From assembly GCA_903813345.2 (NCBI GenBank), contig CAIIXF020000007.1:27515564-27579563 (forward strand): a DNA stretch of 64,000 bases, read 5' to 3'. Source of the stretch: Owenia fusiformis (Eukaryota; Annelida; Polychaeta; Sabellida; Oweniidae). The position numbers were made by a program, and so were the translations under genes. A model generated the notes under the pieces. It had not been told where the DNA came from. It was given only the letters and a program-made list of their open reading frames with translations, and made no database searches. Of the stretch, positions 1 through 64,000 are shown in pieces. The stretch's first letter is position 1; each line of letters opens with the position of its first letter.

Positions 1-853
1 TGTATTTTTCCAAGGACTCGGAGTGATGGATAATCTGTCATATGACTTGCGGCAAACCTACCATTTTCCATTGGTTAAAATGGGAATGTCGATTCTCAAA
101 AATTCTTCAAATTTATCATCAATTTTCGACCTATTGTAATTGAAGAAAAAATTGAGAAAATTTGAAGGTATTGGAAATAAAGTCAAATCACGTTTCAATT
201 AATCGTATTTAAGTATTTCTATGTAGCTGGATCATTCTGGTTTCCTTGGCACTCAGGGTTAGGCAAAAATATATAACTAGTTGACATATCAACTCATGTT
301 TGTTGGCAAATTATAATGATGATAATCTTTATTACTATTATATAATATTACATAATCTTACACAATGGATTACATAACCATTATGTAACGTTATTTTTGC
401 AACTAGGGCTAAGAACCGTGGGAGGTGGTGGGGAATGGGTGGCAACTGAAAAGTTGTAAGTAAGCTTGTGAATAATTTTGATAGCTGACGGATCAGCTCA
501 TAGCTAGTCAATTAAAATCCAAGTAGAAGCTGGCCTAGCCCATACCCCATATTTTAGAAACATAATCTGTACTGGTACATCATTGGTTAGATGGCCAATG
601 GGTGGCCTATGACTGGCAAGTCGAATTTGAAACTACATTCTCACTACCTAAAACACATTACATTAATTACATTTATGTAGCTGGATCATTCTGGTTTCCT
701 TGGCACTCAGGGTTAGGCAAAAACATATAACTAGTTGACATAACAACTCATGTTTGTTGGTAAGTATTTTCATCGCAAATTAAGTAAATAAAAATTCAAA
801 AGTAAAGAGGCTTTAACACGTAGTTGAATGGTGGAGCTAAGGTTGCCAAACTT
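1..853. other. Non-coding flank, no gene seen
   Basis: AT-rich sequence with no exon-like reading frame or splice context that I can support. It probably lies in an intron of the receptor gene whose next exon is at 5493, because the first three exons expected from gene 2 are not found here. It contains one direct-repeat pair, listed separately. Confidence 0.5.
221..760. repeat. Pair of 86-bp direct repeats
   Basis: Nearly identical copies at about 221-306 and 675-760 both start with atgtagctggatcattctgg and end with catgtttgttgg. The DNA between them is unrelated. They look like two copies of a dispersed repeat or a local duplication. No coding content is seen. Confidence 0.75.
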
Positions 854-861
854 ATGGAGGG

Positions 862-2889
862 TAGGGTGGCTCAAAATAATTTTTTTTGGAAATGTTATGC
901 TCCCTATGTGAATCGAGTTGCATTTTGGGGTAAATATCACCTGTGATTTTTTTCAATTTTTTTAGTCAACTTTTAGGGGTCCCCCACAGCCTTTGAAGTT
1001 TGCCCATAGGCTTAACATTAGTGGGCGTCGCCCAAAATCGTCCTTTGTAGAGGTTTTCTTCAAGAGTGATTTATATAGTTTGTTTGAAGAAAACAACATT
1101 GTATATGATATGATTAGATGTTAAAATCATCATATTACTCTGTTTCATCATGTGAACTTACATAAAAGGTTATACTAACAATATCCTATTAACAAAATAT
1201 TAGGTACATTCGACCAGTATAATTATTTGAACAAGTACAGTTTAAGAGAATCATGTCTCATATATGATTTGGTATTGTCATTATAATGGTTTAAACTAGC
1301 TGTAAAAGGTATATTCATTCTTGACATTTAATGTTTTAAACATGGTTCAGATCAGATTTTCTTATATGTGACACTCTACCTCTATGATCTGAGCGTACAA
1401 CACATACATTGTTACGATGCGCCGTGTCACGGGTCATTTGAGACATTCCTGCAGATGATACCAGAACTTGAGACCGTGAAGAGGAGCTGCGGTTGTCAAG
1501 TGGGCACTAAGGAAATACCATCCGTAGAGACGGACCACAAATCCCACAAGTCATGTTATCATCTGCAGTTACTGTGGAGTAAGCTGGACAAATAAGTGGC
1601 TGAGCATGAATATCTTCAAGAGGTAGAGACTCTTCCCCATGAACCTGGCATGGTGGTAGGCTCCAGGTTGGTCGCAGCTCTTTGCAGTGTAAGACAGAGC
1701 AAGAGAGGAGAAGCAGGAGCTTGCTACAGCACTGCTCAACAGCCTGTACAATTTGCAACTGGCAAACCAGGCCAGTCTGACTTCAACCCAGTTGCTGCTC
1801 ACTTAGGCAATGATAAACCATCACTACCAATGTTTGTAACTGAGATATCTTGGCTCTTATCGTGACAATGTATGTTTTGTACGCTCAGAGCAACTTATGT
1901 TCAAACCCAGAATTTCTGTCAAGACCTGCATTCTGTTAATGATCCAGCTGAACGAGCAGTGAAGCTGGTACAGGAATGCTCTAAAATGACCTGTGACGCG
2001 GCGCATCATGACAATGTATGTGTTGTATGCTCAGATCATAGAGGAAGAGTGTCACATATAAGAAAATCTGATCTGAACCATTTTTAAAACATTAAATGTC
2101 AAGAATGAATATACCTTTTCAAGTTTAAATCATTATAATGACAATACCAAATCATATATGAGACATGATTCTCTAAAACTGTACTTGTTCAAATAATTAT
2201 ACTGGTCGAATGTACCTGATTATTATTATTATTATATTTATTTTCCCTCCATTATTGGAGATAATTAATAATATTGTCTGACAAAAATATAATGAATATA
2301 AAAATATAAAATATAATATAAGATTTGGATGTCGACACAAGGTACGCTGAATTCATGGCCCATCTTCTCCACTCAGGCGGACATCTTCCCCAAGGTCGAT
2401 GCTTCCCTCGTTGAGAAGTGGGCCATATTTAAAACATCATTCTGACTTCTGTCGTACTTGTTGAAACGGTTAAAACAATAAAATATGATATCACATAAAT
2501 GCATCTCGTTGCCAATTACAATGCATACTTCCCTTTGCCATTGCATGATATTTTGTAAATAGGACATTGTCAGTATAACCTTTTATATAAGTTCACATGA
2601 TGAAACAGAGTAATATGATGATTTAAACATCTAATCATATCATATACAATGTTGTTTTTCTTCAAACAACATAAGTTAAGCACTGTAGAAGAAAACTTCT
2701 ACAAAGTACGATTTTGGGCGACGCCCACTAATGTTAAGCCTATGGGCAAACTTCAAAGGCTGTGGGGGACCCCTAAAAGTTGACTAAAAAATTTGAAAAA
2801 AATCACAGGTGATATTTACCCCAAAATGCAACTCGATTCACGTAGGGAGCATAACATTTCCAAAAAAGAAATTATTTTGAGCCACCCTA
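862..2889. mobile_element. hAT-like DNA transposon with long TIRs
   Basis: The ends are TAGGGTGGCTC and its complement GAGCCACCCTA, and each is directly flanked by the 8-bp sequence ATGGAGGG (854-861 and 2890-2897). That is a perfect target-site duplication of the length made by hAT (and P-type) transposases. Inverted repeats run several hundred bases inward: roughly 862-1480 pairs with 1980-2889, and the right arm carries an extra insertion of about 330 bp near 2218-2545. The central 500 bp holds only short open frames. No full transposase is visible, so the copy is probably non-autonomous. Assignment to hAT rests on duplication length and termini only. Confidence 0.75.
1596..2087 (+). pseudogene. 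Short ORF remnants in the centre of the hAT-like element
   Basis: Two open stretches (1596-1865 and 1872-2087) lie between the inverted repeats. The second contains a segment reading NDPAERAVKLVQE, which resembles a motif I have seen in uncharacterised invertebrate proteins of repetitive origin, though I cannot name a family. There is no catalytic triad and no BED finger. The outer part of the second frame runs into the inverted repeat, so it is partly palindromic DNA. It is most likely a decayed remnant carried by the element; chance ORFs are the main alternative. Confidence 0.25.
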
Positions 2890-2897
2890 ATGGAGGG

Positions 2898-5341
2898 GAG
2901 TATACGTATATTCAATTAATAGGTTCACTACTTAGTATAATTATTGAGCAGCATTTAATGATAAGTGGGCAGTAGCATACAATTCGCTTTCTAATGGGTG
3001 AGGTGAGAGTTTCGTATTGTTATGTCGTTTCTCGATAGATTCATTGAACACCACGTTATGAATTATACAAACATATGACTAAATATACCAGTGAATGACT
3101 GAAAGAATACATGTGATTTGTAGAATATACTAAGTAGTATGCCATATAGAGGAAGAATAAATATATATACAAGGGTATGTGCCAAAGGGTACCAGGCCAA
3201 TCAAATATATTACAGAAACATTGATATAGTTTAGGTTCTAAAGACTGCCTTATTGACATCAATTAGCGCACGCGGAAATAAAGACCCCTAGGGAAAATCA
3301 AACAAAAAACATCATGTCTTTTATTCACTTTAGGAAACATAAAATCTGATCAATATACAAGTGTACTCAGACAATACTAGGATAATTACGCACCACCCGT
3401 TCAAAGAATTTCTAATACAATATTCTAATGATAATCATAGATTTGAAAGTAACTTGACATATTGTAAGTAGATTTACAGTATGTCATAGTTTGTACTTAA
3501 TCACACATGTTGCAAATTTGAATAGAATTTCTTTGCGATTTTTTAAGCTTTCAGTGTTTACCATATTTTTTATGTTTTAAAGTATTTGCTCAAGACTAAT
3601 GGTAATCAATCCACTTTGTTAACTGGTTTACAGCTTTCTAAATGATAAAAGTAAAATAGCTTTCTAGCCTACAAAAGTGGTCAATTGTCCTGAATTTAAC
3701 AGGTTCTCCGCCTATTTACAACAAGCACAATGGACTGCGCTAATTCGAAAGGAATTTTAATGTGTTTTTTACTTACTCGGACAAAAAATGATTTTTGAGA
3801 ACTAAAAAACAATCGATCGCCATTCATCTTCACATAACAACACAGATTTTGAATTTTCTTAACCAAAGCATGTACGTATATACTTCCTTATTTTGCAATA
3901 ATTACACGTCACCTTGTTAAGTACTTCTTATTGATAATCAATGAACTGTTTAAATACATATTTCAAGAGTATCTCGAATGTACATAGTTCGATATTTCCG
4001 ATATTAAATAGTCTAGGATAGGTTTCTCTTACTAATTTACATCACCATAAAAATGTAAACGAAAAACGTAATTATAGTTAAAACAAACAAATAGAATTGA
4101 ATAATAATTCGATTATCAATTAAATAAAAATTGTATTATATTGATTGTCTATAACGTTGCATATGCTGTATAAGTCTTTGTGTATATTTTAGGATGATTG
4201 TACGAAGCAAGGGTAAGCGGTAAAAAGAAATATAAGTGGCATATCGTGATGGTGTAACCAGTACGATCGCGACCAATACGGAGATAATGAAAATGCGACA
4301 TATTAGGCCTTTATTCAAACATTGAAACTGACATTAAGCTTACACATTTCAAATAATTTCTCAATTTACCCAAAACAAGACTTTTATACCTGTATAATGT
4401 GTACATAGTTAAAGGGCATCTTCCTCAGTCTTTGGAAATTTAATTATATTTGGCTATATATTCTGTGTCCATTCTATCTGGTGAGAAAAACAACAACATA
4501 AACATATTCAGATCATTTAGTAAGAGACGAACGTATATTTATTCAGTCGTATAGTCAATATGCCTATTGATACATTGAAATTTACCAATAATTAGATTTT
4601 TTCAGATGTTCATTCATAGGAAATTAGCACATGTTATATTCAAAATGGCAAAACTCAATTAGCCTTGTTTTTTTTATCCAATGCAAGGTTCACTAATTAA
4701 AGTCGTTTAGGAATGCCCCTTATGAGAAACTGTTGGTTAGAAAAATATTCTTTAGTGCTACGTTCTGATGAATATTTCCCGAGCAATCTGAAGCTAATTA
4801 TAACCTATTTATGGTGATTAAAATATCTATATAATCTATCATTTTGCTAATTTGATGTTAGGACAATACGATAGAATACGCAATTTGGAACATTCATCTC
4901 ATAAATCAAATGCATCGCATAATGAAATCATCTACAAAAATATGAATTTAAATTTGAGGTCCATTATAAAAAGAGATGCGACGAGTATCAAAATGTATTC
5001 CACAGTTAGCGTGATATTCATGGGTAACATGTAAAAATAAAAACGGTATTTTTGTAATCAGTGGTAAAATATGATATTTTTGATAACTTTTCACTTAACC
5101 ATAGCATACGGTGTTTAAGCCATGACATACGGCGCCGTATGCTATATGAATTATGGCTTTTTGCTACTTCAGACTCAAAACGAGGCTAAGTGTCAACATC
5201 GCCAGATCGTTTGGAAAATTCAAATTAAATCACTTAATTTCTGACGATTCTGATGATGACTTTAACTGTGGAATTAAAAGAAAATCATATCACTCATAAA
5301 TCATAGGATATCCTCTATATGTATTCGAATTTGTCTTATTA
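2898..5341. other. Intronic sequence without recognised features
   Basis: AT-rich, with stop codons in every frame. No exon-like stretch, inverted repeat of note or conserved protein motif was recognised. I looked here specifically for counterparts of gene 2 exons 1-3 and found none, so those exons of gene 1 probably lie upstream of the window. Confidence 0.5.
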
Positions 5342-5442
5342 TGCCTTGGTCACATTTACTCCGATTTTCACTACGGCCCCCAAACAAAACACTCAATCGG
5401 CCGGACGCCGGCCGATGGATCGGAGTAAATGTGACCCAGGCA
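5342..5442. mobile_element. 101-bp foldback MITE
   Basis: The 24-bp left arm starting tgccttggtcacatttactc is matched by the reverse complement at the right end, ending gtgacccaggca, with one mismatch. A GC-rich inner hairpin (atcggccg/cggccgat type) sits off-centre. The whole unit can fold into one long stem. It ends only 50 bp before the 3' splice site of the exon at 5493. Confidence 0.8.
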
Positions 5443-5492
5443 TTACATATAATATATGATATCATTTATGAATTGTTTTGATAACTTTTCAG

Positions 5493-5624
5493 CAAGTGAA
5501 GATAATTTTCCATACTTAGTACGTCTGTCAGCTCCGGATTCTGTCCAGAGTCAGGCCATTGTAAGCCTTGTACATCACTTTGGTTGGGAACAAGTAGCTA
5601 TTCTTACATCTAACACTGACTATG
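5493..5624 (+). CDS. Gene 1 exon 4: ATD segment
   Basis: Acceptor ttttcag, donor GTAAGT, phase 1 in and out, 132 nt. It encodes the LIVBP-like core with FPYLVRLSAPDSVQ, then HFGWEQVAILTSNTDYG, the usual helix and strand before the inter-lobe hinge of iGluR ATDs. It has the same length and phase as gene 2 exon 61571-61702. Upstream exons are outside the window. Confidence 0.9.
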
Positions 5625-5756
5625 GTAAGTGCGAACCCAACTCAAAAGCAAAGTTAGACATTAACATTGTTCAAGATACTAGGGATACGTAAACTACTTC
5701 TTTTCTATCTCATATGTAAACACAAGTGTCTATATTAGAACACAGACTCTATTTTT

Positions 5757-5899
5757 TATGTCACCACAACTTGTGGTGTATTTTTAATAGTCTCCGACTT
5801 TTTGTGGACGGCGTCTGGCGATTGGTGTTCGTCAATTGGTGTTCGGCGTTTGGTGTTTGTCAGTCGGCGTCTGTAACAAATGGCAGGTGGTGACATTTT
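5757..5899. repeat. MITE-like repeat with gtcaccac/ggtggtgac ends
   Basis: It begins atgtcaccac and ends ggtggtgacatt, with an interior rich in ggcgtctg/ggtgttcg motifs. Related inverted or longer versions occur at 30702-30822, 43800-44320 and near 37440-37478, so this is a dispersed family. It lies in the intron between gene 1 exons 4 and 5. Confidence 0.65.
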
Positions 5900-5974
5900 G
5901 CATGTTAGATGCCTTGATATTAGTGTAAATACACTTGTGTTTTGATATCATATGAATTTTGTTCTCTATTTCAG

Positions 5975-6109
5975 GAATTCATGGACTGTTGCAATTTCAA
6001 TCCGAGGCTGCCAAGAGAGGTTGGAAGGTTGTCAGTGTACAACAGTTTGTGGTCACCAATGATGTCACACTTAACGCCACTCATGAACTCAATGTAATCA
6101 AAGAGACAG
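5975..6109 (+). CDS. Gene 1 exon 5: ATD segment
   Basis: Acceptor ctatttcag, donor GTAAAG, phase 1 in and out, 135 nt. It encodes GIHGLLQFQSEAAKRGWKVV, then VQQFVVTNDVTLNATHEL, the ATD lobe-2 helix and strand. The segment NAT is a potential N-glycosylation site. Length and phase are identical to gene 2 exon 62006-62140, with high protein similarity. Confidence 0.9.
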
Positions 6110-7318
6110 GTAAAGTATATATGCAGTAGGGTGTAATGGACAATATTCTATAATATCCCGTATTTACATCATGATAAAACATGACATCTCATTTCTTCTC
6201 AGCCCTGAGATGCCATGATATAATGAGCTTGATTTGGCGATCCAGGAGAGCCCAAAATTGGGGATTTTTGAGATCTTTCATCCCAGCTCATATCTCATCT
6301 AATTGGGGTCATAAAACTTGTGTTCCTGTGCCTGTTCTAATATCTGCTGTTAAATACAAATGCCTATTATGTAATGTATTGACATTAAGGTAGATGAATA
6401 TATGATAACCATCACACTTATTTACAGTTTTCATCATTATGTTCCCATCTGATGTGCTCAGATCACAGAGCATGTTTCAGGTGAAACAGAAAAATGCCAT
6501 GAGTATCAGAATGCGTATTTAGGAGACGGTCGGACATCGTTTTTTATATTTGCCTTGAATATAGATTTCGGCTTTCATGGCATTTAACGTCAACATAAAA
6601 GCAGTAGAGCAAGCAGATATATCAAGATTAAAATATAACAGACTGAAAGTGCTTTTATATTAGTGATTAACTAATTGACAATGTGAAAATGATTGATGTG
6701 CATTATTTATCACATATAACATTATACCAAAGGCATATACATTTGATGCAAGAATAAAGCCCGATAACATATTTAAATAAATTAAGATATAACAGACTTA
6801 AAGTGCTCATAGATTAGTTATTAACAAATAGAGCATGTACCACGATACAAGAATAAACCCAATATAATATCTTCAAACACTCGGAAAAGGTATACATATG
6901 ATACAAGAATATCTTCATACACTTGGAAAAGGAATACATATGATACAAGAATATAACCCAATATAATATCTGTTCCAATTATCAAACACTTGGAATCGTA
7001 TAACGCTCTATCCCAGGCTTCTATCTCCACCTTCATTCTTCCCCGGACACACTACTCGAGGTTCAGAATCCGCATACTTCATCCAAGGACCTTTCATCTG
7101 CCTAGTATCGGAAATTACTGCCCTTTACCTAGTTTTCTCGATACATTGTTGCTCTTATTTGAAGAGCTAACAGATGTGCCACTGGTATATACGGAAAAAA
7201 CGACCAAGCAGATTTCATCATAATTTTTTTCAAAATTAAATGGCTGCATTTTGTCACCACACAATGTATCAAAAAATCTCTCCCTTTCTTGAAATGTTGA
7301 TTAATGTATACTTTGTAG
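6110..7318. other. Intron 5 of gene 1
   Basis: No gene seen. A stretch around 6437-6515 (with gtgaaacagaaaaatgccatgagtatcagaatg) resembles one at about 61355-61393 in an intron of gene 2. That suggests a shared dispersed repeat, or less likely a remnant of the gene duplication, because the introns are not equivalent. Short repeats of acacttggaaaaggaatacatatgatacaagaata type occur near 6860-6965. Confidence 0.5.
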
Positions 7319-7443
7319 GTGTACGAATCATCCTCCTGAACTGTGGGTTGTCCCACGCCAAGGTTGTCCTTCAACAAGCCAAAGAAGCAAACATGACGGG
7401 AGCTGGATGGGCTTGGATTGCCACAGACGGGATCACTGGATCG
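7319..7443 (+). CDS. Gene 1 exon 6: ATD segment
   Basis: Acceptor ctttgtag, donor GTAAGA, phase 1 in and 0 out, 125 nt. It encodes VRIILLNCGLSHAKVVLQQA, then ANMTGAGWAWIATDGITGS, the ATD lobe-2 segment with the typical 'W.WI.TD' strand. NMT is a potential glycosylation site. Nearly the same as gene 2 exon 62337-62461. Confidence 0.92.
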
Positions 7444-10400
7444 GTAAGATTACGAAAAGACAACAATATCATAATTCAATTAACATAAAATACGTTTTCA
7501 TTAACATGATGATATATATTGTGGTTAGAATTTGTCAGGCAAGTGTTGAGTTTATAAAATTCTAAAATGTGCAATTGTATATTTCCTCGTAGATTCATAA
7601 TTTTTAGATTCCCCAAACACGAACCTCCAAGGTCTGACTACCAAAGTTTCCTTCTTGTGTGTTAAACCTGTTCATTTTCGACGACTTAATGAGTTGACGA
7701 TTCGTCCGAGCTATGTTGAATTGTAATTGATGATGATTCAAACATTAACATACTTCAACGGGCAGTCCAATCGGTAGTCTAGAGAAATATACTAGTCTCT
7801 CTAGATTAGCATAAATAAATTGTAATTTGTAAAGTGTATTACGAATAAGACTATGGTACACATTATTTAAAGATTTTACAAAGTTCATTTTTTGCACTAA
7901 ATTTTAGGAGCACAAGTCAACTGCCCAGGTAATTAATTATTAAAGTTATAATGTCACAAATCACGATTAGTCACTATTTTTCACCGAGCAAAATGTGCAC
8001 TATTACAATAACAAAAATTGACGTGTAAATTTATATGAAAATAATAACCGACAGATCACGAAAAGTCATTAACAATCACTGAGCATTAACATTCACTGAA
8101 CATTAACATTCACTGAGCATTAACATTCACTGGGCAAAATAGACAATATCACAACACAAATTGGTGTGTAACTTTAAATATGTATTATGAATATTTTTAA
8201 TATTTTATATTATGAATATATAGATCACGATCGAAAAGTAATTATTTTTTCATCAACATTTACCGAGCAAAATGCGCCATATCACAATTACACAAATTGG
8301 CGTGTAACTTTAATTTTATTATTACTTTGAATAATAACCAGCCAGACTTTCCCAAAAAGTTTTTAAAAAAGTCATATATTCGTAATGTTTTAAATTTGAA
8401 GTTTTATGAAACGTTGAATACTCCCGCAAACCATTGTAAACCTGAAGGGAACTCTTCATACATCCAAATCGATAATCGATCCAATACAATTTGGGCCTTT
8501 GTGTCAGTCCATTTAGTGCAAAGTTCAGAGTTGATTGTTTTATTTTCATTAGTATTGCTCTTAGTATATCTCTGATGAATGATTAATGCAATTGATTGGT
8601 TGATATTTGATTGTCTCATTTTCAGGTCATGTTCTTTGATTTAAGCAACCGTTTTTAAACTATATAATTGGTTGATTGATGAATTTATGATTGGCTGATT
8701 GGTTGTTTGATTGATGCATTCTAAAACTCTGATAGCTGAAAGTCTAAAGTTTCGACTGAATTTTACAAACATTTTTTGTGTTTGTTTCGGTTAAAATGAG
8801 ATGCTTCCAAAGACGGATAAGTTGGTAAAGGAATGTATAACCTTAATTAGCATCGATCCCAGGATCTTTATCCCTCTTAAGATTCTACGCAAGATTCCAA
8901 TACAAAGTAAGCATATTAAAAATTATGCAGAATCTTTAATTGTACTGAATTTTAGGAGTACAAGTCAACCACCGAGCTAATTATTTTTTCAACATTCACT
9001 GTGCAACATTCACAACAACACGTGTAATAACTAGCGTTTATTTTCTATTTTGAATATTTGGGATGATAACCTACCAGAATGTCTTCATGAATAGTAAATA
9101 AGCACTCTAAAATATAATTTGTAAAAATATTTTGAAAACAAACATATATTTTGCAAAATATTGTAAAGAGAACTCCCTTCATGCATGCAAATCAATCCAC
9201 TGAATTCAAATTCAATGTGACAGGCCACTTAATAAAAAATTAAAGTTTTTGTTTGATTTGATTTGAAAACTATATTGATTCTGGGTAGCTCTTTCAGCAC
9301 AGAACTGGTCTTCCTAGAGGCCAAGTAAAGGATTCAACCACAGGACTCAATGAATTGTGGATGATCATAAACACAAATGTTAAATTTCTTTCACACAGTG
9401 CGAAAGATTTTGTACAGTATCAAAAAGAGAACAAAATTCAACCTAAAACCTTTTGCAATGGTTTAGCAAAGTTACGTAGCTTTTGACATTTTGACCTACT
9501 TTGATATTCATCGTGATACTTCTGATATTTTTTCGACTCAATTGCTTACTTGGAATTGAAAATTTGATAAGGGTTATCAATTTCACACTGTTGTAATATA
9601 TATAATGTAAATTATTCTAAATATTGTCTTCTGATTGGTTTCACTTTGATATACCACGCCCATCCTTGTGTGAATTCAGAATTAATTTCACAATAACTCT
9701 CGAATTAAAAATTCCCTGGTTATTGATCAATGCAAAATGCTTGATTAATATTTGATTATAGTTTTGAGTGACTTTGATAAACTTTTCGAGTCTGTCGTCG
9801 TACTTTGTGCATGGTGCACCATTTGATTCCAATACTTTGGTTTGTCCAGCGAAAAAAACAATAAGTAGGAAAGTAAGAGGTATACCATTTTGTACGTTTT
9901 ATGATTTTTGACTTCGATACTGACGCAAGTTGATAGAACAGATCTGATGTGTACACTGTTGTTGCTCATATAAATGGACCATTGAGCACCTTATCATGTT
10001 GGTTCCTAGCGTCAATACTACCTCGGAAATAGAATATTCAAAGTATTCCACTACTTTATTCACTATATGCTTATATGAGCAATAATCTCATTACACAACG
10101 GTGTATGCAATGTTCAATCGATCTCAGACAATCGATCTCTCACATTGGTTTCCTTTTTTACTTCCAATTGATACATGTCTACATAATTGATCATGATTAT
10201 CAATTTACATAAACAAGTAGGTCAGAAAGTATAGGATAAATATAGGCATGTAATGGCACAGGTTCTTGATATAATCATGAAGTATTTGAATTGTATTGGT
10301 ATAACACAATGTATTCGCGTGCATGATGAATTTGCGTAAATTCGCGAGGGTATGTATTCGCAAATTCATCGTGTAGCGAAATAAATATGTAGGCTACTAA

Positions 10401-12095
10401 GCCATAAAATGAAAATTGCTAAATGTGATGGCGCCATTTCCAAAGTTTACCATAGGGTTATTTTTGTAAACAGTCAACCTTGAATGTATTGATGTTTGCA
10501 AACCAGGAAATAAAACAAATATGTTTATAATCATCGTGTTTATTGCTTCATATTGTAAAATAAAACATCATACCATAAAAAAAACTATTGTTGTTGTTAT
10601 TGTTGTTTAAAACATGTAAAAACAAGTCAAACGTCCAGATCAAACTTACGATAAATCATCAGTGATTTCCTCCATAGATTTGCAGTTTGATCGGCGTACT
10701 ATTCTGAAGTCAATTAGAATCCAAGTATCAGTCATGCAGGATTCCCAAGTATCCATGAGAACTAGTGGTGTGCACCCGTGGTACATTTCTTAATCGATTA
10801 TCGTAAAATATTAATTGATAAATCGATTAATCGATTCTAACATATTTTTATATAACAATTAACAAGTCCCGCTTAAGTTTTTTTGAGCAGAAAATTATTG
10901 GCGACGTTGTAGCTTTTCCCCTGAAGTCGTCGCCATTTCTTGACCGTTTCTAGACTGAATAAAATTATAACTTTTAAATACACCAACATTCACCTTCCAT
11001 TTGATTGCATACTTGTATTGAAGAAACTTATGGGATATAATGGATCAGTAAAACACAAAAAACAAAGGTAAGCGTCGGTATTCAGGGTAATTAGTTTGTT
11101 TGGCAGTTTGAGCTTAGCGTGTCAGGTCTCAAATCAGTCAATGACGTCACGTAATCTTACTCGCGGCGATTAACCTTATTATAAACAAAGCGATATTCAT
11201 AGAATTAATTCTTTATTGGCCGAGTCAAATATGTGGTCAAACAATCACCGGGGGAATCTCATTTAAATGGATACATGCATAATTCGCGATGGGCACAAAA
11301 CGCAAAATTAAAATGACGCAAATTAATGATGTAAATGAAAAACGCAAAAATTTAATGCGCAGATTTAATGTGTTATACAGTATTGAAAAAACTAATGTGC
11401 AATGCGATATGATATGTATATATATATGATATCGTTAAACACAGAACCAGGTTGGTTTGTCCTTTGGAGGTATTTTTTGTCAAAAGTAAAACTTAAGGCT
11501 AAGTTCCTCATCTTTGGTTTTCAATACCATGTTCTAACCGTTTTTACATGTCAAATTGCTTATTCTAGTAGCAGTTATTGTTATATAAAATCATACAAAC
11601 AAAGCAGTCTCATGAATTATTTGTGAATAAAGGTCAAAATCCAGATTGTTGACTGCATGCATTAAACAAATCAATAACTGAACGATCATAACTGCTTTGT
11701 CTGTGGAACTAGAACACACGCACATGTATATCGCCACTTGCCTCTAGTCGAGACCGTAGGTACATTCTGAGTCATTCATCCGAGGTAAAAAAAACACCAA
11801 AGTATTAGAGGGATGCAATTTTATGTTTATATCGATGATACTGCTTCAGAACCAAATCTTGTTTAAAATTATGTAACATCATATTATCAATTGTATCTTG
11901 TTATGTTGTGTTTTTAGTTTGTTGTGTTTGGTATATTAGTGTTATGTTGTATATGTTATGTTGTGTCGTGTTATGTTGTGTTGGGTGTATTATATTAGTT
12001 TACCCATCTCTACTCTCTATACATGTATACTCAAGGTTGTGGTTAATATAGCACTGTTAATAATTCTTTATATCAAGCTCACGTCAGTTGGCATG
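7444..12095. other. Left part of intron 6 of gene 1, repeat-rich
   Basis: No gene recognised. From about 7900 to 9010 degenerate units share 'gagcaaaatg...cacaaattggcgtgtaacttta' and 'ttttaggagcacaagtcaac' blocks, with a short 17-bp tandem array inside. Near 10308-10378 and 9960-10090 there are small imperfect inverted repeats. TATGTTGTGT-type simple sequence occurs at 11890-11985. The rest is featureless AT-rich DNA. Confidence 0.5.
8068..8140. repeat. Short 17-bp tandem repeat
   Basis: About four copies of a unit close to cattaacattcactgag are visible. It is part of a broader degenerate repeat field (7900-9010) in which 'tcactg/ccgagcaaaatg' blocks recur every 120-130 bp or so. Confidence 0.75.
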
Positions 12096-12101
12096 GACAT
12101 C
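12096..12101. repeat. Left target-site duplication of the Polinton (GACATC)
   Basis: GACATC directly precedes the element end AGTAGTATAGTG. The same six bases directly follow the right end at 18642-18647. Six base pairs is the duplication length characteristic of Polinton/Maverick integrases. Confidence 0.9.
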
Positions 12102-13489
12102 AGTAGTATAGTGTGCGTATTTCATGGTTCCGTCCTATAGGACCCGATGATGAAATCTGATAAAATATGGGATTCCCCAACGTTTCTCGATCGTACCCGA
12201 ACGTAATACGGGATTCCCTAACGTTTCCCGAACGTTTGACTTCCGTGGATGACTGATTGGTCGCTTGACTTCCGGAGTGAGGTCAGTGTGAATTTTTTCG
12301 GATGAGATGCTCTGATTGGTCAAATACGACTGATACAGTTTCATAAAAGTAAAACGATTCTCGAACGTTTAGACGATATTCAAACGTCTTTTAGACGTCG
12401 GTGTTCCGTGGATGATTGATACTCTCCGATCGTTCGGTTGACTTTCGGAGACAATTGATAAGATAATAAAACCAAATGACAAATGATTAATCTGTTACCT
12501 ATTACCTCTATAAAAAGTGACTATATAGCCTAGATTATAAAATACAAAATGAATAGACACCCGGCGTCGGAGAATACGTTCGAGAAATACTAGATTTCCT
12601 ACACCCCCACAGTTCCAACGCCCCCATCCCTGGTCTTATAGGACCTACTGGATGATAATGTTCAACGTTTCTCGAACGTATTCTCCAATGCTGGATGAAA
12701 TACGAGATTTCCTACACCCCCACACTTCCGTAACCCCGACAAACTATGGACTTTACTTTATACATTCCAAAATTAGGCAATGGAACAAAGTCGTAAAGCT
12801 GGCATGCGAAATTCTCTGTCATTTTTAAAGACATAATAGGATACTTTTGCTTTGATTTAGGCAAAACGTTTGTAATGCGTTTCAGAGTATTCGCTTCGTC
12901 ATGTATTCTCTAAACTATTGATGTATAAGCTAGCTAAACACATAAACTATTTGATCATTCTTGGCATATATCTGAAGATTAATTACTCAAATGTGACTAT
13001 TTAGGTCCCAGTTCTCAGTTCAAAATCATTAAAATAAGTATATAGTCTCACAACAACGGGACAATAATGTGTTATAAAGTTCTGAAGAAATCTGATATTT
13101 TACAAAAATAAAGAATCTTTAACGAAGTGGCGAGATTCATGTAGAAAAGAATCAAGACAATTCTTTCACATATGACTACTTAAGATGTGTATTGTTGTTT
13201 AGACTCGATAAAATGGAAGATACTTACTTAAATTTTACAAGCAATAGTCAGCGTTTCTATGGATTGAAAATCCCTATAGTGAAATGGATATATGTACATT
13301 AAATGACACGGGAAATTACAGCAAACATTAAAAATATAGTTCTTCGTATGTACACTACATGCTCGGATTTTTTTGTTTTTCTTAGCGTAGTATGGGAAAT
13401 ACCATCACAACAGGAAATCCGGAGGTCAAAGCAACCCACATTAACATAATACGACAGCCTACGTCACTCAATGTCTATCCTGGCTGTTT
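12102..13489. repeat. Left terminal inverted repeat of the Polinton
   Basis: It pairs with 17258-18641. The match is clear at the tip (agtagtatagtgtgcgtatt), across the 'ggcgtcggagaatacgttcg' and 'ttccgtaacccc' blocks, and at the inner end (cactcaatgtctatcctggc). The arms differ by insertions and deletions: the left arm has about 150 extra bases around 12250-12400 that the right arm lacks. The divergence shows that the arms are not freshly copied from each other. Confidence 0.88.
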
Positions 13490-13665
13490 TGCCCATCCAG
13501 ACAATGCTTTCACAGAGTTAACTTCCGCAATGATATAATAGATGTCAGTGTGATTAAGTACAGAAAGTTAAAAATTCGATCCCTCAATATAATATTATAT
13601 ATAAGACTGATAATAGTTTCAACGCATTTCTTCCCCGTTCACATTACTATAGACATCACAGGACC
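13490..13665 (+). promoter_or_regulatory. Spacer between left TIR and the small basic-protein ORF
   Basis: 176 bp of unique DNA between the inner TIR edge and the ATG at 13666. The sequence tataatattatatataagac near 13588-13607 is AT-rich and could act as a TATA-type promoter about 60-75 bp before the start codon. There is no direct evidence of function. Confidence 0.3.
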
Positions 13666-14040
13666 ATGAAGCTGGTACCCTATGTAGACAACGCGGAAAA
13701 GTGGCACAGGTTAATCAAAGCAGCCAGAGAGAATAGACTGTCGACGCAAGTAGGCTTCGGAAAAAATCGTGCGAGCTACGTACCTGTCAGCGCCATTAAA
13801 GAACCCGTTCGGGTGGTATCTCCGATGCAAGCAGTTGTTGACAGAGCTAAAGCCCAAATAGAGCATCAAAAGAATAAGGTGGAAGAAAATGATCCCTATC
13901 ATACTAAGGTGTACAAACTTAAGAAACCGCGTAAAGATGCTGTTTCCAAAGCAGTGTTTAAGAAGAAAAACATTAGAAAAACCAGATTGGACTTGTATAG
14001 ACCACCAGGTATCCCTGCGAGAGGGAGGAAAATGAAATAG
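13666..14040 (+). CDS. Small basic protein of the Polinton (124 aa)
   Basis: The 124-residue frame has an ATG in acceptable context (gaccATGaag) and a stop at 14038-14040. Its second half is strongly basic (KKPRKD, FKKKNIRKTR, RGRKMK) and ends in a Lys/Arg/Gly/Pro-rich tail. No zinc finger, signal peptide or membrane segment is visible. Small basic proteins in virus-like elements commonly condense or package DNA, and its pairing with a packaging ATPase makes a DNA-binding core or packaging accessory role plausible, but I do not recognise the family. A polyadenylation signal AATAAA lies at 14079-14084. It is convergent with the ATPase gene, the 3' ends being 300 bp apart. The opposite-strand frame at 13711-14058 is a shadow. 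Confidence 0.72.
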   Translation: MKLVPYVDNAEKWHRLIKAARENRLSTQVGFGKNRASYVPVSAIKEPVRVVSPMQAVVDRAKAQIEHQKNKVEENDPYHTKVYKLKKPRKDAVSKAVFKKKNIRKTRLDLYRPPGIPARGRKMK

Positions 14041-14339
14041 GACTGATATAATTGTCATTTTTCTATTTTGAATTAGGCAATAAAACAGTGATAAATGTAT
14101 ATTTTTCTAGTTTTGTTATTATAAGAAACATTCATTATATCATAATAAATAACTTTCTTACATATAAGGGAGAATTTGCTTGTAACATAGCATTGTGGAA
14201 GGGAGTGTATATCCAATACTTCAGAGGTAGCACGCTATAATTCTAAAAGAGGGTAGATTAATTTAAGCAAAAACATTTATTTATTTATTTACTAATACTC
14301 GTACAATATGTTTCTTTTAGATCCAGTCTGCTGGGTATA

Positions 14340-16028
14340 TCATCGATTGTCCTCATTTCTCTCGCTATCAGATTCATCTTCGCTCGTAGAATGTTTTTCA
14401 TTATCTGATTGTTGTTGTTGTTGTTCATCACTGGACTCTTCACTTGTAGATTCATCATCAGCGAACAATTCTCCAGCCAAATATGAATATTTGTTTAGTG
14501 TTTTCTTGACTGCTCTTGATTGAGTCATGCCTTTCGCCAATAGTGCCTCCACTTCATCCATAATATCACGATGAACTTCACTGTACCTTAACCCCAGTAT
14601 GTATGACAGAAGCTCTCCATAGTGTTTCAAGAATAGCTGTCTGGCACCAAACACAGATTTCTGTCTGACTCTTTCAACCGCTTTTTTGGATGATATTCCT
14701 CTTTCTTTATACTTCTCGACCAGTTCATCCCAATCATCTTGTAGCTCATCGATGACTTTATCTTTAATGCGATTCAAAGTTACATTATCCTTCAAGTCTT
14801 CAGTATGGAAATCACATCTCATGACATCGTTTTCATCACTTTCCCTCAATTCGGGACAATGCCTTCTGTGTTCCCTCACGTCGAGTGGTGATAACATCAC
14901 TACACCACAATCCGTACAATGAGGGGTAGACATTGTCGTGGCAGGTATGTTAGGTTGATTGTTCATCGTGTAACCAATACTTGGATTCATTGTGTTGTAC
15001 ATGGTTGGATTCGCCATATAGTACATCCTCGGATCAGGATTCATCTTTGATTCTGCAGCGATGGGTGTTGTACTGTAGTTTGCTCGGTTGATATTATCGA
15101 ATGGTTCTTGATTTAAATTTACGCCTCTACTTATATCCACGCTATTACACGGTATTGTGCTATATATTGGTGTTTGGTCCTCTTTGCCGTGAGAATAAAG
15201 TGCCGGAGATACGCCTATTGGTTGTTCAATAGTAGCTGCAGCAACATCGTACAATCTCATATTTTCAGGAGTTTCTTGTTTCAGATCAACCAATAGATGT
15301 CCATATGGGTGTTGAGTAGCCTTTTCGTAAGCATCCAATAATTTCTTCGAATTTCCAGGATACATCTGATGGGCTAATACGGCCACCTGTTGGCGATCCC
15401 TAGGATTTTTATACAACACTATGTAGTGGCAGTTTAGGCTCATAGTTCTGCTTTCACGACCATGATGAAATAGATTCTGCATCAGACAGATGACACTCAA
15501 ATTTCTATGGTGAGAACCCTTAGTGTAGAGCTCAGAGATTCGCTTATCTTTAGTCATATCAGCCATTAGATCGTCGAAAATGATTAGATTTCTAACATTG
15601 ACATCCAGGAAACTTTGGTCACCCAATGACTCTGGAATTCCCATGATAAATTCTATATTTTGAAAGCGGGTCTTTATTTCGACGTACATGGGCTGCCACT
15701 GTCCGAAGCACCAAATTATCCGTTGTGGGGGAGGGGTTATCTTTTTCTCCATATTTTCTATGAGTTCTCTGACATAGGTAGACTTGCCCGAACCTGTTGG
15801 ACCAACCACCATCATCGTAAAGGGATGGTGAAGCATCTTTGTCCTATCACCATTGCATGGGTTAGCTGCCGAGTTTGTCATTGAATAAAATCCCCCATGA
15901 TGCCGTTCGCAAGATGGCGCCATGATACGTTTTTTAGGTCCGTGATCTATTCTCTTATGACGATACATGCTGGTTGCATGACTGAATGTCTTCCCACACT
16001 CGCATGAATAGGAAGAACTATGAGGCAT
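14340..16028 (-). CDS. Polinton packaging ATPase (FtsK/HerA-type), 562 aa, zinc-finger flanked
   Basis: Intact frame read leftwards from ATG at 16026-16028. Order of parts: C2H2-like finger (C9, C11, H24, H29); Walker A GPTGSGKS at residues 76-83; PPPQRIIWCFGQWQP near 99-113; Walker B LIIFDDLM around 148-155; GSHHRNLSVICLMQN at 171-185, probably sensor/arginine region; then NCHYIVLYKNPRD and PYGHLLVDLK. This matches the Polinton/adenovirus-like genome-packaging ATPase family, which drives DNA into a capsid by ATP hydrolysis. Beyond about 270 the protein is unusual: a Met/Asn/Pro-rich linker, a second finger (C371, C374, H387, H390), a helical region with two related segments (about 443-467 and 499-523) and an acidic Ser/Glu/Gln tail. 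The family core is about 250-300 residues, so this is roughly double. On the minus strand AATAAA lies at 14276-14281. Confidence 0.9.
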   Translation of the reverse strand: MPHSSSYSCECGKTFSHATSMYRHKRIDHGPKKRIMAPSCERHHGGFYSMTNSAANPCNGDRTKMLHHPFTMMVVGPTGSGKSTYVRELIENMEKKITPPPQRIIWCFGQWQPMYVEIKTRFQNIEFIMGIPESLGDQSFLDVNVRNLIIFDDLMADMTKDKRISELYTKGSHHRNLSVICLMQNLFHHGRESRTMSLNCHYIVLYKNPRDRQQVAVLAHQMYPGNSKKLLDAYEKATQHPYGHLLVDLKQETPENMRLYDVAAATIEQPIGVSPALYSHGKEDQTPIYSTIPCNSVDISRGVNLNQEPFDNINRANYSTTPIAAESKMNPDPRMYYMANPTMYNTMNPSIGYTMNNQPNIPATTMSTPHCTDCGVVMLSPLDVREHRRHCPELRESDENDVMRCDFHTEDLKDNVTLNRIKDKVIDELQDDWDELVEKYKERGISSKKAVERVRQKSVFGARQLFLKHYGELLSYILGLRYSEVHRDIMDEVEALLAKGMTQSRAVKKTLNKYSYLAGELFADDESTSEESSDEQQQQQSDNEKHSTSEDESDSERNEDNR

Positions 16029-16142
16029 GTTGACTTCTCTATTACTAATAGTTAAATGCTAATATTTTCAAAGTATCACTATTAAATAATAAATAATGCA
16101 AAACATCAATTTGGTGAACATCTCTGAATATGTAGCACACAT

Positions 16143-16692
16143 AGTGAACATGCTACTGACCATAAGTGAACATGCTACTGAACATTAGTGAACATGCTAC
16201 TGAACATTAGTACACAATAGTGAGCATACTAGTGAATAATAGTGAACATGCTACTAAACAATAGTAAACATGCTTCCGAACATTAGTGAACATGCTACTG
16301 AACAATGGTAAACATGCTACTGAATAAAAGTGGACATGCTACTGAACATTAGTGAACATGCTACTGAACAATAGTGAACATGCTACTGAACAATAGTGAA
16401 CATGCTATTAAACAATAGTGAACATGCTACGGAACATTAGTGAACATGCTACTGAACAATGGTGAACATGCTGCTAAACAATAGTGAACATGCTACTGAA
16501 CATTAGTGAACATGCTACTGATCAATGGTGAATATGCTACTGAATAATAGTGGACATGCTACTGAACAATAGTGAACATGCTACTGAATAATAGTGAACA
16601 TGCTACTGAACAATGGTGAACATGCTATAGAATAATAGTGGACATGCTACTGAACAATAGTGAACATGCTATTGTACAATAGCGAACATGCT
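16143..16692. repeat. 22-bp minisatellite in the Polinton
   Basis: About 25 copies of a unit close to tgaacatgctactgaacaat plus ag, head to tail, with variants (aataatagtgg, cattagtg). It begins about 110 bp upstream of the ATPase start codon, in the 5' flank of that gene and inside the right TIR. No spacer structure as in CRISPR; the units are contiguous. Confidence 0.92.
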
Positions 16693-17220
16693 AGTTCAAA
16701 ATTAGAAATACAATTGAAAATTTTTGAAAGGGTAAAAAGTTTGCTGTGCAAAAATGAAGTGTTCTGACATCTTATGGTCTTAAGATCGACTAAAGATGCT
16801 GAAATAAGTGAAAATGAAACAATAAAATTGAAAATATTTGCAAGGGTAAAAATTTTATTATACGAAAATGAAGTGTGTTGACATCGTATAGTATTCATAT
16901 GGGTTAAGGATGCTGAAATAAGTGAAAAATGAAAAGTAAAATTGAAACTTTTTGCGATGGTAAAATATTATGATGCAAAAATGAAGTGTATGGACATCTT
17001 ATAGTCTTTATATGGGTTAAGGATGCTGAAATAAATGAAAAATATAATTGAAAATCTTTGCAAAGGTAAAATATTTGTTGGACACATATGTAGTGCGCTG
17101 ACATCATAAAGTCTATATATGGACTAAATATGCTGAAATAAGTGAAAAATGAAATGTAAAATTGAAAATGTTTGCAAGGGTAAAAAAATTGTTAAAACAA
17201 AATGAAGTATTCTCATATCG
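16693..17220. repeat. About 114-bp tandem repeat in the Polinton
   Basis: Five degenerate copies share the block attgaaaat.tttgcaaggg, starting near 16713, 16827, 16941, 17047 and 17161, followed by 'aaaatgaagtg...gacatc.tatagt' and 'atgctgaaataagtgaaaa'. The minus-strand short ORFs here are products of the repeat. Together with the 22-bp array it fills the space between the ATPase and the right TIR. Confidence 0.85.
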
Positions 17221-17257
17221 TAAAATATGTACAGGCAAAACGATTTATCTAACCCGT

Positions 17258-18641
17258 AAACAGCCAGGATAGACATTGAGTGACGTAGGCTGTGGTATTA
17301 TGTTTACGAGGGTTACTTTGACCTCTGGATTTCCTGTTGTGATGGTATTCCCCGTACTACGCTAAGAAAAACAAAAGACAATATTTAGTGTATACATGTA
17401 CACGTAGAACTATCTATATTTTCAATATCTTGCTGTCATTTCCCGTGTCGTTTAATGTAGAAATATCCATTTCACTTTAGGGATTTCACTGCATTTCACG
17501 TAGAAACGCTGACTTTTGCTTGTAGAAGTTTAGTAAGTATCTTCCATTGTGTCGAGACTTAACAACAATACATCTTAAAGTAGTCATCTGTGAAAGAATT
17601 GTCTCGCCACTTCCTTAAGAATTCTTTATTTTTTATAAAATGTCCTTTTTTAGAACTTTATGACACATTGTTGTCCCTTAGTTGTAAGAATATACTTATT
17701 TTAATGATTTTGTTGTCTGACTAAACTGAGAACTGGGCAATAAATAGTTACATTTGAGTAATTAATCTTAAAATATATGTCAAGAATGATCAAATAGTTC
17801 ATGTTGGTTTAGAGAATACATGAGGAATCGAATACTCTGAAACGCATTTCAAACGATTTGCCTATTCAAAATCAAAGCAAAAGTATCCTATTATTTCTTT
17901 AAAAATGACAGAGGATTTTGCATGCCTAGCTTTACGACTTTGTTCCATTGACTAATTTTGGAATGTAGAAAGTAAAGTCCATAGTTTGTCGGGGTTACGG
18001 ACGTGTGGGGGTGTAGGAAATCTCGTATATATCTCATCCAGCATTGGAGAATACGTTCGAGAAACGTTGAACATTATCATCCAGTAGGTCCTATAAGACC
18101 AGGGATGGGGGCGTTGGAACTGTGGGGGTGTAGGAAATCTTGTATTTCACCCGGCGTCGGAGAATACGTTCGAGAAACGTTGGTAGGATGTTGGTTTGTG
18201 ACATACAGATTTCTTGCTGTGATGGTATTCCCATACTAGGCAAACAAAGAACAAATATGTATTAACAACGTTTCTATCTATTTCCATATTCATTGTAATG
18301 AGTGCCAAACCTCTATTCATTTTGTATTTTATAATCTAGGCTATATAGTCACTTTTTATAGAGGTAATAGGTAACAGATTAATCATTTGTCATTTGGTTT
18401 TATTATCTTATCAATTGTCTCCGAAAGTCAACCGAACGATCGGAGAGTATCAATCATCCACGGAACACCGACGTCTAAAAGACCAATCAGTCATCCACGG
18501 AAGTCAAACGTTCGGGAAACGTTAGGGAATCCCGTATTACGTTCGGGTACGATCGAGAAACGTTGGGGAATCCCATATTTCATCAGATTTCATCATCGGG
18601 TCCTATAGGACGGAACCATGAAATACGCACACTATACTACT
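17258..18641. repeat. Right terminal inverted repeat of the Polinton
   Basis: Reverse complement of 12102-13489 with scattered substitutions and indels. It ends ...cactatactact, next to the target duplication GACATC (18642-18647). The open frame across 18387-18608 shares its C-terminal peptide with the opposite-strand frame at 12135-12344 only because both lie in the inverted repeat; it is not a gene. Confidence 0.88.
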
Positions 18642-18647
18642 GACATC
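18642..18647. repeat. Right target-site duplication of the Polinton (GACATC)
   Basis: Identical to 12096-12101 on the same strand, which fixes both element boundaries to the base. Confidence 0.9.
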
Positions 18648-19945
18648 TGTAGTATTTAGAATGCTTTGATATTCATTTAGATTATCAAACTATGACTGTT
18701 TGCCCCTGAGAAGGGGCTGCCAGTGTACATTGATCAATAATTACTAAAAATATACTGTGTAAACAGACACTATAATAATCATACATGCTTATTGAAGTCT
18801 AGCAACATTTCACCTGGATTGAAATAAAAAATAAGTATGTAATTAAGCAGAAGTAACAAAAGGAAAACACCTAAGACAACACAACCAAAACAAATCCCTT
18901 GTACCCTAAACTAATGTCTGCCACCCCACTCCGTTTTTATGGAACCATTATTACAAGTCCGCGGCTCATCTCGGGATGTGGCAAAGATATTCTGATTGCT
19001 AATGAATCGTTTTTACATATTTTGCAGGATGTTCTTTATGAAGCAAACATACGTATAATTCTATTACTTTGGTGTCTTCAAGACAATCTTCTTACCATTT
19101 CTGACCATGACCAAGTTTTATGGCCAGACAAAATGACTCCGATTTTGAGAATGTATTTATTTGTACTTCAAGTAATGCCTAAATTAACTTTACCCGATTG
19201 TTTTAAACTTTTATAATTGTGTGGATAACGTTTTTAACTTAACGTGAATAACCAAGGAAGCCCCACGTTTTACATCACATTCCTAAAGTATAATCAAGAG
19301 TGCAACAAATATGTGTCCTTTATTTGTATCTACAATGTTTGATGGGAGGACTCAAATAAGTGTGTTTATCCTATGCCAAGTAGTGTTTAGGGAGATAAGT
19401 TGGTAAGATATATCCCGTATCCTGATTTTGAGGTTTCCATATCCTGAACCTCCATATTTCCCGCTCCAGGGCATATCTTCCCGCTTCGAAAAAATTTGAA
19501 AAAATAAAAAATAGAAAATAGAAAAAAGATTGAAATTTTTTTTTAAATTTAAATTTTTGTTTTAAAAATGTGAAAAAATTAAAAAAATTAAAAGAATTGA
19601 AAGAAAATTAGAAAACTCTACTTGGTATAGGATAAAGCAGTTATGTAATCCTAGTAGTTCTTGCGAACACTATTAATCATCTGTTATTGTGGTTAAGTAA
19701 TTGCAATTGGATATTTAATGCCTTGGAAATGTGATTATTTTTATTCATAACAAACGTGACTGACAACATCCTCTAAAATCGGAAAATCTAGATCCAGAAC
19801 CCATTTCTTCCCATCGGAAGAGGAATGCTATAATTCGGACACTGGCGTTCTGAGAATGGACTATAAACTAGAAACCTAAACGGCATATAACCCCTTCTAT
19901 AGCAAACAAAGCTTGTGTGTATAAAATGTAGATTGATACTTTCAG
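18648..19945. other. Right part of intron 6 of gene 1
   Basis: No gene supported. A 105-codon open frame at 18899-19216 has no recognisable domain. The stretch 19490-19615 is A/T-rich low-complexity sequence. The remainder is ordinary intron. Intron 6 is about 12.5 kb here but only 96 bp in gene 2 (62462-62557), mostly because of the Polinton and other repeats. Confidence 0.5.
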
Positions 19946-20104
19946 AGTGATCTGTCCACGAATCCTGTCTCAGACCAATACCTGGGCATTCTCGGGACAA
20001 AGCCTGCTGTAGGTCGTGGCTCCCTCTACGACAACTTCTACTCCGAGTGGAAGGCTCTTGATCCCCTACAATATCCAGGGGCAGGACATGGGTCGGAACT
20101 TAGT
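19946..20104 (+). CDS. Gene 1 exon 7: ATD segment
   Basis: Acceptor actttcag, donor GTAAGA, phase 0 in and out, 159 nt. It encodes PVSDQYLGILGTKPAVGRGS, then a Trp- and Tyr-containing helix and YPGAGHGSEL. The 'LG..P..G.G..' turn is typical of iGluR ATD lobe 2. Same length as gene 2 exon 62558-62716. Exon 6 to exon 7 joins in frame across the Polinton-bearing intron. Confidence 0.92.
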
Positions 20105-20455
20105 GTAAGATTTCGATGTAGTTTTAGGAAAATCAAATGATTGATACTATCAAACATTTTTTTCACATGTCATATACACTGTACACCTTTGTTAATAGAA
20201 GCCGACGGGAGTTTTGACAACCTGAATAATCAGATCACTTAAGTATTAACACAACAACAATGATGAGTAATGTATTTATGACATCTGAGATTTATTTTGA
20301 TGAAGTGTGTCATCATTGATTTTCATGTTTGTGTGGTGTGCTGTATGTATCCTTATTTTTTATCATGTAACCTAAAATGCATGAAAATCACAATTTTCAA
20401 TTTCAGCTGTGTTTTCACGTGATATTAAGAGTATGCGGTTTTTCAAACTTTCTAG

Positions 20456-20725
20456 GCATACAGTGGGCTGATTGTTGATGCCGTATTAGCGTTTAGCTAC
20501 GCCGTACAAAGCATGTACAGCGATCCCGCCAACGCTGGAGTGACCCAAACGTCTGTTAAGTGCCACGCCAACCAGGTTTGGAATGATGGAAGTACTATGT
20601 TACGTTATATATCCAGCATTGATGGTGACGGTGTCAATAACAGAATCGACTTCAAACAGTCGAGAATTGAACCGGAGATGCCAGTGTTTGATATTGTCAA
20701 CTTGAAAGAGGATGGGTGGCATAAG
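20456..20725 (+). CDS. Gene 1 exon 8: ATD end
   Basis: Acceptor tttctag, donor GTACCA (a weaker site), phase 0 in and out, 270 nt. It encodes AYSGLIVDAVLAFSYAV at its start, the conserved ATD helix, then YISSIDGDGVNNRIDF and VFDIVNLKEDGWHK, the last ATD strands before the linker to S1. Gene 2 exon 62804-63070 is three nucleotides shorter. Confidence 0.92.
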
Positions 20726-21103
20726 GTACCAACACTAACAATTTGTGTGACAAATAATTCAATAGACTTTGGGACCATACCAATAGATACAATGTTTCTA
20801 TGTGTGATATGACTCATTAACGGCAACTTATGTAAGCATTTGATTCATCTTAATTCAATTACTTACATCAATCGGAAAAACAGTTCCACATATTTTATAT
20901 AATTTCTTTGATAATAGTATACGGTCCTATTCATCTTGGTTTCAAAGAAAATAAACGTATTTCATATTCCATTGATTCAGAGCGTTTTAGTTGTATACCC
21001 TTGATAACTGTTCGGAATATTTTTAAGTTTGGTTACACACTAATTAACCTTTGTTTCTGGAACGTGTCACATCATCGCACTCTATGTTTTCTATATACTC
21101 CAG

Positions 21104-21308
21104 GTGGGCAGTTGGGACAGTGTCAATAGGTTGACATTTACAAATAAAGCAGATATAACTTTCCATGGCAACAAACACACCGTCACTGATTACGTCAGTG
21201 ACCTTGCCAGTAAACATTTAATAATTGTAACTAAGGAAGAGAATCCATTTGTTATGTTTACCAAGGAGCCAGAAGATCCAAACAATATTAAAGATGATGA
21301 AATTGAAG
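21104..21308 (+). CDS. Gene 1 exon 9: ATD-S1 linker and start of S1
   Basis: Acceptor actccag, donor GTATTG, phase 0 in and 1 out, 205 nt. It begins VGSWDSVNRLTF and continues to KHLIIVTKEENPFVMF, which corresponds to the first S1 strand (L.V.T..E.PFVM.) of all iGluRs. It ends at DDEIEG, read into the next exon. Gene 2 exon 63253-63460 is 208 nt. Confidence 0.92.
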
Positions 21309-21984
21309 GTATTGGTGCTACATCATTGTATTGCAATTAGTATGATACCAATGATTCTCCATCTTCATTTAGAATAACCGATATGGGTCAGTACTGGTTC
21401 TTTACACCGGCTCGTATTTTTGCCTCGTTTTGAAGTAATCTTTTTATTTCACAAAATCACATTTTCGCAAAATATAATGTGTAAAAGCAAATACTATGCA
21501 CTGGTGTTGAGAAGTAACAGAAGTTACAGAATCTAGTGTTGTACATGTATGACTTCTATGGGATTCTAATGAAAGAATGTAAGAGATAATTCTTCAAAAT
21601 TCAAAGCTAGAGATAAATAAGATATACAGGGTGTTCCATATGTTTCAGGAATGATGCTGTGTTTTATTGGTTTCCTTTTCAATCTAACTGAATTTTTGAC
21701 ACAATGTTTCCAAACATGTTTTGAATAAGTTGGTAAAGTTTTATATCGTGAAGTTCAGTAGTCTTAATAATATGGTTGCTATAGTAACCTAGGGGTAGGG
21801 TAGGTGGAGCAGGTGTAACAACGCGCAAAATATATGAAATATTTGTAAAAATAGTTTTTTTGTACGAAGCGTGATTAAGTATTAGGTTGTCAGAGTTGGA
21901 TCAAACTTGTCAGTAATTAAACAAAAATGAAGGTGGATTCCAAGAAAGTAAAAGAATCACAGCAAAAAATGTGAATCAAACCAC

Positions 21985-22680
21985 TGAATCCTGGAGTCAG
22001 GATTCATACAGGATTCATATGCACATATGAATCCTGTATGAATCCTGCCTCCAGGATTCATACAGGATTCGCTGTTTAAATAGTTTACAAATGAATCCTG
22101 CCTTCAGGAATCATACAGGATTCATATGCAATATAGTTTACAAATGAATCCAGCCTTCAGGATTCGTACAGGATTCATATAGAAGGTAGTTTGCAAATGA
22201 ATCCTGCCTTCAGGAATCATACAGGATTCATATGCAATATAGTTTACAAATGAATCCAGCCTTCGGGATTCGTACAGGATTCATATAGAAGGTAGTTTGC
22301 AAATGAATCCTGCCTTCAGGAATCATACAGGATTCATATGCAATATAGTTTACAAATGAATCCAGCCTTCAGGATTCGTACAGGATTCATATAGAAGGTA
22401 GTTTGCAAATGAATCCTGCCTTCAGGAATCATACAGGATTCATATGCAATATAGTTTACAAATGAATCCAGCCTTCAGGATTCGTACAGGATTCATATAG
22501 AAGGTAGTTTGCAAATGAATCCTGCCTTCAGGAATCATACAGGATTCATATGCAATATAGTTTACAAATGAATCCAGCCTCCAGGAATCATACAGGATTC
22601 ATATGCAATATAGTTTACAAATGAATCCTGCCTTCCTGAAGGCAGGATTCATTTGCAAACTACCTTCTATATGAATCCTT
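21985..22680. repeat. Left minisatellite, 'aatcctg' palindromic units
   Basis: Tandem units of about 53 bp arranged in 106-bp pairs, alternating 'tgaatcctgccttcaggaat' and 'tgaatccagccttcaggatt' versions, separated by tatgcaatatagtttac or tatagaaggtagtttgc. Each unit is rich in gaatcctg/caggattc, so single units are themselves partly palindromic. The orientation flips near 22630. It matches the right-hand block at 31925-32455 in inverse orientation. Confidence 0.9.
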
Positions 22681-23999
22681 ACATCGTACGTATCTGGATT
22701 TCGTTCATAATTGATTAATCTGTTAATGCGTTCCTCTAAGTAAATGAAACAATCGTCACATCGTGTTTATAAGTGTAATTCAAGGGCGTATAATCTAACA
22801 TGTCTAATGCTACTCATTTCATGGTATTACTTTCCGATCATTTGATAAAATAGAATACAATCAACATGTGGAAATCACGGATGACGGGAAAAACAATATT
22901 GTATAAATAGAATATATTTTAATAAGAGATTCGTAATGTAAGAGATTCGATATTTAACAGATATTTAGAATGAATTGCGACATTATATTCCAAATTCATG
23001 AATAAACTGTACGTATCTGGATTTCGTTCATAATTGTTTAATGGTTCCTCATAGATAGTAATAAAGTCATCACATCGTGTTCATTAGTGTTAATTCGAGG
23101 TTGGATAATGTTTTTATAATATGATGTTATAATTTTACATTTTATTTGTGTGTCTGAGTGAGGCTAAATTGAAAGTAAAACCTGTATAATCAGACGGGCA
23201 AATCACGATGAGGACAAATAATTATTTAAATTAGTAAGATAAGTCTGTACATGTAGATTGTTCGTTGAAGTTGGACCGTCGGTGACTTTTATTCCTAGAT
23301 TTCGTATCCCTCTCAAACAAATAAGTCAAAGCCAAATATAGTTGAACTGTTTTCGGGATTATTATTCATTTGTTGTAATACAGATTGACTTATAGACTGA
23401 TATTGTAATGGGTTGTGCTTGGGATTCACAGAATTATTCTATGATAGTCTCAGGATATATTGAAATGCGGATGTTTACATTAAAGATCTTGCTTTCAAAC
23501 AAAAATATTGAAGTACTAAGATCGGATATTAGCGTACCCCAGTGGAAAAGAATCAAAAGATATTCCAATTTAACGCACTGCACAATAATTTGTCATTTTG
23601 GAAATTCGTCAATATGACCTTACCATTTTGATCTTAATAATTTAAAATTTAAACAAGCGCTACCCCCCCCCCCAGAACTAGCCTTCCCGGTAAAGCCAAT
23701 ACGACAGATATCTAAGGAAAGTTTCATTTTTATTCTTGATTTCTCTGACTCGGAATAGTTGAAATGATAAACATAAATTGCAATTATTATTACTTTGCTC
23801 TTTCATTTTGCTCAGTCATGATCAACGCCTTCCTTAAATTTTCTGTCAGATCATCGATCCCAGACTTCAGCAAATATTCCAATCATATTTTGCGTTTTAT
23901 CGTCTTTCCCAAAAGCTATACGAATATGGTACTACAACTACTTAATGACAGTGGTTTATCGTTATTTTTGCAAATATGGATGTTTACACTGCTTGAATC

Positions 24000-24330
24000 T
24001 TATTCTAGGAAGTTTTATAGAGACGGGACTTCCTTTTCACAATGCAATTATATCTGTTTTGTAGGTTCCCGTGGGTAAGATACACACAAGAACAATACGG
24101 CCCATCCAAAAGGGACAGATCCGTCAGTGGCGTTCTTCAAATTATAGCCCGTGGAGATATAGTTTATGAATCTTGCCTCAAGTGACGTGTTAAATCCCAT
24201 ATTGGGTTTGAGAAAGGGCCCGTATACACAGCCCGATACACAGTTGCTCGATACAAGTGCAAACTATAAAATAACCATAATATAACAATTATAGATAAAT
24301 GTTTGGCATGCATTGTTTCTGTTTAATTGT
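24000..24330. repeat. Diverged inverted repeat, left block
   Basis: Shares agacgggacttcc, then ttatagccc, tgcctcaagt, cacagttgc and aaataaccat...gtttggcatgcat with the reverse complement of 30390-30860, in the same order. The copies are much more diverged than the outer arms. This suggests an older inverted duplication or two copies of another element within the centre. Confidence 0.6.
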
Positions 24331-27300
24331 TAAATTATTTGATAACTTATAATAAGCAGATAAGTTGCTTTTCAGGTATTAAGCGGCGATTAAGGACTGA
24401 AAACCAGCGTCACACATTTCTTCGGATATTCCTCCATAAGCAGATATACCTGTTTGCATGTTTTAATTTTGATTTGATTTGATTGTTTGAATTAGATAAA
24501 GTCTTTAAAATGTTACTAGTGTTTGGGGGGGGGGGGCTGAGATTTCATGTAGGAATTAAAATTAGAATAAGATTTAAATACGATCTGTTTTGTTTGCATC
24601 GTTGTATAACGTTGATAAAACACAAAGGGCAGCATTGGAATTACAAAATTGTGCGATTCCCTACCTCCCAAAATTATTCAAAATTATATTTCTGATTTCC
24701 GTGTCGGGACATTCTGATCTATTAGAGTCTCACTTTATCTAACGCTTTGGTATTCCAAAGGATTGTACTTGCCCGGGAGTACTTGCTGTATATCACGTCG
24801 GGAGATTAAACCTCCTGGATTAAACCAGTGAATGTTCCGATCGTCGTAACATTCGATACACCGAGAGATTTCCCAGATTCATACATGCATACTGTATATT
24901 CAGCAGGAATTTTACATACTTTATCATTCCCTTCTTAATATATCGTATAATATTTGTATTCTGTTTCACAGATTCCCCTTGAAATACAAGGTAGACTAGA
25001 TGCGAGTAGAAATAATTTTGATTTACGTCATTAAATATTCAAAATTCAGTCAAAGTGATGTCATAATTTGAAATCTACATGAAAAAGTACATCTAAAAAT
25101 ACGGTTTCGAAAATTGTTTATCAAATTTGAAAATTACGACAACACGGGCAATATATGGCAGGTTAAATGAGTCGTCAAGATTATAACACGCCGGTCTTTA
25201 TGTTACAGTTGATGAAAGTACAATGTCAAAATCTCATGATGATTTCTTCCGACCTGTGTTTACTGACAAGAGAGGGGTGCGCAGTTGTTGAAGCGAGTAT
25301 AAACTAAGAAAAATCCAAAGTCCGATAATTAATTAATTGGCATGGATCTGCTAATTGTTTTCGTTATTGTTACTTGTTCTATCTAGACGGTTTTATCTGC
25401 ATCGATATGGCTGATTATAAGGCATGAACATTTTTCCCAGTTGTGTTAATTGTTATTCTTTAATAAGCGGATTTATATGTTTGAAATATTTATTATCCAT
25501 TTTTCATTTTGATATACTTTTCAAAGGACTTTTTGTTCTATCTATGTGTTTTGTCTATACTAATCTTTAACAGGAGTTAGCTTATTCCATATAGCCTACA
25601 ATTGATTTTAATTCATAAAGTTTGCTGATAATTGACTTAAGTATGGTAAAGCTCTCGAAGAGAGCATGTGCATGATCGCCAATAAAATTGCATTCTTTGT
25701 TTTGTTTTGACAGTTAGTTTAGAACTTTAGCCACGCGAAGTATACACGCAAACGCTTGTGTACTTTTGAAACATTAACTTGCAAGGCTCAAAGTCATTTC
25801 CATCTCCTCCGGTGTTATTTCTGTGGTAGAGGTTTTTCAAAAATAATTTAAAACTTTTGAGACCTTTGGGGTATAGGATATACGATCAAATCACATGTCC
25901 TTCTATTTTTAGTTTTTTTCCTGAGGGATAAGAAAATAAAAATCAAACATAGAGAGGCAAAGACGTAAAAATGTGGGGAAGTTATTTAATTTATGCTTTT
26001 CTATGAATATAATTGCGACCTCCATGACATTTGACAAAGTCAGACCCCTAGTCAGAGAAGGGGGTGGGGGGGGTTCAAGAACGCCTTTCTCCAAAATTTA
26101 TTTAAAATCGTGCAGTTTTTCATCATTCTGAGCTTTTTTTTAAACTTAAGTGATGACCAATTTTGTTTAATGTGAACCCCCTGCCCCCATCACTCTGGAA
26201 GTGATCATGATACACTCAATCCACAAGGTGGGTCTAAAGATGAAAACCTAGACGATCTCTGTAATCAAAGGCTAAGACGATATTTTCTATAATCAGAGTC
26301 CTAGACGACTTCTGCTGCAATCAGAGTCCTGGATGATGTTCAGACTTTTCTGTAATCAAAGTAGCCAAACATCCGCAGAGCACGGAAATTGATGGATAAG
26401 TGAATGGTCTTTTGTTTGTTTTCTTAACTATTGTAAGGAATAAAATTAAGATTTAAATGTTCACCCCCCCCCTCCTCCGTTTAATTTCGATTCAAACAAA
26501 ATCAAACGGGAATGATTATCTTACAAGGTACGCTGAGACTTAAGACAATAAAAGACGATAATTAACCTGATTGGATCCTGTGTCTTATTAGCGTCTGTTA
26601 TTTATTACTGTTGACCAGTACCAGGCTGATTGCGTATTGATAATCAAACCGGTCGTGGGATGCAATGATATATCTAAATTTATCCCATGATACTACTTCC
26701 CGATGAATAACACCTTGGAATATTTTTGATTTTGAAAGAAAATCGTATTGTCCCGCCAAATCCCGCTCACGAAAATGATATACTCCCATTTGAAAATTAA
26801 GAGATTTTGAGACGTAAGGAGTATGAAGCCGCCTATTAAGCATAGTGTAATTGTAATTTCATGCTCTGACATAGCATACCAGTGTATTCCTTCAGTCATA
26901 CAATATTGTAATACCTTGATGGATCAAGATGCTTATAAGACAGTTAAAGTCGTAGAAACCTTAGCAATAGCGAATGTGTTTGGTCCCTCTAATATTAATA
27001 TAATATGAATATTGTTACAATATAACTGTATTGAATTTTTCTATGTTGATGTGTTTATGTTATATATCTACAATAAAATTTTTATATTTCAAAATTCCAT
27101 ACAGCTAAGTCACCGGACATTTTGTAGACTAATAATATAACAGACTTCTGGTTTTGTTCCATACACAATTTAGATAAGGATTGTGAACTTTAGATTTTAT
27201 GAAGAGAGTTATTTATATCTATATAATTACGTTTTGAGTTGGAGGAAACTTACTCAATATCACTTTGATGTCTCGGTCACCTGGCCATAAAAGGCATTTG

Positions 27301-30300
27301 CTTAATATGATATTTATTTTTTACAGGTTGTTTCCATTAACGGGGTGATACAGGCATGTGAAGTGTTTGGCTATGCATGGACCTCAAGGATGACACGGGG
27401 TGGAAGAGGGGCAAGGGTTGGTGCAAGTCCCGGGGTGCAAGTCTGCACTCCCAGACTCCAGATAGGAGTGAAACGCATCATGGGATTAAATGCATTCGTT
27501 GAAGTTTACAGAAACAGTTGAATATAATTCAGAATTTAAGTGAATCCACATGATCATTTGCGTTCAACAATGCGTTTATAGAGAGGTTTCGCAAGTTTTT
27601 GGCTCAATGTGTTGTGTTCACCAGATTTATTACCCTTTACATTCGACTTCACTTCTTAATTAAAAGAGAGCTTCATCTTCTGTAGTTTATTTCTAGGCCC
27701 CTGCGCGTAGGGTACAGCACTTAAACGAGTTGAGGTTAATCCATTGTGCGAAACCTCTCTAATACCAGAGGGGTTATTCATCAAGCTAAATGACCCCTCG
27801 AGGCGATATATGTGTTATGTTACAGTTACATGTTACAGTTACATGTTAAATTGTTAAGACTTGAAAGTTAATAATTAAGTTTTTTTGCGTTATCTTTCAG
27901 ATACTTATAATTAGTACACGTTGCTCTCTATGTTGGCGGTGATGACACGTTCTGCTTTCTTTTCAAGAAGCTGCAGTCTAATCTTTAAATGTTACATTCA
28001 TAATTTAAAAAAAGCTTTGTTTTGATTTATTATTTAAAAAAATATTGTGGCTTGCTAATCGCACCCCCACCCCATTCTGACTGAAAATCGAATTTTTAAG
28101 GGGCAATCGCATCCCCCCTGACTGAAAGTTGACTACGCCCCTGTGTTTCCCTTTGTCCCCTTTCATTTATCTTCTGTAAACTTGTTTGAACAAATTAATA
28201 CTAGTACTACAAAGATAACTTCATTCGAAACGCATGCAATTCACTCCAATATTATATTTATTCATGTATTTGCATTAGTGAGGGAAAGGGATTTGATTAT
28301 AAAATTGACGGTGGTTGCGAAGTTGTGATTTGGGAGGGAGGGGTATACTATACTAAGGTGTTATAAGACCCAATAATTAATATAAACAACTGAGCGCCTT
28401 CCTGATTGCATCCCAGCTCATCCTGTCCGCCAGTCTATCTCGATCGCATTTGATCAATGAATTCCTGATTAAACTGACTCTTGATTTTAAAATAGGAATT
28501 CTAAATCTGTTACTAGGATTTAAAAGTTGGTGTCTATTATGATACTGGAAATTGGAATACTATATTTTGTATTACTATTCTATCTCGATCTATAGTATAT
28601 AAATATGAATTTCTAGGTCTACAGTCCCACATGGGCTTCATTGAAACATACGACAAAGTTTATCCATTTCAAACAAGCCAGGAAAACAGATAACTAGTCT
28701 TGCATCAGGCCCCGCAAATGTCCAATTTTCTCTCGGGAAATACATAAATATCAGAGACATATTTCATAGCCAGAGGCCAAAAATGTCAAAATCGATATAA
28801 AATCTAAAAAGGATAAAATGTCCCCTCGAATACGGTACCTAGGTAATTAAATCTAATATTTCATAGTTCCCGCATAATAAGCATAAAACTTTCATTTACC
28901 GCTGTATCGAAATTCACGTGATCCCTTATTGAAGTTTTACTAAATAATTGAGTTTGATCATTTAATGCTGTTGGATAGAATATTAGGCTGAAAAGAATCA
29001 AAATTTTAGCCCATGTCTAAGTGAATGGTATAAATTCACATAGTTCTGATTACAATGAGAATGCTAAAAAAAAATCCTGGCATTTCCTTTACTCTACGTT
29101 TATAATCACGTATCATGCTTATTAACTAGATCAATACAGACTCGATTTCCTTTGCCCACCTTCAACATTGTTATGTAATGACGGGAAACAGTCACTGTAA
29201 TCTTCTAATCAGCCGTTTGTTTTTATTGTAATTAGGAAACTAATCAATTTTGATTTCGTATTGTTTCAATGAACAAAAAGCACATTAGTTCAGCATTTCA
29301 AGGAAGGGGGGGGGGTGTAAACAATTACTGACTGTCAAGTACATGTATCTCTCACGAGGCCCTATTTCCACAACCCTCCACTCATGCATACGCCTATCAT
29401 ATAATGGATAGGGAAATATATAACATTCCAACAGATACTGTCTTGACCTCCTACCCTTTTACACCGGGTCTCTTCTTGAACCCCTCCCATATTCTAATGT
29501 TTCTCGAAACTGCTCATGTTAACTTTGTAAGGCAATGTAGGGTTTGCTACGGGTGTGACTTGCAATGTATAACTTACTTGTACTTGTATAAGAAATAAAA
29601 ACAAATAAACAAACATAAAAACTTGTGCTCATAATTAATACGGTGATAAGCAACAAAAGGTTAAAATAAAAAATTTCAAAAACAGCCATGCACTACCCTG
29701 CATTTTAGCTGAAATTAAGTTTATTCCAAATAACTTATGTAACGAAATGGAAATGATTCGAAAAATAACAATTCGATGAACATTTCACAATGAAGCAAAC
29801 AAAACCAGATAGTAAAGAATTATTCTAATTTAAACCGACGTGAATCCTCAACCCTAAAGAGTTTTCGTTTTCGGTCAGGGGGGGGGGGTGCGATTTTGCC
29901 ATAAGCAACACAAAAAATTAAGTTTTCTTTTGAATTTTACAAAAATTGATGCAACTTCCTTCAAAATTGAGCTAGAAGCTTCAAATAAAAAGCATTTTAA
30001 AGCTCTTTTCTACCTCTATCCAATGGTCATATTTTCAAAGGTTATGGGGGGGGGTGCGATCGCACCCATCGCACCCCCCCTGGCTACGCCCATGCTGGTG
30101 ACATTTGAAAGACTAATTTCTTAATCTAATTTCAACAAAACAAATCAAAACCTAAACAGGTTGACGGTCTTTGTAGATTATAGACCATGCTAACAAAGTT
30201 TAAACATTTTATTTACGGCTTATTTAAAACATGCAAACGGGTGTATTTACTGAAGGAATATGTTAGGAAATATATTTAAAGTGTATTCATGCCTGCAATC

Positions 30301-30389
30301 ATCGCTGGTCACACCTGAAAAACAACTTCTTAAAATACAAACATAATTCACTGCACTGCTGTATACGTCTACCTGCTCTCAAATCTAAT

Positions 30390-30860
30390 AATGAAACGAA
30401 AAAAAATAATGCATGCCAAACTTTTATCTATTGTAATATTATCTATGGTTATTTCAAAGTTTTACTCTTGCATCAAGCAACTGTGCCATTTCCCCAACAG
30501 TCCTGTCTTTAAGGACTAACACTTTACTTGAGGCAAGATGCATAAACTTGAACTCCCTGGGCTATAACTCAATTGTCACTGCTTGTGTGTCATACTCATT
30601 GGCACCTGCAAAACAGAATAATATAATAAGAATAACATCATGATGATATCAGATATCATATTTCATTTGGAGCCTTAAATATTAAACAAGGCATAAACAT
30701 GAAAAATGTCACCACCCGCCATTTGTTACAGACGCTGAACGCCGACCCCAGACGCTAAACACCGTACATAAAAAAGTTGGAGACTTTAACAATATGTGAC
30801 CACTTTTGGTGGTGACATAAAAAGGGGAAGTCCCGTCTTAATAAAACTCCTGATTTCCAG
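30390..30860. repeat. Diverged inverted repeat, right block
   Basis: Reverse complement partner of 24000-24330, aligned through atgcatgccaaac, atggttattt, acttgaggcaaga, gggctataa and ggaagtcccgtctt. A MITE-like copy (30702-30822) is inserted in or beside the block. Confidence 0.6.
30702..30822. repeat. MITE-like repeat, inverse copy of the family at 5757
   Basis: It begins aaatgtcaccaccc and ends ggtggtgacataaaa, with cagacgctgaacgcc and agacgctaaacaccg inside. That is the reverse complement arrangement of 5757-5899 (which has ggcgtctg and tggtgttcgg), so the family is dispersed in both orientations. Confidence 0.65.
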
Positions 30861-31924
30861 TTTTTTGTAAACATACACCATTGCATGTTGATGGTTCGCA
30901 TGACCTGCAGGTCACGATGACAAATGAATGTTACGTTGTCAATAGAATGTAGGCTAACTAACTTTCACGTAAGGTAGATTCCCCGGGTAGATTCGCGAGA
31001 TTCGTGATTATTCCCCCGGGATTAGGCTATTCCAAAGCAAACACCAAAGATACCAAATCGAACTCCCAATGAATTATTGATCGTATCTATCCTAGGGCCT
31101 ATCATTTCAATGTAATTTAAAGGCTTACAGGGGTGCTTCAAAATCATCCCTGCGGCCCAAGAGTAATTCATTGCATTGTGACATTCATGAGCTGCTATGA
31201 AAGCAGTGAAGGACCGATCTTGAAGGATGCTTCAAAATCGGGTTCAAATTGTAATATTGAGGCCTACTAATCTTTCATAACACGTGACGCATTCTATATT
31301 AGCATTAAGAAATGAGAAATGGGCGTAGGAGCGGAGTAAGAGACCCAGGATAAGAAGAACCATTGGGCAAGATGGCCCACCAAGTTTGTTTATCATCAAA
31401 TATACATCGCCTGATATTATCTCCTGACAGGGACAGCATCGATCTCAATGGCCATTGCACTTTGTTTCATTTAGGCGGCACCTTCTCCAAGAAGAAACTC
31501 TTTTAACGGCACCACTTCTGTAAGTCTGTGGTAAAAAACCTCCCGTCCGAAGAAGTTATCTTACAGAACGGCCCCTTTTGACCCTCGGGGGCCCTTCTTG
31601 CCCTGCCATGGCCACACAAAACCATTTCCAGTAGTGACATTTGCGAGTTAATACCAATAAGAATAAAACGGACCGAATAAAACCAATGTCCTTTTTTCAA
31701 TAAACATGGCTACATGTATATTTAAAGTTTATATACCCATTCGGGGAAGACAATATAAATAAAACAATGTATTTTAAATTAGCACACAGAACAACTTTTA
31801 AATAATTACACATTTTTATTAAATTTTTCGAATTCATTTGGTACGCCTGTGCGCATTTGGCGTAATATATGCGATACGCCAATGTGAGTGTTAGAATAGA
31901 AACATACACATCAATTCCAATTTT

Positions 31925-32455
31925 CGTTTGATTCCTGTATGATTCCTGAAGGCTGGATTCATTTGTAAACTATATTGCATATGAATCCTGCTTGAATCCT
32001 GGCTACAGGATTCATTTGCAAACTACCTTCTATATGAATCCTGTACGAATCCTGAAGGCTGGATTCATTTGTAAACTATATTGCATATGAATCCTGTATG
32101 ATTCCTGAAGGCAGGATTCATTTGCAAACTACCTTCTATATGAATCCTGTACGAATCCCGAAGGCTGGATTCATTTGTAAACTATATTGCATATGAATCC
32201 TGTATGATTCCTGAAGGCAGGATTCATTTGCAAACTACCTTCTATATGAATCCTGTACGAATCCTGAAGGCTGGATTCATTTGTAAACTATATTGCATAT
32301 GAATCCTGTATGATTCCTGAAGGCAGGATTCATTTGTAAACTATTTAAACAGCGAATCCTGTATGAATCCTGGAGGCAGGATTCATACAGGATTCATATG
32401 TGCATATGAATCCTGTATGAATCCTGACTCCAGGATTCAGTGGTTTGATTCACAT
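31925..32455. repeat. Right minisatellite, inverse of the left block
   Basis: Units such as caggattcatttgcaaacta and ctggattcatttgtaaacta alternate with tgaatcctgtatgattcctg. This is the reverse complement of the 21985-22680 array. The final 150 bp (32340-32455) mirror the first 100 bp of the left array closely, including the gcatatgaatcctgtatgaa palindrome. Confidence 0.9.
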
Positions 32456-32559
32456 TTTTTGCTGTGAATGTCATCACTTTTGATAACATCACAATATAAA
32501 CACCTGTCATGTCATGAGCCACAAAGGAGAATAAACACAGGTCATTTTGGACCAGCGGC

Positions 32560-32830
32560 CATCTTGAAAAGTGAAAAAGTCATTAGCAAAGGAAACCTTC
32601 GACTTAGGAAACACACTACAATCTGTGACAAGACATTTGTGAATAACAGTTTTCTGCAGCAGACACAATTAAACTCCTAACGAATGCACATGGGGACTCA
32701 ATGATGGTAACCTCTAGAGTGTATGAGTGGTACAAGCGGTTCAAATCTGAAAGGGGAACTGAGACCGATAATCCAAAATGTGGGCATCCGAGAACAGTGA
32801 GAGCCCTAACTAATGTGGACGGGATGGATG
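32560..32830 (+). pseudogene. Broken mariner transposase N-terminus
   Basis: The frame at 32701-32826 encodes RVYEWYKRFKSERG, then NPKCGHPRT, which matches the second helix-turn-helix and its RP-linker region in mariner transposases ('V.EWYKRFK.G.....D....GRP.T'). A related piece in another frame lies just upstream, so frameshifts separate the parts. No catalytic DDD domain follows. It is a decayed remnant that identifies the TA-flanked element as mariner-related. Confidence 0.7.
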
Positions 32831-33466
32831 CTAAAATAATGATTATGGCTAATAAAGGGTGTGATAACATTTTTAATTTCCAGGAATCCACCTTTATTCT
32901 TTTTAATTTCCAACAAGTATGATGCGACTATGACAAATTAATACTTTGAACACTTTATACAAAAACTACTATTTTTACAAAAATGTCATGTTTTGCGTGT
33001 TGTTACAAGGTCTGCTCCACCTACCCTACCCCTAGGTCACTATAGCAACCATATTATTCAGTCTACTGAGTTTTATGATATGAAACTTTTCAACTTATTC
33101 ACAACATATTTGGACACATTTTGTCAAAAGATCAGCTAGATTGAAAAGAAAACAAATAAAATACAGCATCATTCCTGAAACATATGGAACACCCTGTAAA
33201 CAGAATATTTTGACTGATCCAGGTATAACTCACAAAATGATTTCATGATGAGCTAGCTCACTTATCTATTATTCACTTATCCTAATTAATACTTTTGTAA
33301 TTTTATTTACTTTTTCATTTGACCTACTTTGCAATAAGAAATCATCATGTGAAATTACATCTATTAAGCTTAATATGTTTATATTAATATAAGCAATGAT
33401 TTGCCGTACACTGTATAACCTTATCTTAAACTTATAAATGCATCAATCTCCATTCATATGTTACAG

Positions 33467-33609
33467 GATTTTGTATAGACCTTTTGAAGAACCTTTCATC
33501 AAGGATAGGCTTTACTTACACGCTGAAGAGGTCGCCAGATGGTAACTGGGGTGCTAAGAATAATGTTACAAGAAAGTGGAATGGAATGGCCAGAGAGCTT
33601 GTCGACAGG
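33467..33609 (+). CDS. Gene 1 exon 10: S1 ligand-binding domain
   Basis: Acceptor tgttacag, donor GTATTA, phase 1 in and 0 out, 143 nt. It begins GFCIDLLKNLSSRIGFTYTL, the first S1 helix (compare 'G.C.DLL..I'), and ends RKWNGMARELVDR, the WNGM signature of iGluR S1. It is almost identical in layout to gene 2 exon 63592-63734. It follows the 12-kb intron holding the composite element. Confidence 0.95.
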
Positions 33610-33793
33610 GTATTAAAATACATCTTAACCCCTATAATTGATAGATTATTCCTACGATACTGTAGAGCCTAAATATTACTAATCAAAAATTTCAAAAACG
33701 TCTTGGTTAAGCTTTAATGTACTGTTTAAGAACACACATTCTTACTATTGACAATGGATTATAGCAATACTATCCCACACGAATGCAAAATTT

Positions 33794-33999
33794 CTTGTTG
33801 GGATTCGATCAGCTTGTGTTTGTCTGAGAAAATGAGGATTTCAGCAAGGTTGCAAAAACATTGTGACATACCTGATGGTATCCAGTTGCTATGTCATTGG
33901 CCAATGGGTCAATGGCGAATGTCCCCGTGTTAAGTTAATGCATCCTTGCTGAAATCATCATTTTCTCAGAAGAACTCAATTTGATCGAGTCTCAACAAG
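33794..33999. repeat. 206-bp foldback repeat
   Basis: Arms of about 56 bp: cttgttgggattcgatcagc... at 33794-33850 and its imperfect reverse complement ending ...ctcaacaag at 33944-33999, around a loop with a small inner stem (tcattggcca/atgggtcaatgg). A short non-autonomous foldback element inside intron 10 of gene 1. Confidence 0.75.
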
Positions 34000-34303
34000 T
34001 AGATTCCTGTTGGATATCATTGATAATATTTTTTCAATGGTAAGAATAAGGTTTTTAAACAGGACACTGAGCTTGTTTTTTAGAACTTTTTTTTGTTCGT
34101 ATTCAATACAATTGGAACTCTAGATTACAAAAATACACAAAAAGTTTAAGTTGTCATATTATAATACTTGTGAAAATAAATTCTCATCGAATTCTTTTAC
34201 AATAAGATCTAGATTGAGCACAGGTATCACAATTGAATTCACTCAGGTCAAAGCAAAACGTCTTAATGAATTTATGAATTTATCATGTTTGTTGCTTGTG
34301 TAG

Positions 34304-34408
34304 AAAGCTGATATGGTTGTCGCCTCTTATACAATCACCAACATTAGAGAGAGGGATTTTGACTTTACCACGCCTTATTTGGACCTTGGGATGAAATTTC
34401 TCATGAAG
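34304..34408 (+). CDS. Gene 1 exon 11: S1 with ligand-binding Arg
   Basis: Acceptor cttgtgtag, donor GTATAC, phase 0 in and out, 105 nt (35 codons). It encodes ADMVVASYTITNIRERDFDF, then TTPYLDLGMKFLMK. By alignment to known receptors the Arg at 34346-34348 is the residue that holds the ligand alpha-carboxylate (GluA2 R485, GluN1 R523), and the Thr in YTI matches GluA2 T480. The GluA2 Pro of APLT is replaced by Ser here. Confidence 0.95.
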
Positions 34409-34644
34409 GTATACTCATTTTATTCTCTTATCTAAGGAATCGGAACAATGGAAACGTTAGACTTGTTTAAATTCTTTATTGCAGAGATCATTCAGGTTCT
34501 AAGTGGCATGGGTAATTCCAGTATTTAAACTTTGATGAACCTTCTATCCTCAATTTCATCATTCCCTTAATATTTTTAATATTTATTATCCAACACTAGA
34601 TTTGTTAGATCCTCTCAAGGATGCTAGACAAGAAAAGACTACTA

Positions 34645-35104
34645 CAGGGTGTGCCACAAAATTTTGCAACTTTTTTAAAAGGCTTAAAAGTTTGATAACA
34701 TAAAGGCTTTGACATATACAATTATTTACAGCAACTTAAGAAGAGGCAAAATTCATTTACAGCAACTTAAGGAGAGGCATATTTTACCAATTAAATACGT
34801 AAACTAATACTGACTTCAATTTTTTCGACAGATTTTTAATTGAATGTCAATGGTAAATTGGTCATGTGTTACCTAGAAATGTGACTTTCTATGATTTTGT
34901 GTCATCAACAATAAAACATTCATTATGTTCACTGAATCTGCTACAATATTTGATTGTAGATTGTAGCTTAAATATTGTAGCTTAAATATTTAATTGGTAA
35001 AGCCTCTGCTTAAGTTTCTGTAAATAAATTTTTATGGCAGTGCCTTAATATTATGATACTTTTCTATCCTTTTAAAAAGTTGCTTAATTTTATGGCACAT
35101 CCTG
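34645..35104. mobile_element. 460-bp mariner-like MITE
   Basis: CAGGGTGTGCCACAAAATTT at the left is inverted at the right (ATTTTATGGCACATCCTG), and both ends are flanked by TA (34643-34644, 35105-35106). Interior has tandem 'acagcaacttaagaagaggca' and 'gattgtagcttaaatattgt' pieces and no ORF. It is a non-autonomous element moved by a mariner-type transposase. A lone end-like remnant (ggcacatcctgta) occurs near 40394. Confidence 0.85.
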
Positions 35105-35329
35105 TATATCTAGTATATCCAAATTGATAAAGGGTAAACAGCTTATACTTTGAGGTCTTGTTTTAACAAGTTTTAAAGTTTGAATAAATGACAAACCTGA
35201 ATGATTCACTACAATATGTATGTCGATAAAAATATTAGGACCATTAAAGGTCATTTATTTATGCACCATCCACATTGCACTCCTCTCCAAATGCAAGTAT
35301 TCAAGGTTGTTAAACATTTCAAAGGGGTG

Positions 35330-35690
35330 TATTAGTTAGAATACCAAGAGGTCTGATATTGATTTGTGCTTTTAAAGGGCCCTCAAATAATATTACTGGA
35401 AGCTTTGGTTAGAATACTGATTTGTGCTTTTAAAGTGCCCTCAAATAATATTACTGGAAGTTTTGGTCAGAATATCAAGAGGTCTGATATTGATTTGTGC
35501 TTTTAAAGTGCCCTCAAATAATATTACTGGAAGCTTTGGTTAGAATACTGATTTGTGCTTTTAAAGTGCCCTCAAATAATATTACTGGAAGTTTTGGTCA
35601 GAATATCAAGAGGTCTGATATTGATTTGTGCTTTTAAAGTGCCCTCAAATAATATTACTGGAAGTTTTGGACCACCCTGCATATTGCATC
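35330..35690. repeat. Tandem repeat of about 75-90 bp
   Basis: Four or more copies of a unit containing gatttgtgcttttaaagtgc and aaataatattactggaag; two unit lengths alternate according to whether a 'tcaagaggtctgatatt' segment is present. Intronic, non-coding. Confidence 0.85.
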
Positions 35691-38593
35691 GTGTCACCAT
35701 GAACTAAAACCAAATTCCTTGATAGAACACTGTCTAGCAAACTTAACTGGATGTACCCTTGTAAAAGTACACAACTTACCAATCAAGTTCGGTGCTCGAT
35801 ACTGAAATAACCTTTACGTTAATTGAATTTTAGATTATAAACGTAAATCGATATAAGTTATTAATATTCATTTGTCTGACTTCTTTATTTATAAGATGAG
35901 TAAGGAAGTAAGTTTTGTTTTCAAAAAATAAATGTCTGCATGTTTCAAAATGCCTCACCCAGCAATATCCCCTCTCTACGACCAGCAGCACTTATATATG
36001 GTTTGGTATATCCTTTGGTGTTTTGGTATCACCTTTCTGGCCAAATTTTGATTTTGTTTAATTTTACATATTTTATCATACATTATAGCCATAGGATATA
36101 TGCTAGTTCCATGACCACTTTCAATACTGCTTGTGTGAAAATCTAAAACCCGGTTCACAATTATTAATGGCTGAGATTTGGGACACTGATTCAGGTGTAT
36201 GTTAGTCAATTTTAACCAGTTTTTGTTCACATAATTGACTTTTTGTTTAAATGTAATATATTCTAACTTTGAATATGCCACATTAATTATTGCATATTAT
36301 TTTTTTCTCTCATTATTCTTTATTTGTATTTCCTTTGAGTATTCAGTACCATGAAGTTTTCAATATTATCGATGGATTTGCGTTAGGGGATTTTTGAAGT
36401 TATTTTTATGTGTTTATGTATAGCTATTGAGTTATCGCCATCTATATACTAATGAGCCACTAATTTGCAATACCATTCTATTTCATTCATTTTACACAAA
36501 ATTTATATGCATGTATTTGTTCTGCTTAAGGAATGTGTGTTATATTTATATTCATTCTTTGGAAATGCACAGTTGGCTTTGACAAATGTACGTAGCTCGT
36601 TCTTCGGTTACGCCGGGAACATTTTTTGGTCTATCTTATGTCCCTTTGGTCTAGCCATGTGTTTGGTAAGACGTTTTCACAACTAGATTGTGTCCCCCAC
36701 CCGTTAAGTTGCGTGTCTTCTCGAAATGGAAATAAATTTATTACCTGTACCTCCCATTATTAGCTCACATGGTGAGCTTTTGCAATCTCCGTCTGTCTGT
36801 CCGTCCGTCTGTCTGTCTCTCTGTCCGTCCGTTCATATGTCTGTCTAACTGTCAACGATAGCGGCACGTTTTTTAAAACCTCCGTCGATACGATTACAAT
36901 TTTCGTTAGGCTATTATTGTAAACTATCAATACAAGAAAATCCCCTATTTTGTATAATATGGCCGCCATTTTTGTAGCGAAAAACTCAATTTTTAACTAC
37001 AACTCTCGACTCTTGTTGCTTCGATGTGCATTTTATTTTCAGCTCCATCATGTATAATCAATGAGATGTTGAAGTTCGACAACAGTTCTTGGAAACATTA
37101 AGAATGGCCGCCGTTTTTGTGGCAGAAAAAATCTATCTATAGATTTGACCTTCAATGACATTCTCAAGGTCAAAATAGATTTGACTTTCAATGACATTCT
37201 CAAGGTCAAAAAGGTCTTTTTTCATCTTGCTTCAAATTGACCAATTTATTTTTTAAAATCATCTACAAGTTCTCAGAGGCTAAAGCTGACTTTAGATTTG
37301 AGATTCCACCTTCAATGACCTTCTCTAAAAGTTTTTTTACACATTGCTTCAAATTGACCAATTTATTTTTTTCAAAATCATCTACAAGTTTTAAGAAATT
37401 CAAATCTGACTAAGATTGAACTGGTAATATTGTGAGCAACAAGGTGGTGACATTGTGTCATGTTATAATGCCTTGTTCAAAAATGGCCGCCATTTCGGTT
37501 TTGGGATTCATTTATTCAGCTCCAAATCAGGAACTCTTCCTTTGATTTGCATTTAAATTTGCATAAATCTAAAATGGCCAGCACTTTTCAAAAAATTTAT
37601 ATGACCAGCAATTTTATACGGAAAAGTCACATTAAGAGTGATAACATAGAAAGTATATTGCTTTGATTTGCAATAAAATGTCCCAATCTGTTCTCATACT
37701 GTATGTGATACCATTTATGTTTATAGAAGCCAAGTTCAGGAATCATTGCTTTGATATGCATTCGAATGCACAGGTACATGTATGTCATCGTGCCGATGAG
37801 GTTTCAATGTCAATGTGTCTGTCAATTAGACGGGAATCACTATACCATGTGAGGTCAGTACCCATGGTGCTGTTTATAATTATCATTATTCTTTTCTTTA
37901 GATGAAGGCTATTGAATGGTGGCGTTGAGCTGTATATTCTTTGCAATCATTACGATGTTTGGTTATAAATTGATCTTGATATCTCAATACTTGTGCATGT
38001 TTTGGTGTTGGTGATTTTTTAATGATTGTCGTCAGTCACCCTGAGGATAAATATTGTATTTCGTCACGTTGTAATTGTTTTGCATTAGAAGTAATAATAT
38101 AAGATTTCTTTTTCGAGTGCTCCTTTTTATCACACCCTTTTGGGTACTATATTGTGGTCAGTTTTCCGAGCGGGTGGTTGCGTGGGCGGTAGGGTGGGCT
38201 GGCGTTCGAGCTGGAGTCCCGATAAATCAAATTTGAGGGATTCATCTGATATTTTTGGGTATGTTTCTCCGTATGCAAGTTTAGAATTGATTAGTTTTGA
38301 AATCAATTTTTAAATTTTTTATTCTTTTTACAAATGGGTTGTGGTTTTATGGGTTATGGTATTGGATTTAATCAAAAAAAATTTGACGAACATATGGTCG
38401 CATTGCAGCAAGGTGGAGAGAATTTTAACTATAGATATATCATTCTACTGTCATCTAATGACCACAATGCCTGATATTGCATAAAATAATACTGTCAAAA
38501 GCACAGTTCATTTTCAAATGCATTATAATATGTAGAGTTCTGTGTGTTGTTGTGTTATTGATATGATAATTTATAATAAGTGTTCTTTTGCAG
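35691..38593. other. Intron 11 of gene 1, right part
   Basis: No gene. From 36760 a dispersed repeat begins with the hairpin agctcacatggtgagctttt, followed by a CTGT/CCGT microsatellite (about 36787-36850), 'atggccgccat' pieces and 'gaccttcaatgacattctca' repeats, and ends near 37478 with ggtggtgacattgtgtcatg. Repeats of this general style are abundant in marine invertebrate genomes. The ORFs in this stretch are short and unsupported. Confidence 0.5.
36760..37478. repeat. Dispersed repeat with hairpin start and CTGT/CCGT run
   Basis: Contains agctcacat/atggtgagct hairpin, a run of ctgtctgtccgtccgt, three 'caaattgacc/aaaatcatctacaagttc' blocks and two 'gaccttcaatgacattctca' blocks. The inner blocks reappear in reverse orientation at 43850-44180, so at least part is a mobile family. 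Confidence 0.65.
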
Positions 38594-38769
38594 GAAGAAC
38601 TGACTGAGGTACCTGAACCATTCAAGTTCCTAAACCCCTTTAGCACCGAGGTGTACCTTTATGTGATCCTGACAACAGTCCTTGTCAGCATTTATACGTC
38701 ATTACTCAACAAACTTAGCCCGTATGATCATCACGGTGGCTTTGTATACGATGACGAACCACCACCAAG
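38594..38769 (+). CDS. Gene 1 exon 12: S1 end, M1 helix and start of M1-M2 loop
   Basis: Acceptor ttttgcag, donor GTAATT, phase 0 in and 2 out, 176 nt. It encodes EPFKFLNPFSTEVYLYVIL, continuing into a hydrophobic M1 (VILTTVLVSIYTSLL) and LSPYDHHGGF, equivalent to 'SPYEWH' of AMPA receptors. This is the last exon with only one copy: its phase-2 end is compatible with all three downstream M2 exons (41766, 42644, 49209). Confidence 0.93.
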
Positions 38770-38995
38770 GTAATTCTGCTTCCCACCCACTTCTATCATC
38801 CTCCTAACACAGGCCTCCGGAACTGGTATCGCATTTTTGAAAGAAAGAAGGAATGCAGTGGATCACGTCTGGACCTCTGCGTTCGGAGGATGGCCTCTCT
38901 TAACTGGAATTAAATTAATATAATATATCGAGGAAATTTAAAATATTCAAACCTTGTAATGTCCAATTGTAAATTCTTCAAATATTGCGTATATA

Positions 38996-39608
38996 CAGTT
39001 GGGGCCAAAAAACTTCCACATTTTTTATTTTTGTAATATCTTTACTGATATGCTGCAAATATCAATAAATTATATATCATTTGAAAGATAATTCAATTTT
39101 CGACAAAATGATGTATGATTCATAAAATATGAATGGCTATACTTTACCCTCATATAGGCATCTCCAAAATGTCTTGAACAGTAAATATTCGACTATTTGA
39201 CACAGACTTCACGACAGTTTTGAGGCTTTTTTATCAATAGTTATCATGATGGTAACATCACTCAATGATATTGCATTTGTACATCAATTGTCTTTCATTT
39301 GATACGTAAATCAACAATTTTGACCATCTATAATTAGAATTATATCCCCAAAGCTGACATAGGGGTTATATCTATCTGCTCAGTTCTTAGCATGCTGTCT
39401 TCAGCAATCAGTAAATCACGAGTTTGACCCCTGTGGTAATCGAAAATATATTTTAACAAATTCTCATTTATATTGAATGAATTATATATCATATATCATG
39501 TTGGAAATTGAATTGCCTTTCCAATTATATATGATTTATACATTTGTCTGTAATATCAACAAGGCTGTAGCAACAACAAAAAATGTGAACGTTTTGTGGC
39601 CAAACCTG
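38996..39608. mobile_element. 613-bp mariner-like MITE
   Basis: The left end CAGTTGGGGCCAAAAAACTT and right end ...GTTTTGTGGCCAAACCTG are imperfect inverted repeats, both flanked by TA (38994-38995, 39609-39610). Further inward 'ttatatatcatttgaaagat' and 'ctttccaattatatatgatt' also pair. No ORF. Same transposition class as 34645-35104 but a different family. Confidence 0.75.
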
Positions 39609-41765
39609 TAGTGTGTAACTAGGAGTTCAGTGTGTTTGTTTGGTAGGCTGTACTTGTATAATGAATTGCATAACAAAGGAAAGATAATGATGATATTGGT
39701 ACAATTTAACTATTATTGAATAGGTCAAAATCAGAAAACCATTTCACACACAGGTAAGTCTAATGGTATAGAGATATACGCGGGGTGGTCGTATAATAAC
39801 AACCCACTATTTGCTAAATGTAATCGGCTCTAATGCTCTGAAATCTAAATCTGGACAAGCACAACTAAAATGGTGATAGATCAACATGACTGTCTTGGTT
39901 ATGGTAGCAATGCAATTAGTATAATAATGCTAATGGTATTTTAGTATGTAAAATTATCGTGGACACTCTCTTATTTCTCACATGGTATCGTTATAATGAT
40001 ATATATTGGTTCACATTTATTAACAACTTATTTTCTCACCGAACTCATGCTTTGTTTGTGAAATATACCGTGCGATTTACATTGACACATACGATCAGAA
40101 GAATTCTCTTATTTTTTGTTATTTGTTACAGTTTCATTAAATAATCTAACGTGAATTATTTCATCGTTAGATTATTCATCAATCCATTTCTATTTGTTTT
40201 ATAAAACGGATTTGCCATGTGGACTGGACTGAATATTTTGGTTTCAAACAAACAATTACTTGTAACTTTCAATGTGAAGTGATAGTTTAGTCATTTGACT
40301 AAAAAAATAAGCATATTGTTAAAATCTCATCGTCATTTTCCTGACATCTGATCCATATAATATAATACATGTGAGAGTCTTTTTCAAATTTTTGGCACAT
40401 CCTGTAGATCTCAATTTTTAAAAAAGTGGGACTCAATTTTTGAAAAATGGGCCAAATTATTTTAAAAGCTGATGAATGTCTTTCTTCTAACATATTACTA
40501 ATCGATATTAACACAATGAAATAAATTATTTTTGTCGATAATCTTTAATCAAAAGTCGATTTAATTTTTTTCCATTTTCTTTTCTTCGTATAATAAGAGA
40601 GTAAGTACCGTTTTGTAAATGCTAATCGTTGCCAATAGTTAATGAGTGTTGATGAATGTTGTATCACAGTATAGTAGTGTAGTTATTGTTATTGCCCACT
40701 TATTTTCCCCAACAACGTTTGGCGTCTGTGAAAAATGTTACCATTTTTAATTTCACTACATGATGTCGCCATGATAATGGTGACAATTTGTCACGTTAAT
40801 GTTTGTTGTCTGCGTTGTCAAGTGAAAAATGACAATGGGTGTTCCAGTAGTTTGGTAGGACCAATTGCAAGTAAAGTACAGAGTTCAAATGCAGTTTGTG
40901 ATTTATCACTATAAATACAAAACACTACATTAACACCTGTGTATCAAAATGAACATTTTTGGCGATAGAGAGAGGTGTTTACTAAGACATGTTTTACTGT
41001 ATTGTTTGCTCTTGTAAAAGAATCAGTCGTCCTGTGTGTAATAAAAAACATTTTTCTGAAGTAACTGTGAACTTTTTTTGCAAGCGAATTTTGAGCGCAG
41101 TTGCGTTAAGCTGGTGATGTGATATGATTCTTTATTTCTTCTTTTGGAGAGTCTGTGTGTAGGAACAAATCGAATATTGGATTAATTAATCATAAGTTGT
41201 AACTCGCATAAAGAAAAGTTAATTTCTCCATCTTAGGTTGTAATGACTGTAGCTTATGTGAAGCATGGCATGACAAAGGCGAGACAAGTGCCTCAAATAA
41301 TGTAAAGAAAAATATAAGTTCATACATTTTCAACCGAAACTGTGAAAGTGAAGTCTTGTAATTGACGATTACGTAATTGCGTAACTTGTTTCTTTCGCTT
41401 GTGCATTCATTTTGCATTTATCCAGGAATGCACGCTGTGACTACGGAGTCGAGTCTGCTTACAGTTGTAGCAAACTGAGTGATAGAGCGAAGACTTGAGA
41501 TGAAAATCTCTTTGGCGGCGGGGACCTATCAATATGTGTGCATGGACTCTTCTTCGACCGTTGACATTCTAGAATTCAACACACATTATGTATATTGTAC
41601 AGTATTGCATTATTTCACCTGTAGGCATGTTCCTGAAAACACATGTCATTATTTCTCTTTTAGTGTCACTGCACATGGTCCAGATGCATAGCACGATATG
41701 AAAATAGGCCCAGCATATTGTTATGATGCTTACTGTGCTTTTCACATTATTTTCTATATATTTAG
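39609..41765. other. Intron 12 of gene 1 before array A
   Basis: No supported gene. At 40690-40830 'aatgttaccatt', 'atgtcgccatgataatggtg' and 'gttgtctgcgttgtc' motifs look like a diverged member of the gtcaccac MITE family. A mariner-end remnant lies near 40394. I did not find a second M1 exon. Confidence 0.5.
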
Positions 41766-41902
41766 CACTTTCCGAGGTGAGAGGGATTTCCGGAGACAGC
41801 GTTATAAAGACACCCATACGTTGAGCTTTATGAATTCCTGCTGGCTATCAATAGGTTCATTATTGCATCAAGGGGGTGCAGAGTATCCACGATCCCTATC
41901 TG
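41766..41902 (+). CDS. Array A, M2 exon 1 (His at the Q/R/N site)
   Basis: Acceptor tatatttag, donor GTAAGA, phase 2 in and 1 out, 137 nt. It encodes an Arg/Lys-rich M1-M2 loop, then CWLSIGSLLHQGGAEYPRSL, the re-entrant pore helix and filter. Aligned to GluA2 (FMQQGC...PRSLSG) the filter-site residue is His (codon 41866-41868). A second 137-nt M2 exon lies 741 bp downstream. Using both would shift the frame, so they must be alternative. Confidence 0.88.
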
Positions 41903-42643
41903 GTAAGACATCGGCATCAGCTTGCTGTTACCCCTTCCCAAACAGTATAACCTATAAACATAAATTAGACCTGCATAACCCTTTTTATTTTAACATTTTT
42001 ATAGATACGATGCATGAACCTCGCTTGTTATTTGCATCACCATGTTGGTTACCCAGAACTTAGGACATTTTACGCTTTTTGTGTATTTTACCCTTGGGAC
42101 GCAAACGAGGTTTCATCATATATAACTGCAACATTGTAACCATTATGTTTTAAAGTGACACATTAATATTCTTGAATTTTAACACTCTATTTTTGGTAAT
42201 AATTAGAATTAACATATATAATGTTTTTCTTTTGAAGCTGCTTATCATGTCTAATCACATATCCTTTAGGTTAGGGACGGTGCCCACTTCTCAGGGACAC
42301 TTATGTTCCAACATAACTACCCTCAAATATACAAGGTGGCCAAAAATGATTGAAACATTCGTCATTATTATCATTATATCATTGTCATGTTGGTAAGAAC
42401 TATATACACGGTGTATATACTAAAATCAAAAGAATAATTGCTTATTAAATAGGCTATAATTGATACTTGTTTTTGGCCAGCCCTTAGCTTCATATATTTG
42501 TACTTTATTTTCCTGTTTTGTATTTTACGTTTTTAGATTTGTCTCCCATTTGTCATAGTAACATAAAATTAGCTTTCATATTTTTATGGTATAGCATGTA
42601 TTTTGTATTCACACAACACTCTAACACTTTTTTGCATGAATAG

Positions 42644-42780
42644 AGAATACCTTGACATTAAAAATTATGCAAGGAGAAAGTTTCGAAGGACGGGAGCTCT
42701 AAATTTTGTGAATGCCTCCTGGTTTAGTATAGCGTCTCTACTACTGCAAGGAGGGGAGCATTACCCTCGTTCCCTCAGTG
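42644..42780 (+). CDS. Array A, M2 exon 2 (Leu at the Q/R/N site)
   Basis: Acceptor catgaatag, donor GTAAGT, phase 2 in and 1 out, 137 nt. It encodes a basic loop (NYARRKFRRTGA), then SWFSIASLLLQGGEHYPRSL. The filter-site residue aligned to the GluA2 Q/R site is Leu (42744-42746). It is closer to the array B M2 exon (LWFSITSLLLQGG) than to M2 exon 1. The acceptor lacks a strong polypyrimidine tract immediately before it, though cttttttgc lies 8-16 bp upstream. Confidence 0.88.
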
Positions 42781-43189
42781 GTAAGTTATTTGTCGGATCA
42801 TTATTGTGTGATCGTGAGGTGTGAATAAAAACATTGGGTATGCCAGATGGAAAGAAGGAAAGAAAGAATTGCCAAATGGATATACCCAGTGTCCTTCCGT
42901 GTGCTCATACTTGTATATAGTTTTTGAGATTACTTTATTTTTGAACATTTTAGTACTGTCTATTTATTTGTTTTATTAGATGATCATGACATTTGTTGGT
43001 AGTGTTAGCCATTTATTATTTTGCCTGTTTATTTTCTGTATTTGACACGTTTTAGTTTTTTACCCTTTTACATAAAGAAACATTTATTTCATAATTATAT
43101 ACATAATTGATTACTTTAAAGAATAGCACATAGCATAACTGTAGGAATATTCAATGGTATCCAATGTGATCATCTTTTCTATTTTCTAG

Positions 43190-43339
43190 CACGTATAACG
43201 ACTGTAATGTGGTGGATGGGGATAGTGATAATAATCCAGACATACACGGCCAACTTGGCAGCGTTCCTTACAGCGGGCAGACTAAACAATGACATCAACT
43301 CCATTGAAGACTTGGGATCACAGACCAGAGTCATATATG
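43190..43339 (+). CDS. Array A, M3 exon
   Basis: Acceptor ttttctag, donor GTTAGC, phase 1 in and out, 150 nt. It encodes ARITTVMWWMGIVIIIQTYT and then ANLAAFLTAGRL. QTYTANLAAFLT is the M3 gate motif (SYTANLAAF) that is nearly invariant in iGluRs. It continues to SIEDLGSQTRVIYG at the start of S2. Confidence 0.95.
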
Positions 43340-43571
43340 GTTAGCGAGGGCTACATAAAAGTCAAGTCTATAATCTTATTCTCAGAAAATCGACATAAAA
43401 GAATCTTGAAATATATTCTATTTAAGAGAATAAAAACTAGGTTAAACGAAAGACCGGAATACATATACAGACAGACATACTAGATTAACGGAAGTTATTA
43501 ATATACAGAATAGTACTGATATCTTTCTAGTTCCTAGTTTAATTTTTATAAGTTCCATTTTTATTTTTAAG

Positions 43572-43699
43572 GAACCGTCCGAGGAACATCTCCCCACCAG
43601 TTTTTCATTGATAGTAACATTACGCTTTACAAAGAAATGCATGGATTCATGGAGGCCAATGGAGGACTTGTTCAAAACACAGTCGATGCTGTTGAATGG
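43572..43699 (+). CDS. Array A, S2 first exon
   Basis: Acceptor tttttaag, donor GTGATT, phase 1 in and 0 out, 128 nt. It encodes GTVRGTSPHQFFIDSNITLY and MHGFMEANGG. The Ser codon at 43589-43591 aligns with GluA2 S654/GluN1 S688, a ligand contact. The array B counterpart has Ala there. Confidence 0.92.
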
Positions 43700-43799
43700 G
43701 TGATTACATGTTTGCAGTCACAATCGAGTATAGTGTAGTTGCAAGTTTCTAGGGTTGGCCCCAAAAATGCAACTCACGACAAAAAGTAACAAGGCATTA

Positions 43800-44320
43800 A
43801 CATGACAAAATGTCACCACCTAATTGCTCACAATTATTATGAGTTCAATCTTAAGTCAGATTTGAATTTCTGAGAACTTAGATGATTTTGAAAATAAAGA
43901 TTGGTCAACTTGAAGCAAGTTGACAAAAGATCCTTTTGACCTTTAGAAGGTCATTGAAGGTCAAATAAAGACCTTTTTGACCCTGAGAAGGTCATTGAAG
44001 GTGACATCTCAAATGTAAAGTCAGATTTGAATTTTTAAGAACTTCTAGATGATTTTGAAAAAATTGGTCAATTTGAAGCAAGTTGAAAAAATACCCTTTT
44101 GACCTTTTTTGACCTTGAAACCGAATCTTAAACATAAAGTCAGATTTGAACTTCTGAAAACTTGTAGATGATTTTGAGTTTAAACAGTATTTGTTAAGTT
44201 ATTGGAAGTTTTAAGAATTGTTACAGGCGCCAACCACTTACTACTGCCAACCATCAACCGCCGTCACAAAAAAACGGAGACCATAACAATATGTCACCAC
44301 TTTTTGGTGTTGACATAAAA
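43800..44320. repeat. MITE-like repeat in the array A intron
   Basis: It begins acatgacaaaatgtcaccac and ends atgtcaccactttttggtgt-tgacataaaa. Three 'gaacttctagatgattttga' blocks and 'gaccttgagaaggtcattga' type blocks lie inside. It is related to 5757-5899, 30702-30822 and the inner part of 36760-37478. Confidence 0.6.
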
Positions 44321-44565
44321 ACTGTACGTTTGGCACAAAGTCAGATCTAACTTTAACTCAGTTCAAATCAATTCAAAGTATACTCCAGTTTTAACAATTG
44401 TGTTTTTATACCAGCAGTCAAAATGAGAAAAGATAAAATTATTTGTAAAACTGGTAACATACATCGAATATGTGTACAATGCCTTTGCTGTTTATCATTA
44501 GAAGACATTATAGTCTTACAATTATCGCTTAGCACCCTTTGAAATGATCTATTGCATCTTTATAG

Positions 44566-44783
44566 GTCCGCGAGGGAAACTATGCATTTATTTGGGACGA
44601 TGTAGTGTTGGATTACATCGTACAAAACAGGCCATGTAACACTGTTAAAACAGTTGGCCGTCTATTTGGAAAAATAGGATACGGGTTTGCCCTACAGAAG
44701 AATTCTCCGTACAAACATGAGATATCAACACACATATTGCAGCTTCGAGAGATGGGCTACATGGATGAACTAAAAAAGAAATG
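44566..44783 (+). CDS. Array A, S2 second exon with AFIWDD
   Basis: Acceptor ctttatag, donor GTATGC, phase 0 in and 2 out, 218 nt. It encodes VREGNYAFIWDDVVLDYIVQ, then GYGFALQKNSPYKHE and LREMGYMDELKKKW. The Asp at 44596-44598 aligns with GluN1 D732/GluA2 E705, which binds the ligand amino group. The Trp before it matches GluN1 W731, a residue linked to glycine-type ligands in GluN1. Confidence 0.95.
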
Positions 44784-45286
44784 GTATGCGATTTTTCTCC
44801 TGTATGCATCGTCAGTATTTCTACAATATCCGCTGTCGATGTATTTACAATTTTGTCTTATATTTACCGTCAGTATGATTGGTCACGTGCATTTACCGTA
44901 AAATAAGATGAGTGATTTCTATTATCATTATCAAAATAAGTTGTTTTATCATGTCCCACTTGTGTTAGATTTTTCAAAGTCATTATATGATTCTTTCCGA
45001 TAATTACTCAATACATTCTTACTTTCTTTTATTGACACTGTTACTTTTATTGTATGTTAGATCATTGATGAGGATGTTTTTCCCAAATCTGATCATAAAT
45101 GTGTCTTTAATATTTCAGAATTTGTATATTTCTTCTTAATAACCATTAATAAATATTCAGCTTTAATACCGGTTTACGCTTTATATATCATACATATATA
45201 TTTATATATCATACATGTATCATATATGTATGTTTATATCTAAATGTATTCCATGAATAATAAAAAGTATATATGACTGTTAATAG

Positions 45287-45390
45287 GTATGAGGATAGAA
45301 GCGATTGTTTCGACACATCATCCGCTGAGAGCGAAGACAATGCTGAACTGGCTGCTGCTGGGGGCAGAATGGGTATTGAGCATATGCTGG
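45287..45390 (+). CDS. Array A, S2-M4 linker exon
   Basis: Acceptor ttaatag, donor GTAAGA, phase 2 in and 1 out, 104 nt. It encodes YEDRSDCFDTSSAESEDNAE followed by LAAAGGRMGIEHMLG. The position of Cys after W.....D.. is typical of the conserved S2 disulphide partner. The acidic linker is more charged than in array B (101 nt). Confidence 0.88.
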
Positions 45391-45671
45391 GTAAGAAACT
45401 GTAAAGAACATGCTTTATGGGGAATGGGTATTGAGTACAACTGTATATATGTATGTCGATTAAGTAAATGAAAGGAATATGCTTCATTTGGAGAATGAAT
45501 ATTGAGTATGTCTGGTAAGAACCATTTTGAAATAGCTCAATACAAGTTTACCTTACTATGTGACCACATATTTGATATTGTTATGAAAAGCCCGTGTTTT
45601 ATGTGGATCATCATAAATTAACTATAATAAGTCAACTATTTTATGACATGCAATGAACATCTGCTTTTCAG

Positions 45672-45781
45672 GAGTGTTCTTCATCATATATGGAGGTCTT
45701 GCCCTCAGTCTTGTTGTGTTATTTTTTGAGTGGATAATTGCCTCCATAGCAGTTATAGGAAAGTTGAACATGGAACACCAG
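45672..45781 (+). CDS. Array A, M4 helix exon
   Basis: Acceptor cttttcag, donor GTAAAA, phase 1 in and 0 out, 110 nt. It encodes VFFIIYGGLALSLVVLFFEW followed by IIASIAVIGKLNMEHQ. This is the M4 membrane helix, with 'GVF.I..GG.' as in other iGluRs. Confidence 0.93.
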
Positions 45782-45968
45782 GTAAAATTGCATTGAAATA
45801 AACATTGAATTGGCTCCAACGATACTCAGAAAAAAGAAACCGTTTGAATTGTGCATTTAGAACTTTTTAGCTGTTGTAAGTCATAGATGACAAAAGACAA
45901 TAGTAAAAGTATTTTTAACAGAGTGCCAATCTAGGTTTCATCCATTTAATGATACGTTCTGTTTTCAG

Positions 45969-46757
45969 GGTCCCAAGACATTCAAAGAAGCACTTACACT
46001 TAGGTTCAGGTTGTTACGTCAAGACATGAAAGAGGATTGGCTACCCACAATTCCATATTGCTTCAGAAGAGGCGACAAACATAAACAGTCAGAACAAGAA
46101 GAACTAAATGAGATTAATAAAGAATATAAAGCGTATCAATTCAAATCCCAAATAAGCCTTAGGTCAAGTTTCAATAAAGCAATGCTATCAATGACCAAAG
46201 TAAATTCATCATCAACGGATCAACTTTTGAGAAATACATCAAGGGCGTCTTTGCAATCATGTAACCATTTAACCCCGTTATCTCCGAGACAGTTGTCTCC
46301 AAGAAATATCAAATGTGCCAAAAGACAAAATGGTTACCCTCAATGGGACGACTCACAATCAGACGACAATGAAAAACAGTCAAACATAGATCATAAAGAC
46401 AGAAGCATAGATGGTAGCATGAATGATCTTACCAATGAAGCAGTAAAATACATTCCTTGTGAGAATGAAGATTCAACAAGTGCTGATTATTCAGCTAAAG
46501 ACATAAAAGATGAGTATCCAGATTTTGAACCTCCATTATTCCGTACAGAAAGTTCTGGGACTCTCACATCAAGCGATACAAAAAGCTACAGAAGCAGCAA
46601 TGTTATTGGATCTAGCATAGATATTGAAATTGATTCAAAGAACAATTCCAGACTCAGCTCTGCCAGCACTCTAAGGAGAAAGTTATCATTTCCACGAATG
46701 ATGAACAAAGTTCAAGCACTTCCAGAACATGAGCATTTTCACCACGACTTTGATTAG
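45969..46757 (+). CDS. Array A, terminal exon: 262-aa cytoplasmic tail
   Basis: Acceptor gttttcag, phase 0, stop TAG at 46755-46757. It starts GPKTFKEALTLRFRLLRQDM and keeps EDWLPTIPYCFRRGDKHKQS, nearly the same as array B, then diverges into a long Ser/Asp/Glu-rich tail ending EHFHHDFD. There is no classical C-terminal PDZ ligand. The many Ser/Thr residues (for example TLRRKLSF) could be phosphorylation sites, but that is inference. AATAAA at 47032-47037 is a candidate polyadenylation signal. Confidence 0.93.
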   Translation, partial: GPKTFKEALTLRFRLLRQDMKEDWLPTIPYCFRRGDKHKQSEQEELNEINKEYKAYQFKSQISLRSSFNKAMLSMTKVNSSSTDQLLRNTSRASLQSCNHLTPLSPRQLSPRNIKCAKRQNGYPQWDDSQSDDNEKQSNIDHKDRSIDGSMNDLTNEAVKYIPCENEDSTSADYSAKDIKDEYPDFEPPLFRTESSGTLTSSDTKSYRSSNVIGSSIDIEIDSKNNSRLSSASTLRRKLSFPRMMNKVQALPEHEHFHHDFD

Positions 46758-49208
46758 TTTTATGAATTACCGAGCTCAAAAGCAATGCCGTTTTTCAGTT
46801 AACTCTGCTATTCAATCACAGACATACACCAATGGGATACCACTATGTAACCTTTACTTACGTAATATTGCTTGGGACCTCCCGAGGCTCGATGGAAACC
46901 GGTGAGACACGCAGGGACTTTGCCCCATTTGTGTATGTTGGGCGGTTTATGTTTTAATGTCAGTCTAATTATCATTACCCATGACCTCAGTGCAATTCTC
47001 AGGAAAAATAGTGTACGTTTAAAAACATTCAAATAAACATCAGAATAAGTTGTATCAGAATATCTAAACCGACTCTTTTGTACTAATAAATGGTCCGAAA
47101 ATAAACAAGATATTTGTTTGATACATACTAAAACATTTTGAAATAGAAACCAATACTTATATATTAAATAAAACTAGCCTCAACCTAAATTATAATAAGA
47201 CCTTATATCTAGTGATCTTAAAGTTAGAATCAGAAATACAAGGAGCGACTTTGAAGTCAACATACCCTCTGTAAAGAAAAAATGCTGCATAGTCCTCTAT
47301 CAGTCATATTTTCTATTTTTCTGTATTATCATACTAAACATTCAGATGTACAATGTATATATATTTGGGCCAAATGTAGAAAATTTCGTCAAAGAATTTC
47401 GTAAATATGGTAAAAAGTTACAACTGATTGAATAGAACAACTCACAAAATTGTGAGTGTGAATTTTTACCATAAATTGACGTCATAAATATGAGAAATTC
47501 AATATCCAGCAATGTGTTCAGTAAGGAGATCTTGTGAGATATTTTCAATTTTCAGTTAAGTTTAGAGCAATAAATAAAACTTTGTAAAAGTCGGTCGATA
47601 TAACGACAGCAGTCTGATAACTAACCATTTTGTGAAAGAATTTGAGGTAATATTCTCCTCCTCGGTTCAAATTTGGGGTAGGGGTAACATTTATAACAAT
47701 AAACTTGAAATTATAAGATAATTATAACCCCTTATAGCCTTTCACAATCACCCATGTCATAAATCTTTAACTTAGCATATGCATTCCAAAATTTCTAACT
47801 TTTTTAAATTTTGATTTAATTTTTTTTTAATTTTCACCAGTTCTTCACAATATGTATAAAATACCTCTAAGAGTTTAGTATGATTATACAAAATATTGAA
47901 AATGTTATGATTTGTAAAGGACCGTGGACCTTTTATCTTTATAGAGGGTAAATGATTTTGAATCAATATGTCGTTTATTTTGTTTGGCAGCGTTTTCGAT
48001 TTTCTGAAAATATGAATGACAAGGATGTATATGATGTGCCATATATAGGGTGAAATGTCTTACATATACACAATACATTTGTTATGAATTTGTTATTTAT
48101 ACCTGCTAAAAACTCAATCTACATTAAGTAAATTAATAATACAAAAATGATATCAAAATCCTTACCACAATTATCCTGATTATATGTTTACCTTTAGTAA
48201 TCAAATGTTATCATCATTGCCATAATGTTACTGTATAATTGATACTCGATGAAGCCACTTGCCTTTGCCACGGATGACCCATACATCTACATTTCATATG
48301 TGCACTTCCATCATGCAAAGCTTTAATAACCATATCTCCCCTGTTGGACTATGTAGTAAAGCTGTTTCATGTGTTAAAGCCTTTTAATGTTTAAAGCATT
48401 CAGATTTATCATCAATTTAACAACTATTTTAATAAGGAAGAACGACAGGCTTGCACGTGATGTGTAATGGGCAACCAGGGTTGTACATTTTTGAAGGGGA
48501 TATATGTACTTACTTATATACAAGTATATCATATTATTAAAGATACTTCACTCATGCATGCCGTTAAACTGCAAAATACATTTTGATGTTGGGGCGGAAT
48601 GGCTTTATGTGTAAAATGTACTGTCCACGCATGTTGCATGTCATTGGAGTTTTGTGCCATGGCTTTGAACAGAAGTTGCTAAATGATCATCTAGCTGTAA
48701 TGATTACTATTAGTAAGATATTGCCAACTACTGATTGTGATAGTTGTCCTTTCGATGTAGCCTGAAATCGTATAAATTATTCTAGAAATTTATTGTGATC
48801 AGGTTTCCTCTAGAAATCAATCAAGAGCAGGAGGCATCAGCCCACAACTATCCTCCCTTCAGAGGGAATAAAGAATGTTTTTACCGGAGAGTCTTGCTAA
48901 TTGATATCCATATATATTTAGTTAAAATTTTTTGAATACCTAAGGCCATTTAGCGAGGGAAATTCTCGAACTTATATGTACCTCAAGCCGCTAAAAAATA
49001 TTCTCTGTATAATTTCAAAATTAAGTGTCCATATATAAAGTTACATACTATACAATGTTTTCTATTGCAACAGCCAAGCCTCTATATCTCATAACTTAGT
49101 CTTGTCATTAACAGTCATAACTAAAACATGGACAACTATGAAGACAGATATAAGTGCTGCACATAAGGCATATGTATTTTATGTTTTTATCTTTTTTGCA
49201 AACAAAAG
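46758..49208. other. Spacer between arrays A and B
   Basis: It contains the putative 3' UTR of array A and about 2.2 kb of AT-rich DNA. I searched it for ATD, S1 and M1 exons (WNGM, SYTIT-R, SPYDHH motifs) and for a signal-peptide start and found none. The absence supports array B being fed by the upstream shared exons, or being a headless duplicate. Confidence 0.6.
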
Positions 49209-49345
49209 GAGAATATGTGATATAAAAACTCACGAAAAAAGAAAATGTCGTGCAATTGGAGCTCATGACTTTAAGAATGCCTTATGGTTTAGCATAACAT
49301 CTTTGCTACTCCAAGGTGGTGAAAACCAACCCCGTTGCCTTGCTG
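49209..49345 (+). CDS. Array B, M2 exon (Leu at the Q/R/N site)
   Basis: Acceptor aaacaaaag (preceded by cttttttgc), donor GTAAGA, phase 2 in and 1 out, 137 nt. It encodes RRICDIKTHEKRKCRAIGAH and then LWFSITSLLLQGGENQPRC. The filter-site residue is Leu. The usual PRSLSG after the pore is PRCLAG here. Phase and length equal both array A M2 exons, so it can be joined to the M1 exon at 38769. Confidence 0.88.
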
Positions 49346-49504
49346 GTAAGATAACTTTTTAATTTGGCAGTATACTTTATGTATGTTTCAGTTACAGAAA
49401 TGTTAGCATTTGAGAATGTTTTTAAATATTCGTTTAACGATCCATTACATACCATTCTCTAATCATGGTTAATGTGTTAAAAAAGTTTATAACGTTTATC
49501 ATAG

Positions 49505-49654
49505 CACGTGTTACGACCGTAATGTGGTGGATGGGAATAGTCATTATAGTCCAAACATACACGGCCAACCTGGCAGCGTTCCAAACAGCAAGCCGACTTA
49601 TCACTGGCATCAACGATATCGAAGACCTTGGTACACAAACTAAAATCAAATACG
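49505..49654 (+). CDS. Array B, M3 exon
   Basis: Acceptor atcatag, donor GTAGGC, phase 1 in and out, 150 nt. It encodes ARVTTVMWWMGIVIIVQTYT, then ANLAAFQTASRLITG. The gate motif TYTANLAAF is intact. The array A residue after AAF is Leu and here it is Gln (AAFQT), next to the gate. Confidence 0.95.
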
Positions 49655-50054
49655 GTAGGCTCTCATATGACTTTTTCATTTGATGAATTTCAAATAAAAA
49701 TGTTCATGAACTGGTTTTTGGGTACAGGGCTCAATGAATCGCGTGGACAATGATCTTTAGCTCGATGGTCTTTGTATGAAACTTTTAATGAGGTTGGGAC
49801 CGAGTTCAAAGGTTAGCATACATGACACCATTTGTTAAGTCATGGGAAGGGAAAGGGAATATCGGATGGGATAGAAAATCTTTTGTTATTCAATTTATCC
49901 CGAAATGTCTTCAATAGAGTCCTGGGATGGAATTAATAATCGGATCTAACGATTTGGTTCAATACATTTCAAAACTTTTATTTCCTGGACAATTCAATAG
50001 TATTTATGCATGCCAAAGATTTACACATAAGCACTCATTTTCTTTCTCCTTCAG

Positions 50055-50182
50055 GAACCAACGAATTCGCAGCCCCATATGAATTCTTCATGGTCAGTAA
50101 GATAACACTCTACCAGGACATGATGTACTTCATGGAACACAATGGAGGATTTGTAAACAACACGATGGATGGCGTGAAAAGA
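50055..50182 (+). CDS. Array B, S2 first exon with Ala-Ala at the ligand loop
   Basis: Acceptor ctccttcag, donor GTAGGT, phase 1 in and 0 out, 128 nt. It encodes GTNEFAAPYEFFMVSKITLY and MEHNGGFVNNTMDG. The residue aligned to GluA2 S654/GluN1 S688 is Ala (50072-50074), against Ser in array A. This loss should change how the ligand carboxylate is held. NNT is a potential N-glycosylation site. Confidence 0.92.
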
Positions 50183-51931
50183 GTAGGTATATCAATGCCG
50201 CTTTAAATAAAACCCTATTAACCGGGGTCTGAGTTGAGGGCCCAACTTGACTTGTAATACCCTCGCGGCGATCTGCGCTTGAAGATGCTCCTTGACAACT
50301 ATATTCTAATTCTATAAATGTACATCTTTTATGATGAATATAAAATCAAAAAGCTAACCTTGGGTCTGTAGTGATAGCCAAAGGCCGTTTTTGGAACAGT
50401 TGAAAGTTCTTTCACGGCGACTGGCAAACATAAATTTTCCGTACATCGTCGTAAATTCCGAACGTCTTCCGAACGATTTCGTCGTAATTCTTGTATATCA
50501 TTGGTTAATAAAAGCACGCAGTGTTATGCTGATATGCCATCTTTCGATATAATTTGATTAATGTCAAACCACAGGGTATCTGGGAAACGACTAAATTCAG
50601 ACAAAATGTGTTGAAGGGCGTATATTCAACAAAACATTTGTTTATTATCTGGATTCATCAATGGAAGGAGGCGGCATAGCTTGAACGTCATGATAGTATG
50701 TGATGCTAAATTTATATTTAAGGATTTGCATTGTTTGCTGAAACATACCATGACGGTGTTGTTTCCAAACCACTGTATGACCGCGCAGTGGAAATGCAAT
50801 GTTCAGGAAACAACGCCTGAGTAAAATGAAGAAACTACAATGCATTGAGTCTTGGGCTACAATTCTTTTCACACATTGCAATTTTTTCTACAAAATCATC
50901 CAAAAGGAACGAAATCACTTAAAGAACACATTTTTAATGAAATTATTTGCAAGGGTCAAGTTGGCAAGTCATCAAATCCAATGTGAAAAGTCCATTTATG
51001 ACAATTATTTAGCTAGTGACCTTGCATATGTTATCGACAATTCACACACTGTTCTCTATGTGAAATACTGTGTTTGGATTGGCTGGAATCGGAAACACCT
51101 TGCCTAGCTATGTGTGAATCAGAAATAATGTTTCAAGGTGGCCTGGTAAGAATGAGTTGGGTAAATTTCCTGAAATATTAAATGTGGTAACCTCATTAAT
51201 AGAATAATGAACACATAATCGTAAAAATATATTCACACATAGCTAAGCAAGGTGTGCCCAATTCCAAATCTGAACAGGATATCCACATAATGAACAATGT
51301 GTGAAATATCAATTGCGCATTTGTTGTGTACAGTTGCTAAGCGATTGAGATTGAAATTGAGTTTTCCAACTTGACCATTGCAAAAAATTTCATTGAAAAT
51401 ATGTTCTTTTAGTGATTTTGTATCTTTTAGTTGAAACTATTTTGCAATGTGTGAAAAGGATTTTACGCCTTGGACTCCAGTGCATTGTTTGGGGTCATGC
51501 AAAAATTTGGAAACATCTTTGTGGAATGGTTCAGCACACAATGCACTGAGTCCAAGGCTTAAGTCCTTATATATTCACAAATTACATTACTTGCGTAATC
51601 AGTGCCAACATTTTTCGATAGTTGTTTTGCGTGATAAGAATTGACAAACGGACAAACAATACATCAATAGCGCAGATTAATAGAGGTGACAAATGTTTAA
51701 TCAATTAATGAAATAAAATATAGGTTGACACATCAAAAAGGACATAAATGAGTATGTTACGACTGGTGACGATCGTTCTAAAAACGGCACCCCGTTACCC
51801 TATCTTGCAATATAGCCTATATGTAATCGTTCCATGACCACCACACAGACAGATCACTCTTATTTTTGGTTGAAATGTTTGTCTGACGCACAGTAGCTCT
51901 ATAAAAGTCGCATTCACTGTGTCGATTTCAG
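50183..51931. other. Array B intron with foldback element
   Basis: No gene. It holds the foldback at 50838-51487 and a third partial copy of its arm tip (aatgcactgagtccaaggct at about 51540). The short plus-strand ORFs at 50799 and 51447 are parts of the foldback arms. Confidence 0.55.
50838..51487. mobile_element. About 650-bp foldback element
   Basis: The left arm starts caatgcattgagtcttgggc and includes cttttcacacattgcaattt; the right arm is its imperfect reverse complement (aatgtgtgaaaaggatttta...ccttggactccagtgcattg). Inner segments also pair (cttgcctagctatgtgtgaa with cacacatagctaagcaaggt). No TSD could be fixed with confidence. Confidence 0.75.
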
Positions 51932-52149
51932 GTTCGTCAAGGTAACTATGCATTTATTTGGGATGACGTCGTCTTGGATTTCATAGCACAAAGTGAGCCA
52001 TGCAACACAGTCAAAACAGTTGGCAGAAGGTTTGGCAAAATTGGCTTTGGTTTAGGTTTACAGAAGCGCTCTCCGTATAAGCATGAACTATCGTCTCATA
52101 TTATGCAACTACGAGAGATAGGTTACATTGATGAAATAAAGAAAAAATG
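51932..52149 (+). CDS. Array B, S2 second exon with AFIWDD
   Basis: Acceptor atttcag, donor GTGAGT, phase 0 in and 2 out, 218 nt. It encodes VRQGNYAFIWDDVVLDFIAQ, then GFGLGLQKRSPYKHE and LREIGYIDEIKKKW. The amino-binding Asp is at 51962-51964. It is very similar to the array A exon, so the two arrays come from one duplication. Confidence 0.95.
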
Positions 52150-52312
52150 GTGAGTAAACTATAAGGTTGGACCTCAAAATGCTCCAATTCGTCCAGGTTC
52201 ATATTCTCAGCCCTCCCACTAGTTTGTTCTTTGAAAAACATGTTTCAAAACATCCAGAATTCTATGTTTCAAAGAATTTATATAAATGTTGTTTGATTTG
52301 TTATTCGTTTAG

Positions 52313-52413
52313 GTGGGTGGACCGCAGTGAATGCAAAGCCGCTAAAGCATCAGTTGACACATCTGAAGAAGTAGCAGCTGCTGGTGGACAATTGGGGATA
52401 TCTCATATGTTAG
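52313..52413 (+). CDS. Array B, S2-M4 linker exon
   Basis: Acceptor ttcgtttag, donor GTAGAC, phase 2 in and 1 out, 101 nt. It encodes WVDRSECKAAKASVDTSEE followed by AAAGGQLGISHMLG. One codon shorter and less acidic than the array A linker, with the Cys conserved. Confidence 0.88.
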
Positions 52414-52526
52414 GTAGACTACATATCTTGAATGCAATGAATTAAATAAATGTATATTTAATTAACATATTGAGAACAAGAGTGTGAAAAATTTAGTGTG
52501 TTTATATAGTTTTCGATTATTGACAG

Positions 52527-52642
52527 GAGTTTTCTACATAATTTATGGAGGTCTTGTCACAAGTGTTGTTGTCATGGTGTTGGAATGGATCGTTGCTTCG
52601 GCGACAAGTACATCAAATATTGATTCTACAATAATGCAAAAC
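52527..52642 (+). CDS. Array B, M4 helix exon
   Basis: Acceptor ttgacag, donor GTGAGA, phase 1 in and 0 out, 116 nt. It encodes VFYIIYGGLVTSVVVMVLEW followed by IVASATSTSNIDSTIMQN. The helix is conserved in layout with array A (VFFIIYGGLALS), and the segment after it is two codons longer. Confidence 0.93.
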
Positions 52643-52780
52643 GTGAGAATTTAATATTTTATTAATGCATGAGTCTTCCATCTTATTGTCTTCAAAATGT
52701 CCATACGAAATTTAAAACTTTGATTTAGTATTTTTAAGCTGCTTTTTGGGTTAATATCTCCTATGTGTCTCTATTTTCAG

Positions 52781-53122
52781 CAAAATCCCAATTCTTTCAA
52801 GGATGCACTCAAATTAAGGCTTAGATTGTTATATCAAGATATAAGAGATGATTGGTTACCTACTATTCCATATTGCTGGAGACGACGTGACAAACAAAAA
52901 CAGTCGGGACGAGAAGAGCTTGTTGAAATAAATAAAGAATATCAAGAGTTTCAATACAGATCCCGAATTAGCATGGCATCTGTTTTAAGCGATACAACCA
53001 TGCATATTGCTTCTTCATCTTACGATCACTATGCACGAAAGATATCCTGTCAATCTCCAGGATCAACACATTTAGGTTTACCTAACATGCCAACAGTGTC
53101 AACTATAAATGGAACTAATTGA
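52781..53122 (+). CDS. Array B, terminal exon: 113-aa cytoplasmic tail
   Basis: Acceptor ctattttcag, phase 0, stop TGA at 53120-53122. The first 60 residues (FKDALKLRLRLLYQDI, DDWLPTIPYCWRRRDKQKQS) closely match array A; the rest is short and unrelated, ending STINGTN. So the arrays would give tails of 262 and 113 residues. A candidate AATAAA lies at 53491-53496. Confidence 0.93.
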   Translation, partial: QNPNSFKDALKLRLRLLYQDIRDDWLPTIPYCWRRRDKQKQSGREELVEINKEYQEFQYRSRISMASVLSDTTMHIASSSYDHYARKISCQSPGSTHLGLPNMPTVSTINGTN

Positions 53123-54848
53123 GCTTTTGAAGCCAGATAAAAAATATGGCGGAAGATAACTACTGGTGATTCAAAAGTCTTAGACGCCCCCTGTTCTGGA
53201 GTTTCTTAATATCACGCCCGGTGATCGTACAAAATGGATGGAGGGGGGGGGGGGCAATTTCTGCAAGAAAACTCAACAAATTTCGAGGTTTCATTTTTTC
53301 AAGAGAAAATTTACAACTGAATTGTCAAATGAATAGCCACAGTGCATGCCAAAATATGTTAGGTCTTCTGGTATTTTTTTTTAACTGATACGCTTCTAAG
53401 ATGTGAGATCTATTAAAAAAGGCGCATCATCACTAACGTGGAAAAGTCAATGTTTAAAAAATGATTCAAAAATGAAAATTTTTGATTTGAAATAAATGGA
53501 AATCTTTGAAAAATTGCAATTTTTTGAAAAAATGAAAATTTATGAAAAAAATTAATTCTTCGAAAATTGGAAAAAAATTGGAAAAATCCAATTTTTGTAA
53601 AAATTTTTTTTTGAAAAAATGAACTTTTTTTGAAAAAAATAGTGACAATATGAATTTTCGAGTATATATGATTTTTTTCCAGGGACAATATGATTTTTCG
53701 AGTATATATGATTTTTTTTCCAGGGACAATATGATTTTTCGAGTATATACGATTTTGAAAGGGACAATATGATTTTATTTCCCAGGGAAAACAGTAGTAT
53801 TATGGAATAAATACACGTATCAATACAAGACATTAAAAATAAAATTGTTTATTTTTAATTTTTAGGAACATTTTATTGAATTTCAGTAAACGTTATTCCA
53901 AAGTATATTCTTTGAAAATTATCTAGCATCCGCCTCATAAACTTTCAGGAAATGTTATCATAATCCAAAAACCACTACGAGACCTTGAGACATTTTTCCA
54001 TGTTTAGGTCATTTCAATATGACGAAGAATTTTTTTATTTTTATTAATAGTTACAAAGGTAAGTATTGGTGAATACAAAATAGAGCATCAAGAGTCATGT
54101 GATATTGGATAGACAAAATTTAGTCTAAAGGCTACAGTGTAAAAACGTCATCTATTCGCAAAACAGCAATTTTAGTCCATAAAAAACAATAAATCACAAA
54201 GTCATCATTAGGAAAATGGCTAGTTTCGATCACCAATCCTCAACCATTAATGCTCATTTACTCATTGCACTCCAGTAGATCATAGACAATTTATCTATTA
54301 TAAACTTACCCAGCTATGTAATGAATCGTTCACCAGAAATGTAATATATTATCGAACATAATAAGTTCAGGTTTATTACGCACTCTTAAAGGAATACTCA
54401 CAAGTTAATTTGTCAAGCAACGTGTCAAATCATCATATAAATTTCTAGTTCAATTAATGGAATCATAGCAATAGTGATACTATGTAACTCTACTACATGC
54501 AGCTTGATCTTACGTAATTGAAGAAAATAATCTCATGAAACTCAAATCTGTTTAAGATATTTATAATTTAAATTGGGAATTGGAGGATTTATTTTCACAG
54601 TAAATATAAACAATGCGAATAATGATTATTAGGATTAACAAACGATTTGCGCACCAATTTCATCACTTATATAGCACTGATGCAAATTCAACGACTAAGA
54701 CAAAGGGGATTGCGGACGCTAATGGGCGGTTATAACAAGGCGGATTAAATGTGATCCAAAAGGGCTTGTGTAAATCCATTATTGTCTCACTCGTACAAAT
54801 GTTACGCCATTATTGTCATAAATTATACAACTTGGATAGACATTTGTC
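53123..54848. other. Intergenic region between gene 1 array B and gene 2
   Basis: 1.7 kb. It includes poly-G (53243-53253), a low-complexity aaaaatgaaaattt stretch (about 53455-53640), a 41-bp tandem repeat (53641-53780), and plain AT-rich DNA up to the gene 2 start, which should include the gene 2 promoter. The minus-strand ORFs at 53413-53833 are by-products of the low-complexity DNA. Confidence 0.55.
53641..53780. repeat. Tandem repeat of about 41 bp
   Basis: About three and a half copies of a unit made of gggacaatatgatttttcga and gtatatatgattttttttcc. It directly follows an A/T-rich low-complexity stretch. Confidence 0.85.
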
Positions 54849-54927
54849 ATGGATTACCGTACACTCATTTTCACACTATTGATGAGCATATTCATATCTG
54901 GAATTTCTTCAAAAATAGTCCGAATAG
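54849..54927 (+). CDS. Gene 2 exon 1: start and signal peptide
   Basis: ATG in tgtcATGgat context, donor GTAAGT, ends in phase 1. It encodes MDYRTLIFTLLMSIFISGIS followed by SKIVRIG. The hydrophobic core (LIFTLLMSIFISG) and small residues before K make a normal signal peptide, with cleavage likely near GISS/K. IVRIG is the usual first ATD strand. No upstream in-frame alternative is favoured. Confidence 0.85.
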
Positions 54928-55000
54928 GTAAGTGTAAGTGCATTTTTGTAATATTTTTTCTTGGTGGATGAATGGTGAAAGCGGCAGTATTATAATAGAA

Positions 55001-57771
55001 CAGGGTGACCAAATAAAACCATTATTATGGATATTTGCTCAAGTATACCTCAGATTCATTTCAAGAATGTAACTAGTTAACTCGGAGTCGAGTCAACCTA
55101 GTTAACCCGGACCAAAGTCAAATATGACCAAGTCACATTTAGAATTAGCGATATATAGAGGCCTTTGGAAAGAATAATAATTGAGGTCATATATTTGCCA
55201 TAAATCATAGAATCGAGCTTTTTGTTACCGTCACGATTCTTATATGATAAAACGATGCAATACCAACAGACATTAACTTGGAACCACGTCTGTAATGGAG
55301 GTTACTGGTACTTCGACAATTTAATGCCTTCTAATCCTAAAATAACGAAATGTCCTGAAAATCGTTTTATTGAAATTATATTTTAAGAGACTTTGACGAT
55401 GACTGTTTGATATATCGAAAGATATTTCGTTAGCGGCATCATATTGTATCCATGTTATCCTCCTGCTGATTTATGAAGAATTGAAGATCCAAGGAAATAA
55501 AATTATTTTAAATTTATTTTGAACGTAATGATTGAGCTGAGTTACTTTAATCAGAACATATTTAAAAAATTGTGTGTGCAGTATGTCAAATCGAAAATTA
55601 ACACATTTCCTCAGAATTATTTGTGAATTAATTATAATTTGAAACGCGCATAATTCAACGTTTGAAACTCGTTACCCGCAGAATATTTTGAACGACCCAT
55701 ATGCCAAAAGCAATAACTGAGCAAATATGTAAGATACGATCATGTAACTTCACATGCCCAAACATCTACTCTTGCTCTCACTATAGTATAAATTATTATC
55801 GTATGATCTGTAAAATGAAGCCCTCTGATTGGTTAGTTCTTGTGCTGTAAAAATCTGTATTGCTACTGAGATTGTCCCCATTGATCATCTCCGTAGCGAC
55901 ACAGAAAATATTGGTACGAAGGGGACAATCTCAGTAGCAATACAGAGATCACACGATAAAAATGTTATAGAATGATTTGAAGTGCAATACAAGATATATT
56001 TGAAAAAGGAATAAACTAGTTTGTAAGATAGTTATATTTAAATATTTGTTGAACAATGCATTTTACTGTATAACTGTATAATTATGTCTTGTAATTGATT
56101 TTGTGAGGAAGTCAATTGTTTTGGCTTGAAACACAATAAAATCTTGAATTTTATATTCTGCTCTCAATATTATGTATTGGTACTCGACTTCGTCTCGTTC
56201 AGACACAGAATTTCTCGAGCAGATCTAGAATGTATCCTGTATTGCACTTAAAATCATTCAATAACTTATAATATTGTTGCATAATATAATTAATACGGTT
56301 TCCCGTTGATCGCTGTCAAATAACCTGGTATCATCTGCTACTTCTGTAGGTTTAACAGGATACGCATTTACTTGATAGTTTCACAAGTGCAGGATTATGG
56401 GTTAAAACTACTTCTTGATACACCCAAATTCAGAAGAATGCTAATCTTCAATCATAAGAATTATGGCCTACTGTTGGTTTCTTTATATATATTTCTAGTT
56501 GAAGACAGAGAGATGTGATGATTATCATTAACTATAATGTTCGATCAGAGGATTTTTTGTTTGTTCATCAATTATTTATATTTTTAGCGCGCTTACAAGG
56601 GTTACATATTTTGATATAAGTTTGAATTGATTCAATATGTTGAGACATGTGAAGTTAAATTGTACCATTCTTGGTCGATTTGAATCCCGGATTTGAATGT
56701 TAAAATATGTTGGTATATTGTAACAGGAATATGTTTATCGCCATCAATTATCGTAAATTGACCTCTTATTGTTTAGGATTATAAGTTATTGAATGATTTG
56801 AAGTGCAATACGGGATATATTCTGCTTGAGAAATTCTGTATTAGAACCAGACGAAGTCGAGTACCAATACATACAGAATATCGAGAGCAGAATATATACT
56901 TAATTGCACTTCATATCATTCTATACGTTTTTATCGTGTGATCTTAAGCCAATACATTTTACTTAGGAGATAATTCCTAGGAAATTTCCGTATTCTCTGT
57001 ATTGCTACTGAGATTGTCCCTCCGTACCAATATTTTCTGTTTTTCAACGGAGATGATCAATGGGGACAATCTAAGTAGCAGTACAGATTGGCACAGCACA
57101 AGTCACAAGAACTGACCAATCAGAGGGCTTCATTTTTACAGATCAATGATTTATTGTTTTGACAATTTGATATCCCTGTGTGGAATAGAGAACCGGTCTC
57201 GAACTTTTTCACCATTTCATTTTTTGAAAGTGAGAAAGATTATTTACAATGGATTATTTTGTCAAATATTTGTCAGAACTGTGAAAATGAGTATTTTGCA
57301 CCCACATACCTCATATTCTCCCATAGCTGTATGATAACATGTACTTATATAACATTTATAAATGATAATAATACCATTGTCATTGGTTAGACAGACGAGT
57401 CAAAATTATCGTATTAAAGTTACCAAATGTTTAAAATAACCGGTACCATTTATTACCGTATAAATATTGTGTTATGGCTCTCATCTTCCTTTTTATATCT
57501 TGTTTCAATGTTCCAAGGGTTGTTTGTGTAGAAATGGGCATACAGATAAAAATCTGATGGGATTTATGTCCAGTCAGTGAGGCGCATTTCGGCCTTTTTA
57601 GCATGTTTTGTAAATTGCCATAAAATCGTTATTAGGGATAGATCAATGACACTTAGTAGAATGAAAGAACATAAACAAGGTATAATTGTTCCAATAATGA
57701 TTTGAAACACATGCTGAATGATTGAGTTATGAACATATATTTGGTTGGGTTACCTTTTTTGGCTCACCCTG
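55001..57771. mobile_element. Possible mariner-like element in gene 2 intron 1
   Basis: The left sequence CAGGGTGACCAAATAAAACC and the right ...TTTTTTGGCTCACCCTG resemble each other in inverted orientation over about 25 bp, and the right side is followed by TA. The left side is preceded by AA, so the target duplication is not intact, and no longer inverted repeat was seen. The pair might be ends of two unrelated mariner-like remnants. Confidence 0.3.
55805..57144. mobile_element. 1.34-kb nested foldback element
   Basis: The tips gatctgtaaaatgaagccct and ggcttcatttttacagatc are inverted, and pairing continues through ctctgattggttagttcttg, attgctactgagattgtccc and tttatcgtgtgatc. A second inner pair surrounds 'ggtactcgacttcgtc' (about 56180) and 'gacgaagtcgagtacc' (about 56848). 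Within the left arm the gtattgctactgagattgtc block is itself repeated in inverse orientation around ttgatcatctccg. No ORF of note. Confidence 0.82.
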
Positions 57772-58017
57772 TACATACTAGTAGTTTGGGATTTAATTTC
57801 AGTCGCCCTCGCATTAAAGTAAAGTTTAACATTTTAATATTGCTTTTTTGATTCAGATTATTTGGACAATCCTGACAAGTCATAAAAATCTTCCACAAGA
57901 TTTTTCTTTATCATGGTTATTATCAAATATAACTGCATTTCTTAATTAGTAACACACGCCACATCATGAGAAACGATGAGTATCAGAATGTACACGCCGT
58001 GTTGTCTTACATTCTAG

Positions 58018-58179
58018 GTTGCTTAGTTTCCAGTAATTATGTCCAGACAGAGGAAGTGTATGCTTTGCAGAACGCCGTAGAGTATGTTAATTCTAGACAA
58101 CTATTGGGACCTGGTAATACCTTGGAATACTTATGCAATTCTACAAAGGCACAAACATTCTTCGAGATGTTACAGTTGG
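58018..58179 (+). CDS. Gene 2 exon 2: ATD segment
   Basis: Acceptor cattctag, donor GTAGGT, phase 1 in and out, 162 nt. It encodes GCLVSSNYVQTEEVYALQNA, then VEYVNSRQLLGPG. This is the start of the LIVBP-like domain (I.IG.L.. followed by an Ala-rich helix). It contains a potential N-glycosylation site at NST. Confidence 0.85.
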
Positions 58180-58278
58180 GTAGGTACTAGTCACGGGGTG
58201 TAACTCTCATTGGAGGAGACTAATTATTCTTTTTACTCTATTACATGGTTCCTAAATGAAAAGACGAGTAATTTTAAT

Positions 58279-58830
58279 GTTATGTTGTGTTATGTTATGT
58301 CATGTCATGACATGGTATGTTGTGTTTGTTATGTCATTTCATGTCATGTCATGGTATGTTGTGTTGTTATGTTATGTCATGCCATGTCATGGTATGTTGT
58401 GTTTGTTATGTCATGTCATGTCATGTCATGTCATGTCATGGTATGTTGTGTTTGTTATGTCATGTCATGTCATGTCATGGTATGTTGTGTTTGTTATGTC
58501 ATTTCATGTCATGACATGGTATGTTGTGTTGTTATGTTATGTCATGCCATATCATGGTATGTTGTGTTTGTTATGTCATGTCATGTCATGGTATGTTGTG
58601 TTTGTTATGTTATGTCATGTCATGGTATGTTGTGTTTGTTATGTTATGTCATGCCATGTCATGGTGTGTTGTGTATGTTATGTCATGTCATGTCATGGTA
58701 TGTTGTGTTTGTTATGTCATGTCATGGTATGTTGTGTTTGTTATGTTATGTCATGTCATGTCATGTTATGTTATGTTATGTAATTATGTTGTGTTGTATT
58801 GTGTTTTGTTGCGTTATGTTATGTTGTGTT
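58279..58830. repeat. TATGT/CATGT pentanucleotide-derived satellite
   Basis: About 550 bp of atgtcatgtcatgtcatg blocks interleaved with gtatgttgtgtttgttatg, giving long stop-free frames full of CHVMSCHGMLCLLCY-type peptides. The frames exist only because the repeat period lacks stop codons; no protein is inferred. It sits 100 bp after exon 2 of gene 2. A weaker version of the same simple sequence is at 11890-11985. Confidence 0.93.
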
Positions 58831-59458
58831 ACTCAGAATTCTTGTTTTGATACCTCAAATACATTTTATTTGCAGTTTTGTGCTGTTTTACTATTTCAAA
58901 TTTTGTGATCTAGACATCTCTGGTTTATGCCTCGGAAAACATTATGAAAGGCTAACTGTAATAAATAGTTTGTTACGCTGCTAACAAAGCTACATTTCCC
59001 CAAGAGAAAAAGAAAAAAGTACTAATGTGAAACGATCATTAAGCGTTAAAGGCAATTATCAGTCAGTTCAATCATCAATTTCACTAACCAGATTGTTTCT
59101 GATTTCACCAACCTCATGACGATTAAACGTGATTTCCATACTCATTTGTTACATTAATTGCTACTTACGTATACTCTGTGAAATTGCTTTTTAATATATA
59201 GAAATACCAAGGGAGATATCCGATTTCACTAACTAAAAGAAATCAGCAATGCCTAAAGAGCAATTTAGCAAGTACAACACGAATATCATGATTATGAATT
59301 GTACTTGTTAATAATTGCTTTTAAGATCTGAAATGTTCTAAGCGATTTATAATACAAGAATCGACCTGCGTCCGGTAAACATGCCAAATGTCATTTCGAG
59401 ATATAGCTTGACATAAGAGTTTAATTGTATTGTATTAATTGGTTTCTCAGTGCATTGC

Positions 59459-59676
59459 CTTAAGTGTAAATTAAAAATGGCACAACATTTCATAGCATCC
59501 TGTAGTTATGATGTACGATGACTTTGCCCAATCCCTAGTGCTGTTGTGCATTGGAAACGAAACATTGGAAACGTGACTTAAGTGTAAATTAAAAATGCCA
59601 CAACATTTCATAGCATCCTGTAGTTATGATGTACGATGACCTTGCCCAATCCCTAGTGCTGCTGTGCATTGGAAAC
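59459..59676. repeat. Tandem duplication of a 100-bp unit (period 118 bp)
   Basis: 59459-59558 and 59577-59676 are about 97% identical; both start cttaagtgtaaattaaaaat and include agcatcctgtagttatgatg. A recent local duplication within intron 2 of gene 2. Confidence 0.9.
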
Positions 59677-60125
59677 CTGGCTGCTATAATGGCACATTCA
59701 AATTACCAAGACTATGGGATTGTTATTTACCTTATTTGATTCGTCCTTTGGGTATTTCCCGGTATCAATTTAAGTAACGCAAAACAATTTGACGTGGGAT
59801 AGATCTAAGGTATCTGAATCAAATATTTATTCCCATTTTCTATTAGTGCTTTTACTCAGTGTTGTATGACGTATGTTCTCTTAAAGTGAAATTACATATT
59901 GCATAATGTATTAATGTATTTTCAGAATTATATTCAACCTTACGAGTGTTGTATGCAACTTGTACTGAGCATCTTCACACTTGTACTAGTAGATGTCACT
60001 CATCACTTGTCTTATTGCGTATTTGCAGAAGTTTATTGCATTTTATTCTTTTCATCTTGTATAATTGTGCGAAATTAAGACTAAAAAATATTAATAATTC
60101 CCGTTTACAAATATGTTTGTTCTAG

Positions 60126-60260
60126 GCTGCTACCAAAGTGAGGTTGGGGTGATGGCCTTTGTTGTTTTGGCAGGGTCAGGCGCTCAAAAGATCTTTGCAC
60201 CACTATCAGAAGCATTAAAGATACCTCAGATAACGCCAACTGCAACAAACCCTATGTTAG
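60126..60260 (+). CDS. Gene 2 exon 3: ATD segment
   Basis: Acceptor gttctag, donor GTGAGT, phase 1 in and out, 135 nt. It encodes GCYQSEVGVMAFVVLAGSGA, then IFAPLSEALKIPQITPTA. 'V...G....A.......L.IP.I.....' is the classic ATD lobe-1 strand-helix-strand. It is the exon just before the one that starts the visible part of gene 1. Confidence 0.9.
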
Positions 60261-61570
60261 GTGAGTGTTATTTACATAGAGATACCTGAATAAAATGCAA
60301 TTAAAAATGCATAAGAGACATGATGCCACAACTATCGCAGCAAATAGAACATAATTTGTGGTTTTGTCAGAAAGATAGACGAAAGCTTATACCCACAGAC
60401 ATTAACATCTCATTCTGTTATTAGCGATATATGCAGCATCTCAAAATATCAAAGATGTTTTTAACTGTTGTATCATATATATGGAATAGATGACATTCAT
60501 CATTTATCAGGGACACACTCATGAGAGACATGTACAAAAAAAACAGTGCATACGACTGTATTTTTTACTCTATTATATGACACTAATTTATACATTTCTA
60601 GGTTTAAAAGCGTTCAATTTACTATCTTTAGTTATTTTACCTCAGTTACATCGCGAGTTGGGGTGCTGCTAATTGATTGATAAATATTATATTAGGTATA
60701 CCAACAGTCTCTTAATACAGTTTTACACCATCGAAGCCCTTCTCCTCAAGTGGCCGATGCATACTTGAGACGTACTTCCAGACATGTATGTTTTCATAAT
60801 AGGTGTCTGTAGCCTTTTTCATTGGCACAAAACAATGCCTAGGTGTTTGATGCAATACACTAGAACCTCGAAGAAGAATATTCAGATAATTTCACTAAAA
60901 AACAAGTCTCGGTTTGGAGAACGAAGTTCATCTGTCTTCTGGGCTAATATTTTTTATGAAAAATCAAGAAACATCTCCCAAATTAAATTATTAATATTCA
61001 AAAGAGGACATTTAAATCTACAATATATATAAAATATCAAAATTGCCCGAAGCAGGCGTAACGTGCAGTAGACCACCCCATGATTAGTGATCGTACCAAT
61101 TTCGAATGGCGCTGGTAAGACGAGACACGACGCTTAAAAACCAAAGAATATAAGTACAATAATTTTTGAATAGGCCATCAAAGCGCCGTTGGTGTGAACT
61201 TAGCTTAAAAGACATGTTTCGGTTTTATATGTAAAAATATCAAAATTGTCCAAAGCAGGCAGTATATAGTATAGATTGATTAACTTCGTTCTCCAAACTG
61301 AGACTCATCATTATAAACCATGACCCATCTCATTTTCTTCTCAGCCCTGAGATGTTTCAAGTGAAACAGAAAGATACTATGAGTATCAGAATGACCGAGA
61401 CTAGTCTTTCAGATATTTTAGAGGTTTCTTAATTTAGAGGTTTCTTAATATCTTGTTGCACATATTATTGAAATCATCCGGAATAAAACTAACAGACTAA
61501 AGAAATATGGGTTTGCACCTGACATAGGCTTAAACAAGTTAAATGTGATTGTTGATATTTTTTGATGAAG

Positions 61571-61702
61571 CTTCCAAGAGGACATTTCCATACATATTGC
61601 GGTTATCAGCGCCAGATTCCGTTCAGGGTGAAGCACTGGTAAACTTGGTGGAGCATTTCGGCTGGGACCAACTTGCCATCCTCACATCAAACACTGACTA
61701 TG
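61571..61702 (+). CDS. Gene 2 exon 4: ATD segment
   Basis: Acceptor tttttgatgaag, donor GTGAGT, phase 1 in and out, 132 nt. It encodes ASKRTFPYILRLSAPDSVQG and HFGWDQLAILTSNTDYG. The acceptor lies after a T-run 8 bp upstream rather than in a typical CAG context; the start is set by alignment with gene 1 exon 5493-5624. Confidence 0.88.
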
Positions 61703-61732
61703 GTGAGTTATCACTGCGATGGATTTCGTTGT

Positions 61733-61935
61733 TCGAAAAATGTGGAAACAAAAAAAACGAAAAGGGAAATCCGATTATCTATATTGGTTAATAAAAACAC
61801 AGAATCAAATCCTGTGCTAAGAGCTGATGTGAAAAAAATCAGTCCACCCGAGTGGGGATCGAACCACACGAACCCTCGCTCGAAAAATGTGGAAACAAAA
61901 AAAACGAAAAAGTAGATCCGATTATCTATATGGCA
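61733..61935. repeat. Direct repeats flanking a tRNA-like (SINE-type) fragment
   Basis: Two copies of a 60-bp block (tcgaaaaatgtggaaacaaa ... gattatctata) at about 61733-61793 and 61879-61932. Between them, on the minus strand, is GGTTCGATCCC (complement at 61855-61865), a perfect RNA polymerase III B-box. No acceptor stem or A-box was found, so it is not a functional tRNA. It lies in the 303-bp intron 4 of gene 2. Confidence 0.55.
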
Positions 61936-62005
61936 GTATATACATATATAATATATATATGATAAATACATATATGTATTTTATATAATATATTTTGTTA
62001 TTTAG

Positions 62006-62140
62006 GCATCAATGGCCTGCTACAGTTCCATTCTGAGGCCGCCAAGAGAGGTTGGAAGGTCGTCAGTGTACAACAGTTCGTGGTCACCAATGATGCCACA
62101 CTTAATGCAACACGTGAACTCACTGTCATCAAAGAAACAG
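62006..62140 (+). CDS. Gene 2 exon 5: ATD segment
   Basis: Acceptor ttatttag, donor GTAGCT, phase 1 in and out, 135 nt. It encodes GINGLLQFHSEAAKRGWKVV and then VQQFVVTNDATLNATREL. Very close to gene 1 exon 5975-6109, with NAT glycosylation signal kept. Confidence 0.92.
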
Positions 62141-62336
62141 GTAGCTGGGTTCTACATGTAAACATAGCTGTGTATCAACCATTTTGAAAACATACACAGT
62201 ATCATTAAAAGATGAATTTAGATAAACATAACACGGTACCCTATTATATATGATTGAGCCTTGGTGTATTATAGGGGACATTTCCAACCTTAAGTCCTTT
62301 TAGGAATAACAAGTTGTTGCATTATCTACATTAAAG

Positions 62337-62461
62337 GTGTGCGAATCATCCTCCTGAACTGCGAGTTGCCCCACGCCAAAGTTGTTCTCCAACAGGCCAA
62401 GGAGGCAAACATGACGGGAGCTGGGTGGGCATGGATTGCCACAGACGGGATCACTGGATCT
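62337..62461 (+). CDS. Gene 2 exon 6: ATD segment
   Basis: Acceptor cattaaag, donor GTAAGC, phase 1 in and 0 out, 125 nt. It encodes VRIILLNCELPHAKVVLQQA and ANMTGAGWAWIATDGITGS, almost identical to gene 1 exon 7319-7443. The near identity (same residues over the last 20) suggests recent duplication, strong constraint or gene conversion. Confidence 0.93.
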
Positions 62462-62557
62462 GTAAGCAAACAAAAACATTATTTTTATCAAATGTTATCC
62501 AAACTCTTACATGGTACACGTACGCATGCATTACTTATTTATTCACTTTACTTTAAG

Positions 62558-62716
62558 TCTGAATTGGCTACAGCACCTGTGCCAGATCATTATAGAGGGA
62601 TACTTGGGACAACGCCTACCGTAGGGCGTGGCGCCCTCTACCAGGACTTCCTATCGTTTTGCCGGAATCTTGACCCTGTAAATTATCCAGGGGCAGGACC
62701 TGGGACTAGGTTAAGT
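62558..62716 (+). CDS. Gene 2 exon 7: ATD segment
   Basis: Acceptor actttaag, donor GTAAGT, phase 0 in and out, 159 nt. It encodes PVPDHYRGILGTTPTVGRGA and YPGAGPGTRLS. Equivalent to gene 1 exon 19946-20104. Only 96 bp separate it from exon 6. Confidence 0.92.
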
Positions 62717-62803
62717 GTAAGTATAATCCGATATTTCAGTTTGGGCTATCGTTGTCCTTAGAATATGCAATTAAAAATGTTAAGATGTTCATCCAAATTG
62801 CAG

Positions 62804-63070
62804 GCATATGGTGGCTTAACAGTAGATACGATATTAGCATTTAGCTACGCCGTCCGAAACATGTACAACGATCCCGGCAACGAAGGGGTGACGCAAACCG
62901 CCATTGAGTGTGGGGCCAACCATGTTTGGGAAAATGGCAGCACTATGCTTCATTATATGTCAACCGTCGATGGTGATGGTGTTAATAACAGAATTAACTT
63001 TAACCAGATGGACGGGCCAGAGGTGTCCGAGTTTGATATTGTTAACCTGAATGGCGATGGTTGGCTACCG
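62804..63070 (+). CDS. Gene 2 exon 8: ATD end
   Basis: Acceptor aattgcag, donor GTAGGA, phase 0 in and out, 267 nt. It encodes AYGGLTVDTILAFSYAVRNM and FDIVNLNGDGWLP, matching gene 1 exon 20456-20725 apart from one codon. Confidence 0.93.
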
Positions 63071-63252
63071 GTAGGATGTTTATAATAGATCAAAATATAT
63101 TAAGGGCATTGCAGGGAATATTTTTGTAATTAATAATGCGAATGGTCCAAGGGAAAATGTGTATTTAACAACATTTCAATAATAATCATCATTTTAAAAA
63201 ATAATTACAGTAGTGATGCCCTCCATCTTACACACTAATTACGTTTTTACAG

Positions 63253-63460
63253 GTTGGCCATTGGGATAACATACGCAAACTGAAATTTACTAACAGGTCT
63301 AAAATCCATTTCCATGGAAACCAGCAAATTGTTACTGATTATGTGAGTAACCTGGCAACTAAACACCTGATTGTTGTTACAAAAGTGGAAGAACCATTTG
63401 TAATGTTCACAAAACCAGAGCCAGAGGACCTTAATGATATAAAGGACCATGAGATTGAAG
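63253..63460 (+). CDS. Gene 2 exon 9: linker and start of S1
   Basis: Acceptor tttttacag, donor GTATCA, phase 0 in and 1 out, 208 nt. It encodes VGHWDNIRKLKFTN, then KHLIVVTKVEEPFVMF and DIKDHEIEG. Equivalent to gene 1 exon 21104-21308. Confidence 0.93.
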
Positions 63461-63591
63461 GTATCAGACGTTTATTTACACGTTATTTGTGGTTAATAAA
63501 CCCCGAACACTTTGAAAAATATACATGTATGAATGGCCTATTGGGATAAAGATATGTTATTAAGATGCTCCAGCGGATTCTTGTATTGTAG

Positions 63592-63734
63592 GATTTTGTA
63601 TAGATATCTTGAAGAACCTCTCATCAAGAATAGGCTTCACTTATACCCTTAAAAGATCGGATGACAATGAATGGGGGATCAAAAACAACATAACTAGAAA
63701 ATGGAACGGTATGGCAAGGGAACTTGTGGATAGG
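63592..63734 (+). CDS. Gene 2 exon 10: S1, last exon in the window
   Basis: Acceptor tattgtag, donor GTATGT, phase 1 in and 0 out, 143 nt. It encodes GFCIDILKNLSSRIGFTYTL and RKWNGMARELVDR. The next exon (with the ligand-binding Arg) must lie beyond 64000. Confidence 0.94.
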
Positions 63735-64000
63735 GTATGTATAATACACATACATTAGCTTTATCAAATTCTCACTAATTTTTGTCGATTTTATGGATCA
63801 CAGATACTAATGAATGATGCATTGAAATTCCTTGTTTGAATATAAATGAATATAACATGTATGACAATTGCAATAATTTTTAATGGCCCTATGCAAATTT
63901 CCTGTTTTTTAAAAAAGGTCCTTCAAAAACACTTTTTGAAATTAAAAAAAGCTAGCATATTAAATTTTAATAACATTGAGTAATCCTACAATATACGCCA
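63735..64000. other. Start of gene 2 intron 10
   Basis: Intronic AT-rich sequence to the window edge; no exon seen. Confidence 0.6.

Follow-up and report, generated by a model that had tools for sequence, protein, structure and literature searches.

An ionotropic glutamate receptor gene of Owenia fusiformis with one front half and two intact back-half arrays

Can a receptor gene with a single front half make use of two complete sets of downstream exons, or is one of the two sets a remnant? The question is raised by gene 1, an ionotropic glutamate receptor (iGluR) gene of the annelid Owenia fusiformis. We considered its exon structure, the selection acting on its second array and its two neighbouring paralogues, genes 0 and 2. 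Coordinates refer to the 64,000-nucleotide stretch analysed (hereafter the window), and the exons described within it lie on the + strand.

One front half followed by two arrays

Our analysis confirmed that gene 1 has one front half, followed by two intact back-half arrays, A and B. The front half starts upstream of the window, where its exons 2 and 3 lie (window coordinates -4398 and -1272, respectively). Within the window it consists of nine exons, namely ATD exons 4 (5493-5624, the first to fall inside), 5 (5975-6109), 6 (7319-7443), 7 (19946-20104) and 8 (20456-20725), the ATD/S1 exon 9 (21104-21308), S1a (33467-33609), S1b (34304-34408) and M1 (38594-38769), which ends in the common phase-2 donor. 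Array A (41766-46757) starts with two alternative M2 exons, M2a (41766-41902) and M2b (42644-42780), and continues with M3 (43190-43339), S2a (43572-43699), S2b (44566-44783), the S2-M4 linker (45287-45390), M4 (45672-45781) and a terminal exon encoding a 262-residue tail and the stop (45969-46757); AATAAA words occur from 47032 onward. Array B (49209-53122) is composed of M2 (49209-49345), whose phase-2 acceptor matches M1, M3 (49505-49654), S2a (50055-50182), S2b (51932-52149), the linker (52313-52413), M4 (52527-52642) and a terminal exon with a 113-residue tail and stop (52781-53122), and AATAAA words occur from 53491 onward. The first-pass annotation had given both arrays these same limits, which hold; the layout is refined in that array A contains two alternative M2 exons.

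Every listed internal exon of both arrays is bordered by AG and GT. The exon lengths in A and B are 137/137, 150/150, 128/128, 218/218, 104/101, 110/116 and 789/342, so the phases of the two arrays agree. Moreover, each of the three choices (M2a+A, M2b+A and B), when joined to the nine front-half exons of the window, gives an open frame up to the stop, which bears out the earlier statement that splice sites and frames are intact and phases identical. With seven exon types in identical order and phase, and 64% protein identity of B to A (over 324 residues of B), the likeness of the arrays is beyond chance. In the spacer between them (46758-49208), no ATD, S1 or M1 exon was detected: tblastn with the peptides of ATD exons 2-9, S1a, S1b and M1 returned no match at E<=1. 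The claim that a single ATD-S1-M1 set precedes the arrays, with none detected between them, therefore stands. Genome-wide, there are three close M1 exons, that of gene 1 included (100, 92 and 74% identity; the next 47%), and four close S2b exons (100, 83, 78 and 78%; the next 42%).

M2a and M2b are 137 nt each and identical in phase. They have the form of a flip/flop-type exon pair, although their mutual exclusivity is putative. M2a carries H at the Q/R/N position and A at +4 and groups with the M2 of gene 2, whereas M2b carries L and E and groups with the B-type M2; the public model P0001 uses M2b. The arrays had been proposed to supply different pores. This applies to M2a, but the M2 of array B equals M2b at both positions (L and E).

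According to their domain content, the gene products are predicted to combine the iGluR domains, i.e., the ATD, the S1/S2 ligand-binding domain and the channel, in one protein. The public proteins P0001, P0002 and P0003 match PF01094, PF10613 and PF00060 above the curated cut-offs, and the best PDB matches are AMPA receptor structures (E 2e-78). The SYTANLAAF gate motif is present as TYTANLAAF in the A arrays of genes 1 and 2 (A1 and A2) and the B arrays of genes 0 and 1 (B0 and B1), and T at its first position also occurs in the outgroups Tubulanus, Dimorphilus and Lineus. The nearest named full-length relatives beyond Owenia, with 42-51% identity, are from Tubulanus polymorphus, Lineus longissimus, Dimorphilus gyrociliatus and Branchiostoma lanceolatum (P0004-P0007), each represented by one database entry in that protein search. 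AKDF 'group II' receptors are described, in the passages available from one paper, for molluscs, annelids, cephalochordates and a hemichordate (PMC12226733), and nearest relatives from annelids, nemerteans and Branchiostoma would fit this group. A profile search for orphan back halves matched 103 proteins at E<=1e-40, of which P0009 is the only one named Owenia. Many of these matches are short fragments, including ones from arthropods and lancelets.

Selection on array B

Array A has been maintained as coding sequence, as indicated by P0001 and by 0/56 departures at family-invariant sites. For array B, comparison with its counterpart in gene 0 gave a dS of 0.160 and a dN/dS of 0.31 (275 codons, with the M3 exon and the tail after 46 codons left out). 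The M3 exon of array B is unusually diverged from that of gene 0 (dS 0.56), and its inclusion raised the overall dS to 0.213; with the poorly alignable tail, dS was 0.34 and dN/dS 0.42. The changes polarised to B1 comprised 11 synonymous and 8 non-synonymous ones. Neutral evolution of B1 was rejected under a clock that borrowed its neutral branch lengths from the front half (2dlnL 32.4 without M3 and 32.8 with M3). The omega of B1 was estimated at 0.21 without M3, against 0.49 for B0, and at 0.26 with M3. When no clock was assumed, the test was weak (2dlnL 3.2 without M3 and 4.4 with M3) and ill-conditioned for B0. In a simulation of neutral decay over equal time, using a model without indels, the probability that array B would escape stops and splice-site hits was approximately 0.0016. 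Array B has thus been under purifying selection since the split of genes 0 and 1; constraint and the decay simulation both suggest that it has been maintained as coding sequence, less firmly so without the clock.

In array B, the M2 exon ranks with the most strongly constrained ones (dN 0.010 and dS 0.151 against gene 0). P0009, the public protein consisting of array B alone (345 residues, beginning at an internal Met of M3), is annotated to start downstream of it. Given this strong constraint, the coding part continues upstream as far as a phase-2 donor. Directly ahead of the same M2 exon there is an open frame that contains an ATG; its equivalent in gene 0 is full of stops, though the acceptor is conserved.

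Departures from family-invariant sites numbered 6/62 in B1, 7/62 in B0 and 2/58 in A2. The B lineage thus departs from these sites more than the A lineage, which counts against a reading in which both arrays share the front half.

Neighbouring genes and the probable order of duplications

Gene 0 lies upstream of gene 1 on the opposite strand, head-to-head with it, and its front half is 93% like that of gene 1. It joins this front half straight to a B-type block across an intron of ~0.86 kb, and the public protein P0002 corresponds exactly to this join. Gene 2 (54849-64000, + strand, continuing to window coordinate ~68990; public protein P0003) is a tandem paralogue whose one back half is of the A type. 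Both neighbours resemble gene 1 in family, exon order and phases, and each consists of a front half and a back half, but gene 0 has only a B-type block and gene 2 only an A-type block, whereas gene 1 has both. The boundary of exons 2 and 3 in gene 0 was placed one base off relative to gene 1 in our exon models, which changes neither the sum nor the frame. A search of 264 kb at E<=0.01 found neither an A block in gene 0 nor a B block after gene 2. The M1-M2 intron of gene 0 aligns with gene 1 at its two ends only (to ~38780 and from 49148), and no breakpoint that would mark a deletion of A is readable in it.

The front halves of genes 0 and 1 (N0 and N1) differ by a dS of 0.173 (574 codons), close to the value for B0 and B1. 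The front half and array B were thus duplicated together, which makes N1 the natural partner of B. Scaled protein distances, calculated with three of the five outgroups and with M2 left out, were 0.58 [0.49-0.69] for A-B, 0.30 [0.25-0.34] for N1-N2 and 0.34 [0.28-0.42] for A1-A2, and the A-B distance exceeded both others in 200/200 bootstraps. Thus, the separation of A and B appears to predate that of genes 1 and 2. The front halves gave the tree ((gene 0, gene 1), gene 2), and the back halves gave ((A1, A2), (B0, B1)). Together, distances and trees fit a single duplication of the block within a gene and later duplications of whole genes, and they require no additional lineage of front halves. 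We infer that the block duplication probably occurred before the split of genes 1 and 2, and that gene 2 then lost B and gene 0 lost A. With confidence a little above even, we further suggest that gene 1 represents the ancestral undivided locus, encoding up to three receptors (M2a+A, M2b+A and B), and that its neighbours are partial copies, each fixing one choice; block splicing would then be older than the gene duplications, which split its products.

Probable sharing of the front half by both blocks

We consider it probable, from comparison of the three genes, that gene 1 has a single front half with two mutually exclusive 3' blocks, chosen as whole blocks in the manner of unc-49 in Caenorhabditis elegans. 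The phase-2 donor of M1 at 38769 would be spliced to array A via M2a or M2b, or alternatively to the M2 exon of array B at 49209, skipping all of array A including its terminal exon. The products would have the signal-peptide/ATD/S1/M1 front half in common and would each have their own version of the pore loop, the gate helix, the S2 lobe, M4 and the cytoplasmic tail. Since array B is intact and under purifying selection, and gene 0 joins its front half to B, the comparative evidence favours one front half for both blocks, and a 38769-49209 splice is likely to take place in gene 1. On the other hand, the public gene set contains N1+M2b+A (P0001), N0+B0 (P0002), gene 2 (P0003) and B alone (P0009), and protein searches of it returned no N1+B protein. 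If this set is the one from the genome paper, for which RNA-seq of embryos and adults was used, no N1-B isoform was kept there. P0009, as a separate B protein, counts against the N1-B reading. The first-pass proposal of one gene making two receptors by choice of a 3' block is therefore upheld as to the layout, which is real, and as to array B, which is not dead, but the N1-B join it predicts is absent from the public set. In a search within 38000-64000 for long inverted repeats that could loop out array A, none of at least 40 nt paired 38770-41765 with 46758-49208, and the longest matches from a short-word search were 12 nt (exact) and 34 nt (at 76%).

Array B could instead be a relic that is no longer used, left over from a tandem duplicate of which the front half was lost and the back half survived. 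The missing front half of its own, with none detected in the spacer, would agree with this, as would the separate truncated protein in the public annotation, the additional departures of the B lineage from invariant sites and the weakness of the neutrality test without a clock. Nevertheless, all seven exons of B are intact with consensus splice sites, the clock test and the decay simulation oppose neutrality, and B1 is no worse than the B0 of a complete gene in its departures or its omega. Furthermore, a lost front half should differ from N1 as B does from A, yet gene 0 joins B to a front half that is nearly N1. We therefore regard a relic as unlikely; as an account of array B today, survival from a duplicated gene is disfavoured, while it might still describe an origin before the split of genes 0 and 1. 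Even less probable, in our judgement, is that array B is transcribed independently, from a separate promoter in the spacer, and yields a truncated membrane protein. P0009 itself (PF00060 only) and the ATG-bearing frame upstream of the B M2 exon speak for such transcription, but P0009 begins inside M3 and omits the strongly constrained M2 exon, and the upstream frame is not shared by gene 0. In the iGluR family, S1 forms half of the agonist-binding clamshell and M1 is the first membrane helix, and a product without S1 and M1 would miss both.

Alternatively, gene 1 may originally have consisted of the front half and B, with A inserted later between M1 and B by recombination with a gene 2-like gene, whether or not both blocks are in use. 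Such an insertion would alter the origin of the locus, and one front half would still be expected to serve two blocks. That gene 0 is a plain front half + B gene and that A1 groups with A2 are in line with it, but it predicts N1-N2 to be as deep as A-B and A1-A2 to be shallower, whereas the observed 0.30 and 0.34 are similar and both well below 0.58; we consider it very improbable. For an assembly artefact or an uncollapsed haplotype we found no supporting point, and this explanation is hardly credible. The 264 kb examined contain zero N, and the contig given for P0001, like that given for P0009, has 39,792,004 bases, slightly different from the 39,776,147 here. A dS of 0.16 between B1 and B0, with A and B far more diverged, is too much for haplotypes of one copy.

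For the favoured reading, a shared front half with two alternative blocks, a precedent is already known. According to passages in two papers, the front half of C. elegans unc-49, a GABA-A receptor locus, comprises the extracellular ligand-binding part and is spliced to alternative complete downstream parts, giving several subunits (PMC11296113, PMC7260190). Gene 1 likewise has one front half, followed by two complete, phase-compatible 3' blocks. Unc-49 belongs to the Cys-loop receptors, has three blocks, and its products are known, whereas gene 1 would encode a glutamate receptor of the tetrameric type, with two blocks and predicted products; unlike in unc-49, the cut between M1 and M2 divides the S1/S2 clamshell into a shared and an alternative part. 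The literature searched contained, among the matches listed, no iGluR gene with alternative halves. If the N1-B splice is real, an iGluR gene would swap pore, gate, one clamshell lobe and tail as a unit while keeping the assembly domain, and isoforms with the same ATD, expressed from one promoter, could co-assemble. The cluster of three genes is, moreover, a clear setting in which to ask whether alternative splicing preceded, and then gave way to, gene duplication, as one locus kept both options and each neighbour one. In AMPA receptors, the flip/flop choice is described, in the parts of the source available, as mutually exclusive and as altering the end of S2 and the linker to M4 (PMC8257547). 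Flip/flop involves a single pair of 115-nt exons, whereas the duplication in gene 1 spans a whole block, from M2 to the stop; with seven exons each, A and B do not form a single-exon pair of this type. M2a and M2b of array A are the closer analogue, but they lie in the pore loop.

Organization of gene 1 and its paralogues

All exons claimed by the first-pass annotation for gene 1, an ionotropic glutamate receptor gene with one front half (ATD, S1 and M1; N1) followed by two back halves (array A, 41766-46757; array B, 49209-53122), were found at their coordinates with AG/GT borders and agreeing phases. Exons 2 and 3 lie upstream of the window (G000:C7:27515564-27579563), at -4398 and -1272. The 943-residue gene 1 query, N1 joined through M2b to array A, matches the public Owenia fusiformis protein P0001 (100% identity, full length). 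There are two M2 (pore-loop) exons of 137 nt each in array A (M2a, 41766-41902; M2b, 42644-42780) and one in array B (49209-49345). The M1 exon has a phase-2 end that all three M2 exons continue, and each joined protein (M2a+A, M2b+A and B) is open to its stop. In the 2451-base spacer that separates the arrays, the search gave no ATD, S1 or M1 match (E<=1).

We extended the window by 200 kb of flanks in all and searched the total of 264 kb with 20 exon peptides, which revealed three receptor genes. Gene 0 lies upstream of gene 1 on the minus strand, with exon 2 through the stop occupying approximately -63.5 kb to -25 kb. It has a front half (N0) and a B-type back half (B0), with introns of approximately 0.86 kb between M1 and M2 and 21 kb between M3 and S2a. 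Gene 2 (54849 to approximately 68990) starts 1.7 kb downstream of array B and has a front half (N2) and an A-type back half (A2) with a single, M2a-type M2 exon. Genes 0 and 2 correspond exactly to the public proteins P0002 and P0003, respectively. Exon-peptide searches (E<=0.01) found no A-type exons in gene 0 and no B-type exons in the 75 kb beyond gene 2. Across the genome (498,259,871 bases, 525 contigs), the M1 query had five matches, three of them close (100, 92 and 74%) and the others at 47 and 38%, while S2b had ten, four of them close (100, 83, 78 and 78%) and the rest at <=42%; thus, there are four close back halves versus three close front halves. The same chromosome carries a further, more distant paralogue (G000:C7:33816406-33816558 and 33823237-33823365, both minus; S2b 41%, M1 47%), which could be used as an in-genome outgroup.

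History of front and back halves

Between N0 and N1, dS was 0.173 and dN 0.034 (Nei-Gojobori, 574 codons), with dS per exon uneven (0.05 to 0.53). Between B0 and the array B block (B1), the values were 0.160 and 0.050 (275 codons, M3 left out); dS rose to 0.213 with M3 (324 codons) and to 0.34 with the whole poorly alignable tail. It follows from the similar dS values, and from intron flanks of genes 0 and 1 that blastn could align throughout the front half and B block, that front half and B were duplicated jointly, which makes N1 the natural partner of B. As synonymous distances were saturated for N1-N2 (dS 1.40) and A-B (approximately 1.4 and more), these pairs were compared as proteins. Scaled to three outgroups, distances were 0.58 [0.49-0.69] for A-B, 0.34 [0.28-0.42] for A1-A2 (A1 being array A) and 0.30 [0.25-0.34] for N1-N2. 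A-B was the largest in 200/200 bootstraps; A1-A2 exceeded N1-N2 in only 85%, so these two are indistinguishable. Trees with outgroups gave ((gene 0, gene 1), gene 2) for the front half (ultrafast bootstrap 84 for gene 0+gene 1) and ((A1, A2), (B0, B1)) for the back half, with support of 98 for A and 100 for B (95 and 100 minus M2).

The simplest history would begin with a block duplication, giving A and B, within one gene, which was then duplicated into gene 1 and gene 2 with loss of B from gene 2; gene 0 would have arisen later as an inverted copy of gene 1 and then lost A. It is also possible that there were originally two full genes, the second losing its front half early, a loss complete before the split of genes 0 and 1.

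B0-B1 dN/dS was 0.31 (M3 left out). Polarised with A1 and A2, the B1 branch carried 11 synonymous and 8 non-synonymous changes, and the B0 branch 8 and 19. When branch lengths were left free in a codon model, omega for B1 was 0.11 without M3 and 0.15 for all exons; the corresponding neutrality test was weak (2dlnL 3.2 and 4.4), and B0 was ill-conditioned without M3. Because front half and B were duplicated jointly, we could set the neutral length of each branch to its front-half value (0.217 and 0.244). This clocked test gave B1 omega values of 0.21 (without M3) and 0.26 (all exons) and rejected neutrality (2dlnL 32.4 and 32.8). Furthermore, in neutral simulations (1500 replicates per rate; substitutions only, no indels), 5.0 stops were expected at 0.23 substitutions per codon, and the probability of no stop and no change in 24 splice-site bases was approximately 0.0016 (0.11 at 0.07 and 0.0001 at 0.30). 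Where A1, A2 and five outgroups all carry one residue, B1 departed at 6/62 sites and B0 at 7/62, five residue changes being common to both; matching tests gave 0/56 for A1 and 2/58 for A2. The B lineage is therefore freer overall than A, but B1 shows no decay when judged against B0.

Array B M3 (49505-49654) is an outlier against gene 0 M3 (dS 0.56 versus 0.16 for the other B exons), and its first part appears A-like. This suggests either that A and B have undergone gene conversion or that gene 0 has changed rapidly.

Proposed splice choice and public annotation of array B

In the proposed mechanism, the M1 donor (38769) of a single pre-mRNA would pick M2a, M2b or the array B M2. Choice of M2a or M2b would lead into the remainder of array A, and choice of the array B exon would skip array A with its terminal exon. 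All products would have ATD, S1 and M1 in common, whereas everything from the pore loop onward (M3 gate, S2, M4 and a tail of 262 residues in A or 113 in B) would be exchanged. AATAAA words occur downstream of both tails (from 47032 for A, from 53491 for B). We found no long complementary arms able to loop out array A, so the choice would depend on splice-site and polyadenylation control. C. elegans unc-49 yields several GABA-A receptor subunits by joining a single front half to alternative downstream parts (PMC11296113), an identical principle in a different receptor superfamily. For ionotropic glutamate receptors, the mutually exclusive splicing found described is that of the flip/flop single-exon pair (PMC8257547), and the open-licence literature matches listed included no report of whole alternative halves.

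The chief counter-evidence to an N1-B splice is that searches of public proteins returned no N1+B protein and that the Owenia genome paper drew on embryonic and adult RNA-seq (PMC9977687); we assume that P0009, the array B entry, comes from that paper's gene set. P0009 (345 residues) starts at a methionine inside the M3 exon, ends at the B stop and covers the channel domain only in part (profile positions 74-146 of 146). It omits the array B M2 exon, though this is among the best-conserved B1/B0 exons (dN 0.010, dS 0.151) and its splice acceptor is conserved between the two genes. In gene 1 the frame 5' of this exon is free of stops and includes an ATG; in gene 0 it is stop-filled. Given the constrained M2 exon and an upstream frame not kept in gene 0, we read P0009 as a truncated gene model.

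Pore-loop exons and intron elements

M2a and M2b would form a pore-selecting exon pair in their own right. Aligned with GluA2, M2a and gene 2 carry H at the Q/R/N position, where M2b and B carry L and the outgroups Tubulanus, Dimorphilus, Lineus and Branchiostoma carry Q. At +4, a position that contributes to polyamine block jointly with Q/R/N (PMC12226733), M2a has A, and M2b and B have E. A tree of this short exon gave support of 81 for grouping M2b with B-type M2 and of 98 for grouping M2a with gene 2 M2.

An element of approximately 6.5 kb (12100-18643) in the intron separating ATD exons 6 and 7 is bounded by inverted repeats (arms of 172 nt at 100% and 163 nt at 99%). It carries a 572-residue open frame on the minus strand (best Pfam match Pox_A32, E 3.5e-11) and looks Polinton-like. 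Between exon 9 and S1a, a stretch of approximately 11.6 kb (21625-33198) with inverted arms (outermost 108 nt at 91%; inner 539 nt at 98%, built of ATGAATCCTG-type repeat) is probably a second transposon. A gene 2 intron carries a long imperfect tandem repeat of the TCATG type (58254-58811), and a segment that occurs once in the gene 1 S1b-M1 intron (37179-37411) matches a many-copy tandem array in the 21 kb M3-S2a intron of gene 0.
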